The notes beneath the pieces are model-generated. The model did not search any database. It had not been told where the DNA came from and was given only the letters and a program-made list of their open reading frames with translations. The position numbers were made by a program, and so were the translations under genes. From Kitasatospora sp. MMS16-BH015 (GTDB taxonomy: Bacteria > Actinomycetota > Actinomycetes > Streptomycetales > Streptomycetaceae): 64,000 bases of DNA. This document shows, one piece after another, positions 1 to 64,000 of the stretch (position 1 is the stretch's first letter; each line of letters starts with the position of its first letter). The stretch covers positions 248,001-312,000 of the forward strand of contig NZ_CP025394.1 of assembly GCF_002943525.1 (NCBI RefSeq), read 5' to 3'.

Positions 1-104
1 CCTCACCCACTGACCGGCCCGGCCGCCGGGCCCGAAAACCGAATGCGAACGAACTGCACTGCACCCCATACTCGTGCCAGTTCACGAACGAGGAGGTGGA
101 GACG

Positions 105-575
105 GTGAAGCTCGCCGAGGCCCTGGCCGAACGCGCGGAGGCGACGCGCCGCGTAGAGCAGCTGCGGGAGCGCGTCGTCGGCAACGCGCGGTACCAGGAG
201 GGCGAGACGCCCGCCGAGGACCCGGCACTGCTGCTGGCCGAGGCCGACGAAGTGCTCGACGCGCTGGAGACGTTGATCCGTCGGATCAACCGCACCAACG
301 CGACCGTGCAGATCACGCCGGACGGCACCCTCACCGACGCCCTCGCCCGCCGGGACGTCCTCCGGCTGCGCCACTCCCTCCTCACCGCCGCGGCCGACGC
401 GGCGGCGGGCAAGGGCGACCGCAGCTACGGCCGCCAGCTCCGCTCCGAGCTGCTGGTGCTCTCCGCCCTCCCGGTCGCCGAACTGCGCACCCGGACGGAC
501 GCGCTCGCCCGCGAGATCCGCGAGGTCGACCTGCGCATCCAGCGCACCAACTGGGAGGTCGACCTGCTGGACTGA
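105..575 (+). CDS. DIP1984 family protein
   Basis: A small, helical, charged protein of about 156 residues matching the DIP1984 (septicolysin-like) family. It opens with KLAEALAERAEATRRVEQLRERV, typical of the family N-terminus, and has a second conserved block RINRTNATVQI near residue 65. It contains no membrane segment or signal peptide, so it is probably cytoplasmic. The biochemical role is not known; the name septicolysin in databases is historical. I chose the GTG at 105 because AGGAGG lies at 91-96 with 8-base spacing and family members start at KLAEA; a GTG at 96 would overlap that ribosome binding site. It stands alone, followed by about 370 bases without a gene. Confidence 0.85.
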   Translation: MKLAEALAERAEATRRVEQLRERVVGNARYQEGETPAEDPALLLAEADEVLDALETLIRRINRTNATVQITPDGTLTDALARRDVLRLRHSLLTAAADAAAGKGDRSYGRQLRSELLVLSALPVAELRTRTDALAREIREVDLRIQRTNWEVDLLD

Positions 576-944
576 CCACCCCGGCAGCATCCGACGATGT
601 GGAGCAGGTAGCGGCTCCGGAGGCGTGCACACACCGAGGGCCGGCGGTTCTTCCAGCCCACTCCTGGCGCGTGAAGAGCAACGCAGGGGTTCGATTCCCC
701 GTCAACAGTGCAGCTCAGCACCGCGTACAGGTGAAGGTGCACACCGCACAACACATCACCACGTGCAGATCCGGAGCCGCGAGGGCGGGTTCGGGGCTTC
801 CCACACCGTCGCACCGTGCCCAGTCCCGTACGGTCACCGCACCACCTCGGCAACGACTCCACGCAGGCGCAGCCGGGCCTTCAGGTACTCCATCTCCGGC
901 AACGTTCCCACTCGCACGACGGCCCCGACGAGCGAATGCTCCCC
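576..944. other. Gene-free stretch with a T-arm-like sequence
   Basis: No convincing gene is seen. At about 681-700 there is a GGTTCGATTCC block flanked by GGGG and CCCC, which looks like the T-arm of a tRNA. No matching acceptor strand, D-arm or proper anticodon loop is present upstream and no CCA follows. It could be a decayed 3' tRNA end left by an integrated element; that is inference. Confidence 0.35.
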
Positions 945-2294
945 TCAGCCACCGAACAGCTCCCGCCGGGCGGCGTCGCCGGCCGTCAGCACCGCCCCCG
1001 TCAACACCGCCGCGCCGCCCGCCGTCCCGGCCCGGACCTCGGTGCGCAGGGGGGAGAGCCGGGCCAACCGTTCGGCCACCAGACCGGCCAGGACCTCGCC
1101 GCCGGCCCGGCCGAGCTCGCCGCCGAGCACCACGCAGCCCGGGTCGACCACCACGCACACCGCCGCCGCCCCGATCGCGATCCGCTCGGCCAGGTGGGTC
1201 AGGAACGGCATGCCCGCGGGCCCGGCCGCCAGCGCCGCCCGCACCACCACCTCGGCCCGCGCCACCGGCCCGAGCCCGACCCCGCCCCGACGGCCGGCCG
1301 CACCCGCACCCGCCGCACCGGCGGCCCCGCCCGGACGGCCCGTCAGCCCGGCGCCCAAGCCGACCTCGGGCACCGGCCGCCCGTGCGCCCTGGCCAGTTC
1401 ACAGACCGCCTCGCTCCCCACGAGCGAGTGGAACCCGCCCTCGCTCGCCGTCGAGGTCGGCAGCGCGCCGGTGCCGGGCACCGGCAGGTAGCACAGCTCA
1501 CCGGTCCCGCCGGAGACCCCGCGCAGCAGCCGCCCGTCCAGCATCAACGCCCCGCCCACGCTGTGGCCGAGCCAGAGCAGCGCGAAGGTGTCCCGGTCCC
1601 GGGCCGCCCCGAGCCGGTGCTCGGCGATCCCGGCCAGGTTCACCTCGTTCTCCAGGATCACCCGGGTACCCGCGAGCACCGGCTCCCCGGACCCCGCGAT
1701 CCCGCCCGTACCGTCCCCGCCTGCCCCGCCTGCCCCGCCGCTGCTCCGCAGTGCCGCGATCAACTCCGCGTGCCAACCGGGCTGCCCGTCCGAGTGCTGG
1801 CGGCCGGTCGCGGGGTGGACCATGCCCGGCGCGCCGACCGCCACGGTGTGCAGGCGGGCGGCGCCGGCGCCACGGGCGGTCTCGCCCAGCGCGCGGACCG
1901 TCCGTGCCACCAGGTCGGGGCCCTCGGCGGGGAGTTCGGCGGTGGCCAGGGTGCGACCGGTCAGGTCGGCGACCACCATCCGGACGCCGGTGGCGCGGAT
2001 GTCGATGCCGGCCAGGTGGGCCCGGTCGGGGACGATGCCGTACAGGCGGGCGTTCGGGCCGCGCCGCAGTTCGGCGCTCTCCCCGGCCACGGCGACCAGG
2101 CCGCTGCGCTGCAGGCGGTCGAGCAGGTCGGCGACGGTCGGACGGGAGAGGCCGGTGAGGTCCCGCAGCTCGGCGGCGCTGAGGGGGCCGCGCTCGACCA
2201 ACAGGTCCAGCGCGCGCCGGTCGTTGATCGCTCGGGCGGTGCTCGGCGTGGCCGGTCCGGCCGGCTTGGGGGCTGCTGGGCGCGCGATGGTCAT
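945..2294 (-). CDS. ROK family transcriptional regulator
   Basis: A 449-residue ROK-family repressor. Residues about 24-80 form a winged helix-turn-helix (AELRDLTGLSRPTVADLLDRLQRSGLV). The rest is the ROK sugar-kinase-like fold, with an ATPase-type beta segment (LAGIDIRATGVRMVVADLTG) near residue 95 and VVDPGCVVLGGEL near the C-terminus. A Gly/Ala-rich insert (AAGAAGAGAAGRR) interrupts the middle, as does a second glycine-rich run around GGAGGAGGDGTGG. ROK regulators normally sense sugars or sugar phosphates; the ligand here is not known. The gene is divergent from the MFS gene at 2399, and the shared 104-base gap holds an inverted repeat, so it probably represses both itself and the transporter. 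Confidence 0.9.
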   Translation of the reverse strand: MTIARPAAPKPAGPATPSTARAINDRRALDLLVERGPLSAAELRDLTGLSRPTVADLLDRLQRSGLVAVAGESAELRRGPNARLYGIVPDRAHLAGIDIRATGVRMVVADLTGRTLATAELPAEGPDLVARTVRALGETARGAGAARLHTVAVGAPGMVHPATGRQHSDGQPGWHAELIAALRSSGGAGGAGGDGTGGIAGSGEPVLAGTRVILENEVNLAGIAEHRLGAARDRDTFALLWLGHSVGGALMLDGRLLRGVSGGTGELCYLPVPGTGALPTSTASEGGFHSLVGSEAVCELARAHGRPVPEVGLGAGLTGRPGGAAGAAGAGAAGRRGGVGLGPVARAEVVVRAALAAGPAGMPFLTHLAERIAIGAAAVCVVVDPGCVVLGGELGRAGGEVLAGLVAERLARLSPLRTEVRAGTAGGAAVLTGAVLTAGDAARRELFGG

Positions 2295-2308
2295 AGAGGG
2301 ACATCTTT

Positions 2309-2362
2309 CCTGACGGATATTCGACTGGGGCCGTATCTATCAGGGTCCCTTCCTGATAATTT
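2309..2362. promoter_or_regulatory. ROK operator region
   Basis: Three related half-sites lie between the divergent genes: CCTGACGGATA (2309-2319), TATCTATCAGG (2334-2344) and CCTGATAATTT (2352-2362). The last two form a perfect TATCAGG-N7-CCTGATA palindrome (2338-2358). On the minus strand the half-sites read TCAGGAAAG or TCAGGAAGG, resembling AGGAAA-type ROK operators. TGATAAT (2354-2360) could be the -10 of the MFS gene, so a repressor bound here would cover the promoter. Confidence 0.6.
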
Positions 2363-2398
2363 ACAAGCCTGTCGCATCCGGGAGGGGACCCCACAGCC

Positions 2399-3631
2399 AT
2401 GACCACGCTCGACAGCCGACCATCGACCACCACCGCGGGTGCCCCCGGTCCCCGCCGAGACCCCGTGCGGCGGGCCCGGATCGCGGTCTCCCTGGTGTTC
2501 GTGCTGCACGGCTCCGTGACCGGCACCTTCATCACCCGGATCCCCTGGCTCCAGCACCACCTCCACCTCAGCCCGGCCCAGCTCGGCATCGCCCTGCTCT
2601 GCCCGGCCGTCGGCGCCTCCCTCGCGATGCCGCTCGCCAGCCGCCTGGTGCACCGCTTCGGCAACCGGGTCGCCACCCAGGGCCTGCTCACCCTCTGGTG
2701 CCTCTCCGTCGGCCTGCCCGCCCTGATGCCGAACCTCTACCCCCTGATGGCCGCCCTGCTCGGCTACGGCGCCGTGGCCGGCATGGCCGACGTGGCCATG
2801 AACGCCCAGGGCGTCGAGGTCGAGCAGCGCCTGGGCCGCTCGATCATGTCCGGCCTGCACGGCATGTGGAGCGTCGGCGTGCTGGTCGCGTCCGGCTTCG
2901 GCGTGCTCGCCGCACACCAGCAGTTCGACCCACGGCTCCAACTCGGCATCACCGCCCTGGTGCTGGCCGGTCTGGCCCAGACCGTCTGCACCGGCCTGCT
3001 CGACCTCTGCCCGGCCGCCACAGCCGAGGCCCCGCCGCGCTTCGCCCTGCCGCCCCGCTCGGCCCTGGCCGTCGGCCTGCTCGGCTTCTGCGGCGTCTTC
3101 GCCGAGGGCGCCAGCCTCGACTGGAGCGGGATCTACCTGCGCGACGTCACCGGCGCCTCCGCGAGCATCGTGGCCGCCTGCTCCACCGCCTTCGCCGCCA
3201 CCATGACCCTCGCCCGGCTCACCGGCGACCTGGCGATCCGCCGGTTCGGCCCGGTCACCACCGTCCGGGCCGGCGGCGCCGTCGCCACCCTCGGCAGCAC
3301 CCTGGTCGTGCTGGCCGACCGACCCTACCTCGCCATCACCGGCTTCGCCCTGATCGGCATCGGCATCGCCACCATCGTCCCGCTGGCCTTCGCCGCCGCC
3401 GGCCACAGCGGCCCCAACCCCAGCCAGTCCATCGCCGGCGTGGCCACCATCACCTACATCTCCGGCCTGGTCGCCCCGGCCGTGGTCGGCGGCATCGCCC
3501 AGGCCACCTCCCTCGCCGTCTCCTTCGGCGTGGTCACCGCCCTGGCCGCCTGCCTGGTCCTCGGCGCCACCGCCCTCCGCCCCAAGCCCGGCCCGGCCAC
3601 TGGCCCGGCCACCGGCCCCACCGAAGACTGA
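2399..3631 (+). CDS. MFS transporter (YbjJ-like)
   Basis: A 410-residue 12-helix major facilitator. The first helix (ARIAVSLVFVLHGSVTGTFITRIPWL) and the MADVAMNAQGVEVEQRLGRSIMSGLHGMWSVG segment are typical of the YbjJ / FucP-like inner-membrane group. The substrate cannot be read from sequence; the linked ROK repressor suggests a sugar or sugar-like compound. The start ATG at 2399 follows GGGAGGGG at about 2380-2387. The tail (GPATGPATGPTED) is a small in-frame repeat. It is divergent from the ROK gene and probably controlled by it. Confidence 0.88.
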   Translation: MTTLDSRPSTTTAGAPGPRRDPVRRARIAVSLVFVLHGSVTGTFITRIPWLQHHLHLSPAQLGIALLCPAVGASLAMPLASRLVHRFGNRVATQGLLTLWCLSVGLPALMPNLYPLMAALLGYGAVAGMADVAMNAQGVEVEQRLGRSIMSGLHGMWSVGVLVASGFGVLAAHQQFDPRLQLGITALVLAGLAQTVCTGLLDLCPAATAEAPPRFALPPRSALAVGLLGFCGVFAEGASLDWSGIYLRDVTGASASIVAACSTAFAATMTLARLTGDLAIRRFGPVTTVRAGGAVATLGSTLVVLADRPYLAITGFALIGIGIATIVPLAFAAAGHSGPNPSQSIAGVATITYISGLVAPAVVGGIAQATSLAVSFGVVTALAACLVLGATALRPKPGPATGPATGPTED

Positions 3632-3690
3632 CCCCCCGCCCCGGCAGGCCGGCCGCTCCCTCCCACGCAACGCCACCCGACACAGCGCCC

Positions 3691-3720
3691 GGCACACGGC
3701 ACACGGCACACGGCACACGG
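3691..3720. repeat. Tandem 7-bp repeat (GGCACAC)
   Basis: Four perfect GGCACAC copies in tandem within the 283-base gap (3632-3914) downstream of the MFS gene. No gene is seen in the gap. The repeat is short enough to vary by slippage. Confidence 0.8.
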
Positions 3721-3842
3721 CCACCCTGCACCGGGCCAGGTACCTGCGTAGCCTCGGCCGACCCACCGTCAGTCCCCGATCCGCGCCCGGTCCCCGCCCC
3801 CACCACTCCCGTCGGGTAGCTTTTCTCCCTGGTGTCCCCGTA

Positions 3843-3861
3843 GGGGCTGTCCCACAGCCCC
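3843..3861. terminator. GC hairpin before FAD oxidoreductase
   Basis: GGGGCTG-TCCCA-CAGCCCC, a perfect 7-bp stem with a 5-base loop, lies 53 bases before the next start codon. It has no T-tract. It could end transcription from the MFS gene or act in the leader of the next gene. Confidence 0.4.
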
Positions 3862-3914
3862 TCCCCCCGTTCGCCGTCGCCCGGGAATCCGATCCGCCCC
3901 GCAGGAGCCAACCC

Positions 3915-5369
3915 ATGAGCGATGCCGCGATCGTCGGCACCGGCCCGAACGGCCTCGCCGCCGCCGTCACGCTGGCCCGGGCCGGACTGCGCGTCACCCT
4001 GTTCGAACTGGCCGACACCATCGGCGGCGGCCTGCGCACCGACCCGCTCTTCGACTCCGAGGTCGGCCACGACGCCTGCGCCGCCGTCCACCCGATGGCC
4101 GCCGCCTCGCCGTTCTTCCGCGAGTTCGACCTGGCCGGCCGCGGCGTCCGGCTGCTCCAACCGGAGATCCCGTACGCCCACCCGCTCCCGAACGGCCGGG
4201 GGGCCGCCGCCTGGCGCAGCCTCGGCCGCACCGCCGCACACCTCGGCGCGGACGGCGAACGCTGGACCAAGCTGATGGCCCCCCTGGTCGCCCGCTCCCG
4301 CCGGACGGTCGACCTGCTGCTCTCCGATCTGCGCACCCCGCCGGCCAACCTGGCCGTGCCACTGCTGCTCGCGCCCCGGGTGCTGGCCCACGGCACCCCG
4401 CAGAGCCCGTTCACCACCGCCGAGGCCAAGGCCCTGCTGACCGGGGTGGCCGCACACGCCGTCGGCCGGCTGCCCACCCTCGCCTCGGCGGCGGTGGCCC
4501 TGCTGCTCGGCCACACCGCGCACAGCTCCGGCTGGCCGCTGCCGGAGGGCGGCAGCGGCCGGATCGCCGAGGCCCTGGCCGCCGACATCACCGCCCACGG
4601 CGGCACCTTCCACACCGGCCACCGCATCCGCGACCTGGCCGAACTCTCGGCCTTCCCCCTGGTCATGCTCGACCTGGGCGCGAAGGAGTTCCTCTCCGTC
4701 GCGGGCCACCGGCTGCCGGCCCGCTACCGGCGCGGCCTGGAGCACCTGCGCTACGGCCCCGGCGCCGCCAAGGCCGACTTCCTGGTCTCGGGCCCGATCC
4801 CCTGGCGCAACCCGCTGATGGGGCAGGCGGGCACCGTCCACCTGGGCGGTACCCACGAGGCGATCCTCCGTCAGGAGAACGCGGTGGTCTCCGGCGACCC
4901 CGGCACCGTCCCGTTCACCCTGGTGGTCGACCCCGCCGTCACCGACCCCTCCCGCGCCACGGCCGACGGCAAACGTCCGGTCTGGGCCTACGCCCACGTC
5001 CCGCACGGCGACACCCGCGACCCCGTCCCGCTCATCCGCGACCACATCGAGCGGTACGCCCCGGGGTTCACCGACACCATCCTGGCGGCCCGGGGGCGGA
5101 CGGCGGCCGCGTACGAGGAGTACAACCCCAACTACGTCGGCGGCGACATCGCCTCGGGTGCGATGACCCTCAAGCAGAGCCTGCTCCGCCCCACCCCCCG
5201 GTGGGACCCGTACCGCACCCCGCTCCCGGGCGTGTACCTCTGCTCCGCCGCCACCCCACCGGGCCCGGGCGTCCACGGCATGTGCGGCCACTTCGCCGCC
5301 CGCTCCGCCCTCCGCCACGAACACGGCCTCACCACCCTCCCCGACCTTGCCCCCAAGGCAACTCCCTAG
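3915..5369 (+). CDS. FAD/NAD(P)-dependent oxidoreductase, phytoene desaturase-like
   Basis: A 484-residue flavoprotein of the phytoene desaturase / CrtO-like amine-oxidase superfamily. The N-terminus has the dinucleotide-binding GTGPNGLAAAVTLARAGLRVTLFELADTIGGG motif (residues about 8-40). The C-terminus has the FAD-closing block PGVYLCSAATPPGPGVHGMCGHFAARSAL. No carotenoid genes adjoin it, so a carotenoid substrate is not implied, and the family also contains many uncharacterised dehydrogenases. The ATG at 3915 follows GCAGGAG. It is transcribed alone and is followed by the CCTAGG-rich gap before endonuclease IV. Confidence 0.85.
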   Translation: MSDAAIVGTGPNGLAAAVTLARAGLRVTLFELADTIGGGLRTDPLFDSEVGHDACAAVHPMAAASPFFREFDLAGRGVRLLQPEIPYAHPLPNGRGAAAWRSLGRTAAHLGADGERWTKLMAPLVARSRRTVDLLLSDLRTPPANLAVPLLLAPRVLAHGTPQSPFTTAEAKALLTGVAAHAVGRLPTLASAAVALLLGHTAHSSGWPLPEGGSGRIAEALAADITAHGGTFHTGHRIRDLAELSAFPLVMLDLGAKEFLSVAGHRLPARYRRGLEHLRYGPGAAKADFLVSGPIPWRNPLMGQAGTVHLGGTHEAILRQENAVVSGDPGTVPFTLVVDPAVTDPSRATADGKRPVWAYAHVPHGDTRDPVPLIRDHIERYAPGFTDTILAARGRTAAAYEEYNPNYVGGDIASGAMTLKQSLLRPTPRWDPYRTPLPGVYLCSAATPPGPGVHGMCGHFAARSALRHEHGLTTLPDLAPKATP

Positions 5370-5436
5370 AGTTCCTAGGAAGCCCCTGCCTAAAGCCCCT
5401 AGGCAATCACCTACGCCACCAACCAGTCTGCCTAGG
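5365..5436. repeat. Cluster of CCTA/CCTAGG motifs
   Basis: Six CCTA units start at 5365, 5374, 5389, 5398, 5410 and 5431; three are full CCTAGG palindromes (5374-5379, 5398-5403, 5431-5436). CTAG-containing words are rare in high-GC actinomycete DNA, so three in 63 bases is unusual. Possible regulator-binding array or degenerate repeat upstream of endonuclease IV; function unknown. Confidence 0.55.
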
Positions 5437-5512
5437 CCGCTCGGCCCCCCAGCCCGGCCCTCAGCCCGGCCCCCAGCCCGGCTCCCGCCACCGCCGTGAC
5501 ATCCTCGTCCCC

Positions 5513-6460
5513 ATGACCGCCGCAGCTCAGACCGCCTCCGTCCCCTCTCCGGCCACCCGCCGCAACCCCGTCGGCGCCCACGTCCCGGTGGCCGGCCGCG
5601 GCCTCACCGGCACCGGGCTGGCCTACGCGGAGCGGGTCGGCGCCGAGGCGGTCCAGGTCTTCGTGGCCAACCCGCGCGGCTGGGCCACCCCGGCGGGCGA
5701 TCCGGCCAAGGACGCCGAGTTCCGCACGGCCTGCGCCGAACGCGGCATCCCCGCCTACGTGCACGCCCCCTACCTGATCAACTTCGGCTCGGACAGCACG
5801 GCCACCCGCGAACGTTCGGGCGAGTCCCTGCGCCACTCCCTCCGCCGCGCCCACGCGATCGGCGCCCTCGGCGTGGTGGTGCACACCGGCTCGGCCGTCG
5901 GCCGGGCGCCGGACGGCGGCTCCCGCTACCGAGCAGCCATGGCCCAGGTCCGCGAGGACGTGCTGCCGCTCCTTGACGAGCTCGACGCCCTCGGCCCGGA
6001 CGCCCCCTGGCTGCTCCTCGAACCGACCGCCGGCCAGGGCAGCTCGCTCTGCTCCCGGATGGAGGACCTGGCCGCCTACGCCGAGGCCCTCGACCACCAC
6101 CCGAAGGTCGGCGTCTGCCTCGACACCTGCCACGCCTTCGCGGCCGGCCACGACCTGGCCGAGCCCGGCGGCACCACCAAGGCCCTGGACCTGCTCGCCG
6201 CCGCCATCGGCCCCGGCCGCCTCCGCCTGATCCACGCGAACGACTCCGAGGACGTGGTCGGCGCCCGCAAGGACCGCCACGCCAACATCGGCGCCGGCCA
6301 CATCGGCGCCGAGGCCTTCGCCGAACTCTTCACCCACCCCGAGACCGAGGGCGTGCCGCTCATCATCGAGACCCCCGACGGCCGTCACGACCCGGCCCGC
6401 GTCGAGGGCGCCCGCCACACCGCCGACCTCGACCTGCTCAAGCGCCTCCGCTCTCGCTGA
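5513..6460 (+). CDS. nfo: Deoxyribonuclease IV (AP endonuclease)
   Basis: A 315-residue endonuclease IV of the xylose-isomerase-like TIM-barrel superfamily, which cleaves DNA 5' to abasic sites in base excision repair. The expected zinc-site residues are visible in order: His in VVHTGSA, Glu in LLEPTAG, Asp and His in CLDTCHA, His in LIHANDS, Asp and His in DRHANIGAGH, and Glu in IIETPDG. Length matches actinobacterial homologs apart from an N-terminal extension of about 20 residues before NPVGAHVPVAG. The ATG at 5513 is the first in-frame ATG after the CCTAGG cluster, but no clear Shine-Dalgarno precedes it, so the start is uncertain. Confidence 0.93.
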   Translation: MTAAAQTASVPSPATRRNPVGAHVPVAGRGLTGTGLAYAERVGAEAVQVFVANPRGWATPAGDPAKDAEFRTACAERGIPAYVHAPYLINFGSDSTATRERSGESLRHSLRRAHAIGALGVVVHTGSAVGRAPDGGSRYRAAMAQVREDVLPLLDELDALGPDAPWLLLEPTAGQGSSLCSRMEDLAAYAEALDHHPKVGVCLDTCHAFAAGHDLAEPGGTTKALDLLAAAIGPGRLRLIHANDSEDVVGARKDRHANIGAGHIGAEAFAELFTHPETEGVPLIIETPDGRHDPARVEGARHTADLDLLKRLRSR

Positions 6461-6555
6461 CCCCCCGCTGTCCCGCTCCTCCCCACCCCCGCTGTCCATC
6501 CCTCCCACCACCTGCGGACAATGGTCAGCCTCAGTCCGTTCCCGAGGAGGTCCAG

Positions 6556-7305
6556 GTGTTCCGCCGCTGGTGGTTCGTCAAGCTGCTCCGTGGCGCCGAG
6601 CCGCAGCCGGGCCGTCCGCGCGGCCGGCTCTCCCGCGAGCAGCAGGAACTGGTCCTGCGTGAGTGGGAGGTGCTCCGCGACCGCCTGGCCGCGTACGCGG
6701 GCGAGCGGGTCACCACCGCCGGTGAACTCTTCCGGGCCGCCGAGCTCCAGCTCCCGCCCGAGGAGGACGGGCCGCGCCGCGACTACCTCTGGGCCCTGGA
6801 GGCGTACGAGGCCTCCGGCCGCCTGCTGGACGAGGCCGCCGACCTGCCCGACCTCGCGGCGGCGGTCGTACTGGCCGAACGCGCCGTCGAACGCCTCGCC
6901 GCCGCGCACGCCGCCCACGCGGGCGCGCGCCCGCACCCGCCCGCCCTCCGCTGCTTCTACAACCCCCTCCACCCGCCGGTGCCGGCCGCCCCTGCCCCGC
7001 GCACCGGCAAGAAGGCCCGCCAGCGCCCCCACCACAGCGCCCGCGAGGCCGCCGCCGACCGCCGACCGGCCTGCCACGACTGCCGCAAGGCCATCCTGGC
7101 CGGCCAGCAGCCCGACATCCTCCCCGCTCTGCTGCCCGCCGGTGCCACGGGCCGCCGCTCCCCCCGCGTGCTGGTCCCGTACTTCGCCGTCCCGCAGCAG
7201 TGGTCACCCTGGTCCGCCACCGCCTGCGGCGCCTACGACGACACCGCCCCGGCCCTCGTCCTCCGCGGCGAACACCGCCGCCGCACCACCGCCCCTTCCC
7301 CCTGA
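6556..7305 (+). CDS. Conserved hypothetical protein with CxxC motif
   Basis: A 249-residue protein I do not recognise by function. The N-terminal 100 residues are helical and charged (EQQELVLREWEVLRDRLAAYAGERV; a TPR-like or coiled segment to about residue 115). The second half has CFYNPLH and a CHDCRKAILAGQQPDILPALLPA segment. With only these cysteines and nearby histidines, a small metal site is possible but unproved. The C-terminus (YFAVPQQWSPWSATACGAY) is low-complexity but not membrane-like. The GTG start at 6556 follows GAGGAGG (6544-6550). No operon partner; the convergent histidine phosphatase begins 46 bases beyond its stop. Confidence 0.75.
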   Translation: MFRRWWFVKLLRGAEPQPGRPRGRLSREQQELVLREWEVLRDRLAAYAGERVTTAGELFRAAELQLPPEEDGPRRDYLWALEAYEASGRLLDEAADLPDLAAAVVLAERAVERLAAAHAAHAGARPHPPALRCFYNPLHPPVPAAPAPRTGKKARQRPHHSAREAAADRRPACHDCRKAILAGQQPDILPALLPAGATGRRSPRVLVPYFAVPQQWSPWSATACGAYDDTAPALVLRGEHRRRTTAPSP

Positions 7306-7351
7306 CCGGCCCCCACCCTCAGCGCCAAGGCACGGCCCACCGGCTCCCCGC

Positions 7352-7897
7352 TCACCGATCGGTAGGCACCAGGTACCGCCACCCCGGCCGCCAGACCCTC
7401 GGCTCCGTCACCAACTCCTCCAACTCGGCGCCACTCAGCAGGCACTCCAAGGCCCACCGGGTCGCCGAGTGCCCGATCACCAGCACCCGCCGCCCGTCCC
7501 ACTCCGCCACCACCGCCCGCAGGAAACCCTCCATCGCGGCCACCACCTGCCGGTAGCTCTGCCCGCCGGGGAAGGGCACCGTCACCCGCCGCGCCCGCTC
7601 CGCCTCGATCCGCGCCATCGGCGCGCCGTTCCACTCCCCGTAGTCGCACTCCCGCAGCCGGACGTCCTGGCGCAGCGGCGGCTCACCGCCGGGGAAGGCC
7701 AGCCGCGCCGTCTCCACCGCCCGCCGCAGATCGGAGCTGTACACCACCGCCAAACCCTCCCGCCCCCGCCGCTCCCCGAGCTCCACCGCCTGCCGCCGTC
7801 CCAGCTCCGAGAGCCGCCCCGGCAGCCAACCGGTCGCCACCCCCGCCTCGTTGTCCGTCGTCGTCGAGTGTGTCTCGAACACCAACTCCACCGCCAC
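7352..7897 (-). CDS. Histidine phosphatase family protein
   Basis: A 181-residue phosphoglycerate-mutase-like phosphatase. The catalytic first motif, usually RHG, reads ETHSTTTDNEAG: the phospho-accepting His is kept but the preceding Arg is Thr. The second catalytic His is in VLVIGHSATRWALE, and YSSDLRRAVETA and ECDYGEWNG are also typical. This variant is a recognisable actinobacterial subgroup; the substrate is not known. I chose the GTG at 7897 because the product then starts at VAVELVFETHS, with AGGGGG just upstream; a longer frame exists but is Arg-rich and lacks homology. It overlaps the region upstream of the small secreted protein. Confidence 0.85.
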   Translation of the reverse strand: MAVELVFETHSTTTDNEAGVATGWLPGRLSELGRRQAVELGERRGREGLAVVYSSDLRRAVETARLAFPGGEPPLRQDVRLRECDYGEWNGAPMARIEAERARRVTVPFPGGQSYRQVVAAMEGFLRAVVAEWDGRRVLVIGHSATRWALECLLSGAELEELVTEPRVWRPGWRYLVPTDR

Positions 7898-7980
7898 CGC
7901 GCCCCCTGAACCGTTCCGCTCCCCGGGTGGAGCTGCCCGCCCACCAGTCTCCTCCCGCGCCCCCGCTCGTTGGGCCCGGC

Positions 7981-8196
7981 ATGCGCACCCTCCGACGCCT
8001 CCCCGTCCTCCTCGCCGTCGCAGCCCTGGCCGCCTCCGCCCCGGTCGCCGCCACCACCGCTGCGGCCGCCGCACCGGTCAACCAGGGCTACAGCATCCCG
8101 GTCGGCCAGATCACCGACCTCGGGGCACTGCCCGTGCTCGGCGGGCTCGGCTACGACCTCACCCGCCTGACGGGCGGCGGGGCGGCCTTGACCTGA
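7981..8196 (+). CDS. Small secreted protein
   Basis: A 71-residue product. Residues 1-30 form a signal peptide (MRTLRRLPVLLAVAALAASAPVAA) with likely cleavage after an Ala-rich site near residue 30. The mature part is only about 40 residues (APVNQGYSIPVGQITDLGALPVLGGLGYDL), with no cysteines. I do not recognise a function. A longer frame starting at 7870 exists, but the ATG at 7981 gives a clean signal peptide. The gene is divergent from the histidine phosphatase and just upstream of a glycosyltransferase. Confidence 0.55.
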   Translation: MRTLRRLPVLLAVAALAASAPVAATTAAAAAPVNQGYSIPVGQITDLGALPVLGGLGYDLTRLTGGGAALT

Positions 8197-8222
8197 CGGA
8201 CCGACGGGTCATCATGGGCGGC

Positions 8223-9470
8223 ATGAAGGTCGCGTTGATGACGGCGGGCTCGCGGGGCGACGTGGCGCCGTACACAGGGCTCGGTCACGAACTCGCCCTG
8301 GCGGGGCACCAGGTGACCCTGGTCACCCACGCCCGGTTCCGGCCGCTGGCCGAGGCGGCCGGGCTCGGCTTCCACCCGCTGGCGGTCGACCCGCGCGAAC
8401 AGCTCGCCTCCGCCCGGGGGCAGGGGCTGCACCGCAGCAGGGGCTCGGTGGGCAAGCTCGCCCGGGTGGTCTCGCTGGCCCGCGGCCTGGTCGCCGACCT
8501 GGCCGAGGACCTGCTCACGGCCGCCCGCGGGCACGAGGTGCTGCTGCTCTCCAGCTCCCTGGCGCCGCTCGGCCACACCATCGGCACCGGCCTGGGCCTG
8601 CCCACCCTCGGCCTCTACCTCCAACCCCTCACGGCCACGGCCGAGTTCGCCCCACCGGTGCTCGGCGCCCACTCCTGGGGCGCCACCCCCAACCGGCTGG
8701 CCGGCCGCGCGGTGAGCGCTGCCGTGGACGCCATCTTCGCGGACACCAACCGTGCCATGCGGGCCCGCCTCGGCCTGCCGCCCACCTCCCTCCGCGCGGC
8801 CCGCCACACTCGCGAACACCAGGACTGGCCCGTCCTGCACGGCTTCAGCCCCTTGGTCGTCCCCCGTCCCCGCGACTGGCGCCCGGGCCTCCGACTCGCG
8901 GGCTACTGGTGGCCCCACGACTCCCCCGGCACCCAACTCCCACACCAGCTAACCGACTTCCTCGCCGCCGGCCCGCCTCCGGTCTACCTCGGCCTCGGCT
9001 CCGCCACCGTCCCCGACCCGGCAGCGGTCAGCCGCACCTTCGTCCAGGCCCTCCGCACGGCCGGGCTGCGCGGCATCCTGCAGCGCGGCTGGAGCGAACT
9101 CCACGCCGAGGGCGAAGACCTCCTCACCATCGACGAGGTCCCCCACCGCCTCCTCTTCCCCCACCTCGCCGCCGTCGTCCACCACGCCGGCGCGGGCACC
9201 ACCGCCGCCGGCCTCCGCGCCGGCGTCCCGGCCGTCCCCCTCCCCGTCCAGTTCGACGCCGGCTTCTGGGCCCAGCGCCTGGTCACCCTCGGCGTGGCCC
9301 CCCGCGCCCTCCCCCTCCGCCGCCTCACCCCCACCCCGCTGGCCGCCGCCCTCCGCGAAGCCACCACCAACCCCACCTACACCCAGCGCGCCCGCACCCT
9401 CGCCACCCACCTGGCCACCGAGGACAGCACCGCCCCGGTCCTCAGCGCCCTCACCCACCTGCCTGGCTGA
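8223..9470 (+). CDS. Glycosyltransferase, GT1/MGT-like
   Basis: A 415-residue GT-B glycosyltransferase of the UGT/macrolide-GT type. The N-terminus MKVALMTAGSRGDVAPYTGLGHELALAGH is the acceptor-domain Rossmann start. The donor site is marked by HHAGAGTTAAGLRAGVPAVPLPVQFDAGFWAQRL (residues about 325-360), like the PSPG region of sterol and macrolide glycosyltransferases. The acceptor is unknown; lipids, sterols and natural products are possible. Two starts fit, ATG 8214 (MGGMKV) and ATG 8223; I prefer 8223 because homologs begin MKV, but neither has a strong Shine-Dalgarno. No sugar-nucleotide genes adjoin it. Confidence 0.85.
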   Translation: MKVALMTAGSRGDVAPYTGLGHELALAGHQVTLVTHARFRPLAEAAGLGFHPLAVDPREQLASARGQGLHRSRGSVGKLARVVSLARGLVADLAEDLLTAARGHEVLLLSSSLAPLGHTIGTGLGLPTLGLYLQPLTATAEFAPPVLGAHSWGATPNRLAGRAVSAAVDAIFADTNRAMRARLGLPPTSLRAARHTREHQDWPVLHGFSPLVVPRPRDWRPGLRLAGYWWPHDSPGTQLPHQLTDFLAAGPPPVYLGLGSATVPDPAAVSRTFVQALRTAGLRGILQRGWSELHAEGEDLLTIDEVPHRLLFPHLAAVVHHAGAGTTAAGLRAGVPAVPLPVQFDAGFWAQRLVTLGVAPRALPLRRLTPTPLAAALREATTNPTYTQRARTLATHLATEDSTAPVLSALTHLPG

Positions 9471-9551
9471 GCTCCCCCAAGCCCGCCACCGGCCGCCCCG
9501 CCCACTCGCCTGCCCGAATCCGACCGGCCCGCGACCGGTTAAGCTCACTCG

Positions 9552-10247
9552 GTGCCCACCGAGACCACCCCGCCCGCCGCCGCCCGCCTGCCTTGGCTGC
9601 GGCTCGGCGTGCTGGTGCTGGTCCTCGCGGCAGCGGCTGCCTCGCTCCTGCTCTGGCAGCCGACCGAACTGCTCACCCAAGGTGGCGCGGGACCCTGGCG
9701 GCTGCCGGTGTTCGTCGCCGTCTACGCGCTCGGCACGCTGGCCTTCATGCCCAAGCCCGCCCTCAACGCGGCGGCCGGCCTGCTGCTCGGCAGCCGTCTC
9801 GGCATCCCGCTGGCCGTCCTCGGCACCACCCTCGGCGCCCTGCTCGCCTTCGGCCTGGGCCGCTCCCTCGGCCGTGACGCCCTCCGGCCCCTACTCAAGG
9901 CCCGTGCCCTCGCCGCCCTCGACCGCCGCCTCACCGAACAGGGCTTCCGCAGCGTCCTGCTGCTCCGCCTCATCCCCGGCATGCCCTTCCAGGCCGCCAA
10001 CTACGGCGCCGCCTTCTCCGGCGTCGGCCTGCTCCCGTTCACCGCCGGCACGGCCCTCGGCATCCTCCCCGGCACCGCCGCCTACGTGATCGCGGGCGCC
10101 AGCGCCACCTCCCCCACCTCCCCGGCCTTCCTCCTCTCCGGCGGCGTGATCGCCGCCATGGGACTGCTCAGCCTGCTCTCCCTCTGGCGCACCACCCGCC
10201 GCGACCGCCACCAGCCGGCCACCCCCCAGCTCCAGCCCCTCCCCTGA
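9552..10247 (+). CDS. TVP38/TMEM64 (VTT domain) membrane protein
   Basis: A 231-residue polytopic membrane protein with a VTT/DedA-like core: KPALNAAAGLLLGSRLGIPLAVLGTTLGALLAFGLGRSLGRDAL followed by LLLRLIPGMPFQAANYGAAFSGV. Members of this family are linked to lipid scrambling and membrane homeostasis; the precise role here is not known. The GTG start at 9552 lacks a strong Shine-Dalgarno. The stop codon TGA at 10245-10247 is also the left target-site duplication of the passenger-bearing IS, so the element landed exactly at the gene's end and left the reading frame complete. Confidence 0.88.
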   Translation: MPTETTPPAAARLPWLRLGVLVLVLAAAAASLLLWQPTELLTQGGAGPWRLPVFVAVYALGTLAFMPKPALNAAAGLLLGSRLGIPLAVLGTTLGALLAFGLGRSLGRDALRPLLKARALAALDRRLTEQGFRSVLLLRLIPGMPFQAANYGAAFSGVGLLPFTAGTALGILPGTAAYVIAGASATSPTSPAFLLSGGVIAAMGLLSLLSLWRTTRRDRHQPATPQLQPLP

Positions 10248-10263
10248 GAGGACGTTCTGAGCC
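10248..10263. repeat. Left terminal inverted repeat
   Basis: GAGGACGTTCTGAGCC, an exact inverted match to 13624-13639. It directly follows the TGA stop codon of the VTT-domain gene. Confidence 0.88.
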
Positions 10264-10292
10264 ACTTTGCCCGGTTCGGCTGTTGGCTCAGG

Positions 10293-11039
10293 TCAGGAGG
10301 GCTGGTGAGCCGGGGAGCCCGGGTGGGGCCGCATCAGTAGCAGGTCCTCGCCCCAGGCGTCCAGCACCGCCCTGTGGCCGGCGGCCCGGGCAGCCGCCTC
10401 GACCCGGGCGAAGAGCCGCTGCTGCGGCGCCACTTCGCCGGTCGCGGTGATCCGGGCGACGGTGTCCAGCAGTGCGGCGCTCTCCCAGCCGGGCAGCGGG
10501 AACCGGTCCAGCTCCCAGGCCAGATACTTGTTGTAGGGGCGCGGTCGGCGGTCCAGGGCGAAGAGCAGGTCGAGCAGGAATCCGACACTGGCGGCTGCGT
10601 CGAGGTGGCCGGCGAGCGGGTTGCCATCGCGGTGGTTCTTGACCGAGCGGTAGAGCGCGTTGGCGTAGGCGTCCAGCAGGGCGGCGCCGGACCGGAAGGC
10701 CTCCTCGGCGCCGAGCCGTCCCATCGCGGCGACGATCCGGGTGACCTCCCCGTCGCGGCGGTCGACCAGCACCCGGGAGCGGGCGATGGCGTACCGCTCC
10801 CAGTCGGCGGGCCGGCGGAACCGTTCGAGGGTGGTGACGACCAGGTCGAGCCGCGCGGAGCGGTAGCCGTCGAGCGCAGCCAGTTCGCTCGCCGCGTCGT
10901 CGGCGAGGATGACGTAGAGGTCGTGGTCGGAGTGACGGGTGGTCATGCCGTCGTGGGCCCGGGAGCCCTTGAGGACGAGCCCGACGACGGCAGGGTCGGC
11001 CGTCGCATCGGCGACAAACGCCGCGAAATCCAGCGTCAC
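10293..11039 (-). CDS. Nucleotidyltransferase domain protein (passenger)
   Basis: A 248-residue protein of the Pol-beta-like nucleotidyltransferase superfamily, the fold of ANT aminoglycoside-modifying enzymes. The diagnostic motif is LKGSRAHDGMTTRHSDHDLYVI: a Gly-Ser pair followed by Asp-x-Asp metal ligands (residues about 24-45). The C-terminal half is helical and resembles the four-helix substrate domain of kanamycin- or streptomycin-type adenylyltransferases. The activity is not proved; it may modify an antibiotic, nucleotide or protein. The GTG start at 11039 overlaps the stop of the upstream GNAT gene (GTGA), which implies translational coupling. It is the last gene inside the IS, 29 bases from the left terminal repeat region. 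Confidence 0.8.
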   Translation of the reverse strand: MTLDFAAFVADATADPAVVGLVLKGSRAHDGMTTRHSDHDLYVILADDAASELAALDGYRSARLDLVVTTLERFRRPADWERYAIARSRVLVDRRDGEVTRIVAAMGRLGAEEAFRSGAALLDAYANALYRSVKNHRDGNPLAGHLDAAASVGFLLDLLFALDRRPRPYNKYLAWELDRFPLPGWESAALLDTVARITATGEVAPQQRLFARVEAAARAAGHRAVLDAWGEDLLLMRPHPGSPAHQPS

Positions 11040-11524
11040 GCCAGGTCCTTGCGCATCAGCGTGCACATCGTCTCGTACCGCTGGAGCGAGCCGTCCTCGG
11101 CCTCCACGTCCCAGGAGTCGAGTTCGCGGCCGAAGGCCTGGTAGCCCAGGCGTTCGTAGAGGGCGCGGGCGCGCGGGTTGCTCTCCTCGACGGCGAGTTC
11201 GGCGCGGGTCAGGCCCCGGGCGCTGATCCGCTGCTCGGCGGAGCGGATCAGCAGCGTGCCGATCCCGCAGGACTGCAGGGCCGGGTGGACACCGAGTTGC
11301 CAGAGCGTGCCGGCGCCGGGCTTGACCGTGTAGTCGATGCCGCCGACCGCCACCGGTCGCCCGACCGGCGTGCAGACCGCCAGGTAGTCGATCTCGCCCG
11401 CCTCGGCGCGGCGGATCTGGTGGACGAGTTCGCGCACGTGCTTGGGGGAGCCGGCCCAGACGCAGGCCGGCAGGTCCGCGTCGGTGAGGCCGCGCACCGA
11501 CAGGTGCAGCCTGATCACGGTCAT
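11036..11524 (-). CDS. GNAT family N-acetyltransferase (passenger)
   Basis: A 162-residue GNAT. Acetyl-CoA-binding motif A is WQLGVHPALQSCGIGTLLIRSAEQ (Q-S-C-G-I-G-T), and motif B is AELAVEESNPRARALYERLGYQAFGRE. Both are complete, so the enzyme is likely active; the acceptor amine is unknown. The ATG at 11524 follows AAGGGA; an ATG 39 bases earlier would add an Arg-rich stretch without homology. It sits inside the IS between a second GNAT and the nucleotidyltransferase, whose start it overlaps by 4 bases. Confidence 0.85.
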   Translation of the reverse strand: MTVIRLHLSVRGLTDADLPACVWAGSPKHVRELVHQIRRAEAGEIDYLAVCTPVGRPVAVGGIDYTVKPGAGTLWQLGVHPALQSCGIGTLLIRSAEQRISARGLTRAELAVEESNPRARALYERLGYQAFGRELDSWDVEAEDGSLQRYETMCTLMRKDLA

Positions 11525-11564
11525 CGCCGCATCCCTTCGACTCCGACAGCGGCCGTCTGCCATT

Positions 11565-12182
11565 TCAGCAGTCGGGCCCCGTGCCGTCCAAGGGGTTTCG
11601 GCTCAGGGCCGTGTGCCCCGAGCCGGTTCCCGCTTGCTGCCAGTGGTCAGCACCATGGGCTGGTCCGCGGGACAGGTTGCGGACGTACCAGTCGAACCGG
11701 TTGCCGTCCGGGTTCAGGGCTTGTTTGACGTAGGTGAAGTTCGCCCTGCGGGCGACCGCGGCCGAGCCTGGGTTCTCCGGAGCTACCTGGATCACCGCCT
11801 GATCTGCTCCTTCGCCTGTCGCGTATCGGCAGACCAGGAGGACCGCGCGGGTCGCCAGGCCCCGTCCGCGCCAGGCGGGGTAGAGCCCGTAGGCGATGTT
11901 CACCTGCCCAGCGGCAAGGCCGGGCATCTCGAACCGGAGGTCGATCGTTCCCGCGAGGGTTTGCTCGGCGCCCACTCGGATTCCGAAGGCGCGCAACGGT
12001 CCCTTGGTGGCCCACTGTTCCATGCAGTGGCGGATGTATTTCTCGGTGCCGGCCCGAGTGCCCGGCCCCCCGTTCAGCCAGCGCACCAAGAGGTCGTCCT
12101 CGCCGGCCAGGTGGGCGTTGACGTCGGCCAGGCTCAGGGGCGACAGGGTGAGATCGCCGACGGTCAGCTTCAGATCACGCAT
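11565..12182 (-). CDS. GNAT family N-acetyltransferase, AAC(6')/RimJ-like (passenger)
   Basis: A 205-residue GNAT of the RimJ/AAC(6')-like group, recognised by LTLSPLSLADVNAHLAGEDDLLVRWLNGG near the N-terminus and the acetyl-CoA motif AYGLYPAWRGRGLATRAVLLVCRY. The C-terminal segment QVAPENPGSAAVARRANFTYV is the usual motif B. Some relatives acetylate aminoglycosides, others ribosomal proteins; the target here is open. The ATG at 12182 starts the recognisable domain. It follows the wHTH accessory gene by 62 bases and precedes the second GNAT by 40 bases, consistent with one transcript running from the transposase end. Confidence 0.83.
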   Translation of the reverse strand: MRDLKLTVGDLTLSPLSLADVNAHLAGEDDLLVRWLNGGPGTRAGTEKYIRHCMEQWATKGPLRAFGIRVGAEQTLAGTIDLRFEMPGLAAGQVNIAYGLYPAWRGRGLATRAVLLVCRYATGEGADQAVIQVAPENPGSAAVARRANFTYVKQALNPDGNRFDWYVRNLSRGPAHGADHWQQAGTGSGHTALSRNPLDGTGPDC

Positions 12183-12244
12183 CCGCCGACTCTCGGTCCT
12201 TCCACGGTGGCCAGGCAATCCAATATCCAGGTGGTGCCACCGAT

Positions 12245-12703
12245 TCAACTGTCGACTTGGGTCGAGTGCGCTGGTGGTGCGGAGTTGCTCGGGCGGTGCT
12301 GGGCGAACAGGCCGGGTTCGGGCTCGGTGAGGATGCCGAGGCTGACCAGGCGCTTGAGCTTGTGCCGGGTGCTCTCGATGTTCTTCGGCATGATGGCGAG
12401 GTCGAGGCGCTCGCACAGGTCGCGGGCGCGCATCGGCCCGGCGGCGTCGGCGTAGACGGTGAGGATCTGCTGGTAGGCCGGGTGGGCCGGCAGGACGGGC
12501 GGCGATTCGGCTGGCTCCGGGGCCGTCGGGGGGAGGGCGAGGAGCGTCTTGCGGGCCACCGCCAGGTTCTCCATCTCCTCGTCGAGTTCACGCAGGCGCA
12601 AGGTGAGGTCGTCGATCTGGACGCGGAGCTGTTCCGCGGCGGTAGCGAGCCCCCGCTCGCGTGCGTCGATCCGCTCCAGGAGCGGCGTGATCTGGGCGTC
12701 CAT
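12245..12703 (-). CDS. IS accessory protein: coiled coil plus winged helix
   Basis: A 152-residue protein. Residues 5-58 form a heptad-rich helix (ERIDARERGLATAAEQLRVQIDDLTLRLRELDEEMENLAVARKTLL). Residues about 74-140 resemble a winged helix (YQQILTVYADAAGPMRARDLCERLDLAIMPKNIESTRHKLKRLVSLGILTEPEPGLF). It starts 4 bases after the transposase stop, so it is almost certainly cotranslated. I infer a DNA-binding partner or regulator of the transposase. The name is mine; I do not recognise a characterised homolog. Confidence 0.7.
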   Translation of the reverse strand: MDAQITPLLERIDARERGLATAAEQLRVQIDDLTLRLRELDEEMENLAVARKTLLALPPTAPEPAESPPVLPAHPAYQQILTVYADAAGPMRARDLCERLDLAIMPKNIESTRHKLKRLVSLGILTEPEPGLFAQHRPSNSAPPAHSTQVDS

Positions 12704-12707
12704 GCGG

Positions 12708-13538
12708 TCACCCGCGCCAGGTGGGCGTGGTCTGACCGGTCAGCCGGCGCGCCATCACGTCGATCATGGCCCAGCGCACCCTGGACTCCGAGGACTTCGG
12801 CCTGCTCTCGTAGTCCCGCACGAGCCGCCGGAACAGCATGAGGATGCCGAGCGTCTGCTCCACGATCCATCTCTTGGCCTGCGGGACGAAGCCGACGCCC
12901 TTGTCGGCGGGGTTGCGTTCGACGATCTCGACGTCGATGCCGACCGTGGTGCCGTGCTCGACGACGGTCTTCTTGAAACCTTGATCCACCAGCGCCTTCT
13001 TGATGGTGCCGATGGGGGCGACCTGGCCGAGGAGGGCGATGCCGAACGCGTTGTCGTGCGCGCTGGCCGCCAGCACGGTCACGGCGATGACCAGGCCGAG
13101 GACGTCGACCGCCAGCCCGCGCTTGCGGCCGGGCACCTTCTTCGCCGCGTCCTTCCCGGTCGTGGCCGCGGGCACGTTCACCGCGGCGTGGACGCTCTGC
13201 GTGTCGAGTACGACCAGGCTCGGATCCTCCGACCTCCCGGCCTTCTCCCGGACCTGCCAGCGCAGCAGGTCGTTGATCTTCACGTCCGTGCCGTCGTCGC
13301 GCCAGGCCGCGAAGTAGCAGTAGACGGCCGACTTCGGCGGCAGGTCGTGCGGGAGGTAGTCCCACTGGCAGTCGGTCCTACCCTGATACAGGATCGCGTT
13401 GACGATCTCCCGTATCTCGTAACGGCCCTGGTGCTCCGTCGGAGACGGATGGTCGGCCTTCCAAGCCGCGATCACCGGCTCGATCAACGCCCACCGCTCA
13501 TCGGACAAGTCGCTTTTGTAGGGCTTGCGGTCACTCAC
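12708..13538 (-). CDS. IS5-family DDE transposase
   Basis: A full-length 276-residue transposase. The start SDRKPYKSDLSDERWALIEPVI is the usual IS5 N-terminal domain. The DDE residues are placed in VVLDTQSV, VDQGFKKTVVEHG and KRWIVEQTLG, and the basic block PGRKRGLAVDVLG is also present. There is no frameshift. The GTG at 13538 is the start used by relatives; the longer frame upstream is not supported. The gene reads inward from the right terminal repeat and heads the five-gene array inside the element. Confidence 0.9.
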   Translation of the reverse strand: MSDRKPYKSDLSDERWALIEPVIAAWKADHPSPTEHQGRYEIREIVNAILYQGRTDCQWDYLPHDLPPKSAVYCYFAAWRDDGTDVKINDLLRWQVREKAGRSEDPSLVVLDTQSVHAAVNVPAATTGKDAAKKVPGRKRGLAVDVLGLVIAVTVLAASAHDNAFGIALLGQVAPIGTIKKALVDQGFKKTVVEHGTTVGIDVEIVERNPADKGVGFVPQAKRWIVEQTLGILMLFRRLVRDYESRPKSSESRVRWAMIDVMARRLTGQTTPTWRG

Positions 13539-13623
13539 CCTGAAAGCCCAGCAGGACCAAGCCGCGCGACCGGCCTGAACCGCCCAAGCCCACACGATCA
13601 GGTGACCACAAGACGTTCATACC

Positions 13624-13639
13624 GGCTCAGAACGTCCTC
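13624..13639. repeat. Right terminal inverted repeat
   Basis: GGCTCAGAACGTCCTC, the exact inverted partner of 10248-10263. The next three bases are TGA, matching the left target duplication. Confidence 0.88.
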
Positions 13640-13678
13640 TGAGACCCGCCGACCCCACGCGGGGCCCAGCCAGGCGAC

Positions 13679-14221
13679 TCAATCCCCAGCGGCGAATTCG
13701 ACGATCCGCGCCAACGACGGCTGCCAGCCCTGAGCGGTGTCCACGACCAGGCACGGGACGTCGAGCGCAATCGGAACCCACAGCTCGATCGGCCTCCTCC
13801 CCTCCGCGATGCGCTCCAAGAGCTCGGCGTCAGCGTGCACCACCCGCGAGGGCTCTTCGACGGCCCGGCGAGCGATGCGGACGCGGGCGAGTTCGGGATC
13901 GACCGTGCAGCGCACCACACGGATGTCGGCCAGCTCCGCGAGCGGCTCCAGGCCCGGACGCCACAGCCGGTCCTGGAAGGCCGCCTCCGCCACCAGGCTC
14001 GCTCCCGACCTCAGGAGCTCCCCGATGGTGCGGAAGAACTCCTCCAGGGTCTTCAGGTCCAAGGCACGATCGGCAGGATCCGCACCGCCGGCCATCCGCT
14101 CCTTGATCTCGTCCCGGCAGACGACCGGCCACCCGAGTGCCTCGGCCAAGGCATGCGCCAGCGTCGTCTTACCCGCCCCGGGCGGGCCACTGACAGCCAC
14201 CATCATCGGGCGTCGCGTCAT
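13679..14221 (-). CDS. AAA/zeta-toxin-like P-loop kinase
   Basis: A 180-residue P-loop ATPase. The Walker A motif is SGPPGAGKTTLAHALAEALG (residues about 10-29), followed by PVVCRDEIKERM, where small-molecule kinases of the AAA_33 type bind substrate. LARVRIARRAVEE looks like the arginine-rich lid. The substrate is unknown; relatives include chloramphenicol 3-O-phosphotransferase-like enzymes and zeta toxins. No antitoxin gene is adjacent. The ATG at 14221 follows GGGAGG. It lies just outside the right end of the passenger-bearing IS. Confidence 0.82.
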   Translation of the reverse strand: MTRRPMMVAVSGPPGAGKTTLAHALAEALGWPVVCRDEIKERMAGGADPADRALDLKTLEEFFRTIGELLRSGASLVAEAAFQDRLWRPGLEPLAELADIRVVRCTVDPELARVRIARRAVEEPSRVVHADAELLERIAEGRRPIELWVPIALDVPCLVVDTAQGWQPSLARIVEFAAGD

Positions 14222-14454
14222 GCCACCGCCTCCCGCTCGTACACCACGCCGCGCACGAACGCTCCTTCCCGCCCCGCGCTGCGAACGCGAGCCTACTCGA
14301 CGACCCCCACGAATCATGCGGGAAGATCCGCCCTCCCCGTGCTGCTCCACGGGTCTTGAGCATGGTGCTCCACTCCTTCCGGCGGTGTGGCGGTCTCCCC
14401 TCGACACGCCTGGACGCCGGCACCGACCGACTGTCCCCCTGGGACCGATGCGGC

Positions 14455-14483
14455 TTGACGAGCCTCCTGAGGTGCTGCGATCT
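14455..14483 (+). promoter_or_regulatory. Candidate promoter for 14520 gene
   Basis: TTGACG at 14455-14460, 17 bases, then CGATCT at 14478-14483. The -35 is good and the -10 poor. The ribosome binding site GAGGGGGAG follows before the ATG at 14520. The rest of the 298-base gap (14222-14519) holds a short direct repeat of TGCTCCAC near 14342 and 14370 and nothing else I can name. Confidence 0.3.
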
Positions 14484-14519
14484 TGAGCACTCGTCACACC
14501 GACTGAGGGGGAGTCAGCA

Positions 14520-15860
14520 ATGACGGAGACCACGCGACGCCGGGCGCTGTTCGCCGGGGCGATAGCCGGGCTGGCCGGGGCCGGGGTGGTGGGCGCGGCT
14601 GGGGAGGCCCAGGCCGGCAGCGCCACGGGGCCGGACTGGTTCAACGTGAAGGACTACGGCGCCATCGGGGACGGGACCACCGACGACACGGCGGCCGTGC
14701 AGCGGGCGCTGGACGCGGCGGCGGCCGGCGGGGGCGGGACGGTGTACTTCCCCGTCGGGCAGTACCGCGTGGTGCCGGGCACCGGCACGCCCGCCCTCGC
14801 GCTGAAGGGCAACGGCATCAAGCTGCTCGGGGCCGGCGCCAAGGCGGCCACCCTCGTGAAGGGCGGCAACGGGACGCTGCTGGCGATCTCCGGGCCCGCG
14901 ACCGACCCGAGCGGGGCGACCCACCGGCGGTACTGCTCGGTGGAGAACCTCGGCTTCAACGGCAGCGGCCGCACCGGCCTGCTCCTGGAGCTCTACTACA
15001 ACGACGACACGTACGTGCGCGACGTCTACATGTCCAGCAACAACGACATCGCCATCGACGCCGTGGAGTGCTGGGACTCGCGGTTCTACAACCTCGTCAT
15101 CGAGTCCTGCACCGGGACCGCCGACAGCACCGGCCAGCCGAACATCTACCTGCGCAACTCGGCCGCCGCCTCCGGCTACGGCTACAGCGGGGACAACAAC
15201 AACCAGCTGCACTTCGTCGGCTGCCGCCTGGAGGCCTTCGGCACCGGCGCGATCTGGATCACCGCCGGGGTCAACAACTCCAACAACCCGAACGGCATCT
15301 ACCTCACGGACTGCAAGTTCGAGTCCTCGCAGATGCAGGGCGGCCCGCACCTGAAGACGGACGCCTCCTGCCGCCACGTGTACGCGAGCAACATCTACTG
15401 CTACGCGGGCAACTTCGCGAGCAGCTACACGAGCCGGAAGCCGCAGAACATCATCGCCTGGGCGGCCAGCTTCAGCGCCCTGGAGAACGTCCTGATCACC
15501 AACGGCAGCGTCGCCACCGTCAACGCGGGCGTCGACCTCTACTCGGGCCCCGGCTCGACCGCCGTGGTCCGCAACGTGGTCGGCCAGTACACGACGGCTC
15601 CCACCGGGCCGCACATCTACTACGAGCCCAGCACGGGCGACTTTCGCGTCGAGGCCTCCTGGGGGACAACGGGCGCCCAGGCCTCGGGCACGGTGCCGAC
15701 GAAGAACGCGCCGAACCCCCCGCTCCGCCTGGTGGCCGGCCCGGTGAGCGACGCCTCCTTCACCCACCCGCCCCTGGACGGCACGATGGCGGTGGACACC
15801 ACCGACAACCGCCTGTACGTCCGCGTGGGCGGCGTCTGGTGCTGGGCCACCCTGAACTAG
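14520..15860 (+). CDS. Secreted pectate-lyase-fold protein
   Basis: A 446-residue secreted protein with a right-handed parallel beta-helix. A Tat-like signal (TETTRRRALFAGAIAGLAGAG) ends near residue 33. Next comes FNVKDYGAIGDGTTDDTAAVQRALDAAAAGGGGTVYFPVGQYRV, the hallmark of the pectate-lyase_3 / GH28-related domain. Short Asn- and Ser-rich turns typical of beta-helices run through the middle. The C-terminal part (GTMAVDTTDNRLYVRVGGVWCWATLN) is like phage tail-spike or capsular-depolymerase ends. A role in polysaccharide cleavage is inference. It is convergent with the kinase-like gene, whose stop lies 12 bases away. Confidence 0.85.
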   Translation: MTETTRRRALFAGAIAGLAGAGVVGAAGEAQAGSATGPDWFNVKDYGAIGDGTTDDTAAVQRALDAAAAGGGGTVYFPVGQYRVVPGTGTPALALKGNGIKLLGAGAKAATLVKGGNGTLLAISGPATDPSGATHRRYCSVENLGFNGSGRTGLLLELYYNDDTYVRDVYMSSNNDIAIDAVECWDSRFYNLVIESCTGTADSTGQPNIYLRNSAAASGYGYSGDNNNQLHFVGCRLEAFGTGAIWITAGVNNSNNPNGIYLTDCKFESSQMQGGPHLKTDASCRHVYASNIYCYAGNFASSYTSRKPQNIIAWAASFSALENVLITNGSVATVNAGVDLYSGPGSTAVVRNVVGQYTTAPTGPHIYYEPSTGDFRVEASWGTTGAQASGTVPTKNAPNPPLRLVAGPVSDASFTHPPLDGTMAVDTTDNRLYVRVGGVWCWATLN

Positions 15861-15871
15861 TCACCCCTCCA

Positions 15872-16951
15872 CTAGGCGTACACCCCGCCGAGCTGCCGGA
15901 TCTCCTCGGCGGGGTACCGGGTCTCCCGGCTCTCACGCTGGAACTCCCGGTTGAACCCGGACACCAGGGCGGCGACCGGCGCGTGCCGGGCGAGCAGCGC
16001 CGCGACCCCCGCCGGGACGCCCGTGGGGCGCTCGCCCTCCGCGTAGGCGCGCACCCGCGCGTACCGTCCCTCCCGGTCCTCCGGCCGGTGGCCGTACAGG
16101 TCGGTGAGCAGCCAGTTCACCAGGTAGGTGGCGGTGTAGGCGCGGTCGTAGCTCCGGTGCCGCTCGAAGAACCCGGCCTCCTCCCGGGACAGCTCGAAGC
16201 TGCTGGACAGGGCGAGCCCGTAGTCCGCGAAGTAGAGGCGCCGACCGTCGGTCAGGATGTTCTCGAAGTGGGCGTCGAAGTGCAGGAGCCCGTGGCTGTT
16301 CATGAACGAGACACCGGCCGCCAGCTCCTTCTCCACCATCGCGCAGGCCAGCTCGGTGCTCTGGTCACCGGCCTCCGTCCGGGCGCCCAACCACTGGTGC
16401 AGGCTCTGCGGGATGTACTCCAGGAACAGCGCGATGCTCGCGGAGGAGTCGCGGAGCCCCTCGATCCGACGGCGCACCTGTGCGCCCCCGCCCCAGTAGG
16501 ACACGGCCCGATCCACGTCGGCCAGCTCCTCCGGCAGGGGCGTCGAATCCGGCAGCACCCGCCAGTGGTGCATCAGCGGGAAGCCCTCGTACTCTCCCTT
16601 GAGCACCCAGTCCGTGGTCATGGTGTGCACGGCCAACTCGCGCCAGGCCCCGAAACCCGGCCCGCCGAGGAGACCGACACCGTACTGGCAGAACCCCGGC
16701 AGCTCGAACACGTTCGCCGTGGACCGGAGGTGCTCCGTCTCCCGCTCCAGGTCGGTGAGCGGCACCCGCTTCACGAAGACCTGGGTGCCGGCCACCTCGA
16801 GCAGCACGGTCTTCCCGCCGATGCCGGCGCCGATCGGCACGGCCGCGCCAACGAGGTCGCGCAGCGCACGGTCGCTGCAGCGGGCCAGGGCGGTGGAGAC
16901 GGCGCCGTGGGCAGCCAGCCGCGCACCGCGCGACATGTCGGGGTTCTGCAC
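15872..16951 (-). CDS. Protein-kinase-like phosphotransferase
   Basis: A 359-residue protein with a kinase-like fold. The catalytic loop is LLHFDAHFENILTDG (His-x-Asp...Asn) and the metal-binding loop is YFADYGLALS, with Asp-Tyr-Gly in place of Asp-Phe-Gly. The Lys-bearing strand is GTQVFVKRVPL. This is closer to small-molecule or atypical protein kinases than to Pkn-type receptor kinases; no transmembrane helix follows. The substrate is unknown. I chose the GTG at 16951, preceded by AGGTGAAGG, over a start 75 bases upstream. Confidence 0.78.
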   Translation of the reverse strand: MQNPDMSRGARLAAHGAVSTALARCSDRALRDLVGAAVPIGAGIGGKTVLLEVAGTQVFVKRVPLTDLERETEHLRSTANVFELPGFCQYGVGLLGGPGFGAWRELAVHTMTTDWVLKGEYEGFPLMHHWRVLPDSTPLPEELADVDRAVSYWGGGAQVRRRIEGLRDSSASIALFLEYIPQSLHQWLGARTEAGDQSTELACAMVEKELAAGVSFMNSHGLLHFDAHFENILTDGRRLYFADYGLALSSSFELSREEAGFFERHRSYDRAYTATYLVNWLLTDLYGHRPEDREGRYARVRAYAEGERPTGVPAGVAALLARHAPVAALVSGFNREFQRESRETRYPAEEIRQLGGVYA

Positions 16952-17134
16952 TGTACGACCTTCACCTGCCGACCGGCCGGCCGCCGTTCCGGAGCCGGAC
17001 CCTACGTAGTGATCGACGAGGAGCACCGACCCGTCGTTCCCCCCAGCTACCCGCGAACTGATCCTCGATCAGGCGGGAGGTGGCTGGCCGCCGCGACGGG
17101 CGGGTGCCGCCCGGCCCGGCAGGCGAGTACCGGT

Positions 17135-18277
17135 TCAGTAGTAGACCGCGCCCATCGCCTCCCGGACCTCGCGGAGCGTCGTCTCGGCCACGGCCGTCGC
17201 CCGCTCGTTGCCCTCCCGCAGGATGCGCCGGAGACTGGCCCTGTCCTCGGCGTACTCCGCGCGGCGGGCCCGGATCGGGGCCAGCCGCTCGTTGACGGCC
17301 TCCGTCACCAGGCGCTTGAGCGCCGACGCTCCGCCGTTGCCGATCTCCTCGGCGACCTGGTGCGGATCGGCCTCCAGGCAGAGGGCCGCGAGCAGCACCA
17401 GGCTCGACACCCCGGGGCGGTGCTCGGGGTCGTAGCTGATCCGCCGCTCGGCGTCGGTGGTGGCGCCCTTGATCAGGCGGGCCGTCTCCTCGGCGGTGGC
17501 GGCCAGGGCGATCGAATTGCCCCGGCTCTTGCTCATCTTGCCGCCGTCGGTGCCGAGCAGGAGCGGCGCGGTGGAGAACAGGATGTCGGGCTCGGGGAAG
17601 ACCGGGGTGGCGCCGGGGCCGCTGCTGAACCGGTCGTTGAACCGGCGGGCGATGGTGCGGGTCAGCTCCAGGTGCGGGGCCTGGTCCAGGCCGGCCGGGA
17701 CCAGGTTGGCCTTGCAGAACAGGATGTCGGCCGCCTGGTGCGCCGGGTAGGTGTACATCAGACCGCTCACCGCGGCCTGCTTGGAGTGGGCGATCTCGTC
17801 CTTGACGGTGGGGTTGCGCCCCAGCTCGGCGACCGAGACCAGACTGAGGAAGGGGAGCAGCAGCTGGTTGAGCGCCGGGATCGCGCTGTGGGTGAAGACG
17901 GTGCTGCGGGACGGGTCGATGCCGATCGCGAGGTAGTCGAGCAGCAGTCCCTCGACGTGCTCGGCCAGCCGGTCGGCCACGTCCCGGTCGGTGAGCACCT
18001 GGTAGTCGGCGATCACCACGAAGGACTCGACGCCGAGGTCTTGGAGGCGGACCCGGTTCTGCAGGGTGCCGAAGTAGTGGCCCAGGTGGAGCCGACCCGT
18101 GGGGCGGTCTCCCGTGAGCACCCGGAACCGCCCGGGTTGACGGTGGATCAGCTGCTCCAGCTCCGCGCTGCGCAGCTGCTCGGCGGCGGAGGGTGCGAGC
18201 GCGGGGGCAGGGGCGAGGGTAGGAGCAGCGGCGGGCGCGGCGGTGGGGGCGGCGGCGGCGAGGACGGTGGTCGTCAT
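17135..18277 (-). CDS. trpS: Tryptophanyl-tRNA synthetase
   Basis: A 380-residue class I synthetase that charges tRNA-Trp. HIGH is seen as TGRLHLGHYFG (residues about 60-70) and KMSKS as GGKMSKSRGN. The N-terminus carries an Ala/Pro-rich extension (AAAAPTAAPAAAPTLAPAPALAP) of about 30 residues. The ATG at 18277 follows AGGAGA. The leader contains a 13-residue peptide with two adjacent Trp codons and competing hairpins, a mark of tryptophan-responsive attenuation. In S. coelicolor the auxiliary, indolmycin-resistant TrpRS is known to be regulated this way; by analogy this may be the inducible, antibiotic-resistant enzyme, but that is inference. Confidence 0.93.
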   Translation of the reverse strand: MTTTVLAAAAPTAAPAAAPTLAPAPALAPSAAEQLRSAELEQLIHRQPGRFRVLTGDRPTGRLHLGHYFGTLQNRVRLQDLGVESFVVIADYQVLTDRDVADRLAEHVEGLLLDYLAIGIDPSRSTVFTHSAIPALNQLLLPFLSLVSVAELGRNPTVKDEIAHSKQAAVSGLMYTYPAHQAADILFCKANLVPAGLDQAPHLELTRTIARRFNDRFSSGPGATPVFPEPDILFSTAPLLLGTDGGKMSKSRGNSIALAATAEETARLIKGATTDAERRISYDPEHRPGVSSLVLLAALCLEADPHQVAEEIGNGGASALKRLVTEAVNERLAPIRARRAEYAEDRASLRRILREGNERATAVAETTLREVREAMGAVYY

Positions 18278-18413
18278 GGGGATCGGTCTCCTGATCGTGT
18301 GAGGGGGATGAGCACGCTGCCGGAGAGCGGCCCCGCACGATCGGGAGAGATGGCGTCGCATCTGAGGCCGTCCGTCCGAACGGCCCAAGGTCATGCCTGC
18401 TGAGTGGCCGCTC
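18278..18413 (-). promoter_or_regulatory. trpS leader: attenuator hairpins
   Basis: Several inverted repeats lie between the leader peptide and trpS. Hairpin 1:2 spans 18400-18437: CTGAG/CTCAG, TGG/CCA and CGCTCC/GGAGCG with a 5-base loop, covering both Trp codons and the leader stop. The strand GGCCGCTC (18406-18413) can instead pair with GAGCGGCC (18325-18332). GGCCGT/ACGGCC (18366-18385) is a terminator-like stem without a T-tract, and GATCGTG/CACGATC (18293-18342) abuts the ribosome binding site. A ribosome stalled at the Trp codons would favour the alternative pairing. Confidence 0.6.
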
Positions 18414-18455
18414 CTACTGGGAGCGCCACCAGCTCAGACAAGACGAGTGCGACAT
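18414..18455 (-). CDS. trpS leader peptide
   Basis: A 13-codon reading frame, MSHSSCLSWWRSQ, ending in TAG 136 bases before trpS. The ATG is preceded by GGTGGAGAC. The two adjacent Trp codons in so short a peptide, rare in this composition, and the overlap with hairpin 1:2 mark it as a tryptophan sensor. It is too short for ordinary gene finders. Confidence 0.75.
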   Translation of the reverse strand: MSHSSCLSWWRSQ

Positions 18456-18519
18456 GTCTCCACCGTAGCGCAGGCCCACGGCCCCTTGGCAAGCACCTTC
18501 TCCGGGCGCCTGCAGGGGC

Positions 18520-19998
18520 TCACCTCCCCCACCGGGCGGGCCACTGCCTGGCCGGCAGGGCGACCGCCCGGTCGAAGGCCGAGTCCTTCCCTTGGGCGTA
18601 CTCCTCCTCCGTGAAGACCGGTGTGCTGATGTCGGGTGGGATGCCGGGGCCGTCATAGCTGGTGCCCGTGCGGGTGAGCAGCTCCTCGTTGGGCAGCGAG
18701 AAGGACCAGCCGTTGGGCAGAGCACGGTCGAGGGTGTCGGAGAAGACGCCCTGGGTCGGCTGGCCGATCAGGGTGGCTCCGGTGGGGCGGGCGAGCAGCG
18801 CCTGGGTGAAGCTCTCGCCCGCGCTGACGGTGCTGCCGCCGATCAGGACGGCCAGCGGCCCGGTGTAGCGCGGAGCGTCGGCGGGCCGGACCGGGATCGG
18901 CTGCGGGGTGGTGAAGTGGCTCGGCTCCTCGGGCCTGTCCCGGGCCCGCTTGGCGTAGGCGACGTACGGCCGGTCGGTGAGCCGGGCGGCGACCTGCAGA
19001 CCAAGGGCGTCGTACCCGCCGCCGTTGATCCGCAGGTCGAGGATCAGACCGCCCAGGGTGGACACCCGCTCGGCCGTCAGCACCTCGCTCAGCGCTTGCT
19101 CCAGGAGGCGGCTGTTGGTCTGGTAGCTGTCGTCACCGCCCGGGCCGGCGTAGCCGCCGAAACCCGAGATCCGCAGGTAGCCCTGACCGCCCGGCAGATC
19201 CGCGTAGCTGATCCGCCCCGCCGCGTACTCGTGGACCACCAGACCGGCCAGATCCCGACCGACCACGAAGGACTTGGCGCGGTCGTCCACTGCCGGGGAC
19301 GGTGGCACGGTGCCCGGGCGGCCCTCCGCGAAGAACCCGACGGACGGAGCCTCGAGCACCACGTGGGCATCGTGCAGCGGCTCGACCATGCCCCGCAGGA
19401 CGGCGAACAGCTCCGCCGGGCTGCTGTCGGCCCGGACCAGTGGTCGCGTCCGCTCCCGGACGGCCTGCCAATCCACGCCCTTGGCGGCGAAGAACGGGTA
19501 GTTCTCCGCGAAGGTCTGCCAGAAGACGTCGTAGACCCCCTGCGGATCACCGGCCTGCGCCGGACCGCCGGGCACCGCTGCCTCGCCCGCGCAGCGGGCC
19601 GGAAGTGCGGGCAGCCGCCGGAGCGTACGGTCACCGACCGCCCCGTCCACGTGCAGCCCGGCCCGATCTCGGAACCCGGAACCACCACGGCCCGGCAGCA
19701 GGGTGAAGGCCTGCCCGTCCTCCGCTCCGTACCGGAGCGGCCCACCCGTCGCGCTCAACCCCTTGAGGCAGCTGATCGCCGTGGTCTGGTACTCCTGCAT
19801 CCGCCCGTGCTCGATCGCCAGCACAGTGCCGTACCCGACCGTCTGCCACACCCCCTCCGGCCCGGCCGGCCCACCCCGGGCCACCGCCGCCGGCCCCGTG
19901 GCCACCAGCCCGCCCGACATCGCCACCACAACTGCACAGCTCAATACCCACCGTCGCGACCGCGCCCCGACCGCACTCCCCACCACACGACCCCGCAT
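18520..19998 (-). CDS. Secreted S41 family peptidase
   Basis: A 492-residue C-terminal-processing-type serine protease. A signal peptide covers residues about 16-42 (RRWVLSCAVVVAMSGGLVATGPAAVA). The tricorn/TSP core appears in GDPQGVYDVFWQTFAENYPFFAAKGVDW. The catalytic Ser is in GGSTVSAGESFTQALLARPTGATLIGQPT, with LDLRINGGGYD as the usual oxyanion-side block. A canonical PDZ domain is not obvious. It probably acts outside the membrane; its substrate is unknown. Divergent from the DinB gene across about 250 bases that hold no gene I can support. Confidence 0.88.
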   Translation of the reverse strand: MRGRVVGSAVGARSRRWVLSCAVVVAMSGGLVATGPAAVARGGPAGPEGVWQTVGYGTVLAIEHGRMQEYQTTAISCLKGLSATGGPLRYGAEDGQAFTLLPGRGGSGFRDRAGLHVDGAVGDRTLRRLPALPARCAGEAAVPGGPAQAGDPQGVYDVFWQTFAENYPFFAAKGVDWQAVRERTRPLVRADSSPAELFAVLRGMVEPLHDAHVVLEAPSVGFFAEGRPGTVPPSPAVDDRAKSFVVGRDLAGLVVHEYAAGRISYADLPGGQGYLRISGFGGYAGPGGDDSYQTNSRLLEQALSEVLTAERVSTLGGLILDLRINGGGYDALGLQVAARLTDRPYVAYAKRARDRPEEPSHFTTPQPIPVRPADAPRYTGPLAVLIGGSTVSAGESFTQALLARPTGATLIGQPTQGVFSDTLDRALPNGWSFSLPNEELLTRTGTSYDGPGIPPDISTPVFTEEEYAQGKDSAFDRAVALPARQWPARWGR

Positions 19999-20251
19999 GA
20001 CCCCACTCCTCCATCTGGACCTCGACCGACCCCCTCATCCTCGTCTCGCCCCACTCCCCCTCAACAGCGTGTCAGCACGAGACTTCACTGCGTGCTGCCA
20101 CCCTCGTGCTAGCCCCACCCCACAGACCCCCACCTCACAGCCCCCCTCACAGGCGCCCCACCCCACAGGCCCCGGCCTCCCCGCCACCGGCCTCCCCGCC
20201 ACCGGCAGAAAATCGGTGCCGCCCGCGCCGTCCCTCCGCCAGGATGGCCGC

Positions 20252-20764
20252 ATGACCACGACTCGGATCGACCCCTCCCTCACCGCCGACGAACTCCCCA
20301 TGCTCAAGCAGTGGCTGGACTACCACCGCGCCACCCTCGCGCTGAAGTGCGAGGGCCTCACCGACGAGCAGCTGAAGCTCCGCCCGATCGCCCCCTCCAC
20401 GCTCTCCCTGCTCGGACTGGTGCGGCACCTGGCCGAGGTGGAGCGCTGGTGGTTCCTCCAGGTCCTGGACGGCCAGGCCACCACCGAGGAGGGCCTGTAC
20501 TGGACCAAGGAGGACGAGGACGCCGACTTCAACGACACCGCCGACGCGGACGCCGCAGCCGACCTCGCCACCTGGCGCGAGCAGATCCGGCTGGCGGACG
20601 CCGTCACGGCGGGCCTGCCGCTGGAGACGGTGGCCAAGCGGGACCGCCGGGGCGAGCCGGTGACGCTCCGCTGGATCATGGTGCACATGATCGAGGAGTA
20701 CGCCCGGCACAACGGACACGCCGATGTGATCCGGGAGCAGATCGACGGCGCGACCGGGGAGTGA
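20252..20764 (+). CDS. DinB family protein
   Basis: A 170-residue DinB/YfiT-like four-helix protein. The metal-ligand histidines are visible in LVRHLAEVERWWFLQVL and near the C-terminus in EEYARHNGHADVIREQIDG. Members include bacillithiol and mycothiol S-transferases and many proteins of unknown role; actinomycete members can use mycothiol, but that is not shown here. The ATG at 20252 follows CAGGA. It is a single gene, followed by the promoter region of the SepF-like gene. Confidence 0.85.
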   Translation: MTTTRIDPSLTADELPMLKQWLDYHRATLALKCEGLTDEQLKLRPIAPSTLSLLGLVRHLAEVERWWFLQVLDGQATTEEGLYWTKEDEDADFNDTADADAAADLATWREQIRLADAVTAGLPLETVAKRDRRGEPVTLRWIMVHMIEEYARHNGHADVIREQIDGATGE

Positions 20765-20799
20765 GGATCGCCACGGACGGGTGAATCTGTTACACGTCC

Positions 20800-20816
20800 G
20801 TTGACCAATCGTCAAC
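20800..20816. promoter_or_regulatory. Palindrome upstream of SepF-like gene
   Basis: GTTGACCAATCGTCAAC, 6-bp arms around CAATC, in the 289-base gap between the DinB and SepF-like genes. TTGACC inside it could serve as a -35, and GATAGGGT (about 20835) lies in reach as a weak -10. A repressor site over the promoter is likely; the regulator is not evident in the neighbourhood. Confidence 0.4.
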
Positions 20817-21053
20817 TCAACCCTGACGTACGCCGATAGGGTCTACGCGCGCAACCGTACAGCGACCTGCGGCGTCACAGCTGACATCCGGTTTGTCCCG
20901 GATCGCGGCTCGCCACAACTCGTACGGCGGTCGCGAGCGGGCATCGAAGCGGTGATCAATGCGATACTCGGACAGTTCCGACGAGTGGATGACGTGTCAA
21001 AAGGACACGGACACCCGGGGGGACGAGTACGGGACGAGGCAGGGAGGCGCGGC

Positions 21054-21455
21054 ATGGGAGCACTTCGCGACGAGCACCACAACGGGTGGCTGATGCCCTC
21101 CGGCAACTACCCAGCCGCGGTGTACGACGATCCATGGGCTACGCAGGCGACGGCTCCGGCCGTGCAGCATTCGCCCGCCCCCGCACGGATCGTCTCCCTC
21201 AAGCCGACCGGCTTCGAGGCGGCCCGCACGGTCGGCGAGCACATCCGCGCCGCCACCCCGGTGGTCATGGATCTCACCGAGATGACTGACGCCGAGGCCA
21301 AGCGGATGGTCGACTTCGCCTCCGGGCTGGTCTTCGGCACCTGCGGCGGCATCGAGCGGATCGCCCGTCGGGTGTTCCTGCTCACGCCGGCGGACGTGGA
21401 GGTGACGGTCATCGACCGTCCGCTGGACGACTCCGGTTTCTACAACCAGAGCTGA
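21054..21455 (+). CDS. SepF-like cell division protein
   Basis: A SepF-domain protein of 133 residues. Conserved blocks are ARIVSLKPTGFEAARTVGEHIRAATPVVMDLTEM, AKRMVDFASGLVFGTCGGIERIARRVFLLTP and the terminal GFYNQS, which are typical of actinobacterial SepF. SepF links FtsZ to the membrane. Streptomyces carry shorter SepF-like paralogs (SflA/SflB) that act in sporulation septation, and the lack of a clear membrane-targeting N-terminal helix fits that group better than SepF itself. The ATG at 21054 follows AGGGAGGCG; a GTG at 20952 would add 34 Arg/Gly-rich residues. It is outside the dcw cluster, as expected for a paralog. Confidence 0.82.
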   Translation: MGALRDEHHNGWLMPSGNYPAAVYDDPWATQATAPAVQHSPAPARIVSLKPTGFEAARTVGEHIRAATPVVMDLTEMTDAEAKRMVDFASGLVFGTCGGIERIARRVFLLTPADVEVTVIDRPLDDSGFYNQS

Positions 21456-21470
21456 GCACCACGCACCGAC

Positions 21471-21502
21471 GAGCCCGGGAGCGACCAGTCGCCCCCGGGC
21501 TC
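21471..21502. terminator. Hairpin terminator after SepF-like gene
   Basis: GAGCCCGGG (21471-21479) pairs with CCCGGGCTC (21494-21502), with an inner GCGAC/GTCGC stem. No long T-tract follows, as is common in high-GC actinomycetes. Confidence 0.65.
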
Positions 21503-21611
21503 CTTCATGCCCGCCCACCGCCGCAGCCGCCGACGCAGCACCCCGGCACCCCGCCACCCGCCCGACCACCAACCCGCCATCACCCCGTCACGCTGTCATA
21601 CCGTCATACCG

Positions 21612-22340
21612 TCATACCGACCCGCCGAGCACCCGCCCGACGTACGCCGCCAGCTGCGCCCGCAGCTCCTCCCGCGGCACCTCCCCCGCACCCGCCAGGT
21701 GCTCCACCAGGTCGGCCCGGGTGGCCGCCAGCAGCGCGTGCGCGGCGAACTCGGCGCCGTCGAGCCCGGGGACCCGCTCCAGGAGGCCTCGGAGCAGGGC
21801 GTGCCACTGGCCGTAGTGCTCCGCCTGGTACGGGCTGTCCGACCCCGTGCCCTCCAGCGCCAGCGCCAGGTGGCGGTGGTCGAGCTTGAAGCAGAGCAGG
21901 GCATCGAGCAGGGCCGGCACCCGTTCCAGCGGCGGGGTGTCGGGCCCGAGCGGCGGCGGCCCGTCCGTCACGGCCCGGGCGAGCGGCTCGAGCCGCGCCC
22001 CGTACAACGCCCGGATCAGGCCCGTGCGGTCGCCGAACGCCCGGAAGAGCGTGCCCTTGCCGACGCCGGCCGCCGCCGCGATGTCCGCCATGGTGACGTC
22101 CTCGGTGCTCGCGCACCGCGCGAAGAGCGTGTCGGCCGCCGCGAGCGCAGCCGCCCGGTTCCGGACCGCGTCCTTGCGGGGCTGGCGCTCCGTCAGCGGC
22201 CGGCGTTCCGCCGGCGACCCACCCTCCTCCGGCGACCGCCGTCCGACCAGCGACCGCCGTTCGACCAGCGAAGGCCGTTCGACCGACACGTGCCCGTCGA
22301 CCGACGAGTGCCGTTCAGCTGCCGGTTCGCGCTCCGTCAT
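21612..22340 (-). CDS. TetR family regulator with repetitive N-terminal tail
   Basis: A 242-residue TetR regulator. The helix-turn-helix is VTMADIAAAAGVGKGTLFRAFGDRTGLIRALY, starting near residue 80. The first 60 residues are an unusual Ser/Glu/Arg-rich tail with loosely repeated units (SVERPSLVERRSLVGRRSPEEGGSPAERRPLTER). The gene is divergent from the SnoaL-like/NmrA pair, and two palindromes lie between them, so it almost certainly represses that operon. If the tail is not translated, an internal start would be needed, but no good one is seen. The ATG at 22340 lacks a strong Shine-Dalgarno. Confidence 0.85.
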   Translation of the reverse strand: MTEREPAAERHSSVDGHVSVERPSLVERRSLVGRRSPEEGGSPAERRPLTERQPRKDAVRNRAAALAAADTLFARCASTEDVTMADIAAAAGVGKGTLFRAFGDRTGLIRALYGARLEPLARAVTDGPPPLGPDTPPLERVPALLDALLCFKLDHRHLALALEGTGSDSPYQAEHYGQWHALLRGLLERVPGLDGAEFAAHALLAATRADLVEHLAGAGEVPREELRAQLAAYVGRVLGGSV

Positions 22341-22361
22341 GCGACTCCTCCGATTGCAAAG

Positions 22362-22405
22362 CGGACCAGCGGTCCGTATCTTCGTTGAAGCGGACCGCTG
22401 GTCCG
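22362..22405. promoter_or_regulatory. Twin TetR operators
   Basis: Two palindromes, CGGACCAGCGGTCCG (22362-22376) and CGGACCGCTGGTCCG (22391-22405), each with 6-bp arms and a 3-base centre; the centres are 29 bp apart. CGGTCCG-type arms (CGGACC/GGTCCG) are typical TetR half-sites. They lie between the divergent TetR and SnoaL-like genes, so one regulator dimer pair could control both directions. Confidence 0.75.
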
Positions 22406-22429
22406 TATCGTACGGGACGGAGCACACCC

Positions 22430-22858
22430 ATGCCTGCGCACGCCTCACCTGCGGAGCTGTACCGACACAGCCTGCGCCTCCTGCTCGACAAGTCCATCCC
22501 CGCCTGGGTCGACCTCTGGGCGGCGGACGGCGTCATGGAGTTCCCGTTCGCGCCGCCCGGCTGGCCGCGGCGGCTCGAGGGCCGGGAGGCCGTGGCCGCC
22601 TACATGCGCGACTACCCCGACCACATCGACCTGCACGGCTTCCCCGAGCTGCGAATCCTGGACACCACCGAAGCCGGGACGATCGTGGTCGAGATGCGCG
22701 CCGTGGGCCGCCTGGTCCGGACCGGTGACCCCTTCGAGCTCGACTACATCGCCGTGGTCACCGTCCGGGACGGGCGGTTCACCTCCTACCGCGACTACTG
22801 GAACCCACTCGCGGCCCAGGAGACCGGCGCCACCTTCACTGGGAGCGTCGCCCGATGA
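22430..22858 (+). CDS. SnoaL-like / NTF2-fold protein
   Basis: A 142-residue NTF2-like (SnoaL) domain protein: YRHSLRLLLDKSIPAWVDLWAADGVMEFPFAPPGWPRRLEGREAVAAYMRDYP, followed by FELDYIAVVTVRDGRFTSYRDYWNPLA. Such proteins act as small isomerases, cyclases or hydrolases, or have no known activity. The ATG at 22430 has GGGACGG upstream. Its stop overlaps the start of the NmrA-like gene (ATGA), so the two are coupled. It lies directly downstream of the twin TetR operators. Confidence 0.85.
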   Translation: MPAHASPAELYRHSLRLLLDKSIPAWVDLWAADGVMEFPFAPPGWPRRLEGREAVAAYMRDYPDHIDLHGFPELRILDTTEAGTIVVEMRAVGRLVRTGDPFELDYIAVVTVRDGRFTSYRDYWNPLAAQETGATFTGSVAR

Positions 22859-23724
22859 GCAGCGCTCCCGACTCCCCCACCGGCCCCGGCGCCGTCCTGG
22901 TGATCGGCGCCACCGGCACCACCGGCCGCCGCACCGTCGCGCGGCTCGCCGCCGCCGGGCACCGCGTCAAGGCCGCCGGGCGCAGCGCCACTCCCCTCGC
23001 CGGCGCGGAGGCCGTCCACTTCGACTGGTTCGATCCCACCACTCACGACGGCGCCTTGACCGGCGCCGACCGCGTCTACCTGGTGCCACCGGTCGGCGAA
23101 CCGGATCCGGCCAGGGTGATGCTGCCGTTCCTCCGCCGGGCCCGGGCCTCCGGCGTGCACCGCGCGGTGCTGCTGAGCTCCTCGGCCGTGCCGGCCGGTG
23201 GCCCGGCCGTGGGCCAGGTGCACCAGGCGCTGCCCGAGCTGTTCGACCAGTGGGCGGTGCTGCGGCCGTCCTGGTTCATGCAGAACTTCACGAGTGACCA
23301 CCTCCACGCCGAGGAGATCCGCACCACGGGCGCCTTCCGGACGGCCGCCGGCGCCGGTCGGGTCGGCTTCGTCGACGCCGAGGACATCGCCGCCGTCGCC
23401 GTGCACGCGCTCATCGACGACCACGCGCCCGACCGCGACCTGATCCTGACCGGCCCGGAGGCGCTCGACCACGACGAGGTCGCCGCCGTCCTCTCGGCGG
23501 TCACCGGCCGACGGGTGGCGCACCACCGCCTGACGTACCGGGAGCAGCGCGACCGACTGGCCGCGCTGATGCCCGCGGAGTTCGCGACCCTGCTGGCCCA
23601 GATGGATCTCGCCATCGCGGCGGGCGCCGAGGACCGCACCACCGACACCGTCCGACTCCTCACCGGCCGCCCACCGCACGACTTCCGCCAGGTCGCCGTA
23701 CGGGAACTGAACCGCGACCGTTGA
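22855..23724 (+). CDS. NmrA-like NAD(P)-binding protein
   Basis: A 289-residue atypical short-chain reductase of the NmrA type. The Rossmann motif is VLVIGATGTTGRRTVARLAAAGHRVKAAGRS (residues about 14-45). The Tyr-x-x-x-Lys pair of classical SDRs is not seen at the usual place; RPSWFMQNFTSDHL marks the NmrA group, which includes redox sensors and ergot-alkaloid-type reductases. Substrate unknown. It overlaps the SnoaL-like stop by 4 bases, so they form an operon under the divergent TetR. Confidence 0.88.
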   Translation: MSSAPDSPTGPGAVLVIGATGTTGRRTVARLAAAGHRVKAAGRSATPLAGAEAVHFDWFDPTTHDGALTGADRVYLVPPVGEPDPARVMLPFLRRARASGVHRAVLLSSSAVPAGGPAVGQVHQALPELFDQWAVLRPSWFMQNFTSDHLHAEEIRTTGAFRTAAGAGRVGFVDAEDIAAVAVHALIDDHAPDRDLILTGPEALDHDEVAAVLSAVTGRRVAHHRLTYREQRDRLAALMPAEFATLLAQMDLAIAAGAEDRTTDTVRLLTGRPPHDFRQVAVRELNRDR

Positions 23725-23786
23725 AGCGACACCCACGCCCCGCTCGGCTCTCCGCTCCCATCTCACCTGAGATCCGGATAATAAGA

Positions 23787-23806
23787 ATGAGACATGAACG
23801 TCTCAT
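23787..23806. promoter_or_regulatory. TetR operator and promoter
   Basis: ATGAGAC-N6-GTCTCAT is a perfect 7-bp inverted repeat. Candidate -35 GAGACA (23789-23794) and -10 TACACT (23813-23818) are 18 bases apart, so the site covers the promoter of the TetR/MFS pair. A second small palindrome, TCTCACCTGAGA, lies at 23761-23772 and shares the TCTCA/TGAGA core. Confidence 0.65.
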
Positions 23807-23824
23807 CTGCTCTACACTCGGTCC

Positions 23825-24379
23825 ATGGCCACTGACCGCGACGCCGTTCTCGAAGCCGCCGTCGGCGTGCTCTCCCGCCGCCCCACCGCACACCTCGACG
23901 AGATCGCCCGCGCCGCCGGGATCAGCCGGGCCACACTGCACCGGATCTTCCCGGGCCGCGAGGCGCTGATCCGCGAGGTCGGCGCCACCAGCCTGCGGCG
24001 GCTCGCCACCGCGCTGGACGCGGCCGAGATCGAGAGCGGCGATCCGGAGGCCGCGCTGCGGCGCCTGATCGCCATGGTCGTGCCCGACGCCGCGCTCTGC
24101 GCGTTCCTCGCCGGGGAGAACCAGCTCTTCGACGACCCCGAGATCAACGACCTGTGGGAGGTGCAGGACGCCCGCGTCCGGGCGCTCTTCCTCCGGGGGC
24201 AGCAGCAGGGGGTGTTCCGGATCGAGCTGTCCGCCGGCTGGCTCAGCGAGGCCTTCTTCGACCTCGTGGCCGGCGTCGGCTGGGCCGTCCAGGACGGCCG
24301 ACTCGCCCCTCGTGACAGTGCCTTCTCGCTCGCCGAGCTGCTGCTCGGCGGTGCCCTCCGGAGACCCGAACAGCGATGA
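23825..24379 (+). CDS. TetR family regulator
   Basis: A 184-residue TetR. The helix-turn-helix is AHLDEIARAAGISRATLHRIFPGREALIREVG. The ligand domain is helical, with no obvious partner. It is the first gene of a two-gene unit with a drug-type MFS pump, the usual self-regulated efflux arrangement; its stop overlaps the pump's start. The upstream palindrome is its probable operator. A GC-neutral promoter with an ATAATAAGAATGAGAC stretch stands out in this high-GC DNA. Confidence 0.87.
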   Translation: MATDRDAVLEAAVGVLSRRPTAHLDEIARAAGISRATLHRIFPGREALIREVGATSLRRLATALDAAEIESGDPEAALRRLIAMVVPDAALCAFLAGENQLFDDPEINDLWEVQDARVRALFLRGQQQGVFRIELSAGWLSEAFFDLVAGVGWAVQDGRLAPRDSAFSLAELLLGGALRRPEQR

Positions 24380-25896
24380 CCACCACCGCCCCTGCCACCA
24401 CCGCCCACACCTCCCACCCCCGCCGCTGGATCGGCCTGGCCGTCCTCGTGCTGGCCGTCAGCCTGGTCGCCATCGACGCGACCGTGCTCTCCCTGGCCAT
24501 CCCCTCGATCAGCGAGACCCTGCGCCCCAGCGGCACCCAGCTGCTCTGGATCGGCGACGCCTACTCCTTCGTCCTGGCCGGCCTGCTGGTCTCGATGGGC
24601 GCGCTCAGCGACCGGATCGGCCGCAAGAAGCTGCTGCTGATCGGCTCCACCGCCTTCGGCGCGGCCTCGCTGCTGGCCGCCTACGCGCCCGGCCCGGGCT
24701 GGCTGATCCTGGCCCGCGCCCTGCTCGGCGTGGCCGGCGCGACCATCATGCCCTCCACCCTCTCGCTGATCCGCAGCCTCTTCCCGGACGACCGGGAGCG
24801 GGCCACCGCGATCGGCATCTGGGGCGCGGGCGCCACCGCCGGCGCCGCGCTCGGCCCGCTGGTCGGCGGCGCGCTGCTCGAGCACTTCTGGTGGGGCTCG
24901 GTCTTCCTGCTCAACCTGCCGGTGCTCGCTCTGCTGCTCGTGCTCGGCGCCTGGCTGCTGCCGGAATCCCGCGACCCGAAGCCGGGCCGCTGGGACGTGC
25001 TCAGCGTGGCCCTCTCGATGGCGGGCGTGATCGGCGTGGTCTACGCGATCAAGGAGGCCGCAGCCGGCTCACTCGGCCACTGGTACGTGCCCGCCGCCTT
25101 CCTGCTCGGCGCCGCCGCGCTGGTGCTCTTCGTCCGGCGCCAGCTCCGGCTGGACACCCCGCTGCTGGACGTGCGGCTGTTCCGCGACCCGCGCTTCACC
25201 GCCGCCGCGCTCAGCTCGCTCTGCGCGCTGATCGGTCTCTCCGGCGTGATCTTCTTCATGTCGCAGTACCTCCAGCTGGTCCGCGGCTACCAGCCGCTGA
25301 CCGCCGGTGTCGCCGAGCTGCCCGCCTTCGCCGGCGCGGTGATCGGCGGTCTGCTCACCGCCCGGCTGGCCCGCCGGATCGGCACCCGGGCCACCCTGAC
25401 CATCGGCCTGCTCGTGATGGGGCTGGGCATCGGGGTGCTCGGCTGGGTGCACGAGGACAGCACCTACCTGCTGCTCGGCACGGCCTTCCTGGCCGTCGGC
25501 GCGGCCGAGGGCGTCGTCTACACCCTCGCCGCCGACCTGGTCCTGACCGCCGCCCCCGCCGACAAGGCCGGCGCCGCCTCGGCCGTCTCCGAGACGGCCT
25601 ACGAACTCGGCACCGCCCTCGGTATCGCGCTGGTCGGCTCCGTGGTCACCGCCATCTACGCCGGCACCCTCACCGTCCCGGCCGGCACCGACCCGGCCTC
25701 GGCCGCGGCGGCCAAGGAATCGATCGGCGCCGCCGTCGAAACCGCCCACACCCTCCCGGCCGAGCTCGGCACCTCCCTCCTCACCAACGCCAACCACGCC
25801 TTCGTCCACGGCATGAACATCGCCGCCCTGATCGCCGCCGCCCTCCTCCTCGCCGCCGCAGCCGCCGCCTGGCGCCTCCTGCGCACCAAGCGCTGA
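24376..25896 (+). CDS. MFS drug transporter, DHA2 (14-helix) family
   Basis: A 506-residue 14-helix proton-driven exporter. AVSLVAIDATVLSLAIPSISETL is the first helix and motif D1, LVSMGALSDRIGRKKLLLIG is motif A, and WGAGATAGAALGPLVGGALLEHFWWGSVFLLNLP is the antiporter motif C region. These assign it to the QacA/SmvA group (DHA2), which exports lipophilic cations and dyes. The ATG at 24376 overlaps the TetR stop (ATGA). Probably derepressed when the TetR binds a pump substrate. Confidence 0.9.
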   Translation: MTTTAPATTAHTSHPRRWIGLAVLVLAVSLVAIDATVLSLAIPSISETLRPSGTQLLWIGDAYSFVLAGLLVSMGALSDRIGRKKLLLIGSTAFGAASLLAAYAPGPGWLILARALLGVAGATIMPSTLSLIRSLFPDDRERATAIGIWGAGATAGAALGPLVGGALLEHFWWGSVFLLNLPVLALLLVLGAWLLPESRDPKPGRWDVLSVALSMAGVIGVVYAIKEAAAGSLGHWYVPAAFLLGAAALVLFVRRQLRLDTPLLDVRLFRDPRFTAAALSSLCALIGLSGVIFFMSQYLQLVRGYQPLTAGVAELPAFAGAVIGGLLTARLARRIGTRATLTIGLLVMGLGIGVLGWVHEDSTYLLLGTAFLAVGAAEGVVYTLAADLVLTAAPADKAGAASAVSETAYELGTALGIALVGSVVTAIYAGTLTVPAGTDPASAAAAKESIGAAVETAHTLPAELGTSLLTNANHAFVHGMNIAALIAAALLLAAAAAAWRLLRTKR

Positions 25897-25929
25897 CCGG
25901 CCGGCCGACCGACCGGCGACGCACAGCGC

Positions 25930-25957
25930 AGCGGTCGAGGCCCGGGCCTCGACCGCT
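25930..25957. terminator. Bidirectional terminator
   Basis: A perfect 28-base palindrome, AGCGGTCGAGGCCC followed directly by its complement, between the convergent MFS and GyrB-like genes. Confidence 0.75.
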
Positions 25958-25972
25958 CCCGGCCTCCTGCCG

Positions 25973-27115
25973 TCAGCGACGCGCTGCCGCCACGATCCGG
26001 CCCAGGATCGCCGTCGCCCGCGCACCGTCGGCACGCAGCCAGGCGGTCAGCTCCTCCCGGACGGCGTCGGCGACGCACCCGCGCACCGGCTCGTTGCCCA
26101 GTCGGCCACGGGTGGCTCCCTCGAACCACGGCCGGTCGAGCTTCACCGACACCACCGCCGTCAGACCCGCGCCGAGCTGCGCGCACGTGAAGCCGGGGTC
26201 GGTCGGGGCGAGCAGCAGCCGTTCCCGCGCCTGAGCGGTCACCGCCGCCGCCAGGCCCTCCCGGAACCCGAGCTCGTGAGCACCGCCTTCGGTGGTGGGG
26301 TGGCTGTTGGCATAGCTGACGACCTGCTCAGCACCGGGCTCGCACCAACGGAGCGCCACCTCGACCGTCCCCTCCATCTCGGGGCACTCGCGCTCGAAGC
26401 CGAACACGTCCGGATGCACCGGAGCGCCCAGCCCCGCGATGTGGTCCCGAGGCCCACCGGGGAAGTGGAAGCGGAGGGACCGGGGCGCGGCCGAACCGCG
26501 CTCGTCCGTCAGCGTGATGTCCAACTCCCGGTACAGGAAGGCCAACTCCCTGAAGCGCCCGGCCAGCACCTCGAACGAGAACTCCACCGTCTCGAAGACC
26601 TCGCCATCGGGCCGGAACGTGATCACAGTCCCAGGACGCTCACCCGCCCCCCGCGCCACGGGCACCGCCACGGCCACACCTCGCTCGTACCCGAGCACCC
26701 GGCAGGCACCGTCGCGCCACACCTCGGCCGTCAGACGCTCCGACAGGGCATTGACGACGGCCGGCTCCGTCCCGAAGGACGGACCGAGGAGCAGACGCCG
26801 GCCTGCGCCCGCTCCCCCACAGTGGAACCGGGTCAGCCGATCCTCCAGTGCCGCCTCCTCCTCGGTACCGGACCGACGATCGGTGCCGTGCTCCGCCACC
26901 CGCACGCAGCCGTCGGCGGCAAGGGTGATCTCCACGGGGTGGACAGGCCCCCCGAGTCCGCGCTCCAGCACCCACCCGGCCAGCTCGAACACCAGGTGGT
27001 GCAGGCCCCGTTCGCCGGTCGATCCGATGTACATCCCCGGCCGCCTGCGAACGACCTCCGGCCACTCCAACACGACGATGTGTGAAGCGTCGTACGCCGT
27101 GTGATCCTTGCTCAT
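25973..27115 (-). CDS. Degenerate GyrB N-terminal paralog
   Basis: A 380-residue protein closely resembling the ATPase and transducer regions of DNA gyrase B, ending before the TOPRIM domain. The anchor RRRPGMYIGSTGERGLHHLVFELAG is intact GyrB, but the ATP site is damaged: the Mg-binding Asn of EVVDN is Trp (ELAGW), the Asp-x-Gly-Arg-Gly of DNGRGIP has become AEHGTDRRSG, the GLHGVG lid is GPSFGT, and QTKxKLGN is ATRGRLGN. It is therefore probably unable to bind or hydrolyse ATP normally. The ATG at 27115 follows GGAGGGGG, and codon use is normal, so it is probably expressed. Role unknown; decoy or regulator of gyrase is a guess. Confidence 0.8.
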   Translation of the reverse strand: MSKDHTAYDASHIVVLEWPEVVRRRPGMYIGSTGERGLHHLVFELAGWVLERGLGGPVHPVEITLAADGCVRVAEHGTDRRSGTEEEAALEDRLTRFHCGGAGAGRRLLLGPSFGTEPAVVNALSERLTAEVWRDGACRVLGYERGVAVAVPVARGAGERPGTVITFRPDGEVFETVEFSFEVLAGRFRELAFLYRELDITLTDERGSAAPRSLRFHFPGGPRDHIAGLGAPVHPDVFGFERECPEMEGTVEVALRWCEPGAEQVVSYANSHPTTEGGAHELGFREGLAAAVTAQARERLLLAPTDPGFTCAQLGAGLTAVVSVKLDRPWFEGATRGRLGNEPVRGCVADAVREELTAWLRADGARATAILGRIVAAARR

Positions 27116-27431
27116 GATGCCCCCTCCGAGAGTGTCCGGCTGAGCTCCCCACCCTAGGCGATTTCCCGAGAAACACCAGGTCAGAGCGGGTTTGACGAAG
27201 CCACAGGCGAGCGTCTGACGGGCTCTCGGAAGCGCCCGGCCGGGACGGGTTCGTGCCCGCGCCGCGACGCGGGCACGCCACTCCGCAGAGCGCCTGCGGC
27301 ACCGTTCCGGACGGCCTCCAGGTCACCGGTTCCACGAATTTTCCGGCCGCTCGTGTAACGCCTCGCCGCCGCCGAGCCAAGGAGTGGTGCAAGGCAGTGC
27401 GCTCCAGCACCGCCCGTCTGGGAGAGATCAC
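27116..27431. other. Divergent intergenic region
   Basis: About 315 bases separate the GyrB-like and methyltransferase genes. It must hold two promoters, but I see no convincing -10/-35 pair or palindrome and no gene. Confidence 0.4.
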
Positions 27432-28070
27432 TTGGGAATCACCACTACCGTCCGCCGTCGGCTCGGCAAGTACGAGATACCGGCGGCCGAGCTCTACCGG
27501 TCGGTGTTCATCGACCTCGACAGCCTGACCACCACCCTGCTCAGCCTGGGCCGGCCCGGGCGGATCCTCGAGATCGGCTGCGGTGACGGTGCCGTGGCCG
27601 AGCGGCTGGTCGGCGCGCTGCCGGACGCCGAGTACGTGGGCATCGACGTGATGGCCGCCCCCGGGCGGCTCTTCCGGGGCGACCGGGCCCGGGCCGAGTT
27701 CCGTTCCGTCTACTCGCACGATCTCCGCGCCGAGGGCCCGGCGCTCTTCGACCTCGTGCTGGTCGTGGACGTGCTGCACCACGTCCCGCCGGCCCAACGC
27801 GAGGCGCTGCTGCGCGACGCCGAGGCCCTGCTCGCCCCCGGCGGGACGCTGATCGTCAAGGAGTGGGAGCGCCGCTCCGACCTCGCGCACCTGATGGCCT
27901 ACACGGCCGACCGGTACCTCTCCGGCGACCGGAACGTCGACTTCGGCGACCGGGCGGAGCTGCTCACCACCATCTCCTGCGCCCTGCCCGAGCTCTCGGT
28001 GGTCTGCGAGGCCCGCGTGCCCCCGAACCGCAGCAACATCCTCTTCGCCCTCCGCCGAGCCCGCACCTGA
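27432..28070 (+). CDS. Class I SAM-dependent methyltransferase
   Basis: A 212-residue Rossmann methyltransferase. Motif I is ILEIGCGDGAVAERLVGALP, followed by YVGIDVMAAP (motif II), FDLVLVVDVLHHV (motif IV) and LLAPGGTLIVKEWE (motif V). The acceptor is not known. No other biosynthetic genes are adjacent. I chose TTG at 27432 because GGGAGAGA lies at 27420-27427; the first in-frame ATG, at 27384, would add 16 residues without homology. Confidence 0.85.
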   Translation: MGITTTVRRRLGKYEIPAAELYRSVFIDLDSLTTTLLSLGRPGRILEIGCGDGAVAERLVGALPDAEYVGIDVMAAPGRLFRGDRARAEFRSVYSHDLRAEGPALFDLVLVVDVLHHVPPAQREALLRDAEALLAPGGTLIVKEWERRSDLAHLMAYTADRYLSGDRNVDFGDRAELLTTISCALPELSVVCEARVPPNRSNILFALRRART

Positions 28071-28094
28071 CGCTCCGACGCGCGAACGGCGGAC

Positions 28095-28128
28095 GGGCCC
28101 GCACCCCTCCGCCGGGGGGTGCGGGCCC
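28095..28128. terminator. Bidirectional terminator hairpin
   Basis: GGGCCCGCACCCC (28095-28107) pairs perfectly with GGGGTGCGGGCCC (28116-28128) across an 8-base loop, between the convergent methyltransferase and chitinase genes. Confidence 0.8.
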
Positions 28129-28145
28129 GCACTACCTACCGGGCG

Positions 28146-30479
<2,334 letters not shown>

Positions 30480-30601
30480 GGGGGACGGTCCTCCGGATGA
30501 GTGGGGGTTCCGGCGGTGCACAGCGACCCTGCGCCGCCGCGCGGGCAAGGCGCGGCTGCGTCGGGGCGCCCGGTGTGGGGGTGGGAGCCCTGAGCTCACA
30601 G

Positions 30602-30617
30602 ATTGGACTGGACCACT
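30602..30617. promoter_or_regulatory. DasR responsive element-like site
   Basis: ATTGGACTGGACCACT matches the DasR consensus ACTGGTCTAGACCAGT at 12 of 16 positions, with the GACC core kept. It lies about 125 bases upstream of the chitinase start. DasR is the GntR repressor of chitin and GlcNAc genes in streptomycetes, so repression relieved by GlcN-6-P is likely. Confidence 0.5.
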
Positions 30618-30673
30618 CGACCGGTCAAGCCCGGCCGCCGAGATGCCGTCAGATCCGGATCACGGCAGGCGCG

Positions 30674-33139
30674 TCACCGGCCGAGCGGCAGCTCCAGCTC
30701 GGCCCAGACCACCTTGCCGCCCCGGGTGGGGCGGGTGCCCCAGCGGTGGCCCAGTTCGCTCACCAGGTGCATGCCGCGGCCGCCCTCGTCCTGCTCGGCC
30801 GAGCTCCGCAGCTGCGGGGCCTGGCCCCCGGAGTCGGCCACCTCGATGGTGAGGGTGCGGTCGCGGAAGAGCCGCAGCCGCCTGGGGGCCTCGGCGTGCA
30901 GCAGGGCATTGGTGACCAGCTCACTGACCATCAGCTCGGCGATGTCGGCCACCGAGCCGATCCCCCACGCCTTCAGGGTGGCGCGGGTGAACCGCCGGGC
31001 CAGGCCCGGCACCGAGCCCTCGCCCTCCAGGGGCAGGGTGGCGATCCGGTCCTCGGCCACCGGCAGCGCCCGGGCCATGATCATGGCGATGTCGTCCTCG
31101 GTACCGTCGGTGACCAGCGCCGCCAGCGCCGCGTCGCAGCTCTCCTCCAGAGTGCGGGGCCGCCCGGCCAGCACCCCGCACAGCTGCCCGATCCCGTGGT
31201 CGATGTCCTGCCCGCGCCGCTCGACCAACCCGTCGGTGTAGAGCGCCACCAGCGCGCCCTCCGGCAGGGTGAACTCGATGGAGCGGAAGGCCACCCCGCC
31301 GACGCCCAGCGGGACGCCCGGCGGCAGCTCGACCACCTCGGCGGTGCCGTCGGCGGCGACCATGATCGGCGGCAGGTGGCCGGCCGAGGCCACCGTGCAG
31401 GTGCGGTCCACCGGGTCGTAGACCGCGCAGACGCAGGTGGCGTACTGGCCCTCGCCGATCCCGGTGGCCGTCTCGTCCAGCCGGGTGAGCACCTGCTCGG
31501 GCGGCAGGTCCAGGGTGGCCAGGGTGCGGGCCACCGTGCGCAGCTGACCCATCGTGGCGGCGGCCCGGATGCCGTGGCCCATCACGTCGCCGACCACCAG
31601 CGCCACCCGTCCGCAGGAGAGCGGCACCACGTCGAACCAGTCGCCGCCCACCTCGCTGACCACGCTGCTCGGCAGGTAGCGGTAGGCGATCTCCAGGCCG
31701 AGGGTGCGGTGGATCTCCTGTGGCAGCAGGCTGCGCTGCAGGGTCAGCGCGGTCTCCCGCTCCCGGCGGTAGAGCCGGGCGTTGTCCAGCGCGATGGCCG
31801 CCCGGGCCACCAGTTCCTCGGCCAGCGCCACGTCGGCGGTGCTGAACGGCTCGGGGTTGCGCATCCGGACGAACTCGGCGCCACCCAGCACCATGCCCCG
31901 GGCCATGATCGGCACCATCAGGTAGGAGTGGATGCCGGCGTCTATCCCGGGCTTGACCCGGGCCTCGTCGGAGACCAGCCCGGCCAGGATCTGCTCGTCC
32001 ACGTGGCTGCGCACCAGCGGCCGGCCGCTGCGCAGGCACTCGGTGTAGACCCGTCTGGAGTCGTACTCGGTGGTCTCGCCCACGCTGTCGGCCGCCGAGG
32101 TGAGCCCGGAGTCGTACGCCTCGCCGACGGCCACGGCGCGCAGCTTGACGCCCCGGTCCACGGCCAGCTCGGCCGGCTCCTCGCCGCGCAGCACCGGGTC
32201 GAGCAGGTCGACGGTGGCGAAGTCGGCGAATCGCGGCACCACGGCCGCCATCAGCTCCTCGGCGGTCTTGGTCAGGTCGAGCGTGGTGCCGATCCCGGCG
32301 GTGGCCTCGGCCAGCAGGGCCAGCCGCTCCTGGGCACGGGAGGCGCGGGCCTCGGCCTGGAACCGCTCGGAGACGTCGATGATCGAGGAGCTGACCCCGA
32401 GCACCCGCCCGCCGGTGTCCTCCAGCCGGAAGTACGAGGCCGACCAGGCCCGGTCCCGTCGCGGGTCGCCGGGGGTGCGGCCGTGCGAGCGGGCGTCCAC
32501 CACCGGGCGGCCGGTGGCCAGCACCTGCCGCATCACGGTCTCGATCTCGGCGCTGTTGAGGCCGGGCAGCACCTCGCTGATCCGGCGCCCGATGTGGTCG
32601 GCCACCGGCACGCCGTTGATCCGGGCCAGCGCGTTGTTGAGCCGCACGTAGCGCAGCTCGGTGTCGTACACGGCCATCCCGATCGGCGACTGGGTGAAGA
32701 AGCCGTCCAGCACCGCGAGGTCGCCCTCGACCTGGCGGACGGCCTGCACGGAGGAGGCGGTGGCCAGCAGCATCGGCACCCCGCCCGGGCCGCTGATCGG
32801 GTAGGTCCGGAATTCCAGCTCGACCAGTCGGCCGTCCCGGTGCCGCACCGAGAAGACCCCGGACCAGCCGCGGCCGGCCATGATCTTCTCGAACATGGCG
32901 AGCACCCGGGGTTGCTCGGCCTCGGGCACGAGCAGCGGCGCGGCGTACCGGCCGACGGCCTCCTCGGCGGGGTAGCCGGTGAGCGCCTCGGCGTCCTCGC
33001 TCCAGTGCAGGACCCGCCCGGTGCCGTCCACCAGGGCGGTCGCCAGCGGTACCAGCGGGTGTCCGTCCAGGCGTGGCGGGGCTTCGCCGGTCGCCCCCTG
33101 GCGGGCTCGGTCGGCGTCGGGCCGCTGGAATCCGTGCAT
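30674..33139 (-). CDS. PAS-PAS-GAF-PP2C-HATPase signalling protein
   Basis: An 821-residue cytoplasmic regulator of the RsbU/RsbW type in one chain. Two PAS domains come first (residues about 32-135 and 140-265; GRVLHWSEDAEALTGYPAEEAVGR; FFTQSPIGMAVYDTELRYVRLNNAL). A GAF domain follows (about 285-465), then the SpoIIE/PP2C phosphatase (about 475-690; SEVGGDWFDVVPL, VVGDVMGHGIRAAATM, VALYTDGLVERR, GTEDDIAMI). Last is an anti-sigma-like HATPase_c (about 700-821; ELMVSELVTNALLHAEAP, GRGMHLVSELGHRWG). Phosphatase and kinase halves could each act on an anti-sigma antagonist; the partner and input are unknown. Such fusions are abundant in streptomycetes. Confidence 0.92.
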   Translation of the reverse strand: MHGFQRPDADRARQGATGEAPPRLDGHPLVPLATALVDGTGRVLHWSEDAEALTGYPAEEAVGRYAAPLLVPEAEQPRVLAMFEKIMAGRGWSGVFSVRHRDGRLVELEFRTYPISGPGGVPMLLATASSVQAVRQVEGDLAVLDGFFTQSPIGMAVYDTELRYVRLNNALARINGVPVADHIGRRISEVLPGLNSAEIETVMRQVLATGRPVVDARSHGRTPGDPRRDRAWSASYFRLEDTGGRVLGVSSSIIDVSERFQAEARASRAQERLALLAEATAGIGTTLDLTKTAEELMAAVVPRFADFATVDLLDPVLRGEEPAELAVDRGVKLRAVAVGEAYDSGLTSAADSVGETTEYDSRRVYTECLRSGRPLVRSHVDEQILAGLVSDEARVKPGIDAGIHSYLMVPIMARGMVLGGAEFVRMRNPEPFSTADVALAEELVARAAIALDNARLYRRERETALTLQRSLLPQEIHRTLGLEIAYRYLPSSVVSEVGGDWFDVVPLSCGRVALVVGDVMGHGIRAAATMGQLRTVARTLATLDLPPEQVLTRLDETATGIGEGQYATCVCAVYDPVDRTCTVASAGHLPPIMVAADGTAEVVELPPGVPLGVGGVAFRSIEFTLPEGALVALYTDGLVERRGQDIDHGIGQLCGVLAGRPRTLEESCDAALAALVTDGTEDDIAMIMARALPVAEDRIATLPLEGEGSVPGLARRFTRATLKAWGIGSVADIAELMVSELVTNALLHAEAPRRLRLFRDRTLTIEVADSGGQAPQLRSSAEQDEGGRGMHLVSELGHRWGTRPTRGGKVVWAELELPLGR

Positions 33140-33300
33140 GGTCAGGACATCACCTGCCGAGTACCTTCCCGGTCGTGGCCGGGCGAATCCGGCTCCCCCA
33201 AGACTGCACGGAGCAGCCTGCCACGGCTACTCCTCGTATTGGATCAATTTCCGGTCACGGGCCGGACTCGGGGCGGATGTCGGAGTCGTTCGGGCCCGGC

Positions 33301-33954
33301 TCAGGCAGCGGCGAGGGCGGTGTCCAGCAGCCGGGCCCACTGCCGGATGACGTGGGCCCGGCGCGGGCCGTCGTCGGTGAGCAGGTTGGCCAGGCCCAGG
33401 CCACGAGCCATGTCGAGGGTCGCCTGCACGGTCTCCCGGACTCCGGCGGTGCGCTCGTCGGCGCCGAGGAACTCCACGGCGGCCCGGTGCGACTCCCGGC
33501 CGACGTGGTTCTCCAGCGCCACGATCCGCTCCCGGAGCGACTCCTCGGTGGCGGCGGCCACCCACAGGTGCAGGGCGGCCCGGAACAGCTGGCCGGTGTA
33601 GAGCCGGACGATCAGCTCCACCACGGCCTCGGTCCGGGCCGGCCCGGCGGGCGGCAGCTCGCCGGCCGCCGCCTGGACGGCGGCCAGCCGCTCGGCGGCC
33701 ACGTGCTCCACGGCGGCGGTGAACAGGTCTTCCCGGGTCGGGAAGTGGTGCTGGGCCGCGCCCCTGGTCACCCCGGCCCGCTCGGCCACCACGGCCACCG
33801 TGCTGCCGTTCCAGCCGAGCTCGGCCAGGCACTCGACGGCGGCCTCCAGCAGCTTGCGCCGGGTGGCCCGGCTGCGGTCCTGCTGCGGCGCGCGGGCGGC
33901 CCCGGGAGCGGCGGGGGCACTGGGCATGGTGGGCGTACCGGTACGGGTCGTCAT
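33301..33954 (-). CDS. TetR family regulator, end of acyl-CoA operon
   Basis: A 217-residue TetR. The helix-turn-helix is STVAVVAERAGVTRGAAQHHFPTREDLFTAAVEHV near residue 60, after an Ala/Pro-rich leader. The ligand domain has ALHLWVAAATEESLRERIVALENHVG. It lies 38 bases after the acyl-CoA ligase stop on the same strand, so it is probably the last gene of the 42.5-33.3 kb operon, feeding back on it. The strong palindrome at 42562-42589 is the best candidate operator. The ATG at 33954 follows CGGAG. Confidence 0.87.
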   Translation of the reverse strand: MTTRTGTPTMPSAPAAPGAARAPQQDRSRATRRKLLEAAVECLAELGWNGSTVAVVAERAGVTRGAAQHHFPTREDLFTAAVEHVAAERLAAVQAAAGELPPAGPARTEAVVELIVRLYTGQLFRAALHLWVAAATEESLRERIVALENHVGRESHRAAVEFLGADERTAGVRETVQATLDMARGLGLANLLTDDGPRRAHVIRQWARLLDTALAAA

Positions 33955-33992
33955 GGCGCTCCGATCTTCCCAGACACCTCCGCCGCCCTCTC

Positions 33993-35747
33993 TCACCGCC
34001 CCTCGCGCTCCGCCGGCTGCAGCGCCGCCGCGTGCAGGTCCGCGGCCCGCGGATCCGTCACCTGTCGGCCTGCCGCATTCCGGTCCGGCGCCTGCCGGTC
34101 CGCCCCCTGCGGCTCCGGTGCCTGCCGGTCCGCCCCCTGCGGCTCGGGCGCCTGAGCCTCGGCCGCCGCGCGGTCACGCAGCTCGCGCCGCAGGATCTTG
34201 CCGCTGAGCGACTTCGGCACGGCCTCGATGAACTCCACCGCCCGCACCTTCTTGTACGGGGCCACCCGCTCGGCCACGTACGCCATCAGCTGCTCCCCGG
34301 TCAGCGCGCTGCCGGCGCCGCGCACCACGAAGGCCTTGGGCCGCTCGACCCCGTCCGCGCCGGTGACGCCGACCACGGCGGCGTCCTGCACCTCGGGGTG
34401 GCCGAGCAGCAGCGCCTCCAGCTCGGCGGGGGCCACCTGGTAGCCCTTGTACTTGATCAGCTCCTTCACCCGGTCGACCACGAAGAGGTACCCGCGCTCG
34501 TCCACGTAACCCACGTCGCCGGTGTGCAGCCAGCCCTCCTCGTCGATCATCGCGGCGGTCTCCGAGTCCCGGCCGAAGTAGCCCCGCATCACCTGCGGGC
34601 CGCGGAACAGCAGCTCCCCGCGCTCGCCCGGCCCGAGGTCGGCGCCGCTGCCGTCCAGCGCGCCGATCCGCAGCTCGGTGGAGGCGACCATCCGGCCGAC
34701 CGTGCCGCGCGGCGGGTCCGCGTCGTCCAGCGGGACGGCGTGGGTGACCGGCGAGAGCTCGGTCATGCCGTAGCCCTGGAGCACCCGGGGCAGCCCGAGC
34801 CGGGCGGCGCAGGCCTCGCCGAGCTCGGCGTCCAGCGGGGCGGCCGCGCAGAGCAGGTACTTGATCGAGGAGAGGTCGAAGTCCGCCACCAGCGGGTGCT
34901 TGGCCAGTGCGAGCACCACCGGCGGGGCGACGAAGACGCCCTCGATTCGCTGCTCCTGGATGGTCCGCAGGAACTGCTCCAACTCGAACCGGGGCAGCAC
35001 CACCACCGTCGCCCCGCAGCGCAGCGGCTGGCTGAGCAGGGCGGCGAGTCCGTAGATGTGGAAGAACGGCAGCACGGCCAGGATCTTCTCGCCCTGCTCG
35101 GGGCGGCGCACCGAGTCGGACTGCAGCAGGTTGCTGGCGATGTTGCGGTGGCTGAGCATGACGCCCTTGGGCAGGCCGGTGGTGCCGCTGGAGTACGGCA
35201 GCACGGCGATGTCCTCGCCCGGGTCGAAGTCCAGCTCGGGCTCGGGGCCGCCGGCCGCCGCCAGGTCGGTGAGGGTGCGGTGGCCGTTCGCACTCGTCTC
35301 GTCGCAGAGTACGATCTCACGCAACGGCCGGCCCTCCGCAGCGAGTTCGGCGGCGGCGGCCTCAGCCACCGGGAGGAAGGCGGCGATCGTGACCAGCCAG
35401 CGGGCACCGCTGTCGCGCAGCTGACCCGCCAACTCCCCGGCGGTGGCCAGCGAGCTGACCGTGGTCACCGTGGCGCCGGCCCGACTGGCGGCGTAGAAGG
35501 CGACCGGGTAGGCGATGGTGTTGGGGCTGTACAGCGCGAGCACGTCCCCCTTGACCAGGCCCGATCCGGCCAACCCGGCCGCGACCAGGCGGACGGCGCC
35601 AGCCAGCTCGCCGTAGCTGAGGCTCCGTCCGGTGATCCCGTCGACCAGCGCCGGGGTGTCCCGGTACGCCTCCGCGCCGCCCAGCACCGCCTCGTGGATC
35701 GGCAGGTCGACGGGCGTGATCTCGGGGAAGTCACTGCGGAACACCAT
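33993..35747 (-). CDS. Acyl-CoA ligase, 4-coumarate-CoA ligase-like
   Basis: A 584-residue ANL-family ligase that activates a carboxylic acid to its CoA ester through an adenylate. Motifs in order: YSSGTTGLPKGVMLSHRN (phosphate-binding loop), YGMTELSPVTHAV, DEEGWLHTGDVGYVDERGYLFVVDRVKELIKYKGYQVAPAELE, and the catalytic Lys in SLSGKILRRELRDR. Substrate unknown; context points to branched or isoprenoid acids. The tail carries two 30-bp direct repeats (APEPQGADRQAPEPQGADRQAP). The ATG at 35747 follows GGAGGCG. Confidence 0.9.
   Translation of the reverse strand: MVFRSDFPEITPVDLPIHEAVLGGAEAYRDTPALVDGITGRSLSYGELAGAVRLVAAGLAGSGLVKGDVLALYSPNTIAYPVAFYAASRAGATVTTVSSLATAGELAGQLRDSGARWLVTIAAFLPVAEAAAAELAAEGRPLREIVLCDETSANGHRTLTDLAAAGGPEPELDFDPGEDIAVLPYSSGTTGLPKGVMLSHRNIASNLLQSDSVRRPEQGEKILAVLPFFHIYGLAALLSQPLRCGATVVVLPRFELEQFLRTIQEQRIEGVFVAPPVVLALAKHPLVADFDLSSIKYLLCAAAPLDAELGEACAARLGLPRVLQGYGMTELSPVTHAVPLDDADPPRGTVGRMVASTELRIGALDGSGADLGPGERGELLFRGPQVMRGYFGRDSETAAMIDEEGWLHTGDVGYVDERGYLFVVDRVKELIKYKGYQVAPAELEALLLGHPEVQDAAVVGVTGADGVERPKAFVVRGAGSALTGEQLMAYVAERVAPYKKVRAVEFIEAVPKSLSGKILRRELRDRAAAEAQAPEPQGADRQAPEPQGADRQAPDRNAAGRQVTDPRAADLHAAALQPAEREGR
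34090..34149. repeat. Two 30-bp direct repeats in ligase tail
   Basis: Units at 34090-34119 and 34120-34149 are nearly identical and stay in frame, encoding repeated (Q)APEPQGADR units. It is one of three tandem repeats at gene ends in this operon. Confidence 0.8.
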
Positions 35748-35853
35748 GTACGCCTCCGGCGGGGGTCGGGGTGGAACCTCCAAGGGTGGCCGGTGCCGGG
35801 CGCCTTGAACAGAAGGCGACCGGCACCGGGCCTCACTGCTTCCGCTGCTGGTG

Positions 35854-35912
35854 CGACCTCTCGTGCGGCCGCTCGTAGGCCGCTCGTACGACCGCTTGTA
35901 CGGCCTCTAGTA
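35854..35912. repeat. 12-bp tandem repeats after acyl-CoA dehydrogenase
   Basis: Five imperfect units (CGACCTCTCGTG, CGGCCGCTCGTA, GGCCGCTCGTA, CGACCGCTTGTA, CGGCCTCTAGTA) in tandem. The stop codon of the dehydrogenase (35907-35909) lies inside the last unit, so the array starts within the gene end and fills part of the gap to the ligase. Confidence 0.7.
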
Positions 35913-37070
35913 CGACCGCGGCAGGCCGAGGCTGTGCTGGGCGACGAAGTTGAGCACCATCTCCCGGCTGACCGGCGCGACCCGGCCGACCCGGGTGGCG
36001 GTCAGCAGCGCGGCCAGGCCGTACTCCTGGGTCAGCCCGTTGCCGCCGAGGGTCTGCACGGCCTTGTCCACCGTGCGGCAAGCCGCCTCGCCGGCCGCGT
36101 ACTTGGCCATGTTGGCGGCCTCGCCCGCGCCCAGGTCGTCACCCGCGTCGTAGAGCTCGGCGGCCTTCTGGGTCATCAGCCGGGCCAGCTCCACGTCGAT
36201 CGCGCACTGGGCCAACGGGTGGGCGATGCCCTGGTGGGCGCCGATCGGGGTGTCCCAGACGGTGCGGGTCTTGGCGTACTCGACGGCGGTGTCCAGGGCC
36301 TGGCGGGCCATCCCGAGCGAGAACGCGGCCGTCATGATCCGCTCCGGGTTGAGCCCGGCGAAGAGCTGCAGCAGCCCGGCGTTCTCGTCGCCCACCAGGG
36401 CGTCGGCGGGCAGCCGCACCTCGTCCAGGAAGACCTGGAACTGCCGCTCTGCGGTGAGCAGTTCCATCGGGATCGGCTTGTACTCGAAGCCGGGGGTGTC
36501 GCGCGGCACGATGAACAGCGCGGGCTTGAGCTTGCCGGTGGCGGTGTCCGTGGTGCGGCCGACGAACAGGGTGGCGTCGGCCCGGTCCACGCCCGAGATG
36601 AACACCTTGCGGCCGTTCAGCACCCACTCCTCGCCCTCGCGGCGCGCGGTGGTGGTGATCTTGTGCGAGTTGGAGCCGGCGTCCGGCTCGGTGATGCCGA
36701 AGGCCATCCGACGGCTCCCGTCGGCCAGGCCCGGCAGCCAGGCCCGCTTCTGCTCCTCGGTGCCGAACCGGGCGATCACGGTGCCGCAGATCGCGGGCGA
36801 GACGATCATCATCAGCAGCGGGCAGCCGGCCGCACCGAGTTCCTCCAGCACGATGGCGAGTTCGGCTATCCCCGCCCCGCCACCGCCGTACTCGGCGGGG
36901 ATGTTGACCCCGAGGTATCCCAACTTTCCTGCCTCCGACCAGAGTTCGTCGGTGGCCTCGCCGGTGCGGGCCTTGGCCTGGAAGTAGGCGGGGCCGTACC
37001 GGCGGGCGAGGTCACCGACGGCGCGGCGCAGGGCTTGACGTTCCGGGCTCTCGATCAGGGCTGCGGACAT
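35907..37070 (-). CDS. Acyl-CoA dehydrogenase
   Basis: A 387-residue FAD-dependent acyl-CoA dehydrogenase, the first oxidation in acyl-CoA breakdown. The flavin-site motifs AFGITEPDAGSNSHKITTTARREGEEWVLNG and FQVFLDEVRLPADALVGDENAG are plain. The C-terminal helices carry RTVDKAVQTLGGNGLTQEYGLAALL, where the catalytic-base segment lies in this family. It is like isovaleryl- or citronellyl-CoA dehydrogenases, but the exact substrate cannot be set from sequence. The ATG at 37070 follows AAAGGA. Third-last enzyme of the operon, 74 bases after the biotin carboxylase stop. Confidence 0.9.
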   Translation of the reverse strand: MSAALIESPERQALRRAVGDLARRYGPAYFQAKARTGEATDELWSEAGKLGYLGVNIPAEYGGGGAGIAELAIVLEELGAAGCPLLMMIVSPAICGTVIARFGTEEQKRAWLPGLADGSRRMAFGITEPDAGSNSHKITTTARREGEEWVLNGRKVFISGVDRADATLFVGRTTDTATGKLKPALFIVPRDTPGFEYKPIPMELLTAERQFQVFLDEVRLPADALVGDENAGLLQLFAGLNPERIMTAAFSLGMARQALDTAVEYAKTRTVWDTPIGAHQGIAHPLAQCAIDVELARLMTQKAAELYDAGDDLGAGEAANMAKYAAGEAACRTVDKAVQTLGGNGLTQEYGLAALLTATRVGRVAPVSREMVLNFVAQHSLGLPRSY

Positions 37071-37144
37071 GCGCGTGATCCTTTCCGGGCGAGGGGTGCG
37101 GAAATGGCGGACGTACGGGTACGGACGTGCAGGAACGAGTGGGC

Positions 37145-39055
37145 TCAGGCAGGCTGGACGACGGCCAACACCGCGCCGAGGTCGACCTGTTGGCCGGGCT
37201 TGACGTGCAGATCGGTGAGGATGCCGTCGGCGGGGGCACAGACCTTGTGCTCCATCTTCATCGCCTCCAGCCAGAGCAGCGGCTGGCCGGCGGAGACGGT
37301 GTCGCCGGGGGCGGCGGCCGTCCGCACCACGGTGCCGGGCATCGGGGCGAGCAGGGCGCCGGGCTCGGTCTGCGCCGAGCGGTCGGGGAAGCGGTCCAGC
37401 GCGGTCAGGGTGACCGCGCCGAGCGGCGAGTCCACCTCCACCAGGCTGCCGTAGCGGGCGACTCGGAAGCTCCTGGCCAGGCCGGCCTCCCGCAGGGTGA
37501 CCCGCTCGGCCTCGGCCGCGACCAGCTCCGCCTCGGGGAAGCCTTCGGCCCGCAGGCCGTCCCGGGTGAGCCGGTAGCGCACCTCGTGCTCGGCGCCCTC
37601 CGGCGTCCGGTAGCGCTTGACCTGCGACTGCGAGGGCAAGTTGCGCCACCCGGAGGGCAGTTCGGTCCGACGGCTCGCCGCATCGGCCAACGCGGCAGCC
37701 AGAGCGGCGAGTTCGATGCCGACCGGCGGCTCCTCCCGGGTGATCTCGGGCAGCAGTGCGGTGTGCACCTCCCCCGCCAGGAAGGCGGGGTGCCGCAGCG
37801 CCGCGACGAGTTGCGGCCGGTTGGTGACCAGGCCGTGGATCCGGGCCCGGCTCAGCGCGTCGGCCAGCCGGCGGGCGGCCTCGGCCCGGGTGGGAGCCCA
37901 GCTGATCACCTTGGCCAGCATCGCGTCGTAGTGGATGCCGACCGTGCTGCCCGCCGCCACCCCGGAGTCCAGCCGCAGCGTGCGGCCCGGGCTGCTGGTG
38001 AACTCCTCCTGCACGCCGGGGATCTCCAGCAGGTGCAGGGTGCCGGTCTGCGGCTGCCCTTGCCGGTCCTCGGCGTACAGCCGGGCCTCGATCGCGTGCC
38101 CGGTCAGCGCCGGCTGCTCGGCGGGCAGCGCGGCGCCCTCGGCGATCCGCACCTGCCAGGCGACCAGGTCGAGACCGGTCACGGCCTCGGTGACCGGGTG
38201 CTCCACCTGCAGGCGGGTGTTCATCTCCAGGAAGTAGAACCGGCCGTCCGACGCCAGCAGGAACTCGGCCGTCCCGGCGCCCACATAGCCGATCGCCTTG
38301 GCGGCGGCCACGGCGGCGGCGTGCAGCTCGGCCCGCACCCGCCCGTCCAGCCCGGGCGCCGGAGCCTCCTCCACCACCTTCTGGTGCCGCCGTTGCAGCG
38401 AGCAGTCCCGCTCGCCGAGCGCCCAGACCGTGCCGTGCTCGTCGGCCAGCAGCTGCACCTCGACGTGCCGCCCGGTCTCCAGGTACGGCTCGCAGAAGAC
38501 CTCGTCCGAGCCGAAGGCCTTCGCCGCCTCGGCCCGCGCCGCCACCAACGCCCCCGGCAGCTCGGCGAGTTCGCGCACCACCCGCATACCGCGGCCGCCA
38601 CCGCCGGCCGCCGCCTTGACCAGCAGCGGCAGGTCGGCCTCGGTGGGCTCGGCGGGGGCGCTCAGCACCGGCACCCCCGCCGCCGCCATCAGCCGCTTGG
38701 CCTCGGTCTTGGAGCCCATCGCGGCGATCGCGGCCGGCGGCGGCCCGACCCAGCGGAGCCCGGCCGCCTGCACGGCAGCGGCGAACTCGGCGTTCTCGGA
38801 CAGGAATCCGTACCCGGGGTGCACGGCGTCGGCACCGGCCGCGAGCGCGGCGGCCACCAGCGCCTCCACCCGCAGATAGGTCTCGCCGGGCGCCGCCCCG
38901 GGCAGCCGGACGGCCGCGTCGGCCTCCCGGACGTACGGTGCGCCCTCGTCCGGGTCGGAGTGCACCGCCACGGTGGCGATGCCGAGTTCGCGACAACTGC
39001 GGAACACCCGGCGGGCGATCTCGCCCCGGTTGGCGACGAGCAGTGAGCTGATCAT
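37145..39055 (-). CDS. Acyl-CoA carboxylase alpha subunit (biotin carboxylase/BCCP)
   Basis: A 636-residue biotin-dependent carboxylase alpha subunit. N-terminal MISSLLVANRGEIARRVFRSCRELGIATVAVHSD, the ATP-grasp domain (LLVKAAAGGGGRGMRVVREL; EMNTRLQVEHPVTEAVTGLDLV) and the C-terminal BCCP with the biotinyl Lys in LWLEAMKMEHKVCA (residues about 590-605) are all intact. With the carboxyltransferase it should carboxylate a branched acyl-CoA such as methylcrotonyl- or geranyl-CoA. The ATG at 39055 has GGAAGGG upstream. Between it and the carboxyltransferase stop lies an array of 15-bp repeats with GGAGGT in most units. Confidence 0.92.
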   Translation of the reverse strand: MISSLLVANRGEIARRVFRSCRELGIATVAVHSDPDEGAPYVREADAAVRLPGAAPGETYLRVEALVAAALAAGADAVHPGYGFLSENAEFAAAVQAAGLRWVGPPPAAIAAMGSKTEAKRLMAAAGVPVLSAPAEPTEADLPLLVKAAAGGGGRGMRVVRELAELPGALVAARAEAAKAFGSDEVFCEPYLETGRHVEVQLLADEHGTVWALGERDCSLQRRHQKVVEEAPAPGLDGRVRAELHAAAVAAAKAIGYVGAGTAEFLLASDGRFYFLEMNTRLQVEHPVTEAVTGLDLVAWQVRIAEGAALPAEQPALTGHAIEARLYAEDRQGQPQTGTLHLLEIPGVQEEFTSSPGRTLRLDSGVAAGSTVGIHYDAMLAKVISWAPTRAEAARRLADALSRARIHGLVTNRPQLVAALRHPAFLAGEVHTALLPEITREEPPVGIELAALAAALADAASRRTELPSGWRNLPSQSQVKRYRTPEGAEHEVRYRLTRDGLRAEGFPEAELVAAEAERVTLREAGLARSFRVARYGSLVEVDSPLGAVTLTALDRFPDRSAQTEPGALLAPMPGTVVRTAAAPGDTVSAGQPLLWLEAMKMEHKVCAPADGILTDLHVKPGQQVDLGAVLAVVQPA

Positions 39056-39090
39056 TTCTGGGCCCTTCCGAAATTCGACACTGCCCTACC

Positions 39091-39180
39091 TCCGCCGGAA
39101 CCACCTCCGCCGGAACCACCTCCGCCGGAACCACCTCCGCCGGGACTACCTCCGTCGGCGCTACATCCGTCGGTGCTACA
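39091..39180. repeat. 15-bp tandem repeats with Shine-Dalgarno-like cores
   Basis: Six 15-bp units run from the carboxyltransferase stop codon (39176-39178, inside the array) to 36 bases before the alpha-subunit start. Read on the coding strand, GGAGGT occurs five times at 15-base steps (forward ACCTCC at 39088, 39103, 39118, 39133 and 39148). Three units are identical; others drift. Copy number may vary by slippage and could affect ribosome loading on the alpha-subunit gene. Confidence 0.85.
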
Positions 39181-40771
39181 TCCGGAAGACGCCGTAGCCG
39201 CGTGCGCCTTCGACCGGGCCGCTGTGGATCGCGGACAGGCACAGGCCCAGCACGGTACGGGTGTCCCGCGGATCGATCACACCGTCGTCGTAGAGCCGCC
39301 CGGAGAGGAAGACCGGCAGCGACTCCGCCTCGATCTGCTGCTCCACCATGGCCCGGATCGCGGCGTCCGCGTCCTCGTCGTACGGCTGCCCCTTGGCCGC
39401 CGCCGACTGCCGCGCCACGATCGAGAGCACCCCGGCCAGCTGCTGCGGCCCCATCACCGCCGACTTGGCGCTAGGCCAGGCGAACAGGAACCGCGGGTCG
39501 TAGGCCCGCCCGCACATCCCGTAGTGCCCGGCCCCGTAGGAGGCGCCCATCAGCACCGAGAGGTGCGGCACGGTGGAGTTGGCCACCGCGTTGATCATCA
39601 TCGCGCCGTGCTTGATGATGCCGCCCTGCTCGTACGCCTGCCCCACCATGTAGCCCGTGGTGTTGTGCAGGAAGACCAACGGGATGTCCCGCTGGTTCGC
39701 CAACTGGATGAACTGGGCTGCCTTCTGCGACTCGGCGCTGAACAGCACGCCCTGCGCGTTGGCGAGGATCCCCACCGGGTACCCGTGCAGCCGGGCCCAG
39801 CCGGTCACCAGGCTCGCGCCGTACCGGGGCTTGAACTCGTCGAAGTCCGAGCCGTCCACCAGTCGGGCGATCACCTCGCGCGGGTCGAACGGCACCTTGA
39901 GGTCGCCCGGCACGATGCCGAGCAGCTCCTCCTCCGCGTACTTCGGCGGCTCCGAACTCCACGGCTCCGGGCCGGACTTGTGCCAGTTCAGCCGGTGCAC
40001 CACCCGGCGGGCGATCCGCAGCGCATCCGGCTCGTCCTCGGCGAAGTGGTCGGCCAGACCGGAGACCCGGGCGTGCATCTCGGCGCCACCCAGCGATTCG
40101 TCGTCGGCCTCCTCGCCGGTGGCCATCTTCACCAGCGGCGGGCCGCCGAGGAAGACCTTGGCCCGGTCCTTCACCAGCACGGTGTGGTCCGACATGCCCG
40201 GCACGTACGCGCCGCCGGCCGTCGAATTGCCGAACACCACGGCCACGGTGGGGATCCCGGCGGCGGAGAGCCTGGTCAGGTCGCGGAACAGCGCCCCGCC
40301 GGGGATGAAGATCTCCTTCTGGCTGGGCAGGTCGGCCCCGCCCGACTCCACCAGGTTGACCAGCGGCAGCCGGTTGCGCAGCGCGATCTCGTTGGCCCGC
40401 AGCGCCTTGCGCAGCGTCCACGGGTTGCTCGCCCCGCCGCGCACGGTCGGGTCGTTGGCGGTGATCACACACTCGGTGCCCTCGATCACCCCGATCCCGG
40501 TCACCAGCGCGGCGCCCACCGGGTACTCGCTGCCCCAGGCCGCCAGCGGCGACAGCTCCAGGAACGGCGAGTCCTCGTCGATCAGCAGCTCGATCCGCTC
40601 ACGGGCCAGCAACTTGCCCCGCTTGCGGTGCCGTTCCACGTACTTGGGCCCGCCGCCGGCCAGCGCCTTGGCGTGCTCGGTCTCCAACCCGGCGAGCTTG
40701 TCGAGCATCGCGGCCCGGTGCTCCCCGTACTCGGCCCCGCTCGGGTCGAGTTGGCTGGTCAGCCTGGTCAC
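39176..40771 (-). CDS. Acyl-CoA carboxylase beta subunit (carboxyltransferase)
   Basis: A 531-residue carboxyltransferase. KRGKLLARERIELLIDEDSPFLELSPLAAWG, GIGVIEGTECVITANDPTVRGGASNPWTLRKALRANEIALRNRLPLVNLVESGGADLP and GNSTAGGAYVPGMSDHTVLVKDRAKVFLGGPPLVKMATGEEADDESLGGAEMHARVSGLADHFAEDE are classic methylcrotonyl-/geranyl-CoA carboxylase beta-subunit blocks. Two crotonase-like halves are complete. The GTG at 40771 overlaps the AtuA-like stop (GTGA), showing coupling. Context with AtuA supports an isoprenoid acyl-CoA rather than a short-chain one; that is inference. Confidence 0.92.
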   Translation of the reverse strand: MTRLTSQLDPSGAEYGEHRAAMLDKLAGLETEHAKALAGGGPKYVERHRKRGKLLARERIELLIDEDSPFLELSPLAAWGSEYPVGAALVTGIGVIEGTECVITANDPTVRGGASNPWTLRKALRANEIALRNRLPLVNLVESGGADLPSQKEIFIPGGALFRDLTRLSAAGIPTVAVVFGNSTAGGAYVPGMSDHTVLVKDRAKVFLGGPPLVKMATGEEADDESLGGAEMHARVSGLADHFAEDEPDALRIARRVVHRLNWHKSGPEPWSSEPPKYAEEELLGIVPGDLKVPFDPREVIARLVDGSDFDEFKPRYGASLVTGWARLHGYPVGILANAQGVLFSAESQKAAQFIQLANQRDIPLVFLHNTTGYMVGQAYEQGGIIKHGAMMINAVANSTVPHLSVLMGASYGAGHYGMCGRAYDPRFLFAWPSAKSAVMGPQQLAGVLSIVARQSAAAKGQPYDEDADAAIRAMVEQQIEAESLPVFLSGRLYDDGVIDPRDTRTVLGLCLSAIHSGPVEGARGYGVFRM

Positions 40772-42498
40772 CGCGCCTCCTCCGGTGCTTGCGCGACGGC
40801 CTGCTCGGCCGCCGCGAGTACGGTCTCGGGAATCTCCACCTGCCGGGCGCGCAGCCACTCCCCCAGCGCCTTGGCCTGCGGGTCGAACCGCTCCTGCGCG
40901 GCCACGCCCCACCCGAGCAGGCCGTGCACGGTGAAGTTCACCGCCCGCAGGTGCGGCAGCAGCTGTCGCTCCACCGCCAACTCCGCTGCCTCCGGCAGCA
41001 GTTCCTTCACTCGTTCGACGGTCAGCTCGTGCGCCAACCACCGCCACCCGGTCTCGTTCCGGGCCCAGACCCCGAGGTTCGCGTCCCCGCCCTTGTCCCC
41101 GCTGCGCGCCCCGGCCACCAACCCGAGCGGCGCCCGCCGCCTCGGCCCCTCGGCCAACGGCTCGGGCAGCTCCGGCTGTTCGGCCGCCACCAACTCGCGG
41201 GTCACCGAAGCCTCCTGGATCACCTTCCGCGTCCCGTCCGGCAGCACCGCCGTATGCTCCACCGCACCGGCCGGCACGTAGGCGGCCTCGAACACCCCGT
41301 ACGGCGTGCCCGGCCCCGGCAGCCCGGTCAGGTGGAAACCCGGGTAGCTCGCCAGCCCCAGCTCCACGGCGGCCGCGCTCACCGCCTTGCCGACTACCCG
41401 CTGGTCCGCGTCCCGCACCGCCAGGTGCAGCAGCGCCGAGGCGGTCTCCTCGGTGGCCGCGTCCGGATGGTCGGTGCGGGCCAGCGTCCACCGCAGCTCC
41501 GCCGGAGCCGGGTCCAACGCCGCCGCCACCTGCGTCCGCACCAGTTCGGCCTTGGCCTCGATCTCCAACCCCGTCAGCACGAAGGTCACTTCGTTGCGCC
41601 AGCCACCCAGCCGGTTGAGCCCCACCTTGAGCGTGGGCGGCGGGGCCTCGCCCCGCACCCCCGAGATCCGCACCCGGTCGGGCCCTTCCTGACGCAGCCT
41701 CACACTGTCCAGCCGCGCCGTGACGTCCGGCCCCGCGTACCGCGCGGGCCCGGTCTCGTACAGGAGTTGGGCCGTCACCGTCTCCGTGGTCACCGCGCCG
41801 CCGGTGCCCGGGTGCTTGGTGATCACGCTGCTGCCGTCGGCCTCGATCTCGGCGATCGGGAAGCCGGGCCGCCGCAGGTCGTGCTCGGCGAAGAACGCGT
41901 AGTTCCCGCCGGTCGCCTGCGCCCCGCACTCCAGCACGTGCCCGGCCACCACGGCGCCGGCCAGCGCGTCCAAGTCCTTTTCTCCCCAACCGAAGTGCGC
42001 GATCGCCGGCCCGACCACCAGCGCGGCATCCGTCACCCGCCCGGTCACCACCACCTGCGCACCACCGCGCAGGCACTCCGCGATCCCGAACGCCCCCAGG
42101 TACGCATGAGCCGCCAACAACCCACCCGGCAGGCCCAACTCCTCGGCCCGCCCCAGCAGATCGTCCCCGGCCACGTACCCCACCGGCACCGCGACCCCGG
42201 CCTTCGCCGCCAACTCCCCCACGGCCTCGGCCAACCGCCCCGGATTCAACCCCCCGGCATTGACCACCACCCGCAGCCCCCGGTCCACGACCTCCCCCAG
42301 GCACTCCTCCAACTGCCCGAGGAACGTCCGCGCATACCCGAGCCCCGGATCCTTCACCCGGTCCCTGGCCAGGATCAACATCGTCAACTCGGCCAGGTAG
42401 TCCCCGGTCACCACATCCAGCGGCCCCCCGGTCACCATCTCCCGGAACGCGGCCCGCCGATCCCCGTAGAACCCCGAAGCATTCCCAACCCGCAGCAC
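40768..42498 (-). CDS. AtuA-family acyclic terpene utilization protein
   Basis: A 576-residue protein of the AtuA family (formerly DUF1446). The N-terminus LRVGNASGFYGDRRAAFREMVTGGPLDVVTGDYLAELTMLILAR and the block DPGLGYARTFLGQLEECLGEVVDRGLRVVVNAGGLNP are characteristic. AtuA is required for growth on citronellol and geraniol in pseudomonads, but its reaction is not settled. Here it leads the operon and overlaps the carboxyltransferase start by 4 bases. The GTG at 42498 follows AGGAGG. A palindrome lies 64 to 91 bases upstream. Confidence 0.9.
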   Translation of the reverse strand: MLRVGNASGFYGDRRAAFREMVTGGPLDVVTGDYLAELTMLILARDRVKDPGLGYARTFLGQLEECLGEVVDRGLRVVVNAGGLNPGRLAEAVGELAAKAGVAVPVGYVAGDDLLGRAEELGLPGGLLAAHAYLGAFGIAECLRGGAQVVVTGRVTDAALVVGPAIAHFGWGEKDLDALAGAVVAGHVLECGAQATGGNYAFFAEHDLRRPGFPIAEIEADGSSVITKHPGTGGAVTTETVTAQLLYETGPARYAGPDVTARLDSVRLRQEGPDRVRISGVRGEAPPPTLKVGLNRLGGWRNEVTFVLTGLEIEAKAELVRTQVAAALDPAPAELRWTLARTDHPDAATEETASALLHLAVRDADQRVVGKAVSAAAVELGLASYPGFHLTGLPGPGTPYGVFEAAYVPAGAVEHTAVLPDGTRKVIQEASVTRELVAAEQPELPEPLAEGPRRRAPLGLVAGARSGDKGGDANLGVWARNETGWRWLAHELTVERVKELLPEAAELAVERQLLPHLRAVNFTVHGLLGWGVAAQERFDPQAKALGEWLRARQVEIPETVLAAAEQAVAQAPEEAR

Positions 42499-42561
42499 CC
42501 GCCGGCCTCCTGGCCCACCCGTCCGCCCGCTCCGATCCAGCAGCCTGGCAGCGCCCGCCGA

Positions 42562-42589
42562 AGAAAGCAAGCACGCATGCTTGTTTTCT
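42562..42589. promoter_or_regulatory. Operator of the acyl-CoA operon
   Basis: A 28-base inverted repeat with a 4-base CGCA centre. Its core is CAAGCA-CGCA-TGCTTG and the arms extend to 12 bp with one mismatch (outer AGAAA/TTTCT). It lies just before the AtuA-family gene on the minus strand. The CAAG...CTTG form is like acyl-CoA-responsive TetR sites such as KstR2; the operon's own TetR at 33301 is the likely binder. Confidence 0.6.
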
Positions 42590-42769
42590 CGCCGGATGCG
42601 ACCAGTCCCCATTCGAGACGTACACCTGGTCGCCCCCCAGTCACCGACATCGGGCCGGTCCAGCGGGCATCGAGCCGCTCCGCACAGGGACCACGCCTGC
42701 CGCCAGGCGCCTCGCAACGGCACCGGTCAGAACTGCACCGAAGGCCATATGACGAGCCAAAACACAAGA

Positions 42770-42798
42770 TCGACAGTCCCCTCGCGAGTGACTATCGT
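42770..42798 (+). promoter_or_regulatory. Candidate promoter of the DUF3291 gene
   Basis: TCGACA (42770-42775), 17 bases, TATCGT (42793-42798), 56 bases before the TTG start. A small TGAC-TATC-GTCA palindrome (42789-42800) overlaps the -10. Confidence 0.45.
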
Positions 42799-42854
42799 CA
42801 CCTGACGTCCGGCGACGCACACCGTCGCACCCGCGCTCCACGAGGGAGAGACGC

Positions 42855-43370
42855 TTGCCCCACCTTGCCCTGTACACCTTCGGCACATTGAAGGCCCCGC
42901 TCTCCGATCCCGCCCCTCTCGTACGGGAGTTCATCGACGGCGCCGGGGGCGTCTACGACCAGATCAGCGGGCACCCGGGGTACCTCGGGCATGCCGAGGC
43001 CGTCGACCCCGCTCCCGGTGGGCACTTCGACCTGGACTGGGGTGCCTGGGGCGAGTTCGCCGTCCCGACCTGGTACGAAGGCGGCCGTACGGCGCAGACC
43101 ATCGCCCTGGCCACCACGCTCTCGCTCTGGACCGCCGCGCAACCCGCCTTCGAGGCCATCTACACCGGCCTGCACCGCACCGCCCTCAACCGCCGCCACG
43201 ACTGGTTCGCCCGCACCGGCCACCCGAGCCACGTCTGCTGGTGGGTCGCCGAAGGCGCGGTGCCCACCTGGCAGGAGGGCACCGCCAAGCTGGAGCACCT
43301 CCACGCCCACGGCCCCACCCCGGCGGCCTTCACCTTCCACCGCTCCTTCGACCGAGCCGACCTCACCTGA
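42855..43370 (+). CDS. DUF3291 family protein
   Basis: A 171-residue dimeric alpha/beta-barrel-like protein with the DUF3291 profile: HLALYTFGTLKAPLSDPAPLVREFIDG, GVYDQISGHPGYLGHAEAV and HPSHVCWWVAEGAVPTWQEGTAKLEHLHAHGPTPAAFTFHRSF, rich in Trp and His. Function unknown; antibiotic monooxygenases share the fold. It has its own promoter and is divergent from the acyl-CoA operon. The TTG at 42855 follows GAGGGAGAG; no nearer ATG exists. Confidence 0.82.
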   Translation: MPHLALYTFGTLKAPLSDPAPLVREFIDGAGGVYDQISGHPGYLGHAEAVDPAPGGHFDLDWGAWGEFAVPTWYEGGRTAQTIALATTLSLWTAAQPAFEAIYTGLHRTALNRRHDWFARTGHPSHVCWWVAEGAVPTWQEGTAKLEHLHAHGPTPAAFTFHRSFDRADLT

Positions 43371-43389
43371 CGCCGCGCGGCGCATCAGG
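43366..43389. terminator. Hairpin between convergent genes
   Basis: CCTGA (43366-43370) pairs with TCAGG (43385-43389) and CGCCGC with GCGGCG inside. The left arm uses the stop codon of the DUF3291 gene. Confidence 0.55.
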
Positions 43390-43440
43390 AGTAATTGTCA
43401 GCATCTGTGGACGGAGCCGACCCGGGTGAGGCCTGCCCCG

Positions 43441-44025
43441 TCAGTCGGCCGTGAGGGTGCTCGGCTTCTCCCCGCGATACGGTATCCATCGGTATCCGGG
43501 CTGGAACACGTCATAGTCGGCCTTCGGGTCAAGTTCTGCGTGCAGCTCATCACAGAGCACGAGCCCGTGGAGACGGCCGTCGTTCAGTTCGCCTGACCAC
43601 TCGTTCCTGAGCTCAGCAGGGTCGAGAAGGCACTCCGGATCCCAGCCGACCCTGGCGGAGACGTATCCGCGAAACTGGGCGAGCAGTTCGTAGAGCTGGT
43701 GCCCCAGTTCGGTCAGCTCCGCTGCGGTGAGCTGAAATCTGGGGAGACTGCCGTCCAGGCCGCAACTCCAACTGACGGCCACGGACAGGATCGACAACTC
43801 AATGTACGAGCCCACCTTCGCCAGCATCGGCCGATGGAGAGGGATGCGGTGGGCGCCCGCGCGAAGTGCCCATGGCTTTGGGTCAACGAGTGCGGCAGCC
43901 TGCGCCGCCTCGGCGTCATCGCCGAAGTTCACCACGAGCTCGAAACAGATCGCCTCGGCCGGCTTCCTCCCTAACCGCACAGCCTCACGCGGCCCGTGCT
44001 CCATTACGTTCGCTGAGGGCGCCAT
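43441..44025 (-). CDS. Hypothetical protein, possibly N-terminally altered
   Basis: A frame of up to 194 residues that I do not recognise. Seen: ICFELVVNFGDDAEAAQAAALVDPKPWALRAGAHRIPLHRPMLAKVGSYIELSILSVAVSWSCGLDGSL, then an acidic C-terminus ending IPYRGEKPSTLTAD. No motif, signal or membrane helix. The ATGs at 44025 and 44004 both lie inside the C-terminal coding end of the IS256 relic, so the native promoter and start were probably lost. A start at an internal GTG near 43980 would lie outside the relic. Lone soluble proteins like this can be immunity-type; that is a guess. Confidence 0.5.
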   Translation of the reverse strand: MAPSANVMEHGPREAVRLGRKPAEAICFELVVNFGDDAEAAQAAALVDPKPWALRAGAHRIPLHRPMLAKVGSYIELSILSVAVSWSCGLDGSLPRFQLTAAELTELGHQLYELLAQFRGYVSARVGWDPECLLDPAELRNEWSGELNDGRLHGLVLCDELHAELDPKADYDVFQPGYRWIPYRGEKPSTLTAD

Positions 44026-44111
44026 TCTCGAACCTCGCGTCCGCGCGCACCAAGGGCACCAGGTGGGACTCCGTGCCCTTCGCCACCGCCTTGGGTCACT
44101 TCGTCCCGTAA
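43985..44111 (-). pseudogene. IS256-family transposase relic, left part
   Basis: Read on the minus strand from the TAA at 44111, the frame gives YGTK, a stop, then PKAVAK and GTESHLVPLVRADARFENGALSERN, ending at TGA (43985-43987). FAKTYGTKYPKAVAK and HLVxLVRAGARFENG are recognisable C-terminal pieces of IS256-type transposases, joined with the middle deleted. It continues at 47997-48113 once the inserted elements are removed. Confidence 0.55.
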
Positions 44112-44366
44112 CTGATCGTTTCAGAATGTTGGTGGTGCTCGTGGGGGCCGAGCAGGTGAATCTTGCTGCTCAAGCGGGTGATGGCCGTGCTCACGCATGC
44201 ATCCAATCCGCGCTGTTCGTGGACGACATGAGCCCTTGGGGCGCACGGCCGACAGGGCCCTCCTGGCATCAGGTCCAGGGGCCTGCAGCCGTCCCGGCAC
44301 TTTCGCCCGGTGTGATCAGCTTTCACCGGATTCGGGCAACAAGCCCGAAGCACCGAAGGAGAACCG

Positions 44367-44879
44367 ATGCGCCCCGCCCTCCCGACCAAGCGCACCCTCG
44401 CCCTCGTCCTGGCCGCCACGGCCGTCGGCACGGCCGTCGTGATCAGCGCGCCGGCCATGGCGACCGACACCCCGCAGAAGAGCAAGAACCGCTCCACCCG
44501 GGCTGCCCAGGTGCCGGACTTCACGGCCGACTACACCGGCTCCGAAGCCCTGTCCGGGCTTCCGGTACTCGGCGTCCCCTACGGCAGCCGCGCCAAGCTC
44601 AACGACCTCGGCGGCAACCAGTTCGGCACCGCCTACGGCAACTGCGTCAAGGACGAGATCGGCTCGACCCAGGACCAGGTGCTCTGCAGCACTGTGCTCA
44701 AGTTCAACGACGGCGCACAGATCGCCCTCACCAGCGTGCGGCCCATCGCCCACCCGGGCGCGGAGGCCCAGCCCTTCGACGCGATCGTCACCGGTGGCAC
44801 CCTCAAGTACGAGGGCATCACCGGCAGTGCCCGCTTCACCCCCCAAGGCGCCAGCGTCTACGACGTCAGCTTCAGCTGA
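44367..44879 (+). CDS. Secreted AOC-barrel-like protein (IS passenger)
   Basis: A 170-residue secreted protein. Residues 1-33 are a signal peptide (LALVLAATAVGTAVVISAPAMA). The mature part resembles the allene-oxide-cyclase/dirigent-like barrel of bacteria: GNQFGTAYGNCVKDE, VLCSTVLKFNDGAQIALTSVRPI and FDAIVTGGTLKYEGITGSARFTPQGASVYDVSFS. It has two Cys that could form a disulphide. The function of bacterial members is mostly unknown. The ATG at 44367 follows GAAGGAGAA. It is convergent with the transposase, whose stop overlaps it by 8 bases. Confidence 0.75.
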   Translation: MRPALPTKRTLALVLAATAVGTAVVISAPAMATDTPQKSKNRSTRAAQVPDFTADYTGSEALSGLPVLGVPYGSRAKLNDLGGNQFGTAYGNCVKDEIGSTQDQVLCSTVLKFNDGAQIALTSVRPIAHPGAEAQPFDAIVTGGTLKYEGITGSARFTPQGASVYDVSFS

Positions 44880-45741
44880 CCCGCCCAGCGGCTGCGGTGG
44901 CCCCGACCCCTGGGATGTCCGGGCCACCGCTCGCCGGAGCCCTGCGAAGCCGTCGCAGGCAGATGATGACGCAGGCGAGTTCAAGCAAGCCCTGATGGAG
45001 ATCAGCTCGACGTTCGTATCGGATGCGCAGGCGCTTGAACTGGTGGAGCCAGGCGAAAGTCCGCTCTACCACCCAGCGGGTTCGCCCCAAGCCAGAGCCG
45101 TGGGCGACGCCACGGCGGGCGATGAGCGGCTTGATGCCGCGCTTCCACAGCCGGCGGCGGTACTTGTCGTAGTCGTAGCCACGGTCGGCGAACAGGCGTC
45201 TGGGGCGGCTGCGCGGGCGCCCGCGCAGCCCCCGGATTGCTGGGATTGCATCCAGGAGGGGGAACAACTGCGTGACGTCGTGCCGGTTTCCACCGGTCAG
45301 CGAGACGGCCAGGGGTGTGCCGTGGCGGTCGACGATCACATGGTGCTTGGACCCGGGACGGCCACGGTCGACGGGTGAGGGTCCGACGTGAGCCCCTCCC
45401 CGGAGGGCCCTGATATGAGAACCGTCGATCGCCGCATCGTCCATGTCCAGACGGTCGGTCGCCCGCAACTCCGCGAGTAGCGCCTCGTGAAGGCGGGGCC
45501 AGACGCCGGCCTCGGTCCAGTCCCGCAGCCGGCGCCAGCTGGTCACTCCGGAGCAACCCACGACCTGTGCCGGGACATCGCGCCAAGCCACTCCTTTGCG
45601 TAGCACGTAGACGATTCCCGCTAGCGCAACCCGATCCGGGACCGGCAGCCGCCCGGCATGACGGCGGCGCCGGACAGGTCGAGGCGGGAGCAGCGGCGTG
45701 ACGCGCTCCCAAAGGTCGTCAGGAACAAGGTCAGTGGGCAT
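44872..45741 (-). CDS. IS5-family DDE transposase
   Basis: A 289-residue intact transposase. The DDE residues appear in AAIDGSHIRALRGG, LFADRGYDYDKYRRRL and [18 protein letters not shown]. The N-terminal domain starts at LVPDDLWERVTPLLPPRP. The ATG at 45741 is 39 bases from the right terminal repeat. No frameshift. It belongs to a different IS5 subgroup than the 12708 gene, as the ends show. Confidence 0.92.
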   Translation of the reverse strand: MPTDLVPDDLWERVTPLLPPRPVRRRRHAGRLPVPDRVALAGIVYVLRKGVAWRDVPAQVVGCSGVTSWRRLRDWTEAGVWPRLHEALLAELRATDRLDMDDAAIDGSHIRALRGGAHVGPSPVDRGRPGSKHHVIVDRHGTPLAVSLTGGNRHDVTQLFPLLDAIPAIRGLRGRPRSRPRRLFADRGYDYDKYRRRLWKRGIKPLIARRGVAHGSGLGRTRWVVERTFAWLHQFKRLRIRYERRADLHQGLLELACVIICLRRLRRAPASGGPDIPGVGATAAAGRVS

Positions 45742-46085
45742 CCACAGACATTGCCAGGCGCGAGCCGAGGCGCAGGCGGATTCTGAAACGATCAGTAACT
45801 GGGCGTTTCGCCCGTAAACAGGCTGGTTGATACCAGTTCGGGGGCCGCCTGCTCTGCGGACGTTCCGTGACGGTTGGGGTTCTGGTAACAGGAGTGCCGC
45901 TGTTGCGCGAATGTCCGCCGGAATTGCGCAGTTCCTCCCGTCTCATCCCTGGAAGCCAGGACTGAGCGCTTTTGTCCCTCCGGAACCGCGCACCCTGGGC
46001 AGAGCGACGATCTCGCAGTATGCCGTCATCATGACGGATCGTCGACCGTATCCGAGCGACCTGTCCGACGCCCGCTGGGCCCTAG

Positions 46086-47181
46086 GGCACGTATCGGGTT
46101 GTGATCACTTTGTGGGTTTCGCCCTCGCGCTCGTGCCTGATCCGGTAGATCGTGTTGTGTGACGCGTGTGCAACTGACCGATGCCGAGTGGGAGTTCATC
46201 GAGCCGTACCTGCCGATCGGCGAGTACGGCCCGTACCCCGAGCGGCTGCGCCGCCAGTTCGAGGGCGTGATCTGGCGGTTTCGGACGGGCGGCCAGTGGC
46301 GGGAGATGCCGAGCGAGTTCGGCGCCTGGTCGACCGTCCACAACCGCTTCCGGCAGTGGAGGGACGCCAGGGTGTTCGAGGCCCTGCTGGAGGGCGCGAT
46401 CACGGAAGCCGCCAGACGGGGCGAGGTGGACCTCTCGCTGGTCAGCGTGGATTCCACCACCATCCGGGCCCACCACGACGCCGCCGGGATGCACCTTGAC
46501 CCCGACACGCTCGCCGACCTGGAGAAGGCCGCCGAGGAGGCGGAGAAGGCCCGGCAAAAAGGGGCGGCCCGCAGGGACAAGACGGACAGGACACCGCACA
46601 CGACCCGGAACGGGACGAGCTCCGACGCGTCCGACGCAGGCGAAGGCTCCGCCTGAAGGCCGCCCTGCTCGGACGCTCCAGAGGCGGACAGACCAGCAAG
46701 GTCCACGTCGCCGGCGAGCGCAGGTGCCGCCCGCTGGCGTTCATTCTGACCGAGGGGCAGGCCGCCGACAGCCCGCAGTTCATCCCCGCCCTGGAGAAGG
46801 TGCGGGTCCGCGGGCCCGTCGGCCGCCCCCGCACCCGGCCCGACGCGGTCGCCGGGGACAAGGCCTACTCCTCCCGCGCCAACCGCGCCCACCTGCGCGG
46901 TCGCCGTATCAAGGCGGTCATCCCCGAGAAGAAGGACCAGGCCGCCAACCGGAAGAAGAAAGGCAGCAAGGGCGGCCGGCCCGTCAGCCACGACACCGAC
47001 CTCTACAGGGAGCGGAACACCGTCGAGCGCCTGATCAACAAGCTGAAGGCCTGGCGAGGCATCGCCACGCGATACGACAAGACCCCCGGCAGCTACCTCG
47101 CCGGCCTCCACCTCCGCGGCGCGATGATCTGGATCAAAGACCTCACCAAAACCGCCCCGTGATCACAACCGAATACGTGCC
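46086..47181 (+). mobile_element. IS427-type insertion sequence
   Basis: The element is 1096 bp. Ends begin GGCACGTAT and match over 23 bases with two mismatches (46086-46108 and 47159-47181). The flanking CTAG (46082-46085 and 47182-47185) is a 4-base YTAR target duplication of the IS5/IS427 type. It lies within the older transposase gene. The two overlapping frames of its transposase look intact, so it may be recent. Confidence 0.82.
46159..47162 (+). CDS. IS427-type transposase made by -1 frameshift
   Basis: The first frame (46159-46656) encodes TDAEWEFIEPYLPIGEYGPYPERLRRQFEGVIWRFRTGGQWREMP and VDSTTIRAHHDAAG, then ends SDAGEGSA. The second frame holds LKAALLGRSRGGQTSKVHVAGERRCRPLAFILTEGQAADSP, GDKAYSSRANRAHLRGRRIKAVIPEKKD and RNTVERLINKLKAWRGIATRYDK to 47162. 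At 46555-46563 CAA-AAA-GGG allows a -1 slip into the second frame, which has no stop to the end. A fused protein of about 330 residues is the likely active transposase. Disruptive mutation is an alternative. Confidence 0.78.
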
Positions 47182-47996
47182 CTAGTCGAGCCCACCCTCA
47201 CCGCCTGGCGCCGGGCCCGGACCGAGCGGGCGCTCGCCTTCGGCCGGCCTCCCGAGCACGACCTTCGAGATCTGCTGGACGCGATCCTCTACGTCGACCG
47301 CACCGGCATCCCCTGGCGCTACCTCCCACACGACTACCCACCCTGGGAAACCGTCTATGCCTACTTCGCCCGCTGGCAGAAGGAGAGAGTGTTCGAGCAG
47401 CTCAACGGCCTTCTCCGACGCCTGGTCCGCGCCGCCGAAGGCCGCGATCCGGAGCCGACGGCGTGCATCATCGACTCCCAGAGCGTGAAAACCTCCACGA
47501 ACGTTCCCGCCGCCACGCAGGGCGTCGACGTCGGGAAGAAGATCGTCGGCAGGAAACGCAACATCGTCACCGACACCATCGGCTTGCTGCTAGCGGTCCT
47601 GGTCACCGCCGCGAGCGTGCAGGACGGCACCGCCGGCCGACAGTTGCTGACCGCGGTCGCGGCCAAACACCCCGCGATCAGCAAGGCCTGGGCCGACATG
47701 GCTACAAGAACGCCGTGGTCGAACACGGAGCCGCAGTGGGCATCGACGTCGAAATTGTCCGCCGCGATCCCACCACCAGAGGCTTCGTCGTCCAGCCACG
47801 GCGCTGGGTTGTCGAGCGGACCTTCGGCTGGCTCATGCACCACAGGCGCCTCGCCCGCGACTACGAGGCCCTGCCAGCCCGCTCCGAAGCCATGATCCAC
47901 GTCGCGATGATCGGCCTCATGACCCGTCGGCTCACCCGCGAGAGCACCCCGACCTGGCGCGGAACATAAACCTCCGAGTCAGGGATGAAACGCCCA

Positions 47997-48113
47997 GTAA
48001 GTCTTCGCGAACGCCTCGATCGCCTCGCGGCGTAGGCGCGATCCTCGGCGTTGTAGATCTCCCGCAGCGCCTTCGTCGCACCCGGCTACGCTGAATTCGG
48101 CAGGGCGTTCTAG
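47997..48113 (-). pseudogene. IS256-family transposase relic, right part
   Basis: On the minus strand the relic reads NALPNSA, a stop, PGATKALREIYNAEDRAYAA, then after a one-base shift EAIEAFAKTY, where the TAA insertion site cuts it. These are IS256 central motifs. Together with 43985-44111 it forms one decayed gene that the tandem IS5 elements entered. Confidence 0.5.
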
Positions 48114-48170
48114 ACATTCCGGGCCTAGCGGCCCCGGCACGTTCGATGCCGGGCGACGGGGAGCACCTCC

Positions 48171-48587
48171 CGCAGGGCCTTCCACAGCCCGGGCTACGGC
48201 ACCCCGGCGGTGATCGCCGTGCTCGCCTACCTCTGGCTGCCGTACATGATCCTGCCGATCCACGCCGGCCTGGAACAGCTGCCCGCCAACCTGCTCGACG
48301 CCTCGGCCGACCTCGGCGCCCGCTCGCTGCGGACCTTCCGCTCGGTGATCCTGCCGCTGGCGCTGCCCTCGGTCTTCGCCGGGTCGGTCTTCACCTTCTC
48401 GCTGAGCCTGGGCGACTACATCGCGGTGCGGATCGTCGGCGGCAAGACCCAGGTGCTCGGCACCGCGATCGCCGACAACGTGACCCTCGACCTGCCGCTG
48501 GCCGCCGCGCTCTCCTGCATCCCGGTGCTGCTGATCGTCGGCTACCTGCTCGCCGTCCGCCGCACCGGCGCCCTCGACTCGCTGTGA
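48171..48587 (+). pseudogene. ABC transporter permease (PotB-like), N-terminus missing
   Basis: The C-terminal half of a polyamine-type permease: GYGTPAVIAVLAYLWLPYMILPIHAGLEQLPANLLDASADLGARSLRTFRSVILPLALPSVFAGSVFTFSLSLGDY. The EAA loop (SADLGARSLRTFRSVILPLALP) is complete. About 150 N-terminal residues are absent and the sequence upstream is debris, so it was cut by rearrangement. A segment near 48059 resembles 48167-48203 (CTCCCGCAG-GCCTTC), a possible short duplication. The next gene is its normal partner. Confidence 0.7.
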
Positions 48588-48657
48588 CCCCCCTCTGCCC
48601 CCGGACACTGCCCGACACCCCAGCGCCCCAGCGCGCCCGACTCGCTGTGAGGCCCTC

Positions 48658-49470
48658 ATGATCTTCTCCCGCCGCACCCGGATCGCCCTGCGGGTGGCCA
48701 TGGCCGCCGGCCTGGCCGTCATCTACGTGCCGCTGCTGCTCGTGCTGCTCAACTCCTTCAACCGCGACCGCTCCTTCACCTGGCCGCCGACCGGGCTGAC
48801 CACCGAGTGGTGGGCCCGGGCCTGGGAGTCCGAGGGCGCCCGCAGCGCGCTGCTCACCTCGCTCCAGGCGGGCGCGGGCGCCACCGCGGTCGCCCTGGTG
48901 CTCGGCACCATGGCGGCCTTCGCCGTCCAGCGCCACCGGTTCTTCGGGCGGCAGGCGGTCTCCTTCCTGGTCGTCCTGCCGCTCGCGCTGCCCGGCATCG
49001 TCACCGGCATCGCGCTCAACGCGGCCTTCCGCACCGTGCTCGGGCCGGCCGGCATCGGCTTCGGGCTGCTCACCGTGGTCATCGGCCACGCCACCTTCTG
49101 CATCGTGGTGGTCTTCAACAACGTGCTGGCCCGCCTGCGCCGCCTGGCCCCCTCCGCGGAGGAGGCCTCGGCGGACCTGGGTGCGCACAGCTTCCAGACC
49201 TTCCGGTACGTCACCTTCCCGGCCGTCCGCTCGGCGCTGCTGGCCGGCGCCCTGCTGGCCTTCGCGCTCTCCTTCGACGAGATCGTGGTGACCACGTTCA
49301 CGGCCGGCCCGGGCGTGCAGACCCTCCCGCTCTGGATCTACACCAACCTCGCCCGTCCCAACCAGGCCCCGGTGGTCAACGTGGTCGCCGCGGTCCTCGT
49401 CCTGCTCTCCGTCATCCCGGTCTACCTGGCCCAGCGCCTCTCCGCCGACACCGCGACCAGCCGCCTCTAG
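48658..49470 (+). CDS. ABC transporter permease (PotC-like)
   Basis: A 270-residue inner-membrane permease of the spermidine/putrescine type with six helices. VIYVPLLLVLLNSFNRDRSFTWPPTGLTTEWWARAW is the N-terminal helix and loop, and the EAA loop is EEASADLGAHSFQTFRYVTFPAVRSALLAGALLAFALSFDEI. It should pair with a PotB-type permease, an ATPase and a binding protein; only a decapitated PotB remains here, and no PotA or PotD gene is in the window. It may be nonfunctional in this context. The ATG at 48658 has no strong Shine-Dalgarno beyond GTGAGG. Confidence 0.87.
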   Translation: MIFSRRTRIALRVAMAAGLAVIYVPLLLVLLNSFNRDRSFTWPPTGLTTEWWARAWESEGARSALLTSLQAGAGATAVALVLGTMAAFAVQRHRFFGRQAVSFLVVLPLALPGIVTGIALNAAFRTVLGPAGIGFGLLTVVIGHATFCIVVVFNNVLARLRRLAPSAEEASADLGAHSFQTFRYVTFPAVRSALLAGALLAFALSFDEIVVTTFTAGPGVQTLPLWIYTNLARPNQAPVVNVVAAVLVLLSVIPVYLAQRLSADTATSRL

Positions 49471-49495
49471 AAGATCCACTCCGTGATAGGACTGA

Positions 49496-50008
49496 GACGT
49501 CGACGAGGCCGCCGAGCAGCGGGTGCTCGCCCGCCGGACCCGCCTGATCGGCGCCGACGACTGGCCCGAGGGGCGGCGCCTGCTGATCCCGGCGGTGGAC
49601 GCGAGCACCGGCGAGCCGGTGGTCTGGGACGCCCGCAGCGGTGTGCCGTTCGTCCACGCGGTGGCGGCGAGCAGCGCCTTCCCCGGCGTCGAGCCCCCGG
49701 TCACCGTGCAGGGCCGCCCGCACTTCGACGGCGCGCTGCGGGCCGGTGTCAACGCCGACCTCGCCGCAGGTGCCCGCACCCTGGTGGTGGTCGCACCCCT
49801 GGCGCACCGTCACCAGCTCGACACCGGTCAACTCGCCGCGACCGGCGCCGAGTCCGTCATCACGATCACCCCGGACGAGGCCTCGGCCCGCGCCCTCGCC
49901 GAGGACCGGCCGACCCCGGCGGCCTGGGCCCTGGCCTACCGCGAGGGCCACCGCCAGGCCACCGAGGCCACCGCCGCCGAGCTCCGCCCCCACTGGCCGT
50001 CCACCTGA
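49496..50008 (+). pseudogene. Patatin-like phospholipase, N-terminus missing
   Basis: The open frame starts after a stop at 49493-49495 and reads DVDEAAEQRVLARRTRLIGADDWPEGRRLLIPAVDASTGEPVVWDARSGVPFVHAVAASSAFPGVEPPVTVQGRPHFDGALRAGVNADLA. AASSAFPGVEPPV and the catalytic Asp-Gly (HFDGALRAG) mark a patatin/RssA-type hydrolase. The half with the Gly-x-Ser-x-Gly nucleophile is missing. It stands next to the other truncated genes, pointing to a deletion or recombination at 49.49 kb. Confidence 0.75.
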
Positions 50009-50033
50009 CGGAGCCTCAGGCACGCCGGGAGCG

Positions 50034-51596
50034 CTACGGCGCGTCAGCCGGGTGCGCGGCGGCCACCGGCACGTCCGGATGCCTGAACCACGAGCCCTGG
50101 ACGGCCTGTTGGACCAGCATCAGCACCAGGCCCAGCACCAGCGAGCCGATCCCGATCACGGTCACCCCGCCGGTCTCGCCGAAGACCGGCAGGTCGATCG
50201 AGGTCGCGCCGTAGTCGGGCTTGGCGTAGACGTCGAAGGCGGCGTAGCAGAAGAAGTAGAGCAGGCTGAGGCCGCCGAGCAGCGGCAGCACGCCCTTGGT
50301 GAGGAAGTCGCGCGGGCTGCGGGTGAGCACCTTGCGGTAGTACCAGACGCAGGCGAAGCCGGTCAGGCCGTAGTAGAAGGCGATGCCGAGGCCGACGGAG
50401 GCGATCGAGTCGGTGAGCACGTTGCCGCTGATCGCGGTGAGCAGCACGTAGAAGGCGATCGAGGCGATGCCCATCACCACGGTGGACCAGGTGGGGGTGA
50501 GGAAGCGGGGGTGGACCCGGCCGAACTGCTCGGGCAGCGCGCGGTGGGTGGCCATCGAGAAGGAGGTGCGGGCGGTCGGCAGGATGGTGGTCTGGGTGGA
50601 GGCGGCGGCCGAGGTGAGCACCATGAAGATCAGCAGCTTGGTGAGGAACCAGCCGAACCCGGCCGTGCCGAACACCGCGCCGCCGAGCCCGGAGAGCACG
50701 TCCCCGGAGTTGTCCGGGTTGGCCAGACCGATGCCCTCGGTGCCGACGCCGGCGAAGGCCTGGGCGGAGGTGGAGACCAGGGCGTAGATGACCAGGAGCA
50801 GCAGGGTGGAGATGACGGCGGCCCGGCCGGGGGTGCGGGCGCTGTCGGCCGTCTCCTCGTTGACCGAGACGGCGGTGTCCCAGCCCCAGTAGATGAAGAC
50901 GGCGGCCAGGATGCCGGCCGTGAAGGCGCCGCTGGAGGAGACCGCGAAGGGGTTGTACCAGGAGGCGGCGAGGTGGATCGAGCCGGCCGGCGGATGGCTG
51001 CCGTAGGTCTTGACCAGGGCCGTCACAGAGAAGACCAGCAGCATGGCGACTTCCAGGCAGAGCAGCCAGCGCTGGAGCGCGGCGGAGATCTCGATGCCGA
51101 TGTAGCAGATCACCGTCATCACGATGATCCAGACCACCCCGGCCAGCGTGGTCCAGGTCTTGTTGCCGGCCAGCGACTCCAGCCCGACCAGCCGGAAGCC
51201 GTAGACGCCGGCGATCTGGGCCAGGTTGGCCATCACGATGATGTCGGCGACGATGATGCCCCAGCCACCCATCCACCCGGTCCGCGGCCCGAAGGCCCGG
51301 GCGGCCCAGACGAAGGTGGTGCCGCAGTCCGGATCGGAGGCGTTGAGTTCCTTGTACGCGTAGGCGATCAGCAGCATCGGGATGAACGCCAGGATGGTGA
51401 CGATCGGCGCCTGCAGCCCGACCCCGGCCACGATCAGGCCGAGGGTGGCGGCCAGGCTGTACGCGGGGGCGGTGGAGGCCAGCCCGATCGAGACCGAGGA
51501 GAACAGCCCGAGCGCGCCGGTCTTGAGGCCCTTCTCCCCCGCACCGGAGCTGATCACCGCCGGAGCGGCCGGGACTGACTTGCCGACAGGGGACAC
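50034..51596 (-). CDS. APC family amino-acid permease
   Basis: A 520-residue transporter with about 12 helices. The APC signature starts at GALGLFSSVSIGLASTAPAYSLAATLGLIV, with PDCGTTFVWAARAFGPRTGWMGGW and VFIYWGWDTAVSVNEETADSARTPGRAAV following. The substrate is probably an amino acid or amine; it cannot be set from sequence. The GTG at 51596 follows GGGAGGTG. Convergent with the truncated patatin frame and transcribed alone. Confidence 0.9.
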   Translation of the reverse strand: MSPVGKSVPAAPAVISSGAGEKGLKTGALGLFSSVSIGLASTAPAYSLAATLGLIVAGVGLQAPIVTILAFIPMLLIAYAYKELNASDPDCGTTFVWAARAFGPRTGWMGGWGIIVADIIVMANLAQIAGVYGFRLVGLESLAGNKTWTTLAGVVWIIVMTVICYIGIEISAALQRWLLCLEVAMLLVFSVTALVKTYGSHPPAGSIHLAASWYNPFAVSSSGAFTAGILAAVFIYWGWDTAVSVNEETADSARTPGRAAVISTLLLLVIYALVSTSAQAFAGVGTEGIGLANPDNSGDVLSGLGGAVFGTAGFGWFLTKLLIFMVLTSAAASTQTTILPTARTSFSMATHRALPEQFGRVHPRFLTPTWSTVVMGIASIAFYVLLTAISGNVLTDSIASVGLGIAFYYGLTGFACVWYYRKVLTRSPRDFLTKGVLPLLGGLSLLYFFCYAAFDVYAKPDYGATSIDLPVFGETGGVTVIGIGSLVLGLVLMLVQQAVQGSWFRHPDVPVAAAHPADAP

Positions 51597-51874
51597 GAGA
51601 CCCACCTCCCAGAGCACACGGGTACGCCCGGGGGCCCGGAGCACTCTCAGCCTACGACTCCCGGCCGCACCCGTCGCCGGTGACGACACCGGCCGCTCGG
51701 GTGACGCCGGGGGCGGGCCAGGGGGCCGGGCGGGTGAACCCGCGACATGCTCGGTGCGCCGCGGCGCGCCGAGGCGGTCGGCGTGCCGAGACTGGCGTCC
51801 GTGGTCACCTCGCCCTCGGGCGCCGGGTGACCGCCGTGTGATCAGGCACCATCCCCTCAGGAATGGAGAAGACC

Positions 51875-52114
51875 ATGAAGGACATCCGCAAGGCCATTGC
51901 TCTCGCGGTGGCCGCCGGAGCCCTCGTCCTCGGCTCGGCCGGCGCCGCGAGCGCCGACTCGACCGCGGAGGCCGTCGTCGCCGGTTCGCCGGGAGTCCTC
52001 TCGGGCAACAACATCCAGATCCCGATCCACATCCCGATCAACGTGTGTGGCAACAGCATCGGCGTCATCAGCATCCTGAACCCGGCGTTCGGGAACACCT
52101 GCGTCAACGCGTGA
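51875..52114 (+). CDS. Short chaplin
   Basis: A 79-residue secreted hydrophobic surface protein. Signal peptide MKDIRKAIALAVAAGALVLGSAGAASA is followed by one chaplin domain (SPGVLSGNNIQIPIHIPINVCGNSIGVISILNPAFGNTCVNA) with the two conserved Cys and the GN-x-V-x(N)-P pattern. Short chaplins assemble as amyloid-like films on aerial hyphae and spores. The ATG at 51875 has GGAGAAG upstream; an ATG at 51863 would put that site inside the gene. Monocistronic, with a strong terminator downstream. Confidence 0.92.
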   Translation: MKDIRKAIALAVAAGALVLGSAGAASADSTAEAVVAGSPGVLSGNNIQIPIHIPINVCGNSIGVISILNPAFGNTCVNA

Positions 52115-52191
52115 CGCAGAGGTGATCGGGAGGGGTCGGCGCGGCTGCGCCGGCCCCTCCTGCGTCGGCCGGTTCCCTTAGTTTTTCCTTG

Positions 52192-52237
52192 AACCCCTGT
52201 GCGGCTCGTGTGAAGAGCCGCTGGTCACAGGGGTTTT
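52192..52237. terminator. Rho-independent terminator
   Basis: AACCCCTGTG (52192-52201) pairs with CACAGGGGTT (52226-52235), with inner CGGCTC/GAGCCG stem, followed by TTTT. It is the best terminator in the window and lies between chaplin and PAP2 gene. Confidence 0.85.
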
Positions 52238-52358
52238 CGCCCGTTCCGGGCCGATTTCGGGCCGCACATTGCCAGGCATACAAGCAGCTTTTTCTTCGGC
52301 GACGTTGCTATCTTGACCCGCACCCCGAGCGTCGTTGCCCCACGAAGGAATCGCCAGC

Positions 52359-53384
52359 GTGAGCCGTCTGTTCCCCTCGGCCGAGGTCCGCCCCGTCGCG
52401 AGCCCTCCGGTGAACCCCGCCACCCGCCTTTCGCCCAGGCCGCCCCACCCGCTGAACCGGCTGCGGCTGCTGGCCTGGCCCGCGTACGCCGCCGCGCTCG
52501 TCTGGTACGTCCAGGAGAACGGGCTGCCGTACGCCAACGACGTGGTCTTCTGCTTCCTGATCGGCGCCCTGATCGCCATGGCCGTGCACAGCGGCCAGCG
52601 CGGCGGTGCCCTGCGGGTGCTCCGCGACTGGGTGCCGGTGATGGCCGCCGTCTGGACCTACTCGCTGCTGCGCGGCTACGGCGCGCACACCCCCTGGCCG
52701 GTCCGCTACCGCCCGCAGATCGCCTTCGACACCTGGCTCGGCGCCGGCCAGGTCTGGACCGTCCGGCTGCAGCACTGGCTCTGGCACCCCGGCTCGCCGC
52801 ACTGGTACGACTACGCGGCCACCACCGTCTACATGTCGCACTTCTTCGTGGTCTTCGTGCTGCTGGCCGTCTACTGGAAGCGCCGGGACCGCCGCTTCCA
52901 CCGCCTGCTCGCGCTCTACCTGGCCGTCACCTACCTCGGCTTCGCCACCTACGTGCTCTACCCGGCCGACCCGCCGTGGCTGGCCGCCCTCGACGGCCAC
53001 CTGTCGCCGGTGGACCGGATCGTCCAGTCGGTCTTCGAGGCCGGCGGGGTGCCCCGGGCCGGCTCGGTCTTCGAGAACGGCAGCCGCTTCGACAACGACG
53101 TGGCCGCGATGCCCTCGCTGCACGCGGCCTACCCGATGCTGCTCTGCCGCTTCCTCTGGGCCGGGGCCGGCCCGCGCCTGCGGGTGCTGCTGGCGGCGTA
53201 CCCGCTCGCGATGGCCTTCACCCTGGTCTACGGCGGCGAGCACTTCGTGATCGACATCCTGGTCGGCTGGCTCTACGCGATCGTGGTGCACCGGCTGCTG
53301 ACCCGCTACCTGGACCGCCGGGCGGCCGGGCGCGGGCCGCGGCTGCTCGGAGCGGCCGAGCGCTGGCCCAGCAGGAAGTCGTAG
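52359..53384 (+). CDS. PAP2-family membrane phosphatase
   Basis: A 341-residue integral-membrane protein of the PAP2 superfamily, nearest the inositol-phosphorylceramide-synthase-like group. The catalytic signature appears as MPSLHAAYPMLL and VYGGEHFVIDILVGW, with YPADPPW before them. About six helices are present. Substrates could be lipid phosphates or isoprenyl diphosphates; no neighbour settles it. The GTG at 52359 follows AAGGAA. Its 3' end overlaps the convergent ruined hydrolase frame. Confidence 0.87.
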   Translation: MSRLFPSAEVRPVASPPVNPATRLSPRPPHPLNRLRLLAWPAYAAALVWYVQENGLPYANDVVFCFLIGALIAMAVHSGQRGGALRVLRDWVPVMAAVWTYSLLRGYGAHTPWPVRYRPQIAFDTWLGAGQVWTVRLQHWLWHPGSPHWYDYAATTVYMSHFFVVFVLLAVYWKRRDRRFHRLLALYLAVTYLGFATYVLYPADPPWLAALDGHLSPVDRIVQSVFEAGGVPRAGSVFENGSRFDNDVAAMPSLHAAYPMLLCRFLWAGAGPRLRVLLAAYPLAMAFTLVYGGEHFVIDILVGWLYAIVVHRLLTRYLDRRAAGRGPRLLGAAERWPSRKS

Positions 53385-53771
53385 ACCGCCTGCCGCCCGT
53401 CCGCCGAGCGGGTCTGCACCGAGTGCGCGGCGCCGGGGATGACCAGGCCTTGCCCAGCGGGGCCAGCGCGGCCTCCCGGTGCAGGCACTCCAGCGGGGTG
53501 GAGAGGTCGCGGTCGCCGCCCAGCAGCAGCACCGGCACCCGGGGCAGCTCCCGGTCGGCGGGCGGCGCCGGCGGCACCGGCTCGCGCGGCCAGGAGAGGC
53601 AGCTCAGCAGGGTGCCGAGGCCGGTGGCCGTGGCGGCGTCGTAGGGCCAGGTCTGCTCCGGGGTCAGCCCGGCCTCGGTCCGGGCCACGCCGGACCGCTG
53701 CCTGCGGCCACTCCGGCCACCAGCACCGCCGCACCGAGCACCGCCGCGACGCGGCCACGCTTGCTCGCCAT
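53306..53771 (-). pseudogene. Secreted alpha/beta hydrolase (TAP-like) remnant
   Basis: Begins MASKRGRVAAVLGAAVLVAGVAAGS (ATG 53771, AGGAG upstream), a signal peptide. The text then jumps to the C-terminal domain of S33 tripeptidyl-aminopeptidase-like hydrolases: GLTPEQTWPYDAATATGLGTLLSCLSWPREPVPP, RVPVLLLGGDRDLSTPLECLHREAALAPLGK, and in a third frame LVIPGAAHSVQTRSADGRQAVYDFLLGQ. So the middle, with the Ser nucleophile, is deleted, and there are at least two frameshifts. The catalytic Asp and His segments remain. Dead gene. Confidence 0.78.
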
Positions 53772-54016
53772 CCTGTACTCCTGATTCCCCGTGGGTCGTA
53801 CGCAGCACGGACGTGGCGCGGCAGCACCCCCGTGCCCGCCGCACCACCGTGGGATCCCCCGCCACCTGCGGCGGCGGGCTCCGGCGAACAGTCTGCTCGG
53901 GGCGCTGGCGCGGCGCGAGGTTTCACGGCAGGATTCGAACACCTTCGAAGCCTCGGCCCCGCGCCCCGGCTCCGGGGCGCAGCGCACTGGCCGAGCTGAC
54001 GAGGGGAACAGCCGCC

Positions 54017-55006
54017 GTGATCCGACTCCTGGTCGACTCCACCGGGCTCGCCCGCACCCGTTTCGTGGTCTCGCCGCTGCACGAGGCGATCGGCACCCTG
54101 ATGCCCTCGGGGTTGCGGCCGCGCAGCGGGCCGGACGCCTGGATGGGCCGGGCCCGCCGGGTGCTGCGCCGGGAGGGCCTGGAGCTGCTGGCGGCCTTCG
54201 CCCTGGACCAGGCGGGCAGCTACCTGCCGGATTTCCTCACCCCACACCCGAGCGGCCCGGCCCCGGGCATCGCCGAGCAGGTGGAGGCCGTCCGCACCAC
54301 CCCGCCCGAGCGGGTGCTGGCCGAGCTGGACGCCGTCCGCCACGGCCGCCCGGCGGCCAACCTGGCGGGGCGCGAGCTGCCCGAGGTGGTCGAGCGCACC
54401 CTGGCGCAGGGCCCGGCCGAGCTGGCCCGGCGGGCGGCCGAGGAGTTGGAGCGGTACTGGGAGCTGGCGATGGCGCCCTACTGGCCCGAGGCCCGTTCGG
54501 TGCTGGACGCCGAGGTGGACCGGCGCGGCCGGGTGCTGGCCCGGCACGGTGCCGCGGCGATGCTCAACTCGCTGACCCCGCAGCTGCGGTGGGCGGACGG
54601 ACGGATCGAGCTGGAGAGCCGGTACGAGGTCTGCGTGCCCGCCCCCGAGGTGCTGCTGCTGCCCTCGCTGGTCAACCAGGAGACGCTGATCATCCTGGAC
54701 CCGGTGCCCGGCCTCCAGCGCACCCCGGCCCTGCACTACCCGATCGAACGGCCCTCCGCCGTCTCGGAGTTGCCCGACCCCTCGGTGGCCCAGCTGCTCG
54801 GCCCGACCCGGGCCGCGCTGCTCGCCTCGCTCGGCCGGCCCGCCACCACCAGCGCGCTGGCGGCCCGGCACTTCCTCAGCGAGAGCACCGCCTCCTACCA
54901 CCTGGGCGTGCTGCACCGCTCCGGTCTGGTCAGCCGCAACCGGAGCGGCCGGGAGGTGCTCTACCAGCGCACCGAACGCGCCGAGCACCTCACCCGACAG
55001 AGCTGA
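54017..55006 (+). CDS. ArsR-like winged-helix regulator (DUF5937 type)
   Basis: A 329-residue regulator. The first two thirds are a DUF5937-like helical domain (TGLARTRFVVSPLHEAIGTLMPSG...). The C-terminus is a winged helix: RAALLASLGRPATTSALAARHFLSESTASYHLGVLHRSGLVSRNRSGREVLYQRTERAEHL. Such regulators often control efflux or biosynthesis. It is convergent with the Gfo/Idh gene at the end of the candidate cluster, so it may belong to that locus. The GTG at 54017 follows GAGGGGAA; the upstream extension of the open frame is Arg-rich and unsupported. Confidence 0.85.
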   Translation: MIRLLVDSTGLARTRFVVSPLHEAIGTLMPSGLRPRSGPDAWMGRARRVLRREGLELLAAFALDQAGSYLPDFLTPHPSGPAPGIAEQVEAVRTTPPERVLAELDAVRHGRPAANLAGRELPEVVERTLAQGPAELARRAAEELERYWELAMAPYWPEARSVLDAEVDRRGRVLARHGAAAMLNSLTPQLRWADGRIELESRYEVCVPAPEVLLLPSLVNQETLIILDPVPGLQRTPALHYPIERPSAVSELPDPSVAQLLGPTRAALLASLGRPATTSALAARHFLSESTASYHLGVLHRSGLVSRNRSGREVLYQRTERAEHLTRQS

Positions 55007-55034
55007 CGAACGGCCGCCTCCGACTGACGGAGCG

Positions 55035-55964
55035 TCACTTCGCCTGCTGCTCCAGGCACTCGACCACGTACTCGCACAGCTCGTGGGTGCGCAGCGCGTC
55101 CCGGGCCGGGAGCACCCGGCCCGCCCGCACCGCGTCCAGGAAGTGCAGCACCACCTGCTCGATGCCGCGCTGGCGGGCCACCGAGACCCAGTCGCCGCGC
55201 CGCCGCACGGTGGGCTGGCCACGGTGGTCGATCACCTCGGACAGGTTGACCACCACCCGCTTGGAGTCGCCGCCGGAGACCTCCAGCACCTCCTCGGTCG
55301 ACCCGCTCATCCGGTTCATCACCCCGATCGCGGTGAAGCCCTCCCCGGCCAGGGTCAGCACCACGTGCTCGACCAGGCCGTCCCGGCTCCGGGAGCGCAC
55401 GTCGGTGTCGGTCACCTCTCCCGGCACCAGGTGCAGCAGGCTGTCGATCACGTGGATGAAGTCGTCGTAGACCAGGGTGCGGGCCGCCTCCGGCAGGCCC
55501 TCACGGTGCTTCTGCATCAGGATCAGGTCGCGCGGGCGCTCCTTGGCCAGCACGTACCCGGGCGCGTAACGGCGGTTGAAGCCGACCAGCAGGCTGCGCT
55601 GCGCCCGCTCGGCCAGCTCCACCAGCCGCCGGGAGCCGTCCAGCGTGTAGTCCAGCGGCTTGTCCACGTACACGTCCACCCCGGCGGCCAGCAGCCGCTC
55701 GACGATCGGCACGTGCTGGTCGGTCGAGGCGTGCACGAAGGCCGCCTTGATCCCGCTGTCGATCAGCTCGCCCAGATCGGTGTACCGCTCCGTCACCCGG
55801 TAGGCGTCGCCGATCCGGTCCAGCTTGGCCCGGTCCCGGGTCATCAGCCGCAGCTCCACCCTCGGCAGCGCGCCCAGCACCGGCAGGTACGCCTTCTGCG
55901 CGATGTCCCCGAGCCCGATCACCCCGACCGGCAGCAGGGCGTCGGAGGTGGTGGTCGAAGTCAT
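55035..55964 (-). CDS. Gfo/Idh/MocA family oxidoreductase
   Basis: A 309-residue NAD(P)-dependent oxidoreductase. Rossmann motif VGVIGLGDIAQKAYLPVLGALPRVELRLMTRDRAK, then FVHASTDQHVPIVERLLAAGVDVYVDKPLDYTLDGSRRLVELAERAQRSLLVGFNRRYAPGYV, where the conserved Lys-Pro and the NRR block are seen. Usual substrates are sugars, inositols and aminosugars, but the family is broad. It follows ArgRS by 57 bases on the same strand and is probably the last gene of the candidate cluster. ATG start at 55964. Confidence 0.9.
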   Translation of the reverse strand: MTSTTTSDALLPVGVIGLGDIAQKAYLPVLGALPRVELRLMTRDRAKLDRIGDAYRVTERYTDLGELIDSGIKAAFVHASTDQHVPIVERLLAAGVDVYVDKPLDYTLDGSRRLVELAERAQRSLLVGFNRRYAPGYVLAKERPRDLILMQKHREGLPEAARTLVYDDFIHVIDSLLHLVPGEVTDTDVRSRSRDGLVEHVVLTLAGEGFTAIGVMNRMSGSTEEVLEVSGGDSKRVVVNLSEVIDHRGQPTVRRRGDWVSVARQRGIEQVVLHFLDAVRAGRVLPARDALRTHELCEYVVECLEQQAK

Positions 55965-56021
55965 CGCGGCACTCCAGGGCTCGGGGGTACGTGGCTCTCA
56001 CCCTATCCGGAAGGAAACCTG

Positions 56022-57761
56022 CTAGATCTTCTCCGGCGTCTCGATCCCGAGCAGCGAGAGCCCGAGGGTGAGCACCCGCGAGGCGAGCGCCGCGAGCAGC
56101 AGCCGCGATGCGCGCAGCTCCGGGGCGCCGGCCGCCAGGATCGGGCAGGCGGCGTAGAAGGCGGAGAAGCTGCGGGCCGTCGCGTAGAGGTGGGTGCAGA
56201 GCTTGTGCGGGGCGTGGCCGCGGGTCGCGGCGGAGACGGCGGCGGGGAACTCCAGGACGCGCAGCAACAGGGCCCGCTCGCGCGGGTCGGTGAGCAGCAC
56301 CGGGGTGCCGGCGGCCGGGGCGGCGCCAGCCGCGCGCAGCACGGAGCGGGCCCGGCAGTTGGCGTACTGGAGGTAGACGGCGGTGTTGCCGTCCATCGCG
56401 AGCATCCGGTCCCAGTCGAAGAGGTAGTCGCGGCGGCGGTCGTGGGCCAGGTCGGCATACTTGACCGCGCCGATGCCCACCGCCCGGGCCACCGCCGCCT
56501 GCTGCCCCGGCGGGAGCGCGCGGGGCTCGGCGATCTCGGCGGCCCGGTCCACCGCCTCCACCAGGAGGTCGACCAGCTTGACCGAGCCGCCCGCCCGGGT
56601 GCGCACGGCCCGGCCGTCGCTGCCCAGGACGGAGCCGAAGCCGATGTGCTCGGCGTGGTGCTCCGCCATCAGCCAGCCGGCCTCGCGCAGCACGGCGAAG
56701 ACCAGCGCGAAGTGCTGGGCCTGAGGGCTGCCGACCACGTAGAGGAGGTCGGTGGCGCCGCGCTCCTCCAGCCAGTAGCGGGCGGCGGCCAGGTCGGTGG
56801 CGGCGTAGCCGTAGCCGCCGCCGCGCTTGCGGACGATCACCGCGAGCGGGTCGCCGTCGCGGTTGGTGAAGCCCTCGGGGAAGGTGCAGACGGCGCCGCC
56901 GCTGACCCGGGTGAGCCGCCGGGCGCCGAGCTCCTTGACCAGGTCGGCGAGGAAGGGGTTGTAGAAGCTCTCCCCATACACGTCGGCCGGGGTGAGCTCG
57001 ATGCCGAGCAGCCGGTAGACCTGCTCGAAGTGGCCGGCCGACTCCTCGACCAGCCGGCGCCACCAGGTGAGGGTCTGGTCGTGGCCGCCCTGCAGCAGCA
57101 CCACCCGGCGCCGGGCCCGGCTGGCGAACTCCGGCTCGGCGTCGAACTTCTTCCGGGCCTCCTGGTAGAAGCCGTTGAGGTCGCCGATCGAGCCGGCCCC
57201 GGCTGCCTCGGTCAGGCCCTCGTCCACCAGGTGCTCGATCAGCATGCCGAACGGCGTGCCCCAGTCGCCGATGTGGTTGTGCGGGATGACCTGGTGACCG
57301 GCGAACCGCAGCAGCCGCCCGATCGCGTCGCCCAGCACGGTGGAGCGCAGGTGGCCGACGTGCATCTCCTTGGCCACGTTGGGGCTGGAGTAGTCGAGCG
57401 CGATCCGGCGCGGGGCCTCGGTGAGCGGCACGCCGAGCCGCTCCTCGCCCGGCAGGGCGCTCGCCCGGGCGGCCAGCCAGTCGGCCCGGAGCACCAGGTT
57501 GAGGAAGCCCTTCCCGCTGACCTCCGGCGGCTCGACCAGGTCGGCCGCGTCCAGCGCGGCCGCGATCTCCTCGGCCACCTCCCGGGCCGCCCGGCCGAGC
57601 CGGGCGGCCAGCGCCATCGCCACCCCGGTCTGGTAGTCCACCCCCGCGCGCCGGGAGGGCCGGATCACCGCCTGCTCCGGGTCGAGCTCCAGGCCCAGGG
57701 CCTCCCCCACCGCCCGGGCCACCCGTCGGCCCAACTCCACGCTCACGTCCGTGTGCACCAC
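56022..57761 (-). CDS. argS: Arginyl-tRNA synthetase in biosynthetic operon
   Basis: A 579-residue class I synthetase with all expected parts: N-terminal tRNA-D-loop domain (GRRVARAVGEALGLELDPEQAVIRPSRRAGVDYQTGVAMALAARLG), HIGH as NVAKEMHVGHLRSTVLGDAIGRLL, and the KMSKS-loop equivalent SVLGSDGRAVRTRAGGSVKLVDLL. The anticodon-binding C-terminus has PHKLCTHLYATARSFSAFY. It looks functional. It begins 3 bases after the hotdog gene's stop within a biosynthetic operon, so charged Arg-tRNA may be a substrate of the pathway, or this may be a self-resistant copy. GTG start at 57761; a second GTG follows immediately. Confidence 0.92.
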   Translation of the reverse strand: MVHTDVSVELGRRVARAVGEALGLELDPEQAVIRPSRRAGVDYQTGVAMALAARLGRAAREVAEEIAAALDAADLVEPPEVSGKGFLNLVLRADWLAARASALPGEERLGVPLTEAPRRIALDYSSPNVAKEMHVGHLRSTVLGDAIGRLLRFAGHQVIPHNHIGDWGTPFGMLIEHLVDEGLTEAAGAGSIGDLNGFYQEARKKFDAEPEFASRARRRVVLLQGGHDQTLTWWRRLVEESAGHFEQVYRLLGIELTPADVYGESFYNPFLADLVKELGARRLTRVSGGAVCTFPEGFTNRDGDPLAVIVRKRGGGYGYAATDLAAARYWLEERGATDLLYVVGSPQAQHFALVFAVLREAGWLMAEHHAEHIGFGSVLGSDGRAVRTRAGGSVKLVDLLVEAVDRAAEIAEPRALPPGQQAAVARAVGIGAVKYADLAHDRRRDYLFDWDRMLAMDGNTAVYLQYANCRARSVLRAAGAAPAAGTPVLLTDPRERALLLRVLEFPAAVSAATRGHAPHKLCTHLYATARSFSAFYAACPILAAGAPELRASRLLLAALASRVLTLGLSLLGIETPEKI

Positions 57762-57764
57762 GCC

Positions 57765-58235
57765 TCAGCCCTCCCGCTCCGCCGGCCCGGCCGTCCGGAC
57801 CACCAGCGTCGACCACTCCGTCAGCACCTGCTCACCGTCGGCCCCGCAGACCTCGGTGCGCAGGGTGAGTGCGAGGTTGCCCGCCAGGCTCTTGGCCTCC
57901 TCGATCACCACCACGCAGCTCAGCCGGTCGCCGGCCCGGATCGGCCGCTGGTAGACGAAGCGCTGCGCGCCGTGCACCAGGTGGTCGAAGTCGATGCCCA
58001 ACTCGGGGTCGCCGGTGACCTGTTCGGCGGCCTCCTGGGTGAAGACCACGGGGTAGGTGGGCGGGGCCAGCACGTCCGGGTGGCCCATCGCCCGGGCGGT
58101 GGCCACGTCCCGGTAGATCAGCGAGTCGTCGCCGATCGCCCGGGCGAAGCTGCGGATGTGCTCCCGCCCGACCTCGTACGGCGGGGTCGGCGGGTAGCTG
58201 CGGCCCACCGCCTTCAGGATGGCCGGCTCGCTCAA
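57765..58235 (-). CDS. MaoC/FAS1-like hotdog dehydratase
   Basis: A 156-residue hotdog-fold protein. The segment SYPPTPPYEVGREHIRSFARAIGDDSLIYRDVATARAMGHPDVLAPPTYPVVF is the MaoC N-terminal (HadA-like) profile. These act on 3-hydroxyacyl-ACP or -CoA, often with a second subunit carrying the catalytic Asp-His; I see no second subunit nearby. The TTG start at 58235 overlaps the stop of the heme-oxygenase-like gene (TTGA), so translation is coupled. Confidence 0.78.
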   Translation of the reverse strand: MSEPAILKAVGRSYPPTPPYEVGREHIRSFARAIGDDSLIYRDVATARAMGHPDVLAPPTYPVVFTQEAAEQVTGDPELGIDFDHLVHGAQRFVYQRPIRAGDRLSCVVVIEEAKSLAGNLALTLRTEVCGADGEQVLTEWSTLVVRTAGPAEREG

Positions 58236-58954
58236 CGCTCCGTCACCGCCCGGGGCGCGATGTGCACCGGGCACTTCCAGCCCTCCTCGGGGAGCCGGCC
58301 GGAGTACATCACCGTCTCGGGGTGGTCGCCGTCGAACAGCGCCAGCGCCGGGTTCTCGCTGCCCTGGAGCCTGCGGTCGCGGGCCCGGATGGTGGTGGTC
58401 ATCCGGGTGATCGCGCCGGTCTCGCGCAGGATGTCGAACTGCTCGTGCGCGTTGAACACCAGGGTCGGGCGCTCCGGCCGCCGGGCCAGCCGGGAGGAGC
58501 CGGGGTGCATGCCGACGATGAAGAACGGCCGCCCGGCGAAGCTGAAGGAGAAGCCCTTGGTGTTGGGGTCGGTGCCCACCAGCGGGCTCCAGTCGTGGTG
58601 TTCGCGGTCCAGGTCGTGGAGCGACTGGAGCTGCTGCCACATCAGGTGCTCGAACTCCGCCTCGCTCAGCCCGGCCGGCCCGGCGAAGCTGGCCACGAAG
58701 GAGGCGAAGGCCTCCGCCCGGATCGGGTAGTCCTGGATGTACTGCCACAGCTCGGCGGCCAGCGCCCGCGCGCTCTCCGGCGAGCCCAACTCGCCGTAGC
58801 TGCGGAACCGGTAGTCGCCCCGGCGCAGCAGGCCCTTGCCCACCAGACAGGGGTACGGCTCGCTCATCACCATCGCCCGGAACGACTGGTGGGCCTCCTC
58901 CCCCGCCGGGCCGGGCTCGGCGGGCGGGAACGGGTTGTGCGCTGCTGCGTTCAC
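58232..58954 (-). CDS. YqcI/YcgG (GntA-type) heme N-oxygenase
   Basis: A 240-residue member of the YqcI/YcgG family, which includes GntA, a heme-dependent N-hydroxylase of guanitoxin biosynthesis. Seen: SEPYPCLVGKGLLRRGDYRFRSYGELGSPESARALAAELWQYI, FSFSFAGRPFFIVGMHPGSSRLARRPERPTLVFNAHEQFD and PETVMYSGRLPEEGWKCPVH. The conserved His residues (HPGSSR and NAHEQFD) may include the heme ligand. N-hydroxylation of a guanidine or amine fits the ArgRS downstream, but that link is inference. The GTG at 58954 has AGGGGAT upstream. Follows the ACP gene by 93 bases. Confidence 0.82.
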   Translation of the reverse strand: MNAAAHNPFPPAEPGPAGEEAHQSFRAMVMSEPYPCLVGKGLLRRGDYRFRSYGELGSPESARALAAELWQYIQDYPIRAEAFASFVASFAGPAGLSEAEFEHLMWQQLQSLHDLDREHHDWSPLVGTDPNTKGFSFSFAGRPFFIVGMHPGSSRLARRPERPTLVFNAHEQFDILRETGAITRMTTTIRARDRRLQGSENPALALFDGDHPETVMYSGRLPEEGWKCPVHIAPRAVTER

Positions 58955-59047
58955 TGCGATCCCCTGCGGCTGTGGCGGGTTGAGGGCTGGTACGGGGGTC
59001 GGGGGCATCCGGGGTGGTGCCCCCGACCGGTCTCGAGCCTCGGTGTG

Positions 59048-59296
59048 TCAGACGCCGGCGAGCACACCCTGGATGCTGCGCACCAGGTCGCCCACGGTGC
59101 TGTTCTCCTTCAGGTCGTCCTCGGAGATGCTGACGCCGAACCGCTCCTCGGCGGCGACCACGATCTCGACCAGCAGCAGCGAGTCGACGTCCAGGTCGTT
59201 GACGAAGGACTTGTCGAGCTCCACCTCGGCCGGGTCGGTGCCGGCCACCTCCTGGAGGATCGCGGTCAGGCCCTCGTGGATCATTTCCTCGGTCAT
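59048..59296 (-). CDS. Acyl carrier protein
   Basis: An 82-residue acidic helical protein. The phosphopantetheine attachment Ser is in NDLDVDSLLLVEIVVAAEERFGV (Ser39). The length and motif are those of a free type II ACP. It lies 58 bases downstream of the ketosynthase on the same strand, so it probably serves that enzyme. ATG start at 59296. Confidence 0.92.
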   Translation of the reverse strand: MTEEMIHEGLTAILQEVAGTDPAEVELDKSFVNDLDVDSLLLVEIVVAAEERFGVSISEDDLKENSTVGDLVRSIQGVLAGV

Positions 59297-59354
59297 GGCT
59301 GTTCCTCTCGATGCGGAGAATGAAGGGGTTGAACTAGCCTGTGAAAGAACGGAC

Positions 59355-60611
59355 TTACGGCTTCCAGGCGCGGAGGACGGCTACCGCGTTGTGCCCGGCG
59401 AAGCCGAAGGAGTTGCTGACCGCGATGTCGACCTCGTGCTGCTGCGCGGTGTGCGGCACGTAGTTGACCTCGGTGTCCTCCGGGTCGAAGCAGTTGACGG
59501 TCGGCGGCACCACGTTGTCGCGGATGGCCTGCACCAGCGCGATCGCCTCCACCGCGCCGGCCGCGCCGATCATGTGGCCGGTCATCGACTTGGTGGAGCT
59601 GATCGGCATCCGCAGGGCGTGCTCGCCGAAGACCTGACGGATCGCCAGGGTCTCGATCTTGTCGTTCAGCTTGGTGCTGGTGCCGTGCGCGTTGACGTAG
59701 TCCACCTCCGTGGGGTCGATCCGGGCGTCGGCCAGCGCGGCACACAGCGCCTGCTGGGCGCCCGCGCCCTCGGGGTGCGGGGCGGTCGGGTGGTAAGCGT
59801 CGGTGGAGGCGCCGTAGCCGACCAGCTCGGCCAGGATCGGCGCGCCGCGCCGCATCGCCCGCTCGGCCTCCTCCAGCACCAGCACTCCGGCGCCGGAGGC
59901 CATGATGAAGCCGTCCCGCTCCTTGTCGAACGGGCGGCAGGCCTGCTCGGGGTCCTCGTTGCGGCGCGAGAGCGCCCGGGCCGAGCAGGCCGAGGCGATG
60001 TCCGAGCGGGTCACCGACTCGTCGGCGCCGCCGGCCAGCACCACGTCGCAGGCGCCGTACTGGATCCACCGCATCGCCTCGCCGATCGCCGAGGTGCCGC
60101 TGGCGCAGGCGGTGCTGATCGCCCCGGAGGGGCCCTTGGCGCCGAACCGGATGGCGATCTCGCCGGCCGCGTTGTCGATCGCCGAGGCGGCCGAGGTGAA
60201 CGGGCCGATGCTGCGGGCGCCCTTCTCCTTGAGCCCGAGGGTGACCTGCGACTGGATGGTGCTGGGCCCGTAGCCGGAGCCGATCTGCACACCGACCCGG
60301 GGGGCCAGCTCCTCGTCGATCTCCAGCTTCGCCCCCTCCACCGCCTCCACGGCCGCCGCCAGCGCGTACTGGGCGAACGGGTCGATCCGGCGCCAGACCT
60401 TGCGCGGCATGTACTGCTCGGGGTCGAAGTCCCGTACCTGGGCGGCGATCCGGGTCGGCAGGTCGGCGACGTCGAAGGACTCGATCCGGCGGATGCCGCT
60501 GCGGCCCGCCAGCAGCGATTCCCAGAACGCCGCGGTGCTCAAGCCGATCGGCGAGATGACGCCGGTGCCGGTGACGACCACCCGGCGCGGCGATCCGTAC
60601 GGACTGCTCAT
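59355..60611 (-). CDS. Beta-ketoacyl-ACP synthase II type
   Basis: A 418-residue FabF-like ketosynthase. The active Cys169 is in ISTACASGTSAIGEAM, the two His are in VDYVNAHGTSTKLND and KSMTGHMIGAAGAVEAIALVQA, and the Lys is in the same block. Length and motifs match FabF and type II PKS KS-alpha, but no chain-length factor adjoins it, so a FabF-type or highly reducing type II system is more likely. The ATG overlaps the ThDP gene's stop (ATGA). Confidence 0.9.
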   Translation of the reverse strand: MSSPYGSPRRVVVTGTGVISPIGLSTAAFWESLLAGRSGIRRIESFDVADLPTRIAAQVRDFDPEQYMPRKVWRRIDPFAQYALAAAVEAVEGAKLEIDEELAPRVGVQIGSGYGPSTIQSQVTLGLKEKGARSIGPFTSAASAIDNAAGEIAIRFGAKGPSGAISTACASGTSAIGEAMRWIQYGACDVVLAGGADESVTRSDIASACSARALSRRNEDPEQACRPFDKERDGFIMASGAGVLVLEEAERAMRRGAPILAELVGYGASTDAYHPTAPHPEGAGAQQALCAALADARIDPTEVDYVNAHGTSTKLNDKIETLAIRQVFGEHALRMPISSTKSMTGHMIGAAGAVEAIALVQAIRDNVVPPTVNCFDPEDTEVNYVPHTAQQHEVDIAVSNSFGFAGHNAVAVLRAWKP

Positions 60612-62368
60612 GCGTGCTGCTCCGTTCCAACGGGCGTGCTGACAGGGTTGGTTGCTTCCTGGGCGGCGCCGGGGAAGTCGCCGTCCAGCTCGGTGATCCC
60701 CGGCGGGGCGTCGTCGATGGTCACCGGTACTTCGAGGACGGCGACCCGTCCCTTGGCGCTCTCCCGCAGCGCCTCGCCGAGCAGCTCGCCCAGCGCGGCC
60801 TTCTCCCGCACCACCGCGTGCCAGGCCGCCGGGTGCACGGGCAGGCTGCTCTCCTGCCCCTCCTCCGGGCCCCGCTCGTCCAGGCCCCGCTCGTCCAAGA
60901 ACCGGAACCGGCCGCCCGCCGTGCCGTGCTGGTCGAGCTGGCACTGCAGCCAGCCGTAGCCCCGGTTGCGCAGCACCACGTAGGTGACGCCGACGCCCTC
61001 CCGGGCCAGCGTGGACACGTCGTTGGCCACCATCGCGAAGGCGCCGTCGCCGACGAAGGCGACCACCGGCCGCTCGGGCGCGGCGAGCTTGACCCCGCCG
61101 GCCGCGGCGGCGCCGAAGCCCAGCGTGGTCTGCTCGGAGGGCACGATCGAACCGGCCTCGGCGCCGCAGACCCAGTGCGGGAAGAAGTAGGACCACATGT
61201 CCTGCAGGCCGTTCTCCTGCACCAGGATCCGGTCGGCGGGGGCGAGTCGCTCCAGGACGGCGAGCACCTCGGCCACGTGCAGGGTGGCCGAGCCGGCCAT
61301 CTCGGCCAGCCGGGCCGTCACGGCCGCCCGGGCCTCGGCCCGACAGCGGGCCACGGTGGCCGTCCACTCCGGCTGGCCCGCGCCGCTGCCCAGCGCCTCC
61401 AGCCAGTGGGCCACCACGGCCCCGCCCTCGCCGAGCACGCTCGGGCCCGGGTACTCGGTGGAGAGACCGCCCGCGTCCAGGTTGACCTGGAGCACCGGCA
61501 CGCCCTCGCCGACGAACCCGCTGTAGGTGGCGGTCTCCTCCAGCCGGCTGCCCAGGGTCACCAGCAGGTCGGCGCCCTCCCAGACCGGCTGCAGCTCGGC
61601 CGGGGAGTAGAGCCCGGCCAGCCCGCCGAAGGCCGGGTGGCGCTCGTCCACCACCCCGCGCCCGGAGGCGGTGGCGAACACCGCGGCGCCGATCCGCTCG
61701 GCCAGCGCCTCGATCCGGCCCTCCTCGTTCCGTCCGCGCATCCCGCCGCCGACCAGGACCACCGGCCGCCGCGCGCCGGCGAGCAGCTCCAGCGCCGCCG
61801 GGGCGGCCCCGGCCGCCCCGGCCAGGATCGGCTCCTGCGCCCAGGGGCGGGTGCGGACCACCTCCTGGTCGAGCAGGTCGTCCGGCAGCTCCACGTAGAC
61901 CGGCCCGGGCGCGCCGGAGGCGGCCAGCAGGAAGGCCCGGTCAAGCACCGGCACCAGCCGGCTCGGGTGATCCACCCGGGCCGCCCACTTCACCAGCGGT
62001 CGCACCAGCGGGAGTTGGTCCAGCTCCTGGAAGGCGCCGGAGTCCCGCCGCTTGGCGGCGGTGCCGCCGGCCAGCACCACCAGCGGCACCCCGGAGCTCT
62101 GCGCCTCCAGCAGGCCGGTGACGGCGTTGGCCACCGCCGGGCCCTTGCCGACCACGCAGACGGCCGTCCGGCCGGCTTGCATCGCGTAGCCGGTGGCCAT
62201 GAACAGCGCGCTACGCTGGTCGCGGCAGAGCAGCATCCGCACCGGTGCCTCCTGGAGCGCGTGCAGCGCGCCGAGGTCGTCGCCGGGCAGGCCGAACACG
62301 GTGCTCACCCCTCGGTGCACCAGGGCGTCCACCACGGCGTGCCAGGGAGTGGGGTAGCTGATCTCCAC
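60608..62368 (-). CDS. ThDP-dependent carboligase or decarboxylase, atypical
   Basis: A 586-residue thiamine-diphosphate enzyme of the acetolactate-synthase / pyruvate-oxidase superfamily. The ThDP-Mg motif GDGAFAMVANDVSTLAREGVGVTYVVLRN is intact (26 residues from GDG to Asn). The N-terminal block is RMLLCRDQRSALFMATGYAM. Aligned to RHEQGAAMAAIGYA and QEACVVGIADGYA, the position of the activating Glu (9 before the Gly of GYA) holds Gln, with Asp beside it. Either activation is unusual or an adjacent acid substitutes. The GTG at 62368 starts 2 bases after the upstream stop. Confidence 0.87.
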   Translation of the reverse strand: MEISYPTPWHAVVDALVHRGVSTVFGLPGDDLGALHALQEAPVRMLLCRDQRSALFMATGYAMQAGRTAVCVVGKGPAVANAVTGLLEAQSSGVPLVVLAGGTAAKRRDSGAFQELDQLPLVRPLVKWAARVDHPSRLVPVLDRAFLLAASGAPGPVYVELPDDLLDQEVVRTRPWAQEPILAGAAGAAPAALELLAGARRPVVLVGGGMRGRNEEGRIEALAERIGAAVFATASGRGVVDERHPAFGGLAGLYSPAELQPVWEGADLLVTLGSRLEETATYSGFVGEGVPVLQVNLDAGGLSTEYPGPSVLGEGGAVVAHWLEALGSGAGQPEWTATVARCRAEARAAVTARLAEMAGSATLHVAEVLAVLERLAPADRILVQENGLQDMWSYFFPHWVCGAEAGSIVPSEQTTLGFGAAAAGGVKLAAPERPVVAFVGDGAFAMVANDVSTLAREGVGVTYVVLRNRGYGWLQCQLDQHGTAGGRFRFLDERGLDERGPEEGQESSLPVHPAAWHAVVREKAALGELLGEALRESAKGRVAVLEVPVTIDDAPPGITELDGDFPGAAQEATNPVSTPVGTEQHA

Positions 62369-62370
62369 GG

Positions 62371-63999
62371 TCAGACTCCGATTCCGTACTGGGCGACGGC
62401 CTTGGAGAGCAGCAACGGCTCGGCGTTGCGCTTCCCTTGGTACGCCGCGTAGTTGGCCATCACGCCCCGGCCGCCGAACGCGTGGTTGCCGTTGTCCACG
62501 TCCAGCAGCGTGCGGTTGACGGCGACGGTGTGCCGCTCGCGCAGCTTGGCCACCAGGGCCTCCTCGCTGCCGTAGACCATCGCGCCCATCGACCGCTCGG
62601 CGAAGTACGGCGAGAACAGCAGCTTCTCCAGCTGCTCGGCGTCCTCGTAGACCACCACGTTGAACAGCGGGGAGAAGAACTCGCTGATGTCCAGCGGGTC
62701 GTCGATGTCGCGCAGGAACACGGTCGGGGTGACCAGACCGGTCCGGAAGTCCACCTCGCCGCCGTGCACCACGTACTCCCGGTTGCGCAGCAGGAACTCG
62801 GCGGTGGCGCGCAGCGCGGAGTCGTAGTGCAGGGCGCCGTAGTCGGCGTCCGGGTCGCGGTAGGCGCCGTGGCGCTGCTCGGCGAGGCGCTTGGTGAGGC
62901 CGTGGACGAAGCGGTCCTGGACGGCGGCGTGCACGAAGAACACGTCCGGGCCGAAGCAGTCCTGCCCGGAGTTGTGCAGCCGGATCCGGATCGCGTCCTC
63001 CACGGCCCGCTCGCCGTCGGCCTCGGGGCCGACCACGAAGGGGTTGATGCCCTGGCCGAAGAAGAGCATCAGCTGGTCGCGGCGGAGCTTGCGGCGCAGG
63101 TCCTCGGCGTTGTTGTACGCGCCGGTGAAGACCACCACGTCGGCCTCGGCGGCCGGGCCGCTGACGAACTGGCGCTGGTTGAGCGTGGAGAGCTCGATCG
63201 GCAGGCCGTGCACGGGGGCGAAGAGCTCGTGCAGCCGGTGGGTCTGGGCGGCGACCTGGCTGGAGGCGCGCAGTGAGATCCGCTCGGTGAAGAGCGCGGG
63301 CACCACGGCGTGCAGCACGTAGGTGTAGAGGATGATGTTGGAGGACATGAAGCCGGCCAGCCGGCCGACCCGCTTGGGGCGGTTGCGGATCAGCTCGTCC
63401 ACCACCCCCTCCAGGGTGGCGATGGAGGCCTCGATCTCCTCGTCCACGGCCTTGCGGACGGAGATCTCGGTGAGGATCCCGGCCACCTCCTCGGGCTGCT
63501 CCTTGAGGAAGGCGATCATGTCGTGCACGGCCCGCACCCGGTCGGGCAGCGGCACCCCGGCCGAGACCAGCGCGGAGACCGGCACCACCGGCCGGGCGGC
63601 CCGGTCGCCGCTGGCCTCGCCGGCCAGGCGGCGCAGCTCCACCATGTCGGGCTTGCCGTTGGCATTCAGCGGGAACTGCTCGACCACCAGCACCTTGTTG
63701 GGCTGCTCGTAGGAGGGCAGCAGCGCGTCGATCTCGCGGCGCCACTGCTGGGCCCCGGCGCCGTCCGGGTCGGCCACCACGAAGACCAGCTGGCAGCCGC
63801 GCCGCTCGTCGTCCAGCGCGACGATCTTCACCGGCCGGCCGCAGGCCTCGGCCCGGCGCTCGATCGACTCGGGGTAGAGGGTGTGGCCCAGGCGGTGCAC
63901 CGCGTACTTGCGGCCCACCACGTAGAGGTTGCCCTTGGTGTCCCAGTAGCCGAGGTCCTGGGTGCGGTAGGCGCCGTCCCCGGAGCGGGCGATGCTGCC
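62371..63999 (-). CDS. Adenylation-ALDH fusion, N-terminus beyond window
   Basis: A partial gene; 542 residues are in the window and the start lies past 64000. The first about 150 residues are the end of an ANL adenylation domain (YRTQDLGYWDTKGNLYVVGRKYAVHRLGHTLYPESIE and FPLNANGKPDMVELRRL, the A10 Lys). The rest is an aldehyde-dehydrogenase domain: RLAGFMSSNIILYTYVLHAVVPALF, VVVFTGAYNNAEDL, and the catalytic Cys in NSGQDCFGPDVFF (about residue 348 of the visible part). The usual general-base Glu of LELGG is Phe in LFFGQG, as in acylating or reductive ALDHs. It may activate an acid and reduce it to an aldehyde. No carrier domain lies between the two parts. Confidence 0.85.
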   Translation of the reverse strand, partial: GSIARSGDGAYRTQDLGYWDTKGNLYVVGRKYAVHRLGHTLYPESIERRAEACGRPVKIVALDDERRGCQLVFVVADPDGAGAQQWRREIDALLPSYEQPNKVLVVEQFPLNANGKPDMVELRRLAGEASGDRAARPVVPVSALVSAGVPLPDRVRAVHDMIAFLKEQPEEVAGILTEISVRKAVDEEIEASIATLEGVVDELIRNRPKRVGRLAGFMSSNIILYTYVLHAVVPALFTERISLRASSQVAAQTHRLHELFAPVHGLPIELSTLNQRQFVSGPAAEADVVVFTGAYNNAEDLRRKLRRDQLMLFFGQGINPFVVGPEADGERAVEDAIRIRLHNSGQDCFGPDVFFVHAAVQDRFVHGLTKRLAEQRHGAYRDPDADYGALHYDSALRATAEFLLRNREYVVHGGEVDFRTGLVTPTVFLRDIDDPLDISEFFSPLFNVVVYEDAEQLEKLLFSPYFAERSMGAMVYGSEEALVAKLRERHTVAVNRTLLDVDNGNHAFGGRGVMANYAAYQGKRNAEPLLLSKAVAQYGIGV

Positions 64000-64000
64000 G

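Follow-up and report, generated by a model that had tools for sequence, protein, structure and literature searches.

Within the GntA family of heme N-oxygenases (YqcI/YcgG type), the enzymes characterised so far hydroxylate arginine-type guanidines, and N-hydroxyarginine is a product of this family (PMC12866846). One member, AglA of the argolaphos pathway, acts on an arginyl amide, its wild type being essentially inactive on free arginine, and this substrate, AMPn-Arg, was prepared with arginyl-tRNA synthetase (ArgRS), tRNA, and AglC (PMC12866846). In Pseudomonas, sphingolipids are made by a PKS/AOS pair (PMC12134224). The use of a spare aminoacyl-tRNA synthetase (aaRS) as an immunity determinant is established for ObaO of the obafluorin cluster, a resistant second ThrRS (PMC10619133). 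For ArgRS, a full-text literature search returned no paper that joins this enzyme with a biosynthetic gene cluster and self-resistance, and a review of aaRS inhibitors mentions ArgRS three times, each time in a general section.

In this work, we analyzed a 64,000-nucleotide stretch of the Kitasatospora sp. MMS16-BH015 genome (the window; NZ_CP025394.1, positions 248,001 to 312,000) and found a conserved cluster that combines acyl chemistry, a GntA-type N-oxygenase, and ArgRS. Our preferred reading, put forward tentatively, is that this cluster makes an arginine-derived, guanidine-N-hydroxylated amino-ketone lipid, with the terminal ArgRS as a predicted spare form of the target that is insensitive to the product.

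Organization of the Operon

All eight minus-strand genes proposed in an earlier note were confirmed at 55035-63999 of the window, and profile matches upheld each of the claimed identities. From the upstream end, these are an 884-aa adenylation-aldehyde dehydrogenase fusion (A-ALDH; 62371-64000 within the window; PF00501, 191.3 bits, and PF00171, 70.8 bits), a ThDP-dependent enzyme with an acetolactate-synthase fold (60608-62368; PF02776/PF00205/PF02775), a FabF-type beta-ketoacyl-ACP synthase II (59355-60611; TIGR03150, 551.9 bits, cut-off 493.75), an acyl carrier protein (ACP; 59048-59296; PF00550, 61.9 bits; NF002147, 91.7 bits, cut-off 84), the GntA-type YqcI/YcgG heme N-oxygenase (58232-59008; PF08892, 180.9 bits, cut-off 27; NF041366 GntA, 252.9 bits, cut-off 145), a HadA-like (3R)-hydroxyacyl-ACP dehydratase of the hotdog type (57765-58235; PF13452, 100.3 bits; 111.3 bits against NF040624 HadA, under the model cut-off of 180), a full-length 579-aa ArgRS of the E. 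coli type (56022-57761; TIGR00456, 434.5 bits, cut-off 261.65), and a Gfo/Idh/MocA oxidoreductase as the last gene of the run (55035-55964; PF01408, 56.6 bits). The gaps between them are 2, -4, 58, 39, -4, 3, and 57 bases.

The upstream part of the operon lies outside the window, as had been suspected. When the contig (C1) was followed past 64 kb, the operon continued on the same strand through C1:312,001-320,682, with the remainder of A-ALDH (start at C1:313,025, window coordinate 65025), an MMPL transporter, a KS-AT-ACP-AOS protein (PKS-AOS), and FabI, which gives eleven genes with Gfo/Idh counted. At the other end, a plus-strand gene (53813-55006) converges on the cluster; the ArsR-like character claimed for its product agrees with a C-terminal ArsR/MarR-like winged helix (PF12840, 33.3 bits at residues 331-373). 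This gene has no match in the related loci described below (L006-L008 and further loci) and is regarded as a neighbour. No Rfam family was matched anywhere in the window.

Conservation and Distribution of the Cluster

Ten of these genes occur in one order in the host and in three other genomes, namely, one Kitasatospora and two Streptacidiphilus (L006-L008). The shared order, identical in all three close loci, is FabI, PKS-AOS, MMPL, A-ALDH, ThDP enzyme, FabF, ACP, GntA, dehydratase, (MFS), and ArgRS; the genes are neither scattered nor rearranged in this close family, and the grouping is therefore more than chance, Gfo/Idh excepted. The three relatives have an extra MFS exporter gene immediately before ArgRS, which is absent from the window. 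ArgRS is the last gene common to the loci, and past it (7-16 kb read) no gene is shared by all three relatives. The Gfo/Idh gene has no tblastn match in L006-L008 or L075-L080; lacking a counterpart in the three close loci, it is probably not a core member of the cluster. The earlier proposal of a biosynthetic cluster stands for the acyl, N-oxygenase, and ArgRS genes but not for Gfo/Idh.

Near its N terminus, the window copy of the N-oxygenase is missing 24 residues, most of which the 12 other aligned homologues have; completeness of this region was not taken as a defining feature of the enzyme. These missing residues, together with the absence of the MFS gene, raise the possibility that the pathway is in partial decay in this host. 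Elsewhere, just two short stretches of the desaturase are matched in L006, and G120 holds an ArgRS remnant that is itself broken.

Among 394 Streptomycetaceae genomes, GntA matches were found in 29 and E. coli-type ArgRS matches in 12. Exactly four genomes have both, always within the cluster, compared with 0.88 expected if the two were independent; outside the cluster, E. coli-type ArgRS occurs at 10 places in 10 of the genomes. Amycolatopsis panacis probably has the cluster too, because its PKS-AOS, GntA, and ArgRS share one longest-contig value (182,873), from which adjacency of these genes is taken. Likewise, GntA and ArgRS of one Kitasatospora (NPDC strain) share the value 3,224. In all, the cluster was assigned to eight genomes or contigs, four of them read directly and four from equal longest-contig values.

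The A-ALDH/ThDP/FabF module is wider in distribution than the ten-gene cluster, and the more distant A-ALDH loci (44-51% identity) have other gene sets without ArgRS. In a search for further clusters beyond Streptomycetaceae, a class-level sample of 296 genomes yielded one new full-length A-ALDH (G508, 49%), with no GntA or ArgRS in 15.6 kb, and 35 genomes of the G508 family yielded no further full-length A-ALDH. In 58 sampled genomes, ArgRS matches to an Amycolatopsis ArgRS reached 56% at most. Plasmid carriage was set aside, as the 13 matching plasmid records match the ALDH part alone (36-37%).

N-Oxygenase and Predicted Pathway

Cys54 of the window N-oxygenase aligns with Cys44, the heme ligand of AglA, and is invariant in 38 aligned sequences. 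The equivalents of Phe152 and Phe182, which sandwich the AglA substrate, are also present by alignment. An AlphaFold2 model of the window enzyme (pLDDT 86.1) matched the AglA crystal structure 9ubb in Foldseek with an E-value of 1.9e-11 and a TM-score of 0.73, at 24-26% identity in the structural alignment. On this model, the window enzyme shares the AglA sandwich fold.

In the pathway that we propose, FabF, ACP, the HadA-type dehydratase, and FabI (with FabG in the relatives), perhaps with a desaturase, would build an acyl chain for extension by the KS-AT-ACP module. Release would follow at the AOS domain through decarboxylative condensation of the chain with an amino acid, for which arginine is a guess, and the guanidine would then be N-hydroxylated by the GntA-type enzyme. 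A-ALDH and the ThDP enzyme may form and use an aldehyde at one chain end, and export of the product would fall to MMPL, joined by MFS in the loci that have it. The arginine-like head group would then compete in the ArgRS active site, while the cluster ArgRS would go on charging tRNA-Arg. Lipoxamycin, neoenactin, and jietacin were considered as products of this or the related loci and not used, as none of the 20 titles listed, out of 28 papers, mentions a gene cluster.

The earlier note had assigned ArgRS to the supply of arginine or Arg-tRNA. In the fullest form of this explanation, which we consider unlikely but the most serious competitor, ArgRS supplies Arg-tRNA, from which a transferase passes arginine to the amine of the PKS-AOS product; the resulting arginyl amide is then N-hydroxylated by the GntA-type enzyme, as in argolaphos. 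The argolaphos chemistry described above is a real precedent for the charging step and the amide substrate, and the AOS product would bear the free amine that is needed. However, no aminoacyl-tRNA-using transferase (GNAT, FemX, LPG-synthase, or other) was found among the conserved genes by Pfam, although one may be encoded elsewhere in the genome. In only two of the three relatives does a GNAT gene lie beyond ArgRS, at approximately 1 and 5 kb, and in three more distant loci with a GntA-like gene (family III, below) no ArgRS was found in the stretches read. Self-protection fits better than supply, because an extra full-length ArgRS stands at the cluster end, with an exporter adjoining it in the other three loci and a substitution nearly confined to its clade, and Pfam shows no partner transferase in the conserved set.

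Acyl and PKS-AOS Enzymes

By Pfam, the PKS-AOS protein has KS, AT, and Aminotran_1_2 domains; its ACP, unlisted by Pfam, is recognized from a GFDSL motif alone. The AOS domain scored 357.9 bits against bioF, under the cut-off of 426.45, and its nearest solved structures are serine palmitoyltransferases. PKS-AOS fusions are common (4,398 of 7,993 scored proteins at E<=1e-60). Since its best solved relatives are of the serine palmitoyltransferase type and such fusions are common, the AOS domain by itself is uninformative on arginine.

The same structural kinship, together with the Pseudomonas PKS/AOS pair, would agree with a sphingoid-type amino ketone derived from serine or glycine, with GntA and ArgRS serving a separate arginine part or with the N-oxygenase acting on a non-guanidine nitrogen. 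We regard this as improbable, as a sphingoid reading alone leaves the conserved ArgRS unexplained and the GntA family is described as guanidine N-hydroxylases.

The ThDP enzyme has Asp in a CRDQR motif in place of the Glu of acetolactate synthase, as seen in an alignment to 13bb and in a motif survey. In A-ALDH, the Cys of NSGQDC aligns with that of the ALDH3 motif NSGQTC. The ThDP-dependent coupling of an acyl aldehyde, suggested in the earlier note, is possible. A search for literature on acyloin/ThDP/ALDH clusters gave nothing relevant by title and abstract opening.

Cluster-Encoded ArgRS

The cluster ArgRS has the N-terminal, catalytic, and DALR domains (PF03485, PF00750, and PF05746), matches E. 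coli ArgRS (4oby) with 494.9 bits over residues 12-578, and has intact HIGH-type and RTRAG motifs. The host genome has three ArgRS genes, i.e., the cluster copy and two others. The window ArgRS is 74-77% identical to its counterparts in the three related loci, where it occupies the same place. The dN/dS ratios among the four cluster ArgRS genes (0.24-0.45, rough at the given base composition) indicate purifying selection and say no more. In the phylogeny, the eleven closest sequences form one clade (support 100/100); the A. panacis ArgRS, apart from the four other Amycolatopsis copies in the tree, is sister to this clade (98/94). The ArgRS of G101 (L074) was not counted as a cluster member, because it groups with another orphan copy and seemingly unrelated genes (judged by eye) occupy the approximately 13 kb between it and the nearest gene of the A-ALDH locus.

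At position 314, the cluster ArgRS carries Gly instead of the Asp of nearly all other ArgRS examined. Among the best 120 homologues listed, 14 have Gly and 106 have Asp; the former are the eleven clade members and A. panacis, but also P0289 (74%) and P0357. Gly may not be confined to cluster copies. In the 17 loci read, Gly314 was found in five, every one of which is a cluster or a cluster remnant. The change falls in the catalytic domain, not far along the sequence from the GYGYxxTD motif. The ArgRS residue that we label arginine-binding is presumed to have that role.

An Asp-to-Gly change at such a place, largely confined to one clade, could also mean that the altered ArgRS charges a modified arginine or discriminates against one, rather than resisting an inhibitor, and N-hydroxyarginine, as a product of the oxygenase family, would be a suitable example. 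This explanation seems quite improbable to us, as the remaining ArgRS motif residues are those of an ordinary enzyme and a discriminating extra copy would leave mischarging by the housekeeping enzyme unstopped. That ArgRS is an ordinary accessory gene settled by chance beside the cluster is very improbable: E. coli-type ArgRS is indeed scattered among the 394 genomes, with close homologues in many actinomycete genera, but the gene keeps its place and similarity in four loci, its clade follows the cluster into Amycolatopsis, and GntA and ArgRS have equal longest-contig values in the NPDC strain.

For the preferred reading of ArgRS as a spare target copy, the presence of a spare aaRS in a cluster points to the target of the product, as ObaO does to ThrRS. 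If ArgRS is the target, there is now a defined cluster to study, in eight genomes or contigs, and a pair of enzymes from a single genome that can be tested against each other. In its broadest form, the proposal would make this the first natural-product family against ArgRS, i.e., an arginine-like amino ketone released by PKS-AOS and headed by an N-hydroxyguanidine, a dedicated ArgRS lineage with Asp-to-Gly at a nearly invariant site of the catalytic domain, and a ThDP subfamily with Asp for the catalytic Glu; so wide a claim is doubtful.

Comparison with Known Systems

To our knowledge, no PKS-AOS or acyl genes belong to the argolaphos pathway. The guanitoxin pathway shares with our locus a GntA that the window enzyme matches above the model cut-off (NF041366, 252.9 bits against 145), but the acyl-chemistry context differs, and no further gene of that pathway is annotated among the eleven operon genes. 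Kinship with guanitoxin was set aside, because the two have gntA alone in common. Other related loci are family II (L009-L015, L052, L053, and L055) and family III (L051, L054, and L056), whose A-ALDH, ThDP, and FabF module is 44-61% identical to that of the window; in family III, FabI, a dehydratase, and a GntA with 39-41% identity are present as well. Both families differ in that no ArgRS was seen in the stretches read. Family II instead encodes a condensation domain and a different AOS-like enzyme, and the gene lists of L051 and L056 in family III include NRPS, AurF-type oxygenase, and ATP-grasp genes.

Among the described systems, argolaphos (AglA and AglC) resembles our locus in linking a YqcI/YcgG heme N-oxygenase with arginine and ArgRS chemistry, and in the AglA fold, but it is a phosphonopeptide pathway (PMC12866846). 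The PfSgaAB sphingolipid cluster likewise pairs a type I PKS with an AOS, which terminates the chain with an amino acid (PMC12134224); there, the two are separate genes and the amino acid is serine, whereas here one fused protein is accompanied by a ThDP enzyme, A-ALDH, N-oxygenase, and ArgRS. Finally, although obafluorin involves threonine rather than arginine and an unrelated scaffold, and resistance in our cluster is a prediction from genes, both systems supplement a housekeeping aaRS with an extra one encoded in the cluster (PMC10619133).

Operon Extent and Conserved Gene Order

Gene calls and profile searches recovered all eight minus-strand genes that an earlier note had listed at 55035..63999 as a candidate novel cluster joining acyl chemistry, heme N-oxidation, and an arginyl-tRNA synthetase (ArgRS), and each had been given the right kind of name. 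The window spans C1:248,001-312,000 of the source contig, a single sequence of 8.96 Mb, in which the adenylation-aldehyde dehydrogenase fusion (A-ALDH) is complete once read beyond the window (884 aa; 65025-62371 in window coordinates). The same strand also carries genes for an MMPL transporter (67261-65096) and a FabI enoyl-ACP reductase (72682-71918; NF005908, 437.9 bits against a cut-off of 299). Between them lies a type I PKS gene (71779-67304), whose 1,491-aa product combines KS and AT domains and an ACP motif with an alpha-oxoamine synthase at its C terminus (PKS-AOS). Intergenic gaps from PKS-AOS to the Gfo/Idh gene range from -4 to 70 bases, and FabI and PKS-AOS are separated by 138 bases. 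A divergent fatty-acid desaturase gene (PF03405, 229.8 bits) lies upstream of the operon.

A scan of the named genomes for A-ALDH yielded ten real loci and one weak match (L016, 26%), which was dropped. From three of these loci (Kitasatospora sp. MAA4, L006; Streptacidiphilus anmyonensis, L007; S. pinicola, L008), tblastn recovered FabI, PKS-AOS, MMPL, A-ALDH, the ThDP-dependent enzyme, FabF, ACP, a YqcI/YcgG-type heme N-oxygenase (GntA), the dehydratase, and ArgRS at 66-94% identity and with the gene order seen in the window. In all three relatives, the dehydratase and ArgRS genes are separated by an additional gene of 524-556 aa for an MFS exporter, identified by PF07690 in L006 and by homology in the other two; no MFS gene occupies that place in the window. 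An MFS gene with 49% identity to this exporter is located at 24421-25818, 30 kb off the operon. On the side opposite ArgRS, a FabG-like reductase is present in all three relatives and a helix-turn-helix regulator in two, this place being only partly read in the third. The desaturase is full length in S. anmyonensis (L080) and runs off the end of the L008 locus; in L006, only two short pieces match. Beyond ArgRS, the 7-16 kb read contains no gene common to the three relatives, and these loci gave no match to the Gfo/Idh and regulator genes of the window.

Wider Distribution of the Acyl Module

Matches to A-ALDH at E<=1e-60 occur in 50 of 394 Streptomycetaceae genomes, 12 of them over nearly full length; four of these 12 represent the close family, identified from contig and coordinates as the window and its three named relatives. 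The other full-length loci, together with seven named ones (L009-L015), group into families that have A-ALDH, ThDP, and FabF genes in common. Family II is marked by a condensation domain, ACP, and another kind of AOS-like enzyme, with SDR and MFS genes in most loci. The family III loci (L051, L054, and L056) combine FabI and a dehydratase with a GntA-like gene (39-41% identity); the two of them whose genes were read individually also have an NRPS and ATP-grasp genes, and an AurF-type oxygenase was confirmed in one (L051). Because ArgRS was not found in the family II and III loci, nor in the adjoining 20 kb of three family III genomes, the acyl module appears to be general and ArgRS particular to the close family. 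Distant ALDH relatives (36-37%; hits H1-H13) were also found on Streptomyces plasmids, and in two further loci (L066 and L068), an ALDH of 37-38% identity is accompanied by an adenylation gene and a ThDP enzyme.

In the alignment, the window's ThDP enzyme (60608-62368) has RDQ at the position of the RHE motif of acetolactate synthase, the Glu of which is catalytic. The motif was visible in 26 of the 32 loci scanned, as RDQR in 25 and as RHEQ in one (L059, 29% identity). The 25 loci, the window among them, mark a subfamily of ThDP enzymes linked to A-ALDH genes, with Asp at the place of the RHE glutamate of acetolactate synthase. The ALDH half of A-ALDH keeps its catalytic-type Cys, and the earlier proposal that the aldehyde made by A-ALDH is joined by the ThDP enzyme is plausible.

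GntA and Its Co-occurrence With ArgRS

The window's GntA (58232-59008) scored 252.9 bits against the NCBI GntA model, and its Cys54 falls at the alignment position of Cys44, the heme ligand of AglA, the N-oxygenase of the argolaphos pathway (PMC12866846). Both substrate-sandwiching phenylalanines of AglA have equivalents, and Arg179 and Gln177 are replaced by His and Asn, respectively. An AlphaFold2 model (pLDDT 86.1) matched five AglA entries and no other structure at E<=0.001. According to that paper, six bacterial members of the family are characterized, with arginine derivatives as substrates. Elsewhere in the window's genome, the second family match is weak (28.5 bits). Compared with its relatives, the window's GntA lacks 24 residues near the N terminus as a clean in-frame gap, so the enzyme may be impaired. 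This loss and the missing MFS gene hint that the window's copy of the cluster is drifting.

Among the 394 genomes, GntA matches at E<=1e-30 were found in 29, with at least 73% identity for the four cluster copies and at most 44% for the remaining ones. ArgRS matches at E<=1e-150 were found in 12 genomes at 15 places, of which four are the clusters, one is a remnant, and ten lie elsewhere. Exactly four genomes have both (0.88 expected under independence), and in all four, both genes sit in this cluster. The remnant is in genome G120, where a truncated MFS gene (79%) is kept together with an ArgRS (74%) that lies in two reading frames (L096, G120:C35:66001-86000; 8986-11721). Other cluster genes are absent from the 20 kb read, the sole further query match being a 39% ketosynthase, and we read the locus as a probable remnant of this cluster's end. 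Another locus of G120 (L097, G120:C1:198001-218000; 9301-17711) has an E. coli-type ArgRS (63%) whose neighbors are an MFS gene, an ATP-grasp gene of the L-amino acid ligase type, and a gene for an 809-aa protein that matches no Pfam family; it is possibly a second arginine-related cluster.

Among the best 120 proteins taken from each of the PKS-AOS, GntA, and ArgRS searches, close relatives of all three share longest-contig sizes of 22,621 and 182,873 bases, the latter from Amycolatopsis panacis (82, 71, and 65%, respectively). Relatives of GntA and ArgRS share sizes of 255,212 and 3,224 bases, the latter from a Kitasatospora. An identical size is strong but indirect evidence for one contig, and adjacency stays unproven on 182,873 bases.

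A Distinct ArgRS Lineage

Three ArgRS genes are present in the window's genome, and the one at C1:5,767,388, with 25% identity to the cluster copy, is likely the housekeeping ArgRS, judging from its type. In the cluster ArgRS, the three domains of the enzyme are all present, the alignment with the E. coli protein covers residues 12 to 578, and the motifs DYSxPNxAKEMHVGH, GYGYxxTDL, PQAQH, and RTRAGG are intact. One ArgRS gene elsewhere (L099, G010:C161; 9230-10957) has QAHH for HVGH, its remaining aligned motifs being ordinary, and two nearly identical ArgRS proteins of Actinocrispum wychmicini (P0295 and P0297) have equal longest-contig sizes (614,947).

In a 16-row tree, the four cluster copies read group together with a support of only 77/100. 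In a 46-row tree, a single clade (100/100) unites the eleven closest sequences, of which the window and three others were read in the cluster directly, three were placed by identical longest-contig size, and four are on short contigs. The A. panacis ArgRS is sister to this clade (98/94), away from four other Amycolatopsis copies. Compared with 28 other ArgRS sequences, the eleven have 13 clade-specific positions, three of which (45, 293, and 314) are found in A. panacis. Position 314 alone is uniform, with Gly in the eleven and A. panacis and Asp in 28 of 28. Among the best 120 of 7,949 homologues, 106 have Asp and 14 have Gly, the latter comprising the eleven clade members together with A. 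panacis, P0289 (74%), and a MAG protein (P0357, 62%). Of the 17 loci read, five have Gly (the G120 remnant and the four clusters), eleven other loci have Asp, and one has Asn. We take this position to be five residues ahead of the arginine-ligand Tyr (Tyr313 of E. coli ArgRS).

Possible Product and Comparison With Known Systems

We tentatively suggest, as a possibility somewhat short of even, that the product is an arginine-derived N-hydroxyguanidine amino-ketone lipid and that the cluster ArgRS is an insensitive spare copy. The spare-copy role is suggested by the terminal place of ArgRS in the cluster, beside an exporter in the relatives, by its own lineage with an altered residue in the catalytic domain, and by the additional housekeeping ArgRS in the genome. 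Counted against this reading are that the nearest structures of the AOS are serine-like and that the window's cluster copy has signs of decay. AOS enzymes using amino acids beyond serine, glycine, and alanine do exist, as Alb29 is reported to use glutamate (PMC11906848). The alternative, put forward in the earlier note, is that ArgRS supplies arginine or Arg-tRNA. Argolaphos provides a precedent for Arg-tRNA supply, in that the AglA substrate was prepared with ArgRS, tRNA, and AglC (PMC12866846), and this too counts against the spare copy. A recognized Arg-tRNA user is absent among the conserved genes by Pfam, which in turn favors the spare copy.

For a spare synthetase, ObaO, the spare ThrRS of the obafluorin cluster, sets the precedent (PMC10619133). 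No report connecting ArgRS, a gene cluster, and self-resistance was found in the open-licence full texts searched, and the titles and abstract openings listed by broader searches revealed none either. To our knowledge, the combination in one conserved operon is without a known counterpart, while each of its parts has a known relative.
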